36,310 nucleotides of DNA from assembly GCA_024636975.1 (NCBI GenBank), contig JAGXGA010000058.1, positions 1 through 36,310 of the forward strand. The letters are read 5' to 3'. Positions 1 to 36,310 of the stretch are shown in pieces. The notes beneath the pieces are model-generated. The model was not told where the DNA came from, did no database searches, and was given only the letters and a program-made list of their open reading frames with translations. This DNA comes from Mariniphaga sp. (lineage in GTDB: Bacteria; Bacteroidota; Bacteroidia; Bacteroidales; Prolixibacteraceae). The first letter of the stretch is position 1. Every line of letters starts with the position of its first letter. The translations under genes were made by a program, and so were the position numbers.

Positions 1-42
1 AGGCTTCTCAAACTTTATTTTAAAATCTTCAAATAGTTTCAT
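1..42 (-). CDS. N-terminus of an unidentified gene running off the left edge
   Basis: The minus strand has an ATG at position 42 followed by 14 open codons to the window edge (MKLFEDFKIKFEKP). An AGGA sequence lies about 10 bases upstream of it. Nothing identifies the product, and 14 codons could stay open by chance. It is reported because the start context is plausible and the DNA just upstream (43-150) is AT-rich, like a leader region. Confidence 0.3.
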   Translation of the reverse strand, partial: MKLFEDFKIKFEKP

Positions 43-321
43 TGGTATTTTTTCCTAAATTTACAAAGGAAAAGACTTTTTAAGAAGCAAATAGAGTGCT
101 AGTTATCAACATTTTATTGTTTATTGACAGACACTATTTAGAATAGACGGTATGAAATTGGCTTATTTAACTAAAAAAAGATATATTAAATATGACTCAA
201 TGAGTACCGATGATATAGAAATAATGATGAAATCTATAAATGAATTAATTAACGAAATGGTTATTTAGGATATAAATACAGGGTTTCTGAGCTGTTTAGG
301 CAGCAAAAAATAACACTGGGT
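43..321. other. AT-rich stretch without a recognisable gene
   Basis: No convincing gene was found. A 38-codon ORF on the plus strand (152-268) starts MKLAYLTKKRYIKYD. It is low in complexity, lacks a clear ribosome site and resembles nothing I recognise. Given the broken gene next to it, this may be residue of a larger decayed region. Confidence 0.4.
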
Positions 322-579
322 ATGATAGGAACCTACAGTATGTGGATGAATCAAAGTCAACTTGCTGAACTTTTAGACACCTCTAAGCAAAACATTGGTC
401 AACATATATCCAATGTGTTGAAAGAGGCAGAATTACATGGAAATTAAGTTGTAAAGAATTACTTAACAACTGCCGCTGATGGCAAAAAATATGAAGCTAC
501 TTGTTACATCCGCGGAATGATTCCTGTTGAAAACGTACACCGATTCCTGCTGAAAGCGGAATGTCCCTTCTCGCAATAA
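322..579 (+). pseudogene. RhuM-family protein remnant with in-frame stop
   Basis: The reading frame encodes MNQSQLAELLDTSKQNIGQHI, then a TAA at 445-447, then VVKNYLTTAADGKKYEATCY in the same frame. This matches the N-terminal winged-helix region of RhuM-family proteins (virulence RhuM / phage DNA-binding type), which have a Q-x-x-(M/L)-A-E-L-F-x-x-(S/T)-K-Q-N-I-S-x-H-I motif followed by V-V-K-x-(Y/F)-L-T-T-A-A-D-G-K-x-Y. Only about 80 of the usual 300 or more residues remain. The frame then continues into unrelated sequence to a stop at 577-579. It is a dead fragment, probably from a mobile or phage-derived locus. The family call is by motif memory and is fairly secure; function is lost. Confidence 0.6.
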
Positions 580-654
580 ACCTACAACCACCCTATCAAA
601 TCCATCTTCTTCAAATCTCTGCTCTAAAGCACCATTTCTTTACCAATTCTTTTT

Positions 655-662
655 TATCTTTC
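655..662 (+). promoter_or_regulatory. Possible Bacteroidetes -7 box before the lipoprotein/rSAM pair
   Basis: TATCTTTC matches the Bacteroidetes TAnnTTTG -7 element at 7 of 8 positions and lies 18 bases before the lipoprotein ATG. No clear upstream TTG was found, so this is weak. Confidence 0.25.
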
Positions 663-680
663 CCCTAAAATAAAACCAAA

Positions 681-1136
681 ATGAAAAACCCATCCCTTTT
701 TCTGTACAAAAATTACAATAAGCTGCTGCGTGTATTGTTAACCTTACTCGGGTTTGGGACAGTATGCAGTTTGGGCTGCTGCATGTACGGTTCACCCGAA
801 GTAGAATACGGAACGCCTCATGCAACCTTCAGGGTAAATGGAAATGTGAAGTCGGAAGCCTCTTCTGAGGTATTGCCAAACATCAGGGTGGTAATGGGTA
901 ACGATACTGCTTACACGGATGGCGCCGGCAACTACCAGGTCAGCAACGAGGAATTTCCCCATAACCAGGCCTTCATGCTGGAGTTCGAAGATGTTAACGG
1001 TGAAACGGGTGGGGAATACCAGGCGCTCGATACCATTGTTGAGTTCATTGATCCTGAATTTACCGGAGGAAATGATGTATGGGACCACGGAACAACAGAA
1101 AAGGAGTTCAACATAAAACTCAAAGACAAGGAATGA
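681..1136 (+). CDS. Radical SAM-associated putative lipoprotein
   Basis: A 151-residue exported protein. Residues 1-34 form a basic N-terminus, a hydrophobic core (LLRVLLTLLGFGTV) and a cysteine-rich end (C29, C33, C34), so it is probably lipid-anchored, although the lipobox is imperfect. The mature part starts with the MYGSPEVEYGTP element typical of the Bacteroidetes 'radical SAM-associated putative lipoprotein' family (TIGR04134, from memory). It continues as a small beta-rich domain with a carboxypeptidase-regulatory-like repeat (IRVVMGNDTAYTDGAGNYQV). Its TGA overlaps the ATG of the radical SAM gene by 4 bp, implying translational coupling. Known of the family: always beside a TIGR04133-type radical SAM protein; no function established. 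Inferred: it may be the substrate of the enzyme or a partner of the product. No other product looks likely. Confidence 0.8.
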   Translation: MKNPSLFLYKNYNKLLRVLLTLLGFGTVCSLGCCMYGSPEVEYGTPHATFRVNGNVKSEASSEVLPNIRVVMGNDTAYTDGAGNYQVSNEEFPHNQAFMLEFEDVNGETGGEYQALDTIVEFIDPEFTGGNDVWDHGTTEKEFNIKLKDKE

Positions 1137-2248
1137 GTGCAACAAAGCTTTCCCTCAAAAAGAAGATTGCCCTAAAACTTCATAACCGGTACCGCGACAA
1201 CGAAAAGAAAATCCATCAGCTCAACTACATCTTTTGGGAATGTACCCTCCGGTGCAATTTAAACTGTCTCCACTGCGGAAGCGATTGCCAAAAAGATGCC
1301 GGGGTTAAGGATATGCCCCGGGAAGATTTCTTTAAAGCCCTCGACGATATTACCCCGATACTCGCACCGAACAATACAATGATTGTTTTAACCGGGGGAG
1401 AGGCCCTGCTGCGTAAAGATCTGTCTGAAATAGGAACTGCGCTTTATAACCGCGGATTCCCTTGGGGACTGGTATCGAATGGAATGGGAATGACCCGGCC
1501 TGTGCTGGGTAAACTGCTGGATTCGGGCATCAGGGCAGTAACAATAAGCCTTGATGGTTTGGAAGAATCTCATAACTGGCTGCGGGGGAATAATAAAAGC
1601 TATCGGAATGCAGTGAATGCAATAAGCCTGCTGAGCGAAACAACCGGTGTACGCTATGATGTTGTAACCTGTGCCAACCGGAAAAACCTGGCTGAACTGC
1701 CCGAATTGTATGCTTTGCTGGTAAAACTCAAACTTAAGGAGTGGCGTATTTTTACAATATTTCCTACGGGCAGGGCCAAGAATCAGGATTCACTTCAGCT
1801 AAACCCAACGGAATTTAAAGGATTGTTCGATTTTATAGAAAAGGTCAGAAAAGAAGGAAAGATTAAGCTAAGCTACGGTTGCGAAGGTTTCCTTGGCAAC
1901 TATGAAGGAAAGGTAAGAGACAATTTCTTCTTTTGCCGGGCAGGAATCAATGTAGCCTCCGTTCTTGTGGATGGCTCCATTTCTGCCTGCCCCAACCTGA
2001 GGGATAATTTTATACAGGGAAATATCTACCATGACAGTTTTAAAGACACCTGGCTCAAAAAATATTTAATCTACAGGGATCGAAGTTGGACAAAAACAGG
2101 GATTTGTGCCGACTGTAATTTCTTCAGTTACTGCGAAGGAAACGGAATGCACCTGCGGGATGAAAAAACTGGCGAATTGTTGTTTTGCCATCTGAAACGG
2201 ATTGAGGAAGGGGAAACAACTGATTCCCCCAAAAAGTTGCCTTCATAA
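1133..2248 (+). CDS. Radical SAM/SPASM enzyme paired with lipoprotein (TIGR04133-like)
   Basis: A 371-residue cytoplasmic iron-sulfur enzyme. The radical SAM cluster motif CNLNCLHC (C41-x3-C45-x2-C48) follows IFWECTLR, and a glycine-rich SAM-binding motif (VLTGGEALL) follows further on. The C-terminal third is a SPASM/twitch-type auxiliary-cluster domain. Its cysteines lie at about 268 (FCRAGINVASVLVDG), 286 (ISACPNL), around 325-334 (GICADCNFFSYCEGNGMHL) and near the end (LLFCHL). The start at 1133 is chosen because its ATG overlaps the upstream lipoprotein stop (ATGA); an in-frame start at 1079 would lie inside that gene. SPASM enzymes usually modify peptides or proteins and make thioether, C-C or decarboxylated products. 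The target here is unknown, but the coupled lipoprotein is the obvious candidate or partner. The DNA after it is a transposase remnant, so the operon ends here. Confidence 0.85.
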   Translation: MSATKLSLKKKIALKLHNRYRDNEKKIHQLNYIFWECTLRCNLNCLHCGSDCQKDAGVKDMPREDFFKALDDITPILAPNNTMIVLTGGEALLRKDLSEIGTALYNRGFPWGLVSNGMGMTRPVLGKLLDSGIRAVTISLDGLEESHNWLRGNNKSYRNAVNAISLLSETTGVRYDVVTCANRKNLAELPELYALLVKLKLKEWRIFTIFPTGRAKNQDSLQLNPTEFKGLFDFIEKVRKEGKIKLSYGCEGFLGNYEGKVRDNFFFCRAGINVASVLVDGSISACPNLRDNFIQGNIYHDSFKDTWLKKYLIYRDRSWTKTGICADCNFFSYCEGNGMHLRDEKTGELLFCHLKRIEEGETTDSPKKLPS

Positions 2249-2614
2249 TTCTGCTGCAAAGCATCAGCAATACAGCAAATGCATAATTTCCAAAACAAAT
2301 ATCGCATTCAATCTGCCCGGCTGCAAAACTGGGATTATGGGTGGAATGCATCCTATTTTATTACCATTTGTGCAGCAAACAGGGAATATTATTTTGGTGA
2401 CGTTTGTGATGGTAAAATGAATTATTCTGAAATAGGGGAAAAGGAATACTAATGTTGGTTGGAAATACCTGAACATTTTCCATTTGTAATATTGGATGTT
2501 CATGTTGTTATGCCAAACCATGTTCATGGAATTATTGTGATTGATAAACCGGATGATATCCGGGACCATGAAAAAAACGATAATTGTATTACGGAACGAA
2601 ACATGGGTTCTAAC

Positions 2615-2669
2615 GTAGAGACGCAATATTTTGCGTCTTTGGGGAAGACGCAAAATATTGCGTCTCTAC
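2615..2669. repeat. Perfect 25-bp inverted repeat (REP pair) inside the RAYT gene
   Basis: Left arm 2615-2639 and right arm 2645-2669 are exact reverse complements separated by the 5-base loop TGGGG. Each arm is itself a near palindrome with a GACGCAA...TTGCGTC core. The pair keeps the transposase reading frame, encoding NVETQYFASLGKTQNIASLQ in the linker just before the proline run. It looks like a REP pair (BIME-like) that landed in, or was recruited into, the transposase gene. Confidence 0.85.
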
Positions 2670-2670
2670 A

Positions 2671-2712
2671 GCCTCCGCCACCACCATCACCCCCGCCACC
2701 GCCGCCACCACC
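2671..2712 (+). repeat. Proline-codon low-complexity run in RAYT linker
   Basis: A run of CCN codons encodes PPPPPSPPPPPPPP directly after the REP pair. Low-complexity repeats of this sort expand by slippage. It marks the variable linker between the HUH core and the C-terminal helix region. Confidence 0.7.
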
Positions 2713-2964
2713 AAACGAACAAACCCCAAAACCAAAAAATCAATTTGGCCCCCAATCCCAAAATATGGCATCAATTATTCGTGGATATAAAACAGGGGTA
2801 ACAAAATATGCACGAAACAACAATATCAATTTCGCCTGGCAACCCCGGTTTCACGACCATATAATCCGAAATGCTGCGGAATATCAACGGATAAAAGATT
2901 ATATCATCAACAATCCCAAAAATTGGAATGATGATAGATTTCATAATAAATGATTATTGAATTC

Positions 2965-2990
2965 GTAGAGACGCAATATTTTGCGTCTCT
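2965..2990. repeat. REP palindrome downstream of the RAYT
   Basis: The first 24 bases repeat the left arm of the copy inside the RAYT, beginning GTAGAGACGCAAT and closing TTGCGTCT. It begins 11 bases after the RAYT stop, the usual position of REP elements flanking their transposase. Confidence 0.8.
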
Positions 2991-3014
2991 TTTACAAATA
3001 CGTAATATTTCTTT

Positions 3015-3076
3015 TCTATTGAAAAGGCGCAAATATTTTTGTTTCTATTGAAAAGACGCAAATATTTTGTGTTTCT
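3015..3076. repeat. Two degenerate tandem REP-like units
   Basis: Two about 30-bp units follow each other. Both begin TCTATTGAAAAG, then have (A/G)GCGCAAATATTTT or GACGCAAATATTTT, and end with GTTT(CT). They keep the GACGCAA-like half of the REP but have lost the second half, so they read as decayed copies. Confidence 0.55.
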
Positions 3077-3175
3077 GCCGAATGCTGCCTGGTATTGCCC
3101 TGAACACTCTTTGAACCGGTGCCGATATTTCAGGGCTGGGTGAAGATTTAAAATAACAGCATGCAGGGTGTGGAG

Positions 3176-3218
3176 CAAAAAAAAACCGTTCCGCGGATTT
3201 TCCACGGAACGGTTTTTT
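3176..3218 (-). terminator. Rho-independent terminator of the DUF4270 gene
   Basis: On the minus strand a stem of ACCGTTCCG paired with CGGAACGGT (extended by GGA/TCC across one mismatch) is followed by eight or more T residues, 18 bases after the DUF4270 stop. The other strand also has a six-T run, so it may work in both directions and also stop leftover RAYT transcription. Confidence 0.85.
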
Positions 3219-3235
3219 ATGAGTAAATGAATTAT

Positions 3236-4570
3236 TTACTCCAAATATTTTGAATAGGTAATTACAAGCCTTATGCCTGTTTCGCTGGTGCTGCCCTTGA
3301 GCACTACCCGGTTGGCTTCGCTGTTTTTGCGGGCCGTGGTTAAAAAGAAGCCGTTGTTGGGAACGGTACCTTCCACTATCTGCTGCAGGTGCTGTGTAAT
3401 ATTAAACCGATAGGTATAATTGGTGGTATCGAGAAACCCCCCGTAGAATCCGGGATCGACATCAAAACTGAACCAGTAATCGGCCGGCAGGTTCTCCTGC
3501 CCATCTTCATTGATGTAAGTATACAGTAGCCTTGATGGCGGTGGGTACTTGTCCACCTCAGAAGCGAGCGTATCGATCTGGAAGATCAACTCGGCCTTGT
3601 TGATTTCCACGGCTGCCGAATCGCGCCATGAAGACAGCTGGTCGATGTATATTTTCGATTTCAATCCACCCATTGTCTGCACATATATCAGTGAATCCTC
3701 ACCGGTATCCATATTCAGATCATCGAAGAATGCCGTACCGGAATAGTCGTGGTCGATTGAATTTACCCGTGCGCTGAACGGACTTATTAAGTAAGGATTC
3801 AGCAAGGTATCGGGTGTGGCAGCATTTCGGTTTGAGTCGTTGTTGTAATACACCACCAGGGCAGAACCCTGCCACGTGCTGCTGTAAACTGTTTCAAGGG
3901 TTAAAATGCTTCCTCCCGTTGACGTCCGGGCTTCCGATTCTATCATCAATCCTTTGAAATACTCCAGGAATTCATCGTTATCGGCCATTGCAGAATCAGG
4001 GGCATTAACAAGTTTTTCGCCCAGTGAAATATCAATAGGTATTGTAATAAGCTGGTAAAAGGTATCCTGTGATGCCGAGTCAAGCCGCACAACCGGGGTA
4101 TAAATTTTTTCTCCCAGCAGGAAATCGGAGGAATATGCCTGCAGGTTTATGTCCTGACGGTAAGCTGCATCGATATCCAGTGGTGATTCCAGTTCATACA
4201 CCCTGAAGGTTTGCGGTGTTACCGTATCGCCGTATACATGGCGGTAGTATAAAAACAGTTTAACCGAATCGGCTACCGCATTAGCGCCATAATCGGGAAA
4301 ATCGAACAGCCTGAATTGCGTCGCAAAATTTATGGTAGTCAATCCAAACTCCGGATCGTAAAAACTTCCCAGCAGGCTTTTGGATGGTTCATCTGTGCGG
4401 ATTGAGTCCTCGCTATAGGTAAATGCTGAAAAGCTGCTCTTTTCCACCAGGTTTTTTACATCGATTAAGTCGCTTGATGGCAACAGATCCATTCCCAGGT
4501 CGCTGGTTTCGTTGCAGGCAGTAAGTAGAGCCAAAAGCGCAACTACAGGGGCCAGAAAGCGGAATTTCAT
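3236..4570 (-). CDS. DUF4270 family lipoprotein
   Basis: A 444-residue lipoprotein with signal peptide MKFRFLAPVVALLALLTAC; C19 is the lipidation site. The mature start (NETSDLGMDLLPSSDL) and the SLLGSFYDPEFGLT element fit the DUF4270 family of Bacteroidetes surface or periplasmic lipoproteins, about 450 residues long. The protein is beta-rich. The ATG at 4570 is preferred over an in-frame GTG at 4588 because it gives a standard signal peptide. In Bacteroidales this gene commonly sits beside a half-length glycogen synthase and panC/panD, as here. The order suggests a conserved neighbourhood, but no biochemical role is known. A -7 box at 4636-4643 and a terminator at 3176-3218 suggest a single-gene transcript. 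Confidence 0.8.
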   Translation of the reverse strand: MKFRFLAPVVALLALLTACNETSDLGMDLLPSSDLIDVKNLVEKSSFSAFTYSEDSIRTDEPSKSLLGSFYDPEFGLTTINFATQFRLFDFPDYGANAVADSVKLFLYYRHVYGDTVTPQTFRVYELESPLDIDAAYRQDINLQAYSSDFLLGEKIYTPVVRLDSASQDTFYQLITIPIDISLGEKLVNAPDSAMADNDEFLEYFKGLMIESEARTSTGGSILTLETVYSSTWQGSALVVYYNNDSNRNAATPDTLLNPYLISPFSARVNSIDHDYSGTAFFDDLNMDTGEDSLIYVQTMGGLKSKIYIDQLSSWRDSAAVEINKAELIFQIDTLASEVDKYPPPSRLLYTYINEDGQENLPADYWFSFDVDPGFYGGFLDTTNYTYRFNITQHLQQIVEGTVPNNGFFLTTARKNSEANRVVLKGSTSETGIRLVITYSKYLE

Positions 4571-4635
4571 TATTATTCTTTGTTTCACTGAATACTTGTT
4601 TTAATGTATTTTTTCCTGATTACCGGAAAATTAGA

Positions 4636-4643
4636 CAAACGTA
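4636..4643 (-). promoter_or_regulatory. -7 box (TACGTTTG) for the DUF4270 gene
   Basis: Exact TAnnTTTG match on the minus strand, giving a leader of roughly 60 bases before the ATG at 4570. No clear TTG sits 19-21 bases upstream. Confidence 0.4.
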
Positions 4644-4718
4644 TAAAAAATCGATGAGGGAGCTGATCTATTCATCGCAAATTTGATCTTTTTAGAATAA
4701 AATTTGATTTTTTAACAA

Positions 4719-5522
4719 CTACCACACCTTTTGATAAAAATTGTCGTAGGCATCGATGTATGTTTCTTTGGGCTGAAATTCAAGAAAAGGCTTTCCGTTC
4801 GCTTGTGCGTATTTCTGAACTTCGGCATTTATGGATTTGGTTCCCTGGATCACTGCATCGGAATAATCGATGGCCTGCTTGCTGTAATTCACGAAATCGG
4901 GTTTTTCCAGAAGGGGAACATCTTCGGGTACCATTCCTTCAAACAGCACTTTATCCTTCAGATCGGAGTTAAGAGTTTTTTTAAAATCGTCGTTGTAAAC
5001 GGAATAAACCACTTTACTTTGGGCAAAAAGCGGGTTATTGTAATAATATTTCTTGATAAACAGCGGTACCAGCCCTGTGAGCCAGCCGTGGCAGTGAATT
5101 ATATCGGGCGCCCAACGGAGCTTAATTACCGTTTCGAGCACACCCCGGGCAAAAAACAGGGCACGTTCGTCGTTATCGGGAAATTCCTCCCCTTTCGAAT
5201 TGGCTACCACTTGTTTCCGGTGAAAGTAATCTTCATTGTCGATAAAATAGACCTGCATGCGGGCAGCCTGTATCGAGGCCACCTTTATGATGAGCGGGTG
5301 ATCGGTATCATCAATTACAAGGTTCATCCCCGACAGGCGAATCACTTCATGCAACTGGTTCCGGCGTTCGTTAACACATCCGTACCGTGGCATAAAAGTG
5401 CGTATCTCGCGTCCTTTCTCCTGCACTCCCTGTGGCAGGTTACGACCTATTTCCGACATCTCACTTTCCGGTAAGTAAGGGGTAATTTCCTGAGCTATGT
5501 AAAGGATCTTTTTCTTTTCCAT
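4719..5522 (-). CDS. Half-length glycogen synthase-like protein (GT5 N-domain only)
   Basis: A 267-residue protein matching only the N-terminal Rossmann half of bacterial glycogen/starch synthase (GT5), which is normally about 480 residues. Visible family features are KILYIAQEITPY at the start, FMPRYGCVNERRNQLHEV, VYFIDNEDYF and PDIIHCHGWLTGLVPLF. The usual K-T-G-G-L ADP-glucose loop near the N-terminus is replaced by SEMSEIGRNLP, and the whole C-terminal nucleotide-binding domain is absent, so it is unlikely to be a catalytic synthase. The same short form is recurrent in Bacteroidales beside panC, so it is a conserved paralogue, not a local truncation. The ATG at 5522 is chosen because homology starts there and a good promoter ends just before it; a start at 5555 would overlap the -7 box. 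Its real role is unknown, perhaps regulatory. Confidence 0.8.
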   Translation of the reverse strand: MEKKKILYIAQEITPYLPESEMSEIGRNLPQGVQEKGREIRTFMPRYGCVNERRNQLHEVIRLSGMNLVIDDTDHPLIIKVASIQAARMQVYFIDNEDYFHRKQVVANSKGEEFPDNDERALFFARGVLETVIKLRWAPDIIHCHGWLTGLVPLFIKKYYYNNPLFAQSKVVYSVYNDDFKKTLNSDLKDKVLFEGMVPEDVPLLEKPDFVNYSKQAIDYSDAVIQGTKSINAEVQKYAQANGKPFLEFQPKETYIDAYDNFYQKVW

Positions 5523-5552
5523 TGAGCTGTAAGCGCGCTTTATAACAGTATG

Positions 5553-5583
5553 CAAAGGTAAGAAAAATATCGTGAATAATCAA
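5553..5583 (-). promoter_or_regulatory. Bacteroidetes-type promoter of the glycogen synthase-like gene
   Basis: On the minus strand, TTG (5583-5581), 20 bases, then TACCTTTG (5560-5553). This is a complete match to the TTG-N19-21-TAnnTTTG consensus, about 30 bases before the ATG. It lies in the divergent region shared with panC. Confidence 0.6.
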
Positions 5584-5684
5584 TTTAAGGCATTTCTGCA
5601 GTGTTAAGCCTGCTGTGATAAGAAACTTTGCGGGCTGTATTGAAAAGATTATTTATTTACTTTGCAGTGTCAATTTTTATAAAA

Positions 5685-6521
5685 ATGATTCTCGTTAAAA
5701 CAAGGAGTGCGCTTAGTGAGCAATTGCAGCTGACAGGTAATGAAGTAGAGGTTGGTTTTGTGCCGACAATGGGAGCGTTGCACCGTGGTCATCTGACATT
5801 GGTGGCGCGGGCAGTGGCGGAAAACCCGGTGGTGGTGGTAAGCATTTTTGTAAACCCAAACCAGTTCAACGATCCCGATGACTTAAAACGCTATCCCCGT
5901 AATCTGGAGGCTGATCTGAAACTGCTCGAAGGCACAGGCTGCCACATGGTTTTTGCTCCTGAGGCAGAGGAAATTTATCCCGGGCCGGATAACCGTAAAT
6001 TTAACTTTGGAAAGCTTGAAACGGTAATGGAGGGGAAACATCGCCCCGGGCATTTTAACGGAGTTGCACAGGTGGTTAGCAAACTATTCGACATTGTACA
6101 GCCCCGGAGAGCCTATTTCGGGCTGAAGGATTTTCAGCAGCTTGCAATAATTAATGCAATGGTAAAACAACTTAGTTTGCCGGTGGAAATTGTTGCCTGT
6201 GATATAGTCAGGGAAGAAAGCGGACTGGCTATGAGTTCACGCAATGAACTGCTTTCGCCCGAAGACCGGAAAGAGGCAGCCCTTATTAATCAGACACTTA
6301 ACCGGGCTGCAGAACTTGCTGGTGAAAAAACCGTTAAAGAGATTGAAAATTGGGTGACCGAAACCATCAACAATAGCCCGGCATTAACTGTTGAATATTT
6401 TGAAGTTGTTGACAATGAAAGTCTTCAACGCATTGGCAACTGGTCGGAGGAGGGTGAAAAAACAGGATGTATTGCTGTTTATTGCGGAAAGATACGATTG
6501 ATTGATAATGTTCGTTTTTAA
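5685..6521 (+). CDS. panC: Pantothenate synthetase
   Basis: A 278-residue cytoplasmic enzyme joining pantoate and beta-alanine with ATP to give pantothenate, via a pantoyl-adenylate. The nucleotidyltransferase motif [14 protein letters not shown] contains the HIGH-type signature as [35 protein letters not shown] and GLAMSSRN (the KMSKS-like site) follow in normal order, and the length is typical. The ATG at 5685 gives the usual start ([10 protein letters not shown]); an upstream in-frame ATG at 5628 would add an unsupported hydrophobic tail. panD follows after 17 bases, so the two beta-alanine-to-pantothenate steps are cotranscribed. Confidence 0.95.
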
Positions 6522-6538
6522 TTGAAAGGAACTGTGTT

Positions 6539-6889
6539 ATGCAGATAGAAGTTTGTAAATCGAAAATTCACAAAGTTACCGTTACTGAAGCCAACCTGCA
6601 GTATGTTGGCAGCATTACCATAGATGAGGATTTAATGGATGCCGCAAACCTGATTGAGAACGAGAAGGTGCAGGTTGTAAATATAAATAACGGGGAACGA
6701 CTGGAAACTTACGTAATCAAAGGTGAGCGCGGGAAGGGGACTATTTGTCTGAATGGCCCGGCTGCTCGTAAGGCCGCTGTTGGCGATGTGGTTATTATTA
6801 TTTCATACGCACGAATGGATTTTGAGGAGGCAAAATCATTCAAGCCCTTCATTATTTTTCCCGATGTGGAAACCAACCGGCTGGTGTAG
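6539..6889 (+). CDS. panD: Aspartate 1-decarboxylase proenzyme
   Basis: A 116-residue pyruvoyl enzyme making beta-alanine from L-aspartate for pantothenate and CoA synthesis. The N-terminus ([20 protein letters not shown]) is canonical, and self-cleavage is expected between G24 and S25, where S25 becomes the pyruvoyl group. Also present are the [17 protein letters not shown] block and the ending typical of the family ([19 protein letters not shown]). It follows panC by 17 bases and is followed after 8 bases by the converging end of the beta-helix gene. Confidence 0.95.
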
Positions 6890-6897
6890 GCCTGGTT

Positions 6898-8871
6898 TCA
6901 TTTTCCGGTTAATGAATTATAAACCTGCTCAAAGTTGTTACGGTAACCGGTTTGTTTAAAATGATCCGGGATTTTCATATCAGTTGTTGTCCCTTCGATT
7001 AAATTATCCGCTTGTTTTCCTTTATCAAACTCCTGGTTTTTAATGTTATTGTAAACATGAAGCACATCCTGCCTCACAGTATTGGTATAGAACCTGTTGT
7101 TGGTAAACTCCGTAATTCCGTTGCAATTGAAGTATTTTTGAAAAACAGGGTTCAGGCTTTCTTTTGCAATAGCGCCCTTTTCGCCATTTGGACCAGAAAA
7201 CAATATTTCACCGGCGACAAATGTGTTTCCCATAAATTCGAGGTTCGAGCTTAAAGGGTAACTGATTTTCTGGTGGCCCTCATCGATGAAAAGATTGTTG
7301 CGGATGGTAATCCCGTTGGCCATATGGTGGTGCATGGGCACAATGGTATTAACGGCCAGGTTGTTTTCCATGATGCAGTTTTCTGAAAGCTCATCGAAGT
7401 AATAGCTCCATTTTTCGGTGGTGTTGCCGCTGCCTGCAAGCACGGCATTGTTACGGTAGATGGTGGAATCGCCTCCATAGCAATAGATGGCGCCACCGTC
7501 AACCATCATCTGTTTAAAATTATAAATGAGGTTGTTTTCGGCAACCGATTTTTTCCCCAATCCGTTAATGGCGCAATAGGGCAGGTTGTACAACTCGCAA
7601 CCGGCCACCCGGTTATTTTCTCCGCCCCCCATAATGCCCACTGCACCAAAGTACAGTTTACCCATATCATGCAGTCCGCAGCGGCTGATTTCGATATTTT
7701 TGCCCCTGTACGACAATCCACCGGCCCCTGTATAGGAAAACCCGCAATCTTCAACTGTAATATTTTCTCCATCAATTTTAGCCGCCCAACCTGCAACATT
7801 TTTTATCTGCAGGTTTCTGAGGACCAGGTTTTCAACTTTATCGGCCACTATGGCTCCTGTAACTGCATAGGTTCCATACCCGGGATTAATGATGGGTGCT
7901 CCGGCACACGACAGCAGCAGGTTTTCAACTGTGATGCCTGAAGTACCGTTTTCAATATGAAGCAGGTGGGTTTGAACCGGGATCACAGCCGTTATTTTTT
8001 CTGCCGATTCATGGGGCAAGGGCCAGTACACAATTTTACGGTTGGGACGGTCGAGGTACCATTGTCCCGGGCGGGTCATACCCTCACGGATGTTCCATAC
8101 AATGTACTGGTGTGTTTTTTCGCCTGCCCAGGAGGCATAAGCGCCCGGCGGATGGGTTGTTTTATTTGAAAATGTAAGTCTGTGGTTTACCGTATCGTTT
8201 GCTGCCACGCCTGCATAGGAGTCGTCCCAGGCATGGAAAACAGTAAGTTCGGCATTGGCTGGATTTAGCCACGGTCCCAGATCATCCGGATTGTAGTAGA
8301 GGGTAGTCAGGTCCTCCTCAGTGGGTGTTTGCGACCATCCGCCCTGGGAGCTTTGCCATTGGTGCGGCCATTCGTTCCGGTGATTGAAGGCCCCCTTTTC
8401 AGGCAACCTCGCCCGGTCGCGCAAGGTGTCGTTTATTGTAAGAATCCTGAAATCAAGAGATACATCTTCCGGTATTTCTGTTTCCAGCCATTCGCCGGCT
8501 GTCTGCCAACCCCGGAGCGGGATACCTCCATAAAGCTTCACGCTTTTGCCGGGTTGGCCTGCTATAAGTATACCGGAATCTTCTTTGGATATTTTTACTG
8601 ATACATTGTAGTAGTTGCCTTCGCCAACAATTATTTTTTTCTTTTCACGCCCCCTTGTAAGTTCAACAGCCCGCTGCAGAGTGGCTACAGCTTCCGATTT
8701 TGTACCCCCACAGGTGTCATTTCCTGTAGGAGATACATAAACTGAGCTGTTGGTACACGATGCAATTAACAGGATTATCAGAACAAGGGGCAGATTGATT
8801 TTTACGAAAAACGGCAGCCGGGAATATAGCAGATGATAACTATTATCAGGTTGAGCAGGATTTGTTTTCAT
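6898..8871 (-). CDS. Secreted right-handed parallel beta-helix lipoprotein
   Basis: A 657-residue exported protein. A basic N-terminal stretch is followed by a hydrophobic segment (INLPLVLIILLIASC) ending in a lipobox with Cys at about 39. The mature part begins VYVSPTGNDTCGGTKSEAVATLQRA, the start usual for pectate-lyase-like/DUF1565 parallel beta-helix proteins. Many short turns with N-N-x-(I/L) ladders follow (IMENNLAVNTI, ITIRNNLFIDEG, LEFMGNTFVAGE), typical of the coil repeats. Such proteins are often polysaccharide lyases, glycosidases or surface adhesins; no catalytic set can be assigned by eye. It lies 78 bases after the transport operon on the same strand with no terminator visible between, so read-through is possible. 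A weak -7-like TATCTTTC (8901-8894) could give it its own promoter. Confidence 0.75.
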   Translation of the reverse strand: MKTNPAQPDNSYHLLYSRLPFFVKINLPLVLIILLIASCTNSSVYVSPTGNDTCGGTKSEAVATLQRAVELTRGREKKKIIVGEGNYYNVSVKISKEDSGILIAGQPGKSVKLYGGIPLRGWQTAGEWLETEIPEDVSLDFRILTINDTLRDRARLPEKGAFNHRNEWPHQWQSSQGGWSQTPTEEDLTTLYYNPDDLGPWLNPANAELTVFHAWDDSYAGVAANDTVNHRLTFSNKTTHPPGAYASWAGEKTHQYIVWNIREGMTRPGQWYLDRPNRKIVYWPLPHESAEKITAVIPVQTHLLHIENGTSGITVENLLLSCAGAPIINPGYGTYAVTGAIVADKVENLVLRNLQIKNVAGWAAKIDGENITVEDCGFSYTGAGGLSYRGKNIEISRCGLHDMGKLYFGAVGIMGGGENNRVAGCELYNLPYCAINGLGKKSVAENNLIYNFKQMMVDGGAIYCYGGDSTIYRNNAVLAGSGNTTEKWSYYFDELSENCIMENNLAVNTIVPMHHHMANGITIRNNLFIDEGHQKISYPLSSNLEFMGNTFVAGEILFSGPNGEKGAIAKESLNPVFQKYFNCNGITEFTNNRFYTNTVRQDVLHVYNNIKNQEFDKGKQADNLIEGTTTDMKIPDHFKQTGYRNNFEQVYNSLTGK

Positions 8872-8949
8872 AGTCTGATTCTTTCAAAAAAGTGAAAGAT
8901 AATAAAAAAACAACTCAGCTCACCCCGTTATCTGTCAGTATTGAAGTTC

Positions 8950-9669
8950 TTATACAAACTTCTCCCTCTTCTGCAGGTTATACAATCCGTAAAGGATGAA
9001 TACGATGCTGCCGATTCCCAGGAAGATACGATTTTTAGTGATAAGCCCCTGCCAAATGAATTCATTGAAGTTGTTTGGAATCTGAAAAGGATTTAAAAAC
9101 ACATTCCACTGGGTCCGTTCCACCATTTCCTGCGTTATCAGGAGGGCAACACCAATAAGCACCAGCAGCACGGCAGTGCCGTTTCCGTTCTTTATTACGG
9201 TGGAGAACATGAATGCCATTGAACCCAGGAAAACGATGGGGTACATCAGCTGGTAGGCCATTTCAACGATCTCTATCCTGTATAAAAGGACTGAAGCGGC
9301 GGCGGCAAAGAGCATAATAATTATAAAAATGAGGACATATATCAGCATCAACCGTACCAGCCATACCTTATACCTGTAGTTGGGAATTCCAAACAGGATT
9401 TCAAGCATCCTTGAATCATCATCGTTTTGTATTCCAAACACCGAAGGGTAAAATATAAGCAGCATGCCCGGGAATAAAAGTAATTCGTAAACAGTGCCTT
9501 CACTTAAAGTACCTCTGTTCCACACAACCTCTATTGCAAAGAACAGGAAAAATGCAAAAGCGGCCATCAGAAACCAGAAGAACCTGCCTGCAAAAATGAT
9601 TTTAAGGTTATAGCGAATCATTATTGCCTGATTAAAAAGCCAGTCTTTCAGTATTAATTCTTGTTTCAT
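8950..9669 (-). CDS. ABC-2-type permease-like membrane protein
   Basis: A 239-residue inner-membrane protein with about six predicted helices: FFWFLMAAFAFFLFFAIEVV, ELLLFPGMLLIFYPSVFGI, IYVLIFIIIMLFAAAASVLL, YPIVFLGSMAFMFSTVI, AVLLVLIGVALLI and IFLGIGSIVFILYGLYNL. The layout, with a charged loop after helix 2 (GIQNDDDSRMLEILFGIPNY), is that of small ABC-2-type permeases. It starts 3 bases after the RND-ABC fusion gene, so the natural partner is the ATPase domain at the C-terminus of that protein, perhaps with the large permease encoded upstream. It is the last gene of the operon. The family call is by topology; the membrane location is secure, the partnership inferred. Confidence 0.7.
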   Translation of the reverse strand: MKQELILKDWLFNQAIMIRYNLKIIFAGRFFWFLMAAFAFFLFFAIEVVWNRGTLSEGTVYELLLFPGMLLIFYPSVFGIQNDDDSRMLEILFGIPNYRYKVWLVRLMLIYVLIFIIIMLFAAAASVLLYRIEIVEMAYQLMYPIVFLGSMAFMFSTVIKNGNGTAVLLVLIGVALLITQEMVERTQWNVFLNPFQIPNNFNEFIWQGLITKNRIFLGIGSIVFILYGLYNLQKREKFV

Positions 9670-9672
9670 GGA

Positions 9673-12600
9673 TCAGGTATTTTTTGCAAAATCTTTTAGT
9701 AAACACAAGTATGCATCTTCCAGGTGCGGCGACACATTAACCGCATCGGCTGATGGTTTTTCCTTTGCAAGCACCCTAAGTTTAATATTTTCGCCATCAC
9801 GCATATGATGCACGATAAGCTGCTTGTTGGCAAAAGTATCGAACTCTTTGGCCGGCAGAGTCATCTGCCATACAAATCCGTCGCCCATACGCAGCATGTC
9901 GTTGGGTGCGCCGAAATACTTCAGGTCGCCCCTGTTAATAACAGCCACCTGGTTACACGAACTGGAGATGTCTTCAATTATGTGGGTAGAGAATATAACG
10001 ATGCGTTCGCGGCTCAGTTCAACCAGCAGGTTCCGGAAGCGTATGCGTTCACGCGGGTCGAGACCGGCCGTGGGTTCATCCACCACAAGGATACGCGGAA
10101 GATTGAGCAGTATCTGGGCAATTCCGATTCGCTGCTTCATCCCTCCTGAAAACGACCCGATGTTGTCGTCTTTACGGTCGTACATGTGTACACTTTTCAG
10201 AACGTACTCCATCCGGTCGTGCCGTGTTTTAATGTCAGTAATTCCTTTTAAAATGGCCTGGTAATCGAGGAACTCCCATGCCGACATGTTTTCATAGGTG
10301 CCGAAAGCCTGTGGCAGGTAACCGATAAGTCCCTGCAATTCCTCACGGTGCTTCTGCGTATCGAGCCCGTTGATCCATATCTTGCCGTAGCTTTGTTCCA
10401 GTATGCCACATATTATGCGCATCATGGTCGATTTACCTGCTCCATTGGGACCCAGCAGGCCAAACATACCGGTATTGATTTCGAGGGAAACCCCATTTAG
10501 CGCCCTGAACGGAACTTTCCGCTTTCCTATTACAGGAATCTGGCGTACCATAGTGAAATACCAACGCCGGAAACCACTCAAACGGCCTTCGATGCGGGCA
10601 ATGTTTAATTTTTTACGGTGAATGTAATCACCCGAACGGTATATTGCAAGCAGCAATATCCAGATAATGCCTACAAAGATTACCATTCCCATATTGTCCC
10701 ATTCAAGAAAGAAAATGAACAGGAACAGTGCAGGTACTCCCCAGAAAAGAATATTATTTATAATCCTGTCGAGCTTTGGGTAAACTGGTTTGGAAGTATC
10801 TTCATATTTATTTTTCAATACCTGGGAGAAGGGTACCCACAGCAAAAACAAAAAGAAAAAGACAAAATGCGACATTATCCACATCCACACGTGGCTTTCA
10901 ATATAATAGAAAGTAAAGTAGACAAGAAAACCAAAAAGAGGAATCTGCCACACCAGGTCGTAAAAATCGCGTGCTTTGCGGTAGTCTTTTGATAAGCCTG
11001 CATGTTCCCTGATTTTGATGCCAGACTTCCATTCACGGGCAAAACGGCTATCACGATCGTATATTTTAACCAGGTTGCGCACTTCAATACGGATGGATTT
11101 GTTTTCATCGATAACCTTCGAGCTGGCCTTGCGCAGGCTGGTGAGCACAAAGGCTGTGACTCCGGGAACCAGAATAAATATCAGCATAAACCCGATCAGC
11201 TTCCAGACAAAGGAATCGACTTCGAAATAGATGTAAGCCGAAGCGGCCACCAGTAATACAATTTGCATAACCTTCAGCGACCAGTGGAGCGATTTAAGCC
11301 AGTTCATGGCATTCTCCATACCAAAATACAGCGTGGGCACAAATACCAGTGTAAGCAGGGTACTTACCGAAAGGCCACCAATTACAGTGATTGCGAAAGG
11401 CGCTCCTATGGCTCCCACGTATTCCGACTGCCCCATTGCCAGTGGCATCATGGCTACAATAGTTGTAATGGCTGTAATCAATATCGGCCGCACCCTTGAA
11501 AGGCCAGCTGTTATCAGCGCCCGCGATTTCCCGTATCCCTCCTTTCGCAGTATGTTGGTGAAATCAATGAGAATAATGCCGTTGTTTACTACAACACCCA
11601 GCAATATCAGAAAGCCAGTAAGGGTATTTGCATTAAACAGGCTGTTGCCAGTAAGGATTAAGGCAATGAAGGAGCCGATTGCAGCCAGGGGTACCGAGAA
11701 CATAAGTACTACCGGAGTGATGAGCGACTCAAAGACAGAAGCCAGTATCATCAGGATCAGGATAAATGCTGCCCCGATGAGAAAATAAAATTCAGAAAAC
11801 TGGTCTTCTTCATGAATTACTTCAACTGCCACACCGGGAGGCAATTTATAATTACCTACAATTTCATCTATTTCCAGCCGGTATGCCACCAGAAGATCTT
11901 TCGATTGCTCGGCTTCCTCGGCAAAGCGATAAAAAAGTTCAATCTGTTTTTCCTGGTTAATTCTTGTAATGCTGGCCATGCCATCGGAATAAACCAATTC
12001 AGCTATATCCTGCAGGTCGTAACTGGCGCCCTGATTGTTGCTTACCTGAAGGCGCCGTAAATCGTCGATGTCTTTTTCCCTTTCCTCTTCTTCATCAAAA
12101 AGTTTCTCCTTTATGATGATCTCATATTCTTCATTTCCCTGCTTGAAATTTACACCTGATGAAAATTCATTGGTAAATGAGCCAAGTTCAGAGGCTATAT
12201 TATTCAGGTTAAGTCCGAACTGAGTTAACAGTAATTGGTTAAAATGGAGATGCAGCTCGGGTCGGTTGCTGGCAACACTCACATTGGCACTTCTGATTGA
12301 CTCGAGGCTTTCAATGTAATATTGCAGGTCTTCAGCAACGCCTTTCATGGAAGTAAAATCCTCGCCTTTAATAACAATGCGTTCCTGGTTCTCACCGATT
12401 CCAAGGAAACGGCTGAAATTCTGCATCCCTGCACCGCCGCCTCCACCTCCACCACGGAACCGTGCACTGGAAGCAGGGGCTGTAAGGCTTATTTCGGCCT
12501 GTGCAATGTTCTGCACGAGCCCTTCTACCTGTGATTTGATCTCTGCTATGTTGCGGTCGCTAATCTTTTTGAAATCCTCCTGCATAACAACAGTCAGTAC

Positions 12601-14397
12601 TGCCTCTTCCTCCTGTATGTTGGAAATGACATCCTGCCTTTCTTCCACCCCTTCCAGCCTGCTTTCCACCTCGGCTACCACAAGGTCGGTAGCCTCAAGC
12701 GTTGACCCCGTTGGCATGGTTACATAAATTGAAAACCGGTTTTCTTCCACCTCTTCCAGGTTGTTTATACTTACAGCAAGTACAATAAAGATGGTTATGA
12801 AAAACACTACAATGGCTCCAATTACGGTAGCTGCAGGTGATCGCATGCTGGCTTTAAGCAGCAATATATAAATTTGAATGATTCGGTTGTTGGTTGTTAC
12901 CTTTTCGTAAAAAATGTTGTGCGACGATTTTCCCTTCAGCAGGTAATGAGCTGCCATGGGGATGAGCAGCAACGCAACAAATAATGAAACCGTAAGGGTT
13001 GAAATGATTGAAACTCCTATATGGTTGCCAAGGAGTTTTACCATGTATTCCGAAGAAAAAAGGAATGGCAGGAAAACTGTTACGGTAGTGAGGGTAGCGG
13101 CAACAATCGACCGCCATACTTCGGTAGTTCCCTGCACCACAGCGACGTCGGGACTGTATCGCTTTCCCGAAAGGCGGTAAATGTTTTCGAGCACCACCAC
13201 ACTGTTGTCGAGCAGCATACCTATAGCCAGCACCAGTCCTACAAGTGTCAGGCTGTTTATAGTAACATTGAATGCATAAAACAGGTTGAAAGCAGTGAAT
13301 ACCGACACCGGTATGGCCAGGGCAATGATGGAAACAATGCGCACGTTTTTCAGGAACATCCACAGTACAAAGATTGCCAAAAGCCCACCAACCAGCGCAA
13401 GGTCCATTATCTGATCGATATTCTTTTCCATGGTCTCAGCAAGGTTGGTCTGAATGACCAGTTCTACATCTTTTACCTCCAGCTTTTCATTAAGGGCAGC
13501 TATCCGGTCCTGTACTTTCTGTGACAGTTCGATGAGGTTAGCCTGTGAATCACTGACAAGGGCAATGGAGACTGCATCAAGACCATTCACCCGGCTGATG
13601 CTTTCTTCCTCTTTCACACCAAAAAACACATCGGCTACATCTTTAAGATAAATGGGGCCTTCCGCAACGATTATATTTTCAATATCATTAACCTGTTCGT
13701 ATTCAGCTGTTACATGTACAAAATATTGTTTCTGGTTTTCGTGCAGGTAACCTGCAAATGTGCGGTTTGCCGAATTGGTAGTGATGGCATTGCGTATTTG
13801 TGCCGGGGTGATGTCATATGCCTCCAGTGCGCCCTTATCATATGTAATTTCGATTGAGCGTTCTTTTCCTCCAAACACGGTAACTGAAGCTATGCCGTCG
13901 ATGTTTTCCAGCTCGGCAGCAATTTCCTGGTCTACAATGTTGCGCAAACGGTCGGTTCCGCCTTCGCCCCTTATCTGCAGTTCCATAAACTGGTTGGTGA
14001 GCTGCTGTATATCGACCCGGTTCACCGATACAATAAAGTTCTCATCCAGGTTATCGGCAGCCTGCTTAATACGCTCCTGCAGTTTAAGGAAGGTGTATTT
14101 GAAGTTTACATTCTGATTGAAGTTAACCTGAATTGATGCCGTACGGTTATCCAGATACGTTTCTATGCTCTCTATCCCTTCCATGGTACCGATGGCTCCT
14201 TCAATGGGTATTACCGCCTGGTTTTCCATGTAAGCGGGATTAACTTCAATGCGGGAGTTAATCTGAACAAACAGCATTGGCAGTTCGGCGTTGGGCATAA
14301 GCTCCACCGGCAGTTGTTTATAGGAGATATACCCCAGAAGGGTAAGCCCTGTAAACAGCATGCTGATGAATATTTTTCGGTTAATGATGAACTTCAT
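9673..14397 (-). CDS. RND efflux pump fused to a split ABC ATPase
   Basis: A single uninterrupted 1574-residue protein. Residues 1 to about 1030 are a full HAE1-type RND permease: N-terminal helix, two large periplasmic loops, and 12 helices in two halves. The helix-4 motif GMLLDNSVVVLEN has D397; helix 10 has GVVVNNGIILIDF. Two more helices follow (about 1040-1090). Then IRIEVRNLVKIYDRD (Y1113) resembles the first strand and A-loop of an ABC domain. Next comes a segment of about 184 residues with four predicted helices (including VYFTFYYIES, FVFFFLFLLWVPF, WGVPALFLFIFFLEW, VIFVGIIWILLLAIY). The rest of the ABC domain follows: RALNGVSLEI, Walker A GPNGAGKST (K1322), Q-loop YLPQ, signature SFSGGMKQR, Walker B ILVVDEP (D1440, E1441) and H-loop H1472. 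All ATPase motifs are intact. The ATG at 14397 is preferred over a TTG at 14412; it lies 1 base after the preceding RND stop. Even numbers of added helices keep both ABC parts cytoplasmic. Separate RND and ABC calls would each miss half of this gene. Confidence 0.9.
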   Translation of the reverse strand: MKFIINRKIFISMLFTGLTLLGYISYKQLPVELMPNAELPMLFVQINSRIEVNPAYMENQAVIPIEGAIGTMEGIESIETYLDNRTASIQVNFNQNVNFKYTFLKLQERIKQAADNLDENFIVSVNRVDIQQLTNQFMELQIRGEGGTDRLRNIVDQEIAAELENIDGIASVTVFGGKERSIEITYDKGALEAYDITPAQIRNAITTNSANRTFAGYLHENQKQYFVHVTAEYEQVNDIENIIVAEGPIYLKDVADVFFGVKEEESISRVNGLDAVSIALVSDSQANLIELSQKVQDRIAALNEKLEVKDVELVIQTNLAETMEKNIDQIMDLALVGGLLAIFVLWMFLKNVRIVSIIALAIPVSVFTAFNLFYAFNVTINSLTLVGLVLAIGMLLDNSVVVLENIYRLSGKRYSPDVAVVQGTTEVWRSIVAATLTTVTVFLPFLFSSEYMVKLLGNHIGVSIISTLTVSLFVALLLIPMAAHYLLKGKSSHNIFYEKVTTNNRIIQIYILLLKASMRSPAATVIGAIVVFFITIFIVLAVSINNLEEVEENRFSIYVTMPTGSTLEATDLVVAEVESRLEGVEERQDVISNIQEEEAVLTVVMQEDFKKISDRNIAEIKSQVEGLVQNIAQAEISLTAPASSARFRGGGGGGGAGMQNFSRFLGIGENQERIVIKGEDFTSMKGVAEDLQYYIESLESIRSANVSVASNRPELHLHFNQLLLTQFGLNLNNIASELGSFTNEFSSGVNFKQGNEEYEIIIKEKLFDEEEEREKDIDDLRRLQVSNNQGASYDLQDIAELVYSDGMASITRINQEKQIELFYRFAEEAEQSKDLLVAYRLEIDEIVGNYKLPPGVAVEVIHEEDQFSEFYFLIGAAFILILMILASVFESLITPVVLMFSVPLAAIGSFIALILTGNSLFNANTLTGFLILLGVVVNNGIILIDFTNILRKEGYGKSRALITAGLSRVRPILITAITTIVAMMPLAMGQSEYVGAIGAPFAITVIGGLSVSTLLTLVFVPTLYFGMENAMNWLKSLHWSLKVMQIVLLVAASAYIYFEVDSFVWKLIGFMLIFILVPGVTAFVLTSLRKASSKVIDENKSIRIEVRNLVKIYDRDSRFAREWKSGIKIREHAGLSKDYRKARDFYDLVWQIPLFGFLVYFTFYYIESHVWMWIMSHFVFFFLFLLWVPFSQVLKNKYEDTSKPVYPKLDRIINNILFWGVPALFLFIFFLEWDNMGMVIFVGIIWILLLAIYRSGDYIHRKKLNIARIEGRLSGFRRWYFTMVRQIPVIGKRKVPFRALNGVSLEINTGMFGLLGPNGAGKSTMMRIICGILEQSYGKIWINGLDTQKHREELQGLIGYLPQAFGTYENMSAWEFLDYQAILKGITDIKTRHDRMEYVLKSVHMYDRKDDNIGSFSGGMKQRIGIAQILLNLPRILVVDEPTAGLDPRERIRFRNLLVELSRERIVIFSTHIIEDISSSCNQVAVINRGDLKYFGAPNDMLRMGDGFVWQMTLPAKEFDTFANKQLIVHHMRDGENIKLRVLAKEKPSADAVNVSPHLEDAYLCLLKDFAKNT

Positions 14398-14398
14398 G

Positions 14399-17300
14399 TT
14401 ATTTCTTTGCAAACAAGGTTTTTGTCCTGTCTAAAATGTCATATACACATGGAATCACAACGAGTGTCAGGAGCGTTGATGTAACAAGCCCGCCAATTAC
14501 AGCAAGGGCCATAGGCGACCGCAGTGAAGCGCTTTCCCCAAAACCGAAGGTAAGTGGCAGCAATGCCAGAACGGTTGTAAGGCTGGTCATAAATATTGGC
14601 CTGATACGTTGTTGCCCGGCCTGCAGAATGGCTTCCCGCCGATCCATTCCTTCACGTATAAGCTGATTGATCCGGTCGACCAGTATGATGGAGTTATTTA
14701 CTGCTATCCCTGCCAGCATGATAACTCCTATCAGCGCCATAATATTCAGTGTTTTTCCAAGGGCAAAAAAGATGATGATGCTGCCCACTACTGCAAGCGG
14801 GATTGTAAGCAGAATAGTAAACGGATGTATCAGCGATTCAAACTGCGAAGCCATTACCATATAAACCAGTATAACGGAGAGCAATAAGGCAAAGCCGAGG
14901 CTGCTCATTGATTCCTGTCGCTTTTCTTCCTCTCCCGTAACCATAATCCGGTAATTCGGCAGTAGTTCGATGGATGCTGTTTCCTGCCTGATTTGATCAG
15001 CAATCTGGTTAAGGGCAAGGTCTGTATCCATCTGGGCGGTAATTCTGCCGGAACGGTTTTGGTTCTTCCGGAGGATTTCCCTGGGGGATTCTCCGAATGA
15101 GATGTCGGCTATCTCGCTAAGCCTGAAAACCTGGTCTCCTGAATTAATTGTAAGATTTGATATTTCATTTAATCCTTTCTCAGGTACTTTAATGGTGATG
15201 TCGCGCATTTCACCGCCTTGTTCCATCTGCCCTGCAGTTTTTCCTTCCAGCTGGTCCTGCATCTGTGAGATAACCGTATTGATATCGAGGTTATACATGC
15301 CAGCCCTGATCCGGTCGATGTGAATCTCAACCTCGGGTGCGCCATCCTCAACTGAGGTCTGAATGTTGAACAAGCCTTGCATATTCATCATCCGGTCTTT
15401 TACCTGGTTCACCACCGATTCAATTTCGTCAAGCTCCTCTCCTCGAACCTCAACTACAACCGGAGCTTCATCTGTACCAAGTATTGATTTCAGGGCACTT
15501 TGTTCTTCTGAAAAGGTAATATCCAGACCAGAAATGTTTTGGGTCAGCACATTCATTGTCATTATCACATCGCCTGTTGTAACAGTTGAATTCTCAGCAA
15601 GAATTACCCTGATCTGGGCAGTATTTTCACCCTGGAATACCGAGGTAGCATCACCGGCTATGCTTGTGGTGGGACCTGAGTGAGAATAGATCTTATCGAG
15701 ATTACTTCCGAGGTATTCAGTGAGAATGGTTTCCAGGTTATTTACTGTAGATTCTGTACGTTCAAGCTTTGTTCCTTCCTGAAGCTTCAGGTTCATTGAT
15801 AATTCCCGGGTTTCAGTTTTAGGCATAAACTCAGTACCGATAAATGGAACCAGCATAAATGAACCTGCCACCAGCACAGCGGTCAGAATCAATACCAGCC
15901 ATTTCATTTTAAGTGTCTTATCGAGGAAACGCCCGTAACCGGTCATCTTTACCGACTTGCGTTTTACCGGTGCCTTTTTATTCCTATAAAAGCGATGGTA
16001 AAGCATTGGGATTACAAATATTGCAACAAACAAAGAAGATAAAAGCGAGAAGGCAACCGTCCATGCCTGATCCTTAAACAATTCTCCCGATGCACCATGA
16101 AGGTATACAATGGGAAGAAAAACGACAATTGTAGTCAGGGTGGAAGCAGTTATCGCTCCTCCAACTTCTGCAGTACCGCTCACTGCGGCCTCCTTGACAC
16201 TCATTCCGTTTTCATGGTTTCTGAAGATATTTTCAAGTACCACAATTGCATTGTCAACAAGCATACCGGCACCAAGCGCCAGACCTCCCAGTGTCATAAT
16301 ATTTATGGTGAGATCGTTGAAGTACATCAGGTTGAAGGTGGCAATAATTGATATCGGAATAGCAATACTTACAACAAGTGTTGTACCCACCCGGCGCAGG
16401 AAGAGAAATAATACCACTACGGCCAACAGTATACCCAGCAGGGCAGTATTTTGTACTTCAGCGATGGCATTGCTGATAAATTTTCCCTGGTTGGTTACCT
16501 GCTGCAGTGAATAACCGGGCAGCGCACGTTCAATGTTAACAAGTGCTTCATTTATCTGCTCTACTGCTTTTACTGTATTGAATTTTGTCTCTTTGTAAAT
16601 GGCAAGGCCTACACTTCGGTTGCTGTTGAAATGTACAATATTTGCAGGTTTTTTATTGCCGGTTGAAACGGTAGCTACATTCCTGAGGAATACAGGGGCC
16701 ATTTCTATCCGGGCACCGGCATCGGTTTCCAGTCTGGTGGCTTTGTATCCTACGATGAGGTTTTCAAAATCGCTCACCTCGGTAAGCATTCCTACTCCTT
16801 TTACGATATACTGGAGCCCCATTTCACTAATACGGCCACCCGATACATTTTGGTTGAAGTTTTCGATGCGGGAACTTATGTCATCAAGAGATAGTCCCTG
16901 TGCTTCGAGCCGGTAATGATCGGTTTGGATGATTATTTCACTTTCTTCCTGACCGGATAGTTCAACTTCAGCCACACCTTCGAGCCGGACAAGTTCGTTG
17001 CGGATATAATTTTCAGCCACCTTCCTGATTTCATTCATGTCGGTGATTTCATCATGGCTAACCGCAATCAACATTACCGGTGCAGTATTCGGATCGTGTT
17101 GTGTAATCCTCAGGTCATCGATTTCAGCATTTTGGGTTAATTGATTTAACGCTTTTTGAAGGTCGAGGAAAGCCTCGTCCATATCTTTATCCCAGGCATA
17201 TTCTACTGTAATCTGAGCAGTCCCTACCCTTGTAACTGATGATACCTGGATGACATCGGACTGCCGGATGGCCAGCGCTTCGATGTTTTCCACAAACTGC

Positions 17301-17485
17301 TTTTCCATTTCTTCGGGAGGACGTTCACCCGATTTAATCTCAACAAATATCCGTGGTGTGTTGAGATCGGGAAACAGGTCAACCCCCAGCTTGTCGAATG
17401 AGATGTACCCCAGCAGAATAACTGCAAGTACTATCATCAGGATGGTTACCGGGTAATCGACTGAAAATTGTGTTAATTTCTTCAT
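14399..17485 (-). CDS. HAE1-family RND efflux permease
   Basis: A 1028-residue proton-motive-force-driven inner-membrane pump, full length for the AcrB/MexB superfamily. The N-terminal helix (TILMIVLAVILLGYISF) is followed by a porter loop, helices 2-6 with GMLVDNAIVVLENIF (D411 is the conserved acidic residue), a second periplasmic loop, and helices 8-12 with GIAVNNSIILVDRINQL. The second Asp and the Lys of classical AcrB relay positions are Asn here, as in many HAE1-type pumps lacking the D-D pair. The ATG at 17485 is chosen over an upstream TTG at 17500. It lies between its adaptor gene (33 bases upstream) and the fusion gene (1 base downstream). With that second pump it probably forms a heteromeric RND trimer, as MdtB/MdtC do; this is inference. 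Confidence 0.9.
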   Translation of the reverse strand: MKKLTQFSVDYPVTILMIVLAVILLGYISFDKLGVDLFPDLNTPRIFVEIKSGERPPEEMEKQFVENIEALAIRQSDVIQVSSVTRVGTAQITVEYAWDKDMDEAFLDLQKALNQLTQNAEIDDLRITQHDPNTAPVMLIAVSHDEITDMNEIRKVAENYIRNELVRLEGVAEVELSGQEESEIIIQTDHYRLEAQGLSLDDISSRIENFNQNVSGGRISEMGLQYIVKGVGMLTEVSDFENLIVGYKATRLETDAGARIEMAPVFLRNVATVSTGNKKPANIVHFNSNRSVGLAIYKETKFNTVKAVEQINEALVNIERALPGYSLQQVTNQGKFISNAIAEVQNTALLGILLAVVVLFLFLRRVGTTLVVSIAIPISIIATFNLMYFNDLTINIMTLGGLALGAGMLVDNAIVVLENIFRNHENGMSVKEAAVSGTAEVGGAITASTLTTIVVFLPIVYLHGASGELFKDQAWTVAFSLLSSLFVAIFVIPMLYHRFYRNKKAPVKRKSVKMTGYGRFLDKTLKMKWLVLILTAVLVAGSFMLVPFIGTEFMPKTETRELSMNLKLQEGTKLERTESTVNNLETILTEYLGSNLDKIYSHSGPTTSIAGDATSVFQGENTAQIRVILAENSTVTTGDVIMTMNVLTQNISGLDITFSEEQSALKSILGTDEAPVVVEVRGEELDEIESVVNQVKDRMMNMQGLFNIQTSVEDGAPEVEIHIDRIRAGMYNLDINTVISQMQDQLEGKTAGQMEQGGEMRDITIKVPEKGLNEISNLTINSGDQVFRLSEIADISFGESPREILRKNQNRSGRITAQMDTDLALNQIADQIRQETASIELLPNYRIMVTGEEEKRQESMSSLGFALLLSVILVYMVMASQFESLIHPFTILLTIPLAVVGSIIIFFALGKTLNIMALIGVIMLAGIAVNNSIILVDRINQLIREGMDRREAILQAGQQRIRPIFMTSLTTVLALLPLTFGFGESASLRSPMALAVIGGLVTSTLLTLVVIPCVYDILDRTKTLFAKK

Positions 17486-17518
17486 TTTATTAACTTTCAA
17501 GTAGTAGCAGGGAACGTT

Positions 17519-18577
17519 CTATCGTATGATTTTAACTTTTGAGTCGTCGCGCAGTGTTTCAAATCCTCTGATGATCAGCCGCTCGTTGGCTTGCAGACCT
17601 TCTGTTACCTCCACATAATCCTGATTTTCAATACCTGTAGTAATCACACGGTCATCAGCAGCACTGTTACGGCCAACAACAAATACATATTTTCCACGGC
17701 CCCCGGTCATAATTATGTCTTTTGGGATTACAACTGTACTGTCTTTCTGGTCGGTAATGATATCGGCTTTGGCAAACATTCCCGGACGGAATTTAAGATC
17801 GGGATTGCTAATCTCAATTTTTCCGGAGAAGGTGCGGGTTTCGGTACTTATAGCAGGTGAAATTTCTGTTACCTTACCAATTAGTGTATCCTCCGGGAGG
17901 GTATAGTTGGTTACCAAAACTTCCTGTCCGAGCTTCAATTCCGACATGTTTTTTTCAGGGAGATTAATATTCAGGTACATGTTGTTGTAGCTCATCAAAG
18001 TTGCCACCGGTGAGCCCGATGCCAGCCGGGTACCATTGGTATAGTATGGCAATTCAACAATTACTCCCGAGAAAGGAGCTTTAACACTCATTTTATCAAG
18101 CTGAATGCGCACATTTTCATAATTGTACTGGGCATTTGTTACCGAAACTTCTGAGTTGCGAAGCTCGCGAAGAGTAACACCCCCTTTTTCATATAATGAC
18201 TGTTGTTTTTCAAATTCCTGCTCCGAAATTTCAAGATTGAGTTTTACCGCATCCACTGCCAGGTTGTTCTCGTATTCCTCATTTTCAAGTTTAACGATGG
18301 TTTGCCCCTTATTTACCCGGTCGCCAAGTTTAAAAGGCCTCCCTGTTGCAGGGTTATTCAGAAGGTAATAATTTCCCATCATCTCTGAGTTAAGCACAAT
18401 TTCAGAGGTTGCTTTCACTGTTCCGGTGGTGCTTACAAATTGTTTTATGCCCTGTAGTTTGATGTCTTCTACGGATACTGGCACAGCCAAATCGCTGCTT
18501 TCAGACTGGCCTTGCTGGTTGCAGGAGGCAAACGCTGCTATAATAAGGAAGAGCGGCAGGAATTTGATATTTTTCAT
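17519..18577 (-). CDS. RND/HlyD-type periplasmic adaptor lipoprotein
   Basis: A 352-residue membrane-fusion protein anchored to the inner membrane by a lipid: the signal peptide ends LIIAAFASC with C19 as lipidation site. Order of domains: beta-barrel/lipoyl half (VPVSVEDIKLQGIKQFVSTT, LGDRVNKGQTIVKLENEEY), a short alpha-helical hairpin (roughly 110-150, LNLEISEQEFEKQQSLYEKG), the second lipoyl half (MSVKAPFSGVIVELPYYTNG), a beta-barrel (KFRPGMFAKADI) and the membrane-proximal domain (VVIPKDIIMTGG). It links the RND pumps to the TolC protein encoded just upstream. The short hairpin fits a lipoprotein AcrA-like adaptor. Gaps to neighbours are 29 and 33 bases. Confidence 0.9.
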   Translation of the reverse strand: MKNIKFLPLFLIIAAFASCNQQGQSESSDLAVPVSVEDIKLQGIKQFVSTTGTVKATSEIVLNSEMMGNYYLLNNPATGRPFKLGDRVNKGQTIVKLENEEYENNLAVDAVKLNLEISEQEFEKQQSLYEKGGVTLRELRNSEVSVTNAQYNYENVRIQLDKMSVKAPFSGVIVELPYYTNGTRLASGSPVATLMSYNNMYLNINLPEKNMSELKLGQEVLVTNYTLPEDTLIGKVTEISPAISTETRTFSGKIEISNPDLKFRPGMFAKADIITDQKDSTVVIPKDIIMTGGRGKYVFVVGRNSAADDRVITTGIENQDYVEVTEGLQANERLIIRGFETLRDDSKVKIIR

Positions 18578-18606
18578 CGTGATATATTTTTCTAATTTGG
18601 TTAATC

Positions 18607-20094
18607 TTATTTATACAATTCTTGGGGAATGATTGACTGATTGTTTTCAAAATCGAACAGGCTCTGGATTTTCAGGTTCAGCAATTCAATTTTGTAATTA
18701 ATGAGTGCCTGTGCATAAGCAATTTTCCGTTCCGATAACTGTGCCTGGTAGAGGTTTAGGTCCATACCTGTAAGATCGCCGTTTTCGTACCTTTCCAGAT
18801 TAATTTCATAGGTAAGTTGTGCGTTGTTTTGGCTTTGCTCTGCAATTTGTATCTGGTTTAACTGATTTTGCAGGTTACGGTATGCTTGCCTGATGCCGAT
18901 AATAATTTGATTTTGTTCGTCTGAAAAGTTAAGCTTCTGCACTTCAATAGCAGCTTCCTGGGCTGCAATCCGTGCCTTTTTTTCACCCCAGTCGAAGAGC
19001 GGAATATTAAAGCTTACTGCAACCGACGGACTGTTTGTCGGAGTTTCAAATATCTGATCCAGTTGCGGGTTATCTCCAGAAATTCCCAGCCGAAGGTTCA
19101 CGTCTCCCCTGAATTCATTTAATGAACGTGTTCGTATCAGGTCGAATTGACTGGTTTCAACATCTATTTCCCTCTGGCGCAGTTCCATTCGCAAATCCAG
19201 CCCAGATTCTATGGCTTGTTCAAGATCGACTTCAACCGGGTTGGCTGCCACATTGGCCAGGATAGAGAAATCCTGGTATAAATCCATACCTAAATAAAGT
19301 TTAAGCTGGTCTTTTGCATTCTCAAAACTTACTTCTGCATTCTGCAGTGTTGATTTTGCCGTTGCCAGGTTCAGCTCGGCCTGGTATAACTCCTCGCGGG
19401 CAGCCAGTCCTGCAGCTACTTTATTCTGTATGATACCAAAACTGTTTTCAGTGTTTTTGAGCTCTTCCCTGGCAATGTTCAGGTTCATTTGGGCCATATA
19501 AACGTTGTAAAAAAACTGGGTAACGTTTCGTTCCAGGTTCAGGCGTTGCATGGCATAACTGATGTTTGCATTCTCAAAGTTAAGCTCAAGTTCCTTTAAT
19601 TCCAGTTTTTGCCTGTTATAGGTAAACAATGGCTGATTTAAATTGAGATAAAGGTTGTTGTAAAATACCTCGCTCTTAACATCTCTTGCACCAGAGTAAT
19701 TGCTCTGCCATCCAAATTCGTTTGTGAGTGAAATGGTACCATCGGTAGGCAGAATTGGCTGAACTATGCGGAATACAGCATTGGTATTAAAATTCTCGCT
19801 GGTATACCATTCTGAGGCCCAATCATCAAAAGTACGGCTTTTATTATATGCCACTGGCGTTACATCAAGTGAAAAGCGCGATTTCAATGCTGCCCTTTGG
19901 GCTTCCAGTGACTTTGAGAAACGCAGCAGGTTTAACCGTGAACGCTGGAGGTCGGGACTGCTAGTTTCGGCAAATTGCAGGGCTTTGTCGAGAGTTAGAA
20001 TTTCCTGCGCATGGGTTGCTGTTACCATCAGCAGGATTGCTGAAAACAGAAGTATCAATTTTCGCATTTGGTTTATAGTTTTTAAAGAATTCAT
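18607..20094 (-). CDS. TolC-family outer-membrane channel protein
   Basis: A 495-residue outer-membrane efflux protein. A signal peptide (MRKLILLFSAILLMVTATHAQ) follows nine extra residues. Two OEP repeats are visible: ILTLDKALQFAETSSPDLQR at the start, and long amphipathic helices around YNVYMAQMNLNIAREELKNT and IIIGIRQAYRNLQNQLNQI, with strands such as LNLNQPLFTYNRQ and SFNIPLFDWGEKKAR. ATGs at 20094 and 20067 are both usable; 20094 is listed because an AGG lies 5-7 bases before it. It supplies the outer-membrane exit duct for the adaptor and pumps encoded downstream. Its presence between the ABC genes and the RND genes ties the two sets together. Confidence 0.9.
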   Translation of the reverse strand: MNSLKTINQMRKLILLFSAILLMVTATHAQEILTLDKALQFAETSSPDLQRSRLNLLRFSKSLEAQRAALKSRFSLDVTPVAYNKSRTFDDWASEWYTSENFNTNAVFRIVQPILPTDGTISLTNEFGWQSNYSGARDVKSEVFYNNLYLNLNQPLFTYNRQKLELKELELNFENANISYAMQRLNLERNVTQFFYNVYMAQMNLNIAREELKNTENSFGIIQNKVAAGLAAREELYQAELNLATAKSTLQNAEVSFENAKDQLKLYLGMDLYQDFSILANVAANPVEVDLEQAIESGLDLRMELRQREIDVETSQFDLIRTRSLNEFRGDVNLRLGISGDNPQLDQIFETPTNSPSVAVSFNIPLFDWGEKKARIAAQEAAIEVQKLNFSDEQNQIIIGIRQAYRNLQNQLNQIQIAEQSQNNAQLTYEINLERYENGDLTGMDLNLYQAQLSERKIAYAQALINYKIELLNLKIQSLFDFENNQSIIPQELYK

Positions 20095-20113
20095 ATACCT
20101 GATTACCTTTTAA

Positions 20114-23100
20114 TTACAATTTTACCAGACGCACAGCATCGGCAAATACCAGCCTGGATTCTGATTGGTTAGTTAACTCAATTAGCGCTGTATCGGGTGA
20201 GAAATAAAAAGATCCCAGGTGGTTCCACCCTTCATCGGCACTTTGTATGGCAAGGGTTTGTTCTTCTACCCCGTCATCACTATGAATGAAGAAGTGGTAT
20301 TCCCCATTCTCATCATCTCCCCCTCTGCGGCCACCCCGGCGTGGCTTGTATAAATGATAATATACATCGTAAAATCCTGGCTCAGTTAAGGGCACATTCC
20401 ATTTTGCTTTCATGGAGCCATCGCCTGCCTTAATATAATAAGCCGAACGAATGTATTCACCAAAGAAGTCGGAATTTGTAACGGCTGTCCAGTTTGAAGG
20501 TGGTCTCCAGTGATATATGCCTGAATATTTTTGGACTGCCGCCTCTTCATCAATAAGCCATTTCTCGAGTAAACTTATTTCTTCGTTTACAGTTATTTCA
20601 AACTGAGGATCTTCATTATCCACTATAATTTCCCCGGGCAACTGTTTGCTGACGGGGTTGTCGGAAACCAGTTCTCCTTCGGATGCCACTGCCCTGGGGT
20701 CTTCTTCTATATTCTGCATTCCCTGCATAATTAACTGAGGGATGTTTTGAGAAGTCATTGTATTGATCATCAACATCCGGGGGTCGGCATTGAGCATGTA
20801 ACTCAGGTCTTTGGTCTGATGAGGTTCCATGTACACCAGTTTGTTTATCATTTCTTCGGAACCGCGCCCGCCTCCAAATCCCCGTCCCGGGCCTCCGCCA
20901 CCACCTAACCGGAATGAAAGCTTTACAATCCCGCTGGTTTCTGAGAAGTTGGTTATTTTAAGTGACACCTTTGTTCTCATGCGATCACCCGATTTTACTT
21001 TAACTGCCTCAATGGGGGAAAAGATATAACCGGGAAGCGCCTTTGCCATAAACCATTCATCCATAAGCGGAGTTAACTCCACTCCAAACTGCTCTTTAAT
21101 GCGGCTGTCGAACTGTTCAAAGCTGATGTTTTTAAACCGGTACTCCCTGAGCAGTTCACGCAGGAAATCCTCAAATGCTTCCTGCCCGGCTTTCCATTGA
21201 ACTGTAGAAAACAAAACTTCCCCTTTGAGTTTAATTACGTTGCTGATTACGGGTTTTTGCTTCGGATCAGCCAGAATTTCTTCAAAGGTGCTGTCCTGCA
21301 AGGCCATATTAGCCTTTTCATCGCCGCTGAGCCCCTGCATGTTTTGCATCCACATATTGCCCATATCATTCGACTGGCTTTTCAGATAAGCCTCAAATAT
21401 ACGGTTGGTTATCGGCCATTCATCCGATTGGATATTATTCTGAAAATTATAGAACATCGGGAAAATAAAATATGGATTGGGCACTTCCTCAACGCTGAAA
21501 CTTCCCCTGTTACTTTGCCAGTCCGTGCCGTTTTCATCTGCAAAAACACCCAAAAAATCATAGAGTATGCGGATTTCAACGTCCTGGTCAGTCATGTTGT
21601 TATCACCCCGGCGACCCCAGCGTTCCATTCTTTTTCTGGAACCTACCAGATCGGCTTCGCGAATCATAAATCCTTTTTCAGGTATCAGTATCTGTTCGGG
21701 CTGAACATATTCCTGCATGCTGGTCCAGATGCGTTCGTAGGTTTTAAATTGGGCAGGTACTTCTACCAGAAACAAACGATCAAATTCATATTCCAACTTA
21801 TAGGTTCGTTCAAAATCCTCCAGTCTTTCTTTAAGGGATTCAGTAAGAGTATCTTTTATTAAAGGCAATTCATCAGAAAAATAATCGTGTCCTTTAGTTA
21901 TCCATATACCAAATTCGAGGCTGTCGCTTTTAATGGTTTTCTTCTCATATTCGCCAATAGCCAGTGAAAGCTGGGTTAACGGTACATTGCTGCTGAAACT
22001 AAACCTGCCGGGTGAAACTTCGGTTATTTCTCCCTGCGACACAGCCTGAAGGACGGGCCGGGTTGTAACATCGAGGTCGAAATCGATGAACTCCGGCTGA
22101 TACCAGCTCACATCGGTTGTACTGTAGGTAACGCCTGCTTTTGGATACCAGTTGATTTCGGGTGTAAGCAGAACATAATCAGGAGTTAGAAATGCATGGC
22201 GTTTATCAACATTCAAAACAAAACGTCCGTATTTCTCAACACGTTCTTCTTCAGTAATATCAAGATAACTGGTGGTTTCATCAACTGCACCGGAATAGGA
22301 TATTTCAATTTCGGCCTGCTGTCCCGGTTGAATGGATATCCCTTCATTGGCAATAATCAAATGGTGCTGACGGCTGAAAGGTATGACTGTACCATTCAGC
22401 TTCACTTCATTCACTTTAAGTCCATTATTCAGGCTGAAGATAAGCTTGTTCAATGCATCATTGTGCTGATTGTTAATAGTAACTGTTGAGACGGCACTCA
22501 GCTCTTTGCCCTCGTGCTTAAGCATGATGGAATGTGCTACAGTGGAGGGTATCTTTTCCTTTACAAATTCATTGTTCAGAACAATTACCTCTTTTCTTAG
22601 ATTATCGTTTGATTTAAATTCCGATATGTGGCGGTACCCCAAATAACCTCCGGCCCCAAAAAACAGGATGGTAAATATGAGTGAAAAAACAGTCATCGAT
22701 TCCGACTGAGGAAGTCTTTTTAAGAGGTATATAGTTAAAAATATGAAGCTGACACCCAATGAAAAATAGATTCCCCGATGGATAAGTACCTTGTCGAGGT
22801 TGCCCATACCGGCGATATCGGAAATGAGCATGGGAATGTTAAATGCCATGTAATCGAAAATGTAGTAATACTTGGCTTCAAGCAGGAAAAGCGTTATTCC
22901 GATGTAACCCAGTACCAGAACAAAAGTAATTGCCTGGTTGCGGATTACGCTCATCAGCATAAACGACAGGCCCATAATAAATACAAGTGTTGGTATACTG
23001 ATTAACAATAGGTAAATTACATAGGACGCCCAATGAACAGAAGTGTCCTTTGCCAGCAGGTTAAAAATAAGAGCCATTACTATTACGGCAATATTCAGTA

Positions 23101-23461
23101 CAAGGAATACCTGAAGGTTACCCCATGTTTTGCCGATGACATATTCACCATTGGTCATCGAACGCATATAAATCACCTCGGTGGTATCAAGTTTTTTATC
23201 GCGCTTTAAGAAATCGGAAGCCAGGAATACTGCAATAATTGCCTGGGCTACGTTAAGTATTAATAAATTAAAATAGGGAATGGCAGCTGGTATACTGCGG
23301 ATGGCCCATCCTTCCTCACCTCCGCCTTCTATAACCATCCCAAAATTCATTCCGAACAGAATAAGGAGGGAAAGCACACTGAATATTCTGAAAAACCAGC
23401 TTCTCAAAAGGGTTTTACGCTCATATTTTGCAATTGAAAATATATTATGAAATGAAATCAT
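20114..23461 (-). CDS. ABC-2 permease fused to zinc-less M1-peptidase-like domain and golvesin-C tail
   Basis: A 1115-residue protein. Residues 1 to about 280 hold seven predicted helices in an ABC-2 permease layout (IFSVLSLLILFGMNFGMVI, FNLLILNVAQAIIAVFLAS and others), with a cytoplasmic loop carrying FLKRDKKLDTTEVIYMRSMT. Residues about 290-860 are periplasmic and follow M1 aminopeptidase order (PKAGVTY, FIDFDLDVTTRPVLQAVSQG, FDRLFLVEVPAQFKTYERIW). The G-A-M-E-N exopeptidase motif reads SMQEYVQ, and no HExxH is found; the expected place reads NNIQSDEWPITNRIFEAYL. It is probably not a metallopeptidase. A glycine-rich run (GGGGGPGRGFGGGRG) follows. Residues 979-1115 match golvesin C-terminal/xanthan-lyase-like beta domains (YSGIYHWRPPSNW to VFADAVRLVKL). 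ABC permease/M1 fusions are common in Bacteroidetes; loss of the zinc site with this tail is unusual. Partner: the ATPase gene 18 bases upstream. Confidence 0.85.
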   Translation of the reverse strand: MISFHNIFSIAKYERKTLLRSWFFRIFSVLSLLILFGMNFGMVIEGGGEEGWAIRSIPAAIPYFNLLILNVAQAIIAVFLASDFLKRDKKLDTTEVIYMRSMTNGEYVIGKTWGNLQVFLVLNIAVIVMALIFNLLAKDTSVHWASYVIYLLLISIPTLVFIMGLSFMLMSVIRNQAITFVLVLGYIGITLFLLEAKYYYIFDYMAFNIPMLISDIAGMGNLDKVLIHRGIYFSLGVSFIFLTIYLLKRLPQSESMTVFSLIFTILFFGAGGYLGYRHISEFKSNDNLRKEVIVLNNEFVKEKIPSTVAHSIMLKHEGKELSAVSTVTINNQHNDALNKLIFSLNNGLKVNEVKLNGTVIPFSRQHHLIIANEGISIQPGQQAEIEISYSGAVDETTSYLDITEEERVEKYGRFVLNVDKRHAFLTPDYVLLTPEINWYPKAGVTYSTTDVSWYQPEFIDFDLDVTTRPVLQAVSQGEITEVSPGRFSFSSNVPLTQLSLAIGEYEKKTIKSDSLEFGIWITKGHDYFSDELPLIKDTLTESLKERLEDFERTYKLEYEFDRLFLVEVPAQFKTYERIWTSMQEYVQPEQILIPEKGFMIREADLVGSRKRMERWGRRGDNNMTDQDVEIRILYDFLGVFADENGTDWQSNRGSFSVEEVPNPYFIFPMFYNFQNNIQSDEWPITNRIFEAYLKSQSNDMGNMWMQNMQGLSGDEKANMALQDSTFEEILADPKQKPVISNVIKLKGEVLFSTVQWKAGQEAFEDFLRELLREYRFKNISFEQFDSRIKEQFGVELTPLMDEWFMAKALPGYIFSPIEAVKVKSGDRMRTKVSLKITNFSETSGIVKLSFRLGGGGGPGRGFGGGRGSEEMINKLVYMEPHQTKDLSYMLNADPRMLMINTMTSQNIPQLIMQGMQNIEEDPRAVASEGELVSDNPVSKQLPGEIIVDNEDPQFEITVNEEISLLEKWLIDEEAAVQKYSGIYHWRPPSNWTAVTNSDFFGEYIRSAYYIKAGDGSMKAKWNVPLTEPGFYDVYYHLYKPRRGGRRGGDDENGEYHFFIHSDDGVEEQTLAIQSADEGWNHLGSFYFSPDTALIELTNQSESRLVFADAVRLVKL

Positions 23462-23479
23462 TGTTTTGCCCTTTTATAG

Positions 23480-24388
23480 TTATGTGTTCGACCATTGATT
23501 TAGTTTATTTTCCATAAAATGAACGTATGCATGTTCCAGGTTCGGTTCTATAGGTTTTCCATAGTATCCGTTAACCTCAGGGGCAACTACCTGTACCTCC
23601 CAGCCTCCTTCAATCGGGATGGTTGAAATTACAGGATATTTTTCATTGATTTCCATATATTCGGCCTGGGTAGCATTTATAACCCATACATTCCCTTTGG
23701 CTTCTTCAACCAGCTGCTCGGGCGATCCTGCGAATGCCAGTTCTCCCTTTGAAAGAAGAGCCATATTGTTGCACGTACTGGATATATCACCAACAATATG
23801 TGTGGAAAGAATAATTATAACATCCTGGGTGCTGATATTCGACAGCAAATTACGGAAACGAATACGCTCTTCAGGGTCAAGTCCGGTTGTAGGCTCATCA
23901 ACTATTATTATTCTGGGGTCATTTATAAGCGCCTGGGCAATACCCAATCTCCGTTTCATCCCGCCTGAAAGCTTATTGGCATTCCGGTCACGGGCTTCAT
24001 ACAATCCCACTTCCTCAAGCATTTTATCGACTGCTGTTTTACGCTTTGCGCCGTTCTTCATACCTGCAAGGCGCGCAGCATAATCCAAAAATTCATATGT
24101 TTTTAGTTTGGAAAAAAAACTGAAATCCTGGGGAAGATATCCCAGCATCGAACGAATTTCCCGCCTGTTTTTTAAAAGATCGAGGTCATCAACCATCACT
24201 TTCCCCGAAGAAGGCTTCATTAACGTTACCAATATCCGCATCAGCGTCGACTTTCCGGCCCCGTTCGGCCCCAGCAATCCGAACATACCGTTGGGTATCT
24301 CCAGGTTCAGGTTTTTGATGGCATAATTCCCATTGCGGTAAACCTTGTTCAGATTTTCAATCTTGATTTGCACGGTTCCTTTATTCAA
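23480..24388 (-). CDS. ABC transporter ATP-binding protein
   Basis: A 302-residue cytoplasmic ATPase, first gene of the operon. It has the strand and A-loop IKIENLNKVYRNGNY, Walker A GLLGPNGAGKST, Q-loop YLPQ, signature KLSGGMKRR, Walker B IIIVDEPTTGLD and the H-loop in LSTHI. A C-terminal extension of about 70 residues ends EPNLEHAYVHFMENK. It closely resembles the ATPase part of the RND-ABC fusion (shared GMFGLLGPNGAGKST, ERIRFRNLL, STHI, and matching C-terminal endings), so the two are likely paralogues. The listed start is a TTG at 24388; a GTG at 24373 has AAAGGA just upstream and may be the true start. It pairs with the large permease encoded next. Confidence 0.9.
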   Translation of the reverse strand: MNKGTVQIKIENLNKVYRNGNYAIKNLNLEIPNGMFGLLGPNGAGKSTLMRILVTLMKPSSGKVMVDDLDLLKNRREIRSMLGYLPQDFSFFSKLKTYEFLDYAARLAGMKNGAKRKTAVDKMLEEVGLYEARDRNANKLSGGMKRRLGIAQALINDPRIIIVDEPTTGLDPEERIRFRNLLSNISTQDVIIILSTHIVGDISSTCNNMALLSKGELAFAGSPEQLVEEAKGNVWVINATQAEYMEINEKYPVISTIPIEGGWEVQVVAPEVNGYYGKPIEPNLEHAYVHFMENKLNQWSNT

Positions 24389-24530
24389 ATTTGTTATTCA
24401 CAGGCTTGGACTCATATCCCTGTAAATGGTTTAAAATTCCCGGATATTTTAATTAATTTATCCTGTTGCTGGCAGTCCATATCAGATTTGTATCGATTTT
24501 TATAAATAATTACCCCTGAACAAACATAAT

Positions 24531-24557
24531 AAAAAAGCCCCGGTTACCGGAGCTTTT
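24531..24557 (-). terminator. Rho-independent terminator of the small secreted beta protein gene
   Basis: On the minus strand, AAAGCTCCGG, loop TAA, CCGGGGCTTTTTT: a GC stem with one mismatch and a T run, 24 bases after the stop at 24581. It separates this gene from the transport operon that starts downstream. Confidence 0.75.
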
Positions 24558-24580
24558 CTGAATCAGAATCCTTACCGTTT

Positions 24581-25168
24581 TTATTTGCTTACGGTAAATA
24601 AATATTCATTATTGCTGCTGGTTAATACAATTTCATATTGTCCGCTTTCAAGTTTTGAAAGGTCAAATGCCTGCTGAATGCACATCTCTTTTCCCAGTCT
24701 TTTGACTGCTACATGCTTGCCGTCCTGATAAATGTTCATAAGAACATTCTTCTGATCGTTGTTCAGGTAGGATACCTTCAAAAGATTGTTTTCTAACGTA
24801 CAGTAAGGATCAAATGCCCTTTCTTGTTTTCCGACACCCGCCAGTTGATTTCTGGCTATGGTAACTTCACGGTTGATTTTACAGTTGTTAAAATCAAGGC
24901 TAACATCGTAAACACCGTCTTTTAAATCCCGAAAATCAAAAACCATAAGCATTTTGTCAACAGGAGTTTCTGATTTTTTATAGTACAAAATTTCTCCTGC
25001 GTTGTTTTTTACTGAAAGTTCCACTGCAGATGGCTTGGCAGTTTCAAATGCTACCATTGCTTTCTGGTTTTCTACCGGAATTACATTAAGGGTAGGAATT
25101 TTAGTGGCTGATACTGTTGCTGTAACAATAAGAGCCAATGCTGTTAATACAAAGTTTCTTGTTTTCAT
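24581..25168 (-). CDS. Small secreted two-domain beta-sandwich protein, unknown function
   Basis: A 195-residue exported protein with signal peptide MKTRNFVLTALALIVTATVSA. The mature protein has two similar beta domains of about 75-80 residues. Domain 1 contains DKMLMVFDFRDLKDGVYDVSL and domain 2 contains CIQQAFDLSKLESGQYEIVL, each followed by a closing strand (NREVTI; EYLFTVSK). The (F/L)D(L/F)(S/R)(K/D)L(E/K)(S/D)G.Y pattern is that of Por-secretion-tail/DUF3244-like immunoglobulin folds. Unlike a true type IX sorting tail it makes up the whole protein. It has its own terminator and stands alone between the transport operon and pheS. Function not recognised. Confidence 0.65.
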   Translation of the reverse strand: MKTRNFVLTALALIVTATVSATKIPTLNVIPVENQKAMVAFETAKPSAVELSVKNNAGEILYYKKSETPVDKMLMVFDFRDLKDGVYDVSLDFNNCKINREVTIARNQLAGVGKQERAFDPYCTLENNLLKVSYLNNDQKNVLMNIYQDGKHVAVKRLGKEMCIQQAFDLSKLESGQYEIVLTSSNNEYLFTVSK

Positions 25169-25323
25169 CGCTAATTGTTTTAATTGTTCATACTATAGAC
25201 TGCAAAACATGTAATGAGGTTACAAGATTTACAGTAAATGTCGACAAACAGTTAAAATTTAGCGGTAAACGTCAGGAAAATTAAGATGTATTTTAAACCG
25301 GTAAAAAGTTGAAGCGGTTTTCT

Positions 25324-26343
25324 TTACAAAGTTGATTCAAATTGTTTCAGGAAACGGAGGTCATTTTCAAAAAAGTGACGAATGTCTCTGATACCATAGC
25401 GAAGCATAGCAATGCGCTCGATTCCCATTCCGAAAGCAAATCCGGTGTATTTTTTGCTGTCGATAGAGCAGGCCTCCAAAACATTGGGGTCGACCATGCC
25501 ACAGCCCAGTATTTCGAGCCATCCTGAATACTTGCATACATTGCAACCCTTACCACCACAAATCGAGCAGCTGACATCCATTTCTGCGCTGGGCTCAGTA
25601 AACGGGAAGTAGGAGGGGCGCAGGCGTATCCGGGTATTTTCTCCAAACAGGTCACGGGCAAAATACAACAGCGTTTGCTTTAAATCGGCAAACGAAACAT
25701 TTTCATCTACATAAAGGCCTTCTACCTGGTGAAATATACAGTGCGACCGTGCTGAAATGGCTTCATTTCTGAACACCCGTCCCGGGAAAATAGCCCTTAT
25801 CGGTGGCTGGCTACGCTCCATAACACGAATCTGTACACTTGATGTATGGGTGCGTAACAAAACATCCGGATTCCTGGAAATGAAAAAAGTATCCTGCATA
25901 TCGCGGGCAGGGTGCTCGGGCGGAAAATTAAGCGCGGAAAACACATGCCAGTCGTCTTCAATCTCTGGCCCTTCGGCTACAGTAAAACCCAGCCTTCCGA
26001 ATATCCGTATGATTTCATTTTTTACAAGCGACAGCGGATGGCGGGTACCTGCTTTCAATGGTTCTCCCGGCCGGGTGACATCAGTCTCCCCGCTTTCTGA
26101 TTCTTTTGATAAGAACCCTTCACGCAGCATGTTGATTTTATCAAGAGCAGATGTCTTCAAATCATTGAGCGCTTTCCCTACTTCTTTTTTCTGATCGTTC
26201 GGGACATTTTTAAAATCGGAAAACAGCTGGCTGATGCTTCCTTTTTTACTGATGTATTTAATGCGTAACATTTCCACCTCATCGGGTGTGGAGGCGGTGG
26301 CATTCTCAATTTCCTGCTGCAATGCTTTAATATTATCCAACAT
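25324..26343 (-). CDS. pheS: Phenylalanine--tRNA ligase alpha subunit
   Basis: A 339-residue class II aminoacyl-tRNA synthetase subunit, which charges tRNA-Phe as (alpha-beta)2 with PheT (pheT is not in the window). An N-terminal coiled coil (roughly 1-85; EVEMLRIKYISKKGSISQLF) binds tRNA. Catalytic motifs are HPLSLVKNEIIRIFGRLGF, motif 2 GRVFRNEAISARSHCIFHQV, LRPSYFPFTEPSAEMDVSC and motif 3 FGMGIERIAMLRYGI. A four-cysteine insert (CSICGGKGCNVC) may bind zinc, as in many bacterial PheS. The ATG at 26343 is preferred; a TTG at 26373 overlaps the promoter. It is transcribed divergently from the MBL hydrolase gene. Confidence 0.95.
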   Translation of the reverse strand: MLDNIKALQQEIENATASTPDEVEMLRIKYISKKGSISQLFSDFKNVPNDQKKEVGKALNDLKTSALDKINMLREGFLSKESESGETDVTRPGEPLKAGTRHPLSLVKNEIIRIFGRLGFTVAEGPEIEDDWHVFSALNFPPEHPARDMQDTFFISRNPDVLLRTHTSSVQIRVMERSQPPIRAIFPGRVFRNEAISARSHCIFHQVEGLYVDENVSFADLKQTLLYFARDLFGENTRIRLRPSYFPFTEPSAEMDVSCSICGGKGCNVCKYSGWLEILGCGMVDPNVLEACSIDSKKYTGFAFGMGIERIAMLRYGIRDIRHFFENDLRFLKQFESTL

Positions 26344-26370
26344 GTTGTCCTGCGTATTGAAATTTAGCCC

Positions 26371-26378
26371 CAAAGATA
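26371..26378 (-). promoter_or_regulatory. -7 box (TATCTTTG) for pheS
   Basis: An exact TAnnTTTG element on the minus strand, 27 bases before the pheS ATG. No good TTG partner at the usual distance. Confidence 0.45.
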
Positions 26379-26416
26379 ATCATTCGTTGAAAACAATATG
26401 CCCTGAAGTTGTTATC

Positions 26417-26445
26417 TTGCACAGAACTTCGCAGAAATACGTTTG
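26417..26445 (+). promoter_or_regulatory. Promoter of the MBL hydrolase gene
   Basis: TTG (26417-26419), 18 bases, then TACGTTTG (26438-26445) on the plus strand, close to the Bacteroidetes consensus. The leader to the GTG start would be about 45-50 bases. Confidence 0.5.
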
Positions 26446-26499
26446 CAGTTTGTTCAATAAAATCTAAAAAGCATATTAAATTTACAGGAAAAGGAAATT

Positions 26500-27207
26500 G
26501 TGGTACAACAACCGAAAATACAGATGAAACGGATTGGATATTCCAATTGTACATTAATTGTGAATGGCAACAATTCTATTTTAATCGATACAGGGGTTAG
26601 AGGTTTTTTAAAAAGTATAACCCGGATGATCAGACAAAACCGGCTATCTCTTTCAGATATAAGGCTGATCATATTAACGCATGTACATTATGACCATACG
26701 GGAAATCTCCACCAGCTCAAAAAGCTTACAGGAGCAAGGGTGCTGGTTCATAAAAATGAATTTGAGAACCTGAAAAACGGTTACATGCCCATACCCGGTG
26801 GGCAACGTTTTCTGGTAAAGCTGGTTTCTGATCTGGGAAAGATGTTCGTTTCAGGCTTTGCTTCACCCAAACCATTTACTGCTGATATTGTTAATGAGAA
26901 TGAGTATGATTTGTCATCGTATGGCATTAACGGGAAAGTGATTTCAACACCGGGTCATTCACCCGGATCCCAGTCGGTAATCGTGGGAAAAAAAATTATT
27001 GCCGGCGACTGTTTTATGAATATGAATTATGGAGTAGTGTTTCCTCATTTTGCTGAAAATCCGCTACTTCTGCTGGATTCCTGGAAAAGCATTCTTGACA
27101 GCGGAATAGAGGAAATCTATCCCGGACATGGCAATATACTAAAAGCGGAAAAGGCTTACCCTGTTTTCATGAAATGGAAGAAAAAACTGAAAACTGATTC
27201 ATATTAA
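26500..27207 (+). CDS. MBL-fold metallo-hydrolase
   Basis: A 235-residue metallo-beta-lactamase-fold enzyme. The metal-binding motif THVHYDH gives H61, H63, D65 and H66. Further ligands are H in TPGHSPGSQ, D in IIAGDCF and the final H in YPGHGNI. This is the complete ligand set of a two-metal hydrolase of the glyoxalase-II/lactonase-like branch. The GTG at 26500 is chosen because AAAGGAAATT precedes it; an internal ATG at 26524 would remove the first strand. The substrate cannot be told from sequence. Small molecules with thioester, lactone or phosphodiester bonds are all possible. It stands alone, divergent from pheS. Confidence 0.85.
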   Translation: MVQQPKIQMKRIGYSNCTLIVNGNNSILIDTGVRGFLKSITRMIRQNRLSLSDIRLIILTHVHYDHTGNLHQLKKLTGARVLVHKNEFENLKNGYMPIPGGQRFLVKLVSDLGKMFVSGFASPKPFTADIVNENEYDLSSYGINGKVISTPGHSPGSQSVIVGKKIIAGDCFMNMNYGVVFPHFAENPLLLLDSWKSILDSGIEEIYPGHGNILKAEKAYPVFMKWKKKLKTDSY

Positions 27208-27250
27208 ATACAGGTTATAATTTTTTGGAATGTTCTGTTATCAAAAAAAA

Positions 27251-27273
27251 GCGGCATCTCTACAAGATGCCGC
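27251..27273 (-). terminator. Strong hairpin with T run on the minus strand, no gene assigned
   Basis: GCGGCATCT, loop, AGATGCCGC forms a perfect 9-bp stem. The T run (eight T) follows on the minus strand only. A second weaker hairpin, AGCCA...TGGCT followed by TTTTTA, lies just upstream on the same strand (about 27286-27303). Neither follows a minus-strand gene: the nearest neighbours are plus-strand genes on both sides. Confidence 0.55.
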
Positions 27274-27399
27274 CGGGAATTAAAAAGCCAACGATAGATG
27301 GCTGATTTATTTAGTAGTAACTAAACGAATCTGTTACTTTATTATTATGTATGCAAATAATATGCCATCTTAAAATAGTGGTATAATATTAAAAAATCA

Positions 27400-27407
27400 T
27401 ACGTTTG
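27400..27407 (+). promoter_or_regulatory. -7 box (TACGTTTG) for the HAD phosphatase gene
   Basis: An exact TAnnTTTG element, 46 bases before the ATG. No TTG at the expected distance upstream. Confidence 0.4.
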
Positions 27408-27453
27408 CAGAGCATGAACTATTTAAATACCCGATAATTAACATTAAGTAGTA

Positions 27454-28095
27454 ATGAGTAATATGAAAGTTGTTAAACCAGACTTATCTGCCATCCGGAA
27501 TATCATTTTTGACCTGGGGAATGTGTTGTTAAACCTTGATTTTGATGCTTCCATAAATGCCTTCAGGGAACTGGGTCTGAACGGGAAAGTAGTAAACAAG
27601 GAACAGGCTTATGCCGATCCGGTGTTTTATAGCCTGGAAGTAGGGCGTGCCACTCCTGCCGCTTTCAGGGCAAGAGTAAGGGAAATTGTAAATAATCCAC
27701 AGGCAACTGATCAGCAGATAGATGATGCCTGGTGTGCCATGATCCTTGATATCCCGGCTCCCAGGGTGAAAGTTGTAGAGGAATTGGGCAAAAAGTTTAA
27801 TGTTTATCTGTTTAGCAACACCAACCACATCCACATCACCCGCCTTCACAGGCAGTTTAAGGCAGAGCACGGGCTGGAATTCTCCTCACTGTTTGTTAAG
27901 GATTATTATTCTCATGAACTTCATGAGCGGAAACCTGATTTAACATCTTACAAGAAAATGATTGAGCTTTCGGGTATTGAACCCACTGAGTCCCTTTTTA
28001 TCGATGATCTTGAGAAAAATATAAGGGGGGCACAGGATGCAGGCCTCAAAACTTTCTGGTTAAAAAACGGAATGGAAATGACCGGATTATTTTAG
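27454..28095 (+). CDS. HAD-family phosphatase, YihX-like
   Basis: A 213-residue cytoplasmic HAD hydrolase, subfamily IA. Motif I is IIFDLGNVLL with nucleophile D20. The helical cap follows (about 30-100), then motif II LFSNTNHIH, the conserved Lys in HERKPDL and motif IV FIDDLEKNI. The DLGNV form of motif I with SNTN is that of YihX, the E. coli alpha-glucose-1-phosphate phosphatase, but substrate choice is not fixed by these motifs. ATGs at 27454 and 27463 are both possible. Its last codons overlap by 9 bases the end of the converging cyclophilin gene. Confidence 0.85.
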   Translation: MSNMKVVKPDLSAIRNIIFDLGNVLLNLDFDASINAFRELGLNGKVVNKEQAYADPVFYSLEVGRATPAAFRARVREIVNNPQATDQQIDDAWCAMILDIPAPRVKVVEELGKKFNVYLFSNTNHIHITRLHRQFKAEHGLEFSSLFVKDYYSHELHERKPDLTSYKKMIELSGIEPTESLFIDDLEKNIRGAQDAGLKTFWLKNGMEMTGLF

Positions 28096-29418
28096 TATTG
28101 TCACTTTTTTAAGCCTGATATCTTCCAGGGGGCGCCAGTCGTCATCGGTTTCAACAGCAGCAATTTTATCAACCACGTCCATTCCCGAAATCACTTCTCC
28201 AAAAACGGTATAAGTGCCATCGAGATGCGGTGCACCTCCTGTGGTTTTATAAACCTGCCGCTGTTGGGCGGAGAACGTGTAATCATTTTGTTGTTCAAGC
28301 TCATCCAGTTCTTTGTCGGAATACCTGCGCCCTGAAACAATGTAGAACTGCGAGCCGTCGGAACGGCGACGCTGGTTATGCGTATCGGGTTTTCGTGGCG
28401 AACCTATCATTCCCCTCTTGTGATACAGGCCGGGTACAATATGTGCCGGCAGGGTATAGCCCGGTCCTTTCCACCCTATCAAATCGCCTTCTTCAGCATA
28501 CCGGGTATCGGCGGCCCCGCTTTGGATGCCAAAATTGGCAATTACCCTGTGGATTAACAAACTATCATAATAGTTTTCCTTTACCAGCTTAATGAAATTA
28601 TCGCGGTATTCCGGTGTTTCATTAAACAGCCTGATGGTAATGTTTCCCATATCGGTTTCCAGTAACAGACCTTTTATGTTGCGGTTTTCGGCAGCTGTCT
28701 TTTCATTCGTTCCCGAACGAAGCGACTCCAGCGATAGTAGTTCTTTATTACTGTCTTCAAGCAGACGGAAGATGTAGGATGAAGGAATTACTAGGCTTTG
28801 AGTTTCATAATTAACCACATCGGCAAAAGCAATCCCAATGGCTTTCTTTGAAGAAACAAAAACAGGGGCCCCAAAATTGGCTTTTCGTATCCGGTTCGAT
28901 ATGCGGTATAGTTTTGTTCCCTGAACGGTAGCCCTGTTAAATAGCTTACCTGTAAATAATTGAATGGTTTTCGCCGGAGAAAGGGTCAAATAAATGGTCT
29001 TTGCGCCATCAGGTACTGTTCCGGTATATAGTTCCACCGGCCTTCGCTTCACTCCTTCTGCCTTTAGTAAAATGATGTCGTTTATGCGGTCAACAGCCAC
29101 ATACTGGCTGCTGCGGAATTTCTCATTGCTGTTAATTGGAGAAATAACCACATGGTCGGCCTGACTCACCAACGAATACCGGGTGGCAATTACGTCCCCG
29201 CCAACAAAAAAGCCCTGCCCGGTTTCAAGTGTCCGGGCACCGTCAAACGATTCCAGGTTTACTACGGCAGGCATTACATCTTCCCAGCCGGTTTCTGCAG
29301 ATTTCTCTTTCTGAACGGCAGTATCCGTAGTTTTTTCATCCTCATTTTGCCCGCTGTTGGTGCAGGAAAAAAAGATGAGTAAGAAAAATAAGGCAGGTAT
29401 GTTTTTCATTTTACTCAT
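28087..29418 (-). CDS. Lipoprotein with inactive trypsin-like domain fused to cyclophilin
   Basis: A 443-residue lipoprotein (lipobox LIFFSC, C19). Residues about 45-225 follow the HtrA/trypsin-like order (GQGFFVGGDVIATRYSLVSQ, VAVDRINDIILLKAEG, ANFGAPVFVSSKKAIGIAFA). At the His position there is S82, the Asp region keeps D114, and the G-x-S-G-G site reads NFGAP with F182, so the domain should not cut peptides. Residues about 250-443 are a cyclophilin-type peptidyl-prolyl isomerase (LIHRVIANFGIQSG, SDGSQFYIV, DGTYTVFGEVISGMDVVDKI). The start at 29418 overlaps the upstream gene by 8 bases; an ATG at 29409 is equally possible. It is third in a run of three cyclophilin genes, all exported. Likely role: envelope protein folding with the pseudo-protease as a substrate-binding arm (inference). 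Confidence 0.85.
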   Translation of the reverse strand: MSKMKNIPALFFLLIFFSCTNSGQNEDEKTTDTAVQKEKSAETGWEDVMPAVVNLESFDGARTLETGQGFFVGGDVIATRYSLVSQADHVVISPINSNEKFRSSQYVAVDRINDIILLKAEGVKRRPVELYTGTVPDGAKTIYLTLSPAKTIQLFTGKLFNRATVQGTKLYRISNRIRKANFGAPVFVSSKKAIGIAFADVVNYETQSLVIPSSYIFRLLEDSNKELLSLESLRSGTNEKTAAENRNIKGLLLETDMGNITIRLFNETPEYRDNFIKLVKENYYDSLLIHRVIANFGIQSGAADTRYAEEGDLIGWKGPGYTLPAHIVPGLYHKRGMIGSPRKPDTHNQRRRSDGSQFYIVSGRRYSDKELDELEQQNDYTFSAQQRQVYKTTGGAPHLDGTYTVFGEVISGMDVVDKIAAVETDDDWRPLEDIRLKKVTILK

Positions 29419-30223
29419 TCAATACGGTTACAGTCATTTTAACATCGGTGAAAGGCCGGTTGTTTTCATCAGTTTTAAGGGATGCAATTTTATCAATCAC
29501 ATCGAAACCTGAAAGGCATTCTCCAAATACAGTATACTTTCCATCCAGATCGGGGTAACCTCCAACAGTGGTATAGGCTTTACGCTGTTCATCCGAAAAT
29601 TCAAGTAAGCCCGTCTGCAGGCTGTATTCCGTTTCAATTTGTTGTTTCACCTCGTCAGCAATTTTCCGGAATGCCTCTACTTCTTTCATTTCTTTAAGTA
29701 CATCCAGTTCAGCCCGCACCTCATCGGTCAGATACTTTTTTATAATTTTATTACGGATTGGCCTGTTTACCGCTATTTCCATGGTATCAAGTTCGCCTTC
29801 AGTATAAACCCTTCCCTTTACAATAAAAAACTGTGATATATCGGATTGTTTAAAAGGATTTACCTCGTCGGGCTGCCGGGGAGCACAAAGTGCTCCTTTT
29901 TTATGAAAATAGTGAGGTAAAATTTCATCATCCACTGTTTTGTCAGGGTCACCGTAACCGATGCGTTTACCCGGTGGCGCATTTCTCGAACTTTTTGATC
30001 CTCCCTGGATGAGGAAATCCTGGATGACCCGGTAAAACAGTGTTTCATTGAAATACCCTTCTTTTACAAGTTCCATGAATGCATCGCGGTGTTTTGGGGT
30101 GTCGTCATAAAGCACGAATGTCATGCTGCCCAATTGAGTTGAAACCTTTACCTTATTCGACTGGGAATAACCACTCGCTAAAAAACAAAAACCAAATACG
30201 AATACAAACCAAATACGAATCAT
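29411..30223 (-). CDS. Periplasmic cyclophilin-type peptidyl-prolyl isomerase
   Basis: A 270-residue exported isomerase. The signal peptide (MIRIWFVFVFGFCFLASGYSQ) lacks a lipobox Cys at its end, so it is probably soluble. Cyclophilin motifs are LFYRVIQDFLIQGG, SDISQFFIV and DGKYTVFGECLSGFDVIDKI. Between SQFFIV and the DGKYTVFGE strand lies a helical insert of about 80 residues rich in E and K (roughly 150-225), absent from standard cyclophilins. The ATG at 30223 is chosen, 4 bases after the preceding stop; a longer start at 30256 would overlap that gene. Middle gene of three. Confidence 0.85.
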   Translation of the reverse strand: MIRIWFVFVFGFCFLASGYSQSNKVKVSTQLGSMTFVLYDDTPKHRDAFMELVKEGYFNETLFYRVIQDFLIQGGSKSSRNAPPGKRIGYGDPDKTVDDEILPHYFHKKGALCAPRQPDEVNPFKQSDISQFFIVKGRVYTEGELDTMEIAVNRPIRNKIIKKYLTDEVRAELDVLKEMKEVEAFRKIADEVKQQIETEYSLQTGLLEFSDEQRKAYTTVGGYPDLDGKYTVFGECLSGFDVIDKIASLKTDENNRPFTDVKMTVTVLNE

Positions 30224-30227
30224 TAAT

Positions 30228-31052
30228 TTATTTAAGCATTTCCATCGACATATCAATATCTTTCAACGGGCGGTCATTGCTGTCGGTTTCCTCCGAAGTA
30301 ATTTTTTCCACCACATCCATTCCTTCAACAACCTCGCCAAAAACGGAATATTCACCATCGAGCGAAGGATAACCGCCAACAGTGTTGTAAACTTCCCGTT
30401 GTTCGGGGGAAAATTTAAAAGTAAGATCCCGGGCGATAATCAGGCTGTCGACACTGTCTCTTATTTCCATAACCTTGAGGGCGAAACCCTCGTTGTCGTT
30501 ATTGTTTCTGAATACCTGAATCTCGTCGTCTGCCGCAACCAGGTATTGCCTGACAAGTTCATTTTTTATCTGTTGGTTCCTCATTATTTCAATGGTGTCA
30601 AGTTCACCTCCTGAATAGGTCTGGCCTTCAACAATGTAAAACTGTGAGGCACTCGACCGCCTGGCAAAATTGGTTAATCCTCCACGACGTGCGGCAGCAA
30701 CTGCTCCTTTTTTATGATAATATTCAGGAACAATCTCAGCCGGCAGGGTGTAATCAAGAGCACCACCGCCCAGTTTGTCGCCCGGTTTGGCATCTTTTGA
30801 TTCCGGATCACCCCCCTGAATCATAAAATCGGGAATTACCCTATGGAAAAGCAATCCATTGTAAAAACCTTCCGAAACCAGCTTTTCAAAATTCTTTTTG
30901 TGTTCCACTGTTTTATCGTACAGCCTGATCTTGATATTGCCGTGTGGCGTTTTAATCAAAATCAGGTCCTTTTCCTCTTGTTTCTCATTACCCCCACAGG
31001 AAATGCCTGTCCACAATAAAATCAGGAGTGCAAATATTCCCCATTTCTTCAT
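30228..31052 (-). CDS. Cyclophilin-type peptidyl-prolyl isomerase lipoprotein
   Basis: A 274-residue lipoprotein; the signal peptide MKKWGIFALLILLWTGISC puts the lipid on C19. The cyclophilin core is well kept: LFHRVIPDFMIQGGDPE with the catalytic Arg, SASQFYIVEG and DGEYSVFGEVVEGMDVVEKI. As in the next gene, a helical insert of about 75 residues (ELDTIEIMRNQQIKNELVRQ onward) sits before YNTVGGYPSLDGEY. First of three cyclophilin genes spaced by 4 and about 0 bases, so they share one mRNA. A weak -7 box lies upstream (31097-31090). Confidence 0.9.
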   Translation of the reverse strand: MKKWGIFALLILLWTGISCGGNEKQEEKDLILIKTPHGNIKIRLYDKTVEHKKNFEKLVSEGFYNGLLFHRVIPDFMIQGGDPESKDAKPGDKLGGGALDYTLPAEIVPEYYHKKGAVAAARRGGLTNFARRSSASQFYIVEGQTYSGGELDTIEIMRNQQIKNELVRQYLVAADDEIQVFRNNNDNEGFALKVMEIRDSVDSLIIARDLTFKFSPEQREVYNTVGGYPSLDGEYSVFGEVVEGMDVVEKITSEETDSNDRPLKDIDMSMEMLK

Positions 31053-31078
31053 AGCTTTACAATATTAAAAACAATTGA

Positions 31079-31086
31079 TATTTTTG
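31079..31086 (+). promoter_or_regulatory. Possible -7 box (TATTTTTG) for the acetyltransferase gene
   Basis: Exact TAnnTTTG on the plus strand, 72 bases before the ATG at 31159. No clear TTG partner. On the opposite strand TATCTTTA (31097-31090) could serve the cyclophilin operon. Confidence 0.3.
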
Positions 31087-31158
31087 GTGTAAAGATAATA
31101 AGTTGAAAAAAACCTGAAACAAGCCGGAAAAATTTCTGCCGGAGCATACATAAACATT

Positions 31159-31710
31159 ATGGAATACATCCAGGTAAATACAAAAACACATCTTGAGGCC
31201 ATCCGGCTTTCGGCTGCACCTGTTATTTTTGAGACCATCAACCGCGACCGCAATTACCTTCAGAAATGGCTTCCCTTCGTTGATGCCACCCGTTCAGTCG
31301 CCGATACAGAGTTGTTTATTAAAAGCCTGGTGCGGCAAAAAGACAAGAAAAAAGATGATGTGTTTACTATATGGTATAACTTTGAGTTTGCCGGGTTGAT
31401 CGGTTTCAAGGATACCGACTGGGTAAACAATAAAACGGAGCTGGGCTACTGGCTGGCTGAAAAAATGCAGGGCAAGGGGATTATTACCCATTGCACTGCT
31501 GCACTTGTAAGGTATGCTTTTAAAAAACTTAGTATGAACAGGATTCAGATTAAAGTGGCAACTGGGAACTCCCGAAGCGAGGCCATACCTGTAAGAATGG
31601 GTTTTAAGCTTGAAGGAATTGAAAGGCATGGCGAGTGGCTGAACGGTACATACCATGACCTGAAAGTGTTTAGCCTGCTTAAATCAGATAAACCTACCTT
31701 TATGGTCTGA
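31159..31710 (+). CDS. GNAT acetyltransferase, RimJ/RimL-like
   Basis: A 183-residue N-acetyltransferase. The pattern is that of the RimL group: an N-terminal strand and helix (ETINRDRNYLQKWLPFVDAT), FAGLIGFKDTDWVNNKTELG, the acetyl-CoA loop LAEKMQGKGIITHCTAALVR (the usual Q/R-x-x-G-x-G/A site as QGKGI), then MNRIQIKVATGNSRSEAIPV, RMGFKLEGIERHGEWLNG and YHDLKVFSLL. RimL-type enzymes acetylate N-termini of ribosomal proteins or other amines. The substrate here cannot be assigned. It stands between the cyclophilin operon (divergent) and the acyl carrier gene. Confidence 0.85.
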   Translation: MEYIQVNTKTHLEAIRLSAAPVIFETINRDRNYLQKWLPFVDATRSVADTELFIKSLVRQKDKKKDDVFTIWYNFEFAGLIGFKDTDWVNNKTELGYWLAEKMQGKGIITHCTAALVRYAFKKLSMNRIQIKVATGNSRSEAIPVRMGFKLEGIERHGEWLNGTYHDLKVFSLLKSDKPTFMV

Positions 31711-31768
31711 ATATATTAAGTTACTGCTAATAATTCTTAATGATAATTCACTTTCCGAACAATATTCA

Positions 31769-31776
31769 TATATTTG
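31769..31776 (+). promoter_or_regulatory. -7 box (TATATTTG) for the acyl carrier protein gene
   Basis: Exact TAnnTTTG, 60 bases before the ATG at 31837. No clear TTG partner upstream. Confidence 0.4.
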
Positions 31777-31836
31777 ACCCGTTAATTCGTTTGTTCAGTT
31801 TTTGATTATTATACAGATCTACTGATTAAAAAAGTT

Positions 31837-32073
31837 ATGGAAGAAAATAAGGTACGCAGAAACCTTTACCGTGTATTGCGCAAAACGGGTGTCGGAAAAC
31901 AAGATATCCGGCCCGGGGCAACCTATACCTCCGATTTAAATTTTGATTCGGTCGACTGGAAAATCTTTACTTTTTTCCTTGAAGGAATCTTTGATATATC
32001 TGTTCACGACGAAGAACTGTACAACCTTAAAAATGTTAACGACACGGTTAATTTCCTGAAGCACTCAGCTTAA
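31837..32073 (+). CDS. Acyl carrier protein-like
   Basis: A 78-residue protein of ACP length and shape. The four-helix pattern is visible, with the phosphopantetheine site in SDLNFDSVDWKIF; S38 in the D-S-V/L motif is the expected attachment point. The region after it (FFLEGIFDISVHDEELYNLK to VNDTVNFLK) matches ACP helix 3 and 4. The first helix is basic (RRNLYRVLRKTGVGKQD), unlike the acidic housekeeping ACP. No fatty-acid, polyketide or NRPS genes are near, so it is an orphan carrier. Its client enzyme is not in the window. Confidence 0.75.
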   Translation: MEENKVRRNLYRVLRKTGVGKQDIRPGATYTSDLNFDSVDWKIFTFFLEGIFDISVHDEELYNLKNVNDTVNFLKHSA

Positions 32074-32229
32074 TTCCCCTTCCTTATATCTGATATCTTC
32101 TTTTTCGCAATTTGAAGTTTCCTGAATTCTCCCGTCAGCTAAGTAAAAAGCAATACTGATTAACAGGCAGAACTTTCGCTGATTTAATTCGTTTTGGTAT
32201 TACCACTTGAATGATCAATTAAAGAAATT

Positions 32230-32730
32230 ATGAGTCTGTACATTAAACGGTTTGCTAAGTTCGATAAATCGGTAACTGAATGGATGGCCAAAGTCGGGTT
32301 GAAATTTCTGCGCATCAGTATCGGCATTATATTTACCTGGTTTGGGGTTTTAAAATTCTTCGAAGGGATGAGCCCTGCAGAAGGAATTGCTGTCAGAACC
32401 ATCGAAACTTTGACAGGTGGCATTCTTGATGATCAGATTATACTGATCGGACTGGCGGTATGGGAAACGCTTATTGGGCTTGGCCTTCTTTTCAATATCT
32501 TTCTCCGGGAAACTCTTTTTCTGCTATACCTTCAGATGGTGGGTACTTTTATGCCTGTTTTCCTGTTTCCATCCGAAGTCTTTTTTAGAATTCCCTATGC
32601 CCCAACCCTTGAAGGGCAGTATATTTTTAAAAACCTTGTAATTATCAGTGCCGGAATTATTCTGGGAGCCACCGTCATGGGAGCAAAACTTAAAGTAGTT
32701 GATTCAGACATTGATAAGGGAACTGAATAA
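32230..32730 (+). CDS. DoxX-like/YkgB-like inner-membrane protein
   Basis: A 166-residue protein with four predicted helices: LRISIGIIFTWFGVLKF, IILIGLAVWETLIGLGLLF, TLFLLYLQMVGTFMPVFLF and NLVIISAGIILGATVM. The FTWFGVLKFFEG element after helix 1 is characteristic of the DoxX / DUF417 (YkgB) group. Members are often tied to redox or stress physiology, but no activity is established. The gene stands alone, about 156 bases after the ACP gene, followed by a palindrome-rich stretch. Confidence 0.65.
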   Translation: MSLYIKRFAKFDKSVTEWMAKVGLKFLRISIGIIFTWFGVLKFFEGMSPAEGIAVRTIETLTGGILDDQIILIGLAVWETLIGLGLLFNIFLRETLFLLYLQMVGTFMPVFLFPSEVFFRIPYAPTLEGQYIFKNLVIISAGIILGATVMGAKLKVVDSDIDKGTE

Positions 32731-32761
32731 ACAATATTCGGGAAATATTCTAATTTATCTC

Positions 32762-32901
32762 TTAACTTCGAAGTAATCAAGGCTATATTTAAATCGGATT
32801 AAGTTCGGGTTAAGTTCGTAGTATATTCGTATCAAACTCGCGAATTCTCGAATTTGATACGAATATACTACGAATATACTACGAATTAATTGCGAAGTTA
32901 A
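32762..32901. repeat. Nested inverted repeats with internal direct repeats
   Basis: An outer pair, TTAACTTCG (32762-32770) and CGAAGTTAA (32893-32901), encloses a perfect 22-bp inner pair (32815-32836 and 32853-32874) around a 16-base centre containing CGCGAATTCTCG. GAATATACTAC occurs twice in tandem on the right side. The arms are AT-rich and there is no T run, so it is not an ordinary terminator. No gene lies within 32731-33048. Confidence 0.8.
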
Positions 32902-32995
32902 TAGGGTGAAAGCATATACCAGGGATAGGGAAGATTTGTCCGGTATGGGTCGATTGTACATGATTTCACATTTGGCAAACCTGGATATTTCTGTA

Positions 32996-33030
32996 AAAGA
33001 AAAGGCTGCCCTTGCAGGACAGCCTCTTTA
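32996..33030 (-). terminator. Terminator of the HMA protein gene
   Basis: On the minus strand AGGCTGTCC, loop TGCAA, GGGCAGCCTTTTCTTTT: a 9-bp stem with one G-T pair and a T-rich tail, 20 bases after the stop at 33049. Confidence 0.8.
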
Positions 33031-33048
33031 CTAAACTTTTCTTTGCTC

Positions 33049-33423
33049 TTAATGGCCATGGCCTTCGTGACCCTGCATCTCTTTTGGGGCTTCTGTGCGG
33101 TCGTATTGACAACAACCCGGAAGCTTATTGTATACTTCATCTTTTGCTTTATGCATTTTGGTATCGTAACCTGCTCCGGCAATTGCTTTTTGTACCTTAT
33201 CGACTGAAGTTTTTTCATCGTTAAATACAACTTCCATTTGTTTTGTTTCTTTATTCCAGTCGGCTGTTGAAACACCATCAACAGAAGATGCTGCTTTTTC
33301 GATTGTTTTTTCGCACATGCCGCAATTTCCTTTTACTTCGAATTTTTCTGTTTTCTCTCCTGCAAATACTGCTGTTGTTGCTGCAAGCAGAAAAATGAAT
33401 ATACCTGTAATACGTGTTTTCAT
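33049..33423 (-). CDS. Secreted heavy-metal-associated (HMA) domain protein
   Basis: A 124-residue periplasmic protein. A signal peptide (MKTRITGIFIFLLAATTAVFA) is followed by one HMA ferredoxin-like domain (about 25-95). GNCGMCEKTIEKA gives the metal-binding C34-x2-C37, then VDGVSTADWNKETKQMEVVF and VDKVQKAIAGAGYDT. The tail (about 96-124) has a C-C pair (PGCCQYD) and a His-rich end (GHEGHGH), a second metal site. Likely a periplasmic copper or zinc carrier. A decayed relative of its C-terminal half lies at 35412-35660. It has its own -7 box (33479-33472) and terminator. Confidence 0.85.
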   Translation of the reverse strand: MKTRITGIFIFLLAATTAVFAGEKTEKFEVKGNCGMCEKTIEKAASSVDGVSTADWNKETKQMEVVFNDEKTSVDKVQKAIAGAGYDTKMHKAKDEVYNKLPGCCQYDRTEAPKEMQGHEGHGH

Positions 33424-33471
33424 GTTTTTTAAATATTAAAATTCTTAATTAGTAATTGTTTCGCTATTGTA

Positions 33472-33479
33472 CAAAGATA
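33472..33479 (-). promoter_or_regulatory. -7 box (TATCTTTG) for the HMA gene
   Basis: Exact TAnnTTTG on the minus strand, 48 bases before the ATG at 33423. No TTG partner at the usual spacing. Confidence 0.45.
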
Positions 33480-33543
33480 CAGTACGAAGGAAAACTTCAT
33501 GTTACATTATTTTTGAAAAGGTTTGCATGATTATGAGCTATAT

Positions 33544-33603
33544 GGATGGCATCCCTGGATTTTAGCTGTACGTCCGTTGAAATGAAAAGCAGGGATGCCA
33601 TCC
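33544..33603. repeat. 14-bp perfect inverted repeat
   Basis: GGATGGCATCCCTG (33544-33557) and its exact reverse complement (33590-33603) flank 32 bases. Each arm contains a near palindrome of its own (GGATGGCATCC), the usual build of a REP-type element. It differs in sequence from the REPs at 2.6-3.0 kb. Confidence 0.75.
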
Positions 33604-33733
33604 TTCAAAATTAATTACTGTTCTGTAACTAATCAGGCCGAAGATTAGCGGCGCATGGAAAGGATGTATTTCATTCCAAGATTGGCAGTTGCGCCGTGGG
33701 AAGCCCTTGGCATTTTTACCCGGGGCGCTGCCA

Positions 33734-33765
33734 CCGGGCTGAATTAAGCTGGGCTTTCAGCCCGG
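33734..33765. repeat. 10-bp perfect GC-rich inverted repeat
   Basis: CCGGGCTGAA (33734-33743) and TTCAGCCCGG (33756-33765) enclose 12 bases. A GC-rich hairpin without a T run; another REP-like element or a transcript-end structure. Confidence 0.65.
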
Positions 33766-33900
33766 AAGAGGACTATATTGCACCCTCTTACACCTGACGT
33801 ACGACTCTTTAATTTGCTATCGCGGTGTACTTTCTCATGTAATTGCAATTAGAGGGACAGCCTGCTGCTAACTGCTAAAACTACTTTTCCTCTTAATTCA

Positions 33901-35190
33901 TCAGAAGCTGATGGCAGCTTCAACCACTACTCCGTTAAATTCGGCCCCTGCAAATCTGCCGGTCCAGGCATCGCCGTTGTATTTTTGTTGTACATATTCC
34001 ACTTTGGTAATAATGTTTTTTGACAGGAACCAGCCGGCACCGAGATTAAACCTTGAGATTTCCATTTCGGGTTCAGCATCTTGAAGCTGAGTACCGGTTA
34101 CAGTATTGTAGCGTCCTCCCACATAGAATTCTTCATTCATGCCAAAGCGGTAAAGCAGTTCGCCGGCAATCTGGGTAAAAGCTCCTTCTGTTCCGCCCTG
34201 CACTTCATTGCCGCCCATGGCACGTTCGAATATTCCAAAGAATTCAAGGCCATAAAATTTAATGAATGGATTTATCTGCAAGGCAGTAAGTTTTTGAAAC
34301 CTTGGGTTGAAGCGGCCTTCAAAATCGTTTCCCTGGGTGGCTCCTGTTTCGTCGGGAGCTGTATGAAGCACAAAGTAGTACCTTGAACCCGCCCGGTCAC
34401 CTCCGTAAAGGTAGGTTCCCGTTGAGGTGCCGTTGTTCATGTACCACGAGCCGGTCAGCCTTACCCTGAGGTCGGAATTCAGTTGTTCATCGAAACCCAG
34501 TTTTCCGTAGAAGGAAGGTTTATTGTCGCTGTTGGGGTTCAACCGCACGTTTTGGTTGAGCTTTCCATTGGTAAGCCCGACAACTGCCAGCAAAGCGCCT
34601 GTCTGAAGGGTGAGTTCCCCATATGCTTCCGTTGAGAATGCATCCATAATATAGTTTCCTACAAAAGGATTATGAATGGTACGGGCATTGTCGCTTCTGC
34701 GAAAATGAGCGTCGCCGTAATTGAATTCATCAAGACCTATCCTAATGGAAGCATACTCCATTACATTTTCCAGGAAACCGGGGGTGATGAAATTGAGCTT
34801 ATCAATCTGCATATGACCTCCTTTAATCCATGCCTCGTTATGATGCCTGGAGGAAAGATAGGTGGTCAAATGCATTCTTACACCGTCAAGCAGCTGAACA
34901 TCGAGGTTCAGGTTGGCCGAGGGCAGATTGAAATCAGTACCCAGATCTACCAGGTTGCCCTGAGTGTTGCTTTGGGTCAGTGCCTGGAACTGCATGGCAA
35001 AATCGCCACCTACCCTGACTTTTAAACCTTCGTAGGCAACAGTATCTTCTTTTGGTGATTCAAATACATTTAAACCTGTTTTATTATTGGGCCTGTAAAA
35101 CTGTAATGATGGTTGTTGTGCGAATAAACTTCCCGACATCAAAAATACCAGTGAAAACAGTGTGATTTTAAGCGTACCTAACTTTTCCAT
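33901..35190 (-). CDS. Outer-membrane porin, OprO/P-like
   Basis: A 429-residue beta-barrel protein. A signal peptide (KITLFSLVFLMSGSLFAQ) is followed by alternating strands throughout (GLKVRVGGDFAMQFQAL, ANLNLDVQLLDGVRMHLTTY, EFYVGGRYNTVTG) and it ends in the aromatic residue of outer-membrane barrels (VVVEAAISF). Length and strand pattern fit the phosphate-selective porin O/P-like group common in Bacteroidetes. The selectivity residues cannot be judged by eye. The ATG at 35190 gives a standard signal peptide; one at 35214 (with GGA just before it) adds eight residues and is also plausible. Confidence 0.75.
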   Translation of the reverse strand: MEKLGTLKITLFSLVFLMSGSLFAQQPSLQFYRPNNKTGLNVFESPKEDTVAYEGLKVRVGGDFAMQFQALTQSNTQGNLVDLGTDFNLPSANLNLDVQLLDGVRMHLTTYLSSRHHNEAWIKGGHMQIDKLNFITPGFLENVMEYASIRIGLDEFNYGDAHFRRSDNARTIHNPFVGNYIMDAFSTEAYGELTLQTGALLAVVGLTNGKLNQNVRLNPNSDNKPSFYGKLGFDEQLNSDLRVRLTGSWYMNNGTSTGTYLYGGDRAGSRYYFVLHTAPDETGATQGNDFEGRFNPRFQKLTALQINPFIKFYGLEFFGIFERAMGGNEVQGGTEGAFTQIAGELLYRFGMNEEFYVGGRYNTVTGTQLQDAEPEMEISRFNLGAGWFLSKNIITKVEYVQQKYNGDAWTGRFAGAEFNGVVVEAAISF

Positions 35191-35411
35191 AATTGTTATC
35201 TTTTTTGTGTTCATAAATCCAGACCAATTATATACCAGAATGTTTAAAAGAATTCTGCTATCAAAAACCAGTGTTTTTTTATTTCGGCACAAATAAAGAC
35301 ATTTTTGTCTTAAATGGAATGGGCAACTGATATCAGGTGCCTGAAAATTTTCATTAAATTCACATTCAGAAACAAATGGCAGGCTGTCCATCCTTCCATT
35401 TTTACTTCCTG

Positions 35412-35660
35412 TTATGAATTACTTCCCCCACAGCAAGTTGCAGTTCCGGTTCCCTGAGAGCAGGGCACCACTGCATTTTTTGAACCTGAACTTCCAGTTT
35501 TAACTTCCTCCCTGTTGTATTTAAAGCAACCATGAAGTTTGCTGTATGTTTCATTGCTGGCCCTGTGCATTTCAGTATCGTGTCCTGCTTTGGCAATTGC
35601 GAAATGAACTTTATGAACATTGGTTTTCTAATCATCGAATTTTAAATAGTTCCTTTTTGA
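35412..35660 (-). pseudogene. Remnant of a second HMA-type metal-binding protein
   Basis: In one minus-strand frame the sequence reads NYLKFDD, a TAG stop (35630-35628), then KTNVHKVHFAIAKAGHDTEM, HRASNETYSKLHGCFKYNRE and a Cys-containing tail ending GTATCCGGSNS. This parallels the second half of the intact HMA protein (NDEKTSVDKVQKAIAGAGYD, MHKAKDEVYNKLPGCCQYD). The signal peptide and C-x2-C half are missing and the remaining part has an in-frame stop, so the gene is dead. It probably came from duplication of an HMA gene. A 77-codon ORF in another frame over the same DNA is spurious. Confidence 0.75.
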
Positions 35661-35687
35661 TTGTTCGTAAATCAAAAAAAATTATTA

Positions 35688-36011
35688 TTACGCCTTTTTG
35701 TCTTTATATTTGAGAAACCATTTCTCGCCAAAAAATATAACAACCATCAGTCCAAAGGCAACAATTATCAGGGGTAAATCGACCTTAGCTTTAGTCCATA
35801 TAAATCCGGTTAATACAATTGCATCAAGCAGAATAGCCACTATAACAATTGTTTTAGAAAACTGCACCTTGTTTTTTAGATTGCATAATAAATTTCCGGA
35901 TAATTCGGCAACTTGTCCGAGCAGTGCAAATATTCCTGCGCCAATCATTACACCGGTCCCAAGTGATACAGCACCGGTTAATGACAAACTATTTTTTTTG
36001 TAATCGCTCAT
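35688..36011 (-). pseudogene. Internally deleted APC-family amino acid permease
   Basis: A 107-residue open frame that joins two distant parts of an APC-superfamily transporter. Residues 6-38 (SLSLTGAVSLGTGVMIGAGI and FALLGQVAELSG) match the unwound helix 1 region with its G-x-G-x-x-I-G-x-G-I-F motif. From residue about 39 the sequence resembles the last two helices and cytoplasmic end of such proteins (TIVIVAILLDAIVLTGFIWT, LPLIIVAFGLMVVIFFGEKW). Normal length is 430-600 residues, so roughly 300 or more internal residues are missing with the frame kept. A three-helix product could be made but cannot transport. The N-terminal match is strong; the C-terminal match is by topology. Confidence 0.65.
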
Positions 36012-36040
36012 TTTTTAATAAACAATGGTGAAACCAATTA

Positions 36041-36265
36041 TTACATCAAATCTTTTTTGCGTTTTTCAAACTCTTGTTTATCGATTTCGCCTTTTGTATA
36101 ACGCTCCTTCAATATATCGAACGCTGATTTTCAGGGACTTTGAGTGGAGCCGGTGTTCTGGTTCATTGATTTTACAAAGATCCAAATAACAGCAATAACG
36201 ATTATGAGGCCGATGATCCACCACCAGCCCATTCCCCAGCCGTGTCCTCCAAATTCTCCAATCAT
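36041..36265 (-). pseudogene. SHOCT-domain small membrane protein broken by an in-frame TGA
   Basis: From the ATG at 36265 the frame encodes GHGWGMGWWWIIGLIIVIAV and a short linker (KSMNQNTGSTQSP), then TGA at 36133-36131 (codon 45). The same frame then gives KSAFDILKERYTKGEIDKQE and FEKRKKDLM to TAA (36043-36041). This is the usual build of short SHOCT proteins: one membrane helix, linker, then (A/D)-x-(D/E)-(I/L)-L-(K/R)-x-R-(Y/F)-A-x-G-E-I. With the stop read through it would be 73 residues. The single nonsense codon separates the helix from the SHOCT motif. A sequencing error cannot be excluded. Such genes are often found near metal-handling genes. Confidence 0.75.
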
Positions 36266-36310
36266 AATAGAATCAAAATCTTATTGACAATCCTCCTCCA
36301 ACCCCAAAAC

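Follow-up and report, generated by a model that had tools for sequence, protein, structure and literature searches.

A conserved fusion of an RND permease with an apparently membrane-split ABC ATPase in a seven-gene bacterial operon

Transporter classifications keep RND pumps apart from ABC exporters, the two being powered differently. In a 36,310-nucleotide stretch of Mariniphaga sp. DNA (contig JAGXGA010000058.1; hereafter the window), one gene joins the two in a single chain, a full RND permease being followed by an ABC ATPase that looks catalytically intact. The fusion is genuine and conserved and is no misassembly. Its ATPase appears to be split by membrane helices, and the gene next to it likely encodes an ABC-2-type partner subunit. 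That the join is conserved points to an export system possibly powered by two energy sources together.

Results

A full RND permease and an ABC ATPase share one frame

The gene is, as the first-pass annotation had read it, an uninterrupted frame of 1574 codons, and it lies on the minus strand, which that annotation had not stated. A longer version of the frame (9673..14412, minus strand) starts at TTG and encodes 1579 aa, as against 1574 aa from the ATG at 14397. Residue numbers here follow the TTG version; subtracting 5 gives the earlier ATG numbering, in which the residues singled out were K1322, D1440/E1441, H1472, and D397, all present as K1327, D1445/E1446, H1477, and D402. The claim that a full RND permease and an ABC ATPase occur in one protein is borne out by a Pfam search, which returned ACR_tran at residues 6-1030 (E 1.1e-163), covering positions 2-1018 of the 1021 in the profile and thus the full domain, together with ABC_tran at residues 1305-1449 (E 2.8e-28). 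Between close pairs, dN/dS is 0.010-0.064 in the RND part (14 pairs, not all independent) and 0.000-0.030 in the ATPase part (12 of the 14, where computable). The features of the operon are collected in Table 1.

Table 1. Position and assignment of the operon genes and of the segments of the fusion (window coordinates; residues in TTG numbering)
Feature	Position	Strand	Basis or remark
ABC-2 type (type V) membrane subunit, likely partner	8950..9669	-	239 aa; model, Foldseek, adjacency
Fusion gene (RND permease, two-helix hairpin, split ABC ATPase by alignment and model)	9673..14397	-	1574 codons from ATG
Rest of ABC ATPase, Walker A to end	9676..10506	-	residues 1303-1579; Pfam ABC_tran, hhalign block 1, Foldseek
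Membrane insert inside ATPase	10507..11043	-	residues 1124-1302; four predicted membrane helices, two in L191
ATPase first strand and A-loop	11044..11094	-	residues 1107-1123; hhalign block 2, model strand
Two-helix membrane hairpin between RND and ATPase	11125..11283	-	residues about 1044-1096; hydropathy, model helices
RND (HAE1-like) permease domain of fusion	11323..14397	-	residues 6-1030; Pfam ACR_tran
Second RND permease, no ATPase	14399..17500	-	Pfam; sister clade of the fusion's RND part
Periplasmic adaptor	17519..18577	-	RND_mfp above curated cut-off
TolC-like outer membrane channel	18607..20094	-	OEP
Permease: ABC-2-like membrane part, M1-peptidase-like domain without HExxH, Golvesin_C	20114..23461	-	ABC-2 and M1 matches below Pfam cut-off
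Separate ABC ATPase	23480..24388	-	own genome's closest match to the fused ATPase, 42% identity

The fusion recurs across two phyla

A survey of genomes for the same architecture, which the first-pass annotation had proposed, found long frames spanning the joining region again in relatives; the arrangement that would have spoken against a fusion, relatives with two separate genes, was looked for as well and was not seen in any of the loci read. A probe for the joining region was positive in 37 of 60 relatives (33 of 36 from the same family, the window's own genome included, and 4 of 24 other genomes of the order) and, across the phylum, in 6 of 395 genomes, again counting our own. By an alignment probe, 42 of 295 genomes in the order were positive, two of them (G526 and G555) doubtfully, as were 41 of 82 in a second phylum, that of G717 (candidate division KSB1). 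Frames of at least 1500 codons that include the joining region were present in 31 of the 37 matching relatives, in all five matching genomes of the phylum sample besides our own, in 32 of the 40 clear matches in the order, and in 31 of the 41 in the second phylum. Five of the six shorter frames among the 37 relatives reach a contig end and in the sixth (G007) the frame breaks near the start of the RND part, while the shorter frames in the order (8) and in the second phylum (10) were mostly counted by length alone; in two genomes of the latter (G778 and G797) the frame changes inside the joining region. Some KSB1 members form a divergent subfamily, whose fusion is 32-36% identical to the window's and has the same architecture. 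A search of genome contigs, with a query that included 46 RND residues, gave 410 confirmed stretches, and in all 80 of those examined the RND and ABC matches lay in one frame.

In three same-family genomes without the fusion (G013, G022, and G032), the ABC-2 subunit is missing too, and no RND exceeds 31% identity to that of the operon. Long RND frames in these genomes were considered as RND-ABC fusions and rejected, being RND-OEP fusions of 1443, 1443, and 1483 aa (L199, L200, and L201). They resemble the present gene in being long RND fusions from the same bacterial family, but their partner is an outer membrane channel domain and they carry no ATPase. As to a mobile or viral origin of the fusion, no plasmid match was found, and viral contigs gave 33 pattern matches with zero relatives among them. 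In an ATPase tree, which like the RND tree below used few outgroups, the fusions form one clade (96/99), with a weak sister relation to the operon's separate ATPase (90/36). Most simply, the genes would have fused once, before the two lineages separated, with later vertical descent and losses.

The fused ATPase appears to be split by a membrane insert

Beyond the RND part, hydropathy finds the six further membrane helices of the first-pass annotation, with one correction to their placement: two helices are followed by the first strand of the ATPase and only then by the other four. In an hhalign comparison with the C-terminal part of the fusion, residues 22-290 of the operon's separate ATPase align on 1303-1570 (E 3e-102), and a second block places residues 6-22 on 1107-1123. 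Weak when taken alone (E 0.007, probability 5.5%), this second block is collinear with the first and ends where the first begins. Its residues K1116 and Y1118 are kept in 120 of 120 distinct fusions, and the pattern of this A-loop block was found in 135 of 136 frames. In the predicted model of residues 1031-1579 (pLDDT 83.4, pTM 0.65), the only strand before 1302 is that at 1109-1118, which would therefore have to pair within the ATPase sheet, a pairing deduced from the strand assignment and not from coordinates. The A-loop strand and Walker A lie about 180 residues apart, so that the nucleotide-binding domain appears interrupted, and the four membrane helices of the insert span 1156-1266. Alignment and model thus describe a split ATPase, missed in the first-pass annotation, consisting of the first strand with the A-loop, some 180 residues with four predicted membrane helices, and the remainder from Walker A onward; a nucleotide-binding domain of this kind would tolerate four membrane helices between A-loop and Walker A.

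Hydropathy counts 2+4 helices in 77 of 136 frames and, depending on the threshold, fewer in the remainder; the even numbers, two and four, would leave the ATPase in the cytosol. In a fusion of 1509 aa (L191) the insert has two helices by hydropathy and the linker is about 70 residues shorter. Another fusion, of 1532 aa and with a shortened joining region (L190), has one insert helix by threshold. Searched against Pfam and PDB, the joining region gave only scattered weak matches. The Walker A Lys, Q-loop, signature, Walker B Asp/Glu, D-loop, and H-loop are invariant in the 119-120 distinct fusions covering them, and from these motifs the fused ATPase looks catalytically intact. By sequence it resembles GldA and DrrA-like ATPases, and the Foldseek matches of the ATPase part are 4yer, LptB, and NosF.

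The next gene likely encodes an ABC-2-type partner

The gene that follows the fusion, also passed over in the first reading, likely encodes an ABC-2-type membrane domain and is the likely partner of the fused ATPase. The 239-aa window protein has no Pfam match, and only 3 of its 47 relatives match an ABC-2 Pfam model, weakly. Its predicted model (pLDDT 87.2) has PmtCD, NosY, and ABCG membrane domains as best Foldseek matches (probability 1.00, TM about 0.5, best E 0.013 and so not below 0.001), and residues 85-93 of the model form a helix compatible with a coupling helix. In three overlapping sets of loci, the gene lies directly downstream of the fusion and in the same orientation in 38 of 40, 74 of 80, and 14 of 16 cases. 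In nine of the ten loci without this adjacency the contig ends within 0.7 kb; the exception is L189, where a DUF6544/DUF6920 gene (11225-12427, plus strand) takes the ABC-2 place and a different contig carries the ABC-2 relative. In L050 the fusion and the ABC-2 gene are all that the locus holds, with an RND relative on another contig. In L183 and L185 the pair is divergent from the ABC/M1-like genes (in L183 also from the TolC, adaptor, and RND genes), which suggests that the gene set comprises two modules. The fused ATPase very probably works with this separate membrane protein, so that ATP need have no action at all on the RND half. Of the earlier proposal that a single polypeptide couples two energy sources, the chain itself holds, an RND permease and an intact-looking ABC ATPase that have been together for long and are conserved; the coupling is a hypothesis.

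The operon carries two sister RND permeases with altered relay residues

All on one strand and closely spaced, the seven genes run in the order ABC ATPase, ABC-2/M1-like permease, TolC-like channel, adaptor, RND, fusion, and ABC-2 subunit; the fusion is separated from its neighbors by 1 base before the ATG and 3 after the stop. All seven are found in this order in 33 of 41 loci (41 genomes, window included), two of which have a broken frame, L046 in the RND gene and L064 at the N-terminus of the fusion. Seven of the other eight loci are cut by contig ends, and the eighth is L050. The genes flanking the operon vary between loci. M1 peptidase activity of the ABC-2/M1-like permease was considered and rejected, HExxH occurring, at any place, in only 1 of 43 relatives.

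None of the NCBIfam RND subfamily models listed matches the RND part of the fusion above its curated cut-off. The AcrB proton relay (D407, D408, K940, R971, and T978) is incomplete in it. The places of D407, R971, and T978 are kept, with D402 in 116 of 116 and R973 and T980 in 120 of 120 distinct fusions, and the equivalent of AcrB E414 is invariant. The D408 place (N403), however, is Asn in 114 of 116 and Thr in 2 of 116, and the K940 place (N943) is Asn in all 120. Judged by these residues, the RND half is without two of the three AcrB proton-relay residues and so would not be a plain AcrB-type pump to which an ATPase has been added. The operon's plain RND has Asn at both places in 26 of 26 sequences. 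The same N/N pattern occurs in an RND of the same genome without an ABC part (own_C45), and own_C38 has Asn at the K940 place; the pattern is thus apparently not tied to ATP.

In a tree of RND sequences (62 rows, 8 of them outgroups; quick method), the clade of the 28 fusions is sister (SH-aLRT 98) to a clade made up of the 26 operon RNDs. The RND part of the fusion and the plain RND are 29% identical. On this tree, the two RND subunits would stem from one duplication, as in the MdtBC type.

Discussion

Our best reading, to which we give about an even chance, is that an ABC exporter has been welded to an RND/TolC pump, with ATP and proton steps in series, so that export would proceed in two stages. 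The plain RND and the fusion's RND half would assemble into a mixed trimer, like MdtB/MdtC, and dock via the single adaptor on the TolC-like channel. Anchored through membrane helices of its own, the ATPase half would pair with the downstream ABC-2 subunit as an ABC exporter at the side of the pump, which the first ATPase/permease pair of the operon would perhaps join, giving two ATPases and two membrane domains. The ATP step would move the substrate out of the cytoplasm or the inner leaflet and hand it to the RND stage, which would take it from the periplasm to the outside. We favor two steps in series on the grounds that RND and ABC parts share one frame, that the ATPase residues are invariant and dN/dS is low in both halves, and that the fusion and the ABC-2 gene stay adjacent even where other operon genes are apart (L050, L183, and L185). 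The three fusion-less genomes of the same family, lacking both the ABC-2 subunit and a close RND, argue in the same direction, as do the ABC-2-like fold predicted for the likely partner, the sister relation of the RNDs (MdtB and MdtC also arose by duplication), and the precedent of SecA followed by SecDF. Counted against it are the E-value of the ABC-2 fold (above 0.001) and the few Pfam ABC-2 matches among the relatives, the Asn residues at the D408 and K940 places in both RND subunits, the exception at L189, and the weak sister relation of the ATPases.

A bolder version, which we regard as a tentative and rather unlikely proposal, is a true hybrid transporter in which the split, membrane-anchored ATPase would drive, or power in series, the cycle of an RND with an altered proton relay. 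A 2:1 trimer of two fusions and one plain RND would set exactly two ATPase domains side by side, which is one working dimer.

In the best-placed alternative, which we consider improbable, the RND half would run on the proton gradient as usual, and the ATPase with its insert and the ABC-2 subunit would open, lock, or disassemble the pump without moving any substrate. The retained relay residues D402, E409, R973, and T980 fit such gating, as does the anchoring of the ATPase by its own membrane insert; however, the operon's complete ABC-2-type subunit and its further ATPase/permease pair look like transport, and purifying selection on the catalytic motifs fits gating and transport alike. A lower probability still goes to the replacement of the proton gradient by ATP, with an ATPase dimer pulling on an RND trimer whose AcrB-type proton triad is broken in both RNDs. 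The Asn counts in the fusions and the operon RNDs speak for this, and D408/K940-type changes abolish export in AcrB (PMC8277102); yet the equivalents of D407, R971, T978, and E414 are invariant in the fusions, and own_C45 and own_C38 share the pattern, in full or at the K940 place, the former without an ABC part. Quite doubtful is a mere tether, in which the fused ATPase would serve only its ABC-2 partner and the join would set only how many copies are made and where, the two halves being linked neither mechanically nor through a substrate. The fusion and the ABC-2 gene do stay together where the other operon genes lie elsewhere or are divergent, but a bare tether would be expected to split at times, whereas the join is kept across two phyla and in families with 30% divergence, with no separated copy among the loci followed up. 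An assembly or sequencing artefact joining two genes is ruled out for practical purposes by the recurrence of the fusion in independent genomes, including isolates such as Draconibacterium orientale (L084), and by the low dN/dS, and nothing was found to support it, the frame changes in G778 and G797 and the early RND break in G007 being likelier errors or decay the other way.

Among known systems, MdtABC, an HAE1-type RND tripartite pump, also has RND permeases, an adaptor, and a TolC-like channel in one operon, with two related RND subunits for one adaptor. In the present operon, by contrast, the fusion subunit carries an ABC ATPase and the D408 and K940 places are Asn. MdtB and MdtC, described in PMC7015380 as duplication products that form a B2C1 heterotrimer, are 50% identical, more than the two RNDs here. 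ABC-2/type V exporters (PmtCD, NosDFY) share the ATPase fold and motifs and, going by the predicted model, a likely partner subunit of ABC-2-like shape, but here the ATPase is fused to an RND permease and appears broken by a membrane insert after the A-loop. In MacAB-TolC and other ABC tripartite pumps, too, ATPase, adaptor, and TolC occur together; in MacB, however, the ATPase is joined to an ABC permease of its own (PMC8277102), whereas the fused permease here is an RND. The same source presents SecA (ATP) followed by SecDF (proton force) as a two-energy precedent in the RND superfamily. SecA/SecYEG and SecDF are separate proteins with protein cargo, in contrast to one chain and a TolC route. 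ArsAB, a carrier that runs with or without its ATPase, belongs to unrelated families and has separate subunits.

The first-pass annotation knew of no characterised example, and our literature search agrees: no description of an RND-ABC ATPase fusion was found, in the host-family literature likewise, judged by titles and the starts of abstracts and mostly outside subscription journals. The fusion may well be catalogued, unstudied, in databases of annotated architectures. Its modules are known singly; their combination in one chain, the membrane-split ATPase as predicted, and the conserved two-engine operon match no system that we found. If our reading is true, it would define a transporter class using ATP and probably an ion gradient in one assembly, and the fusion offers a direct way to ask whether transport steps across two membranes are mechanically linked.

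Other features of the window

A scan of 8700-9000 for promoters and terminators gave nothing above chance, no RNA genes were found in the window, and a 496-aa frame (33901-35391, minus strand) has no Pfam match. Upstream of the operon lies a gene for a DUF3244-matching protein of 195 aa with a signal-like start (24581-25168, minus strand), relatives of which occupy this place in 7 other loci, all within the nearest clade. Farther on, three genes in succession (28087-31052, minus strand) each encode a cyclophilin-type prolyl isomerase domain.
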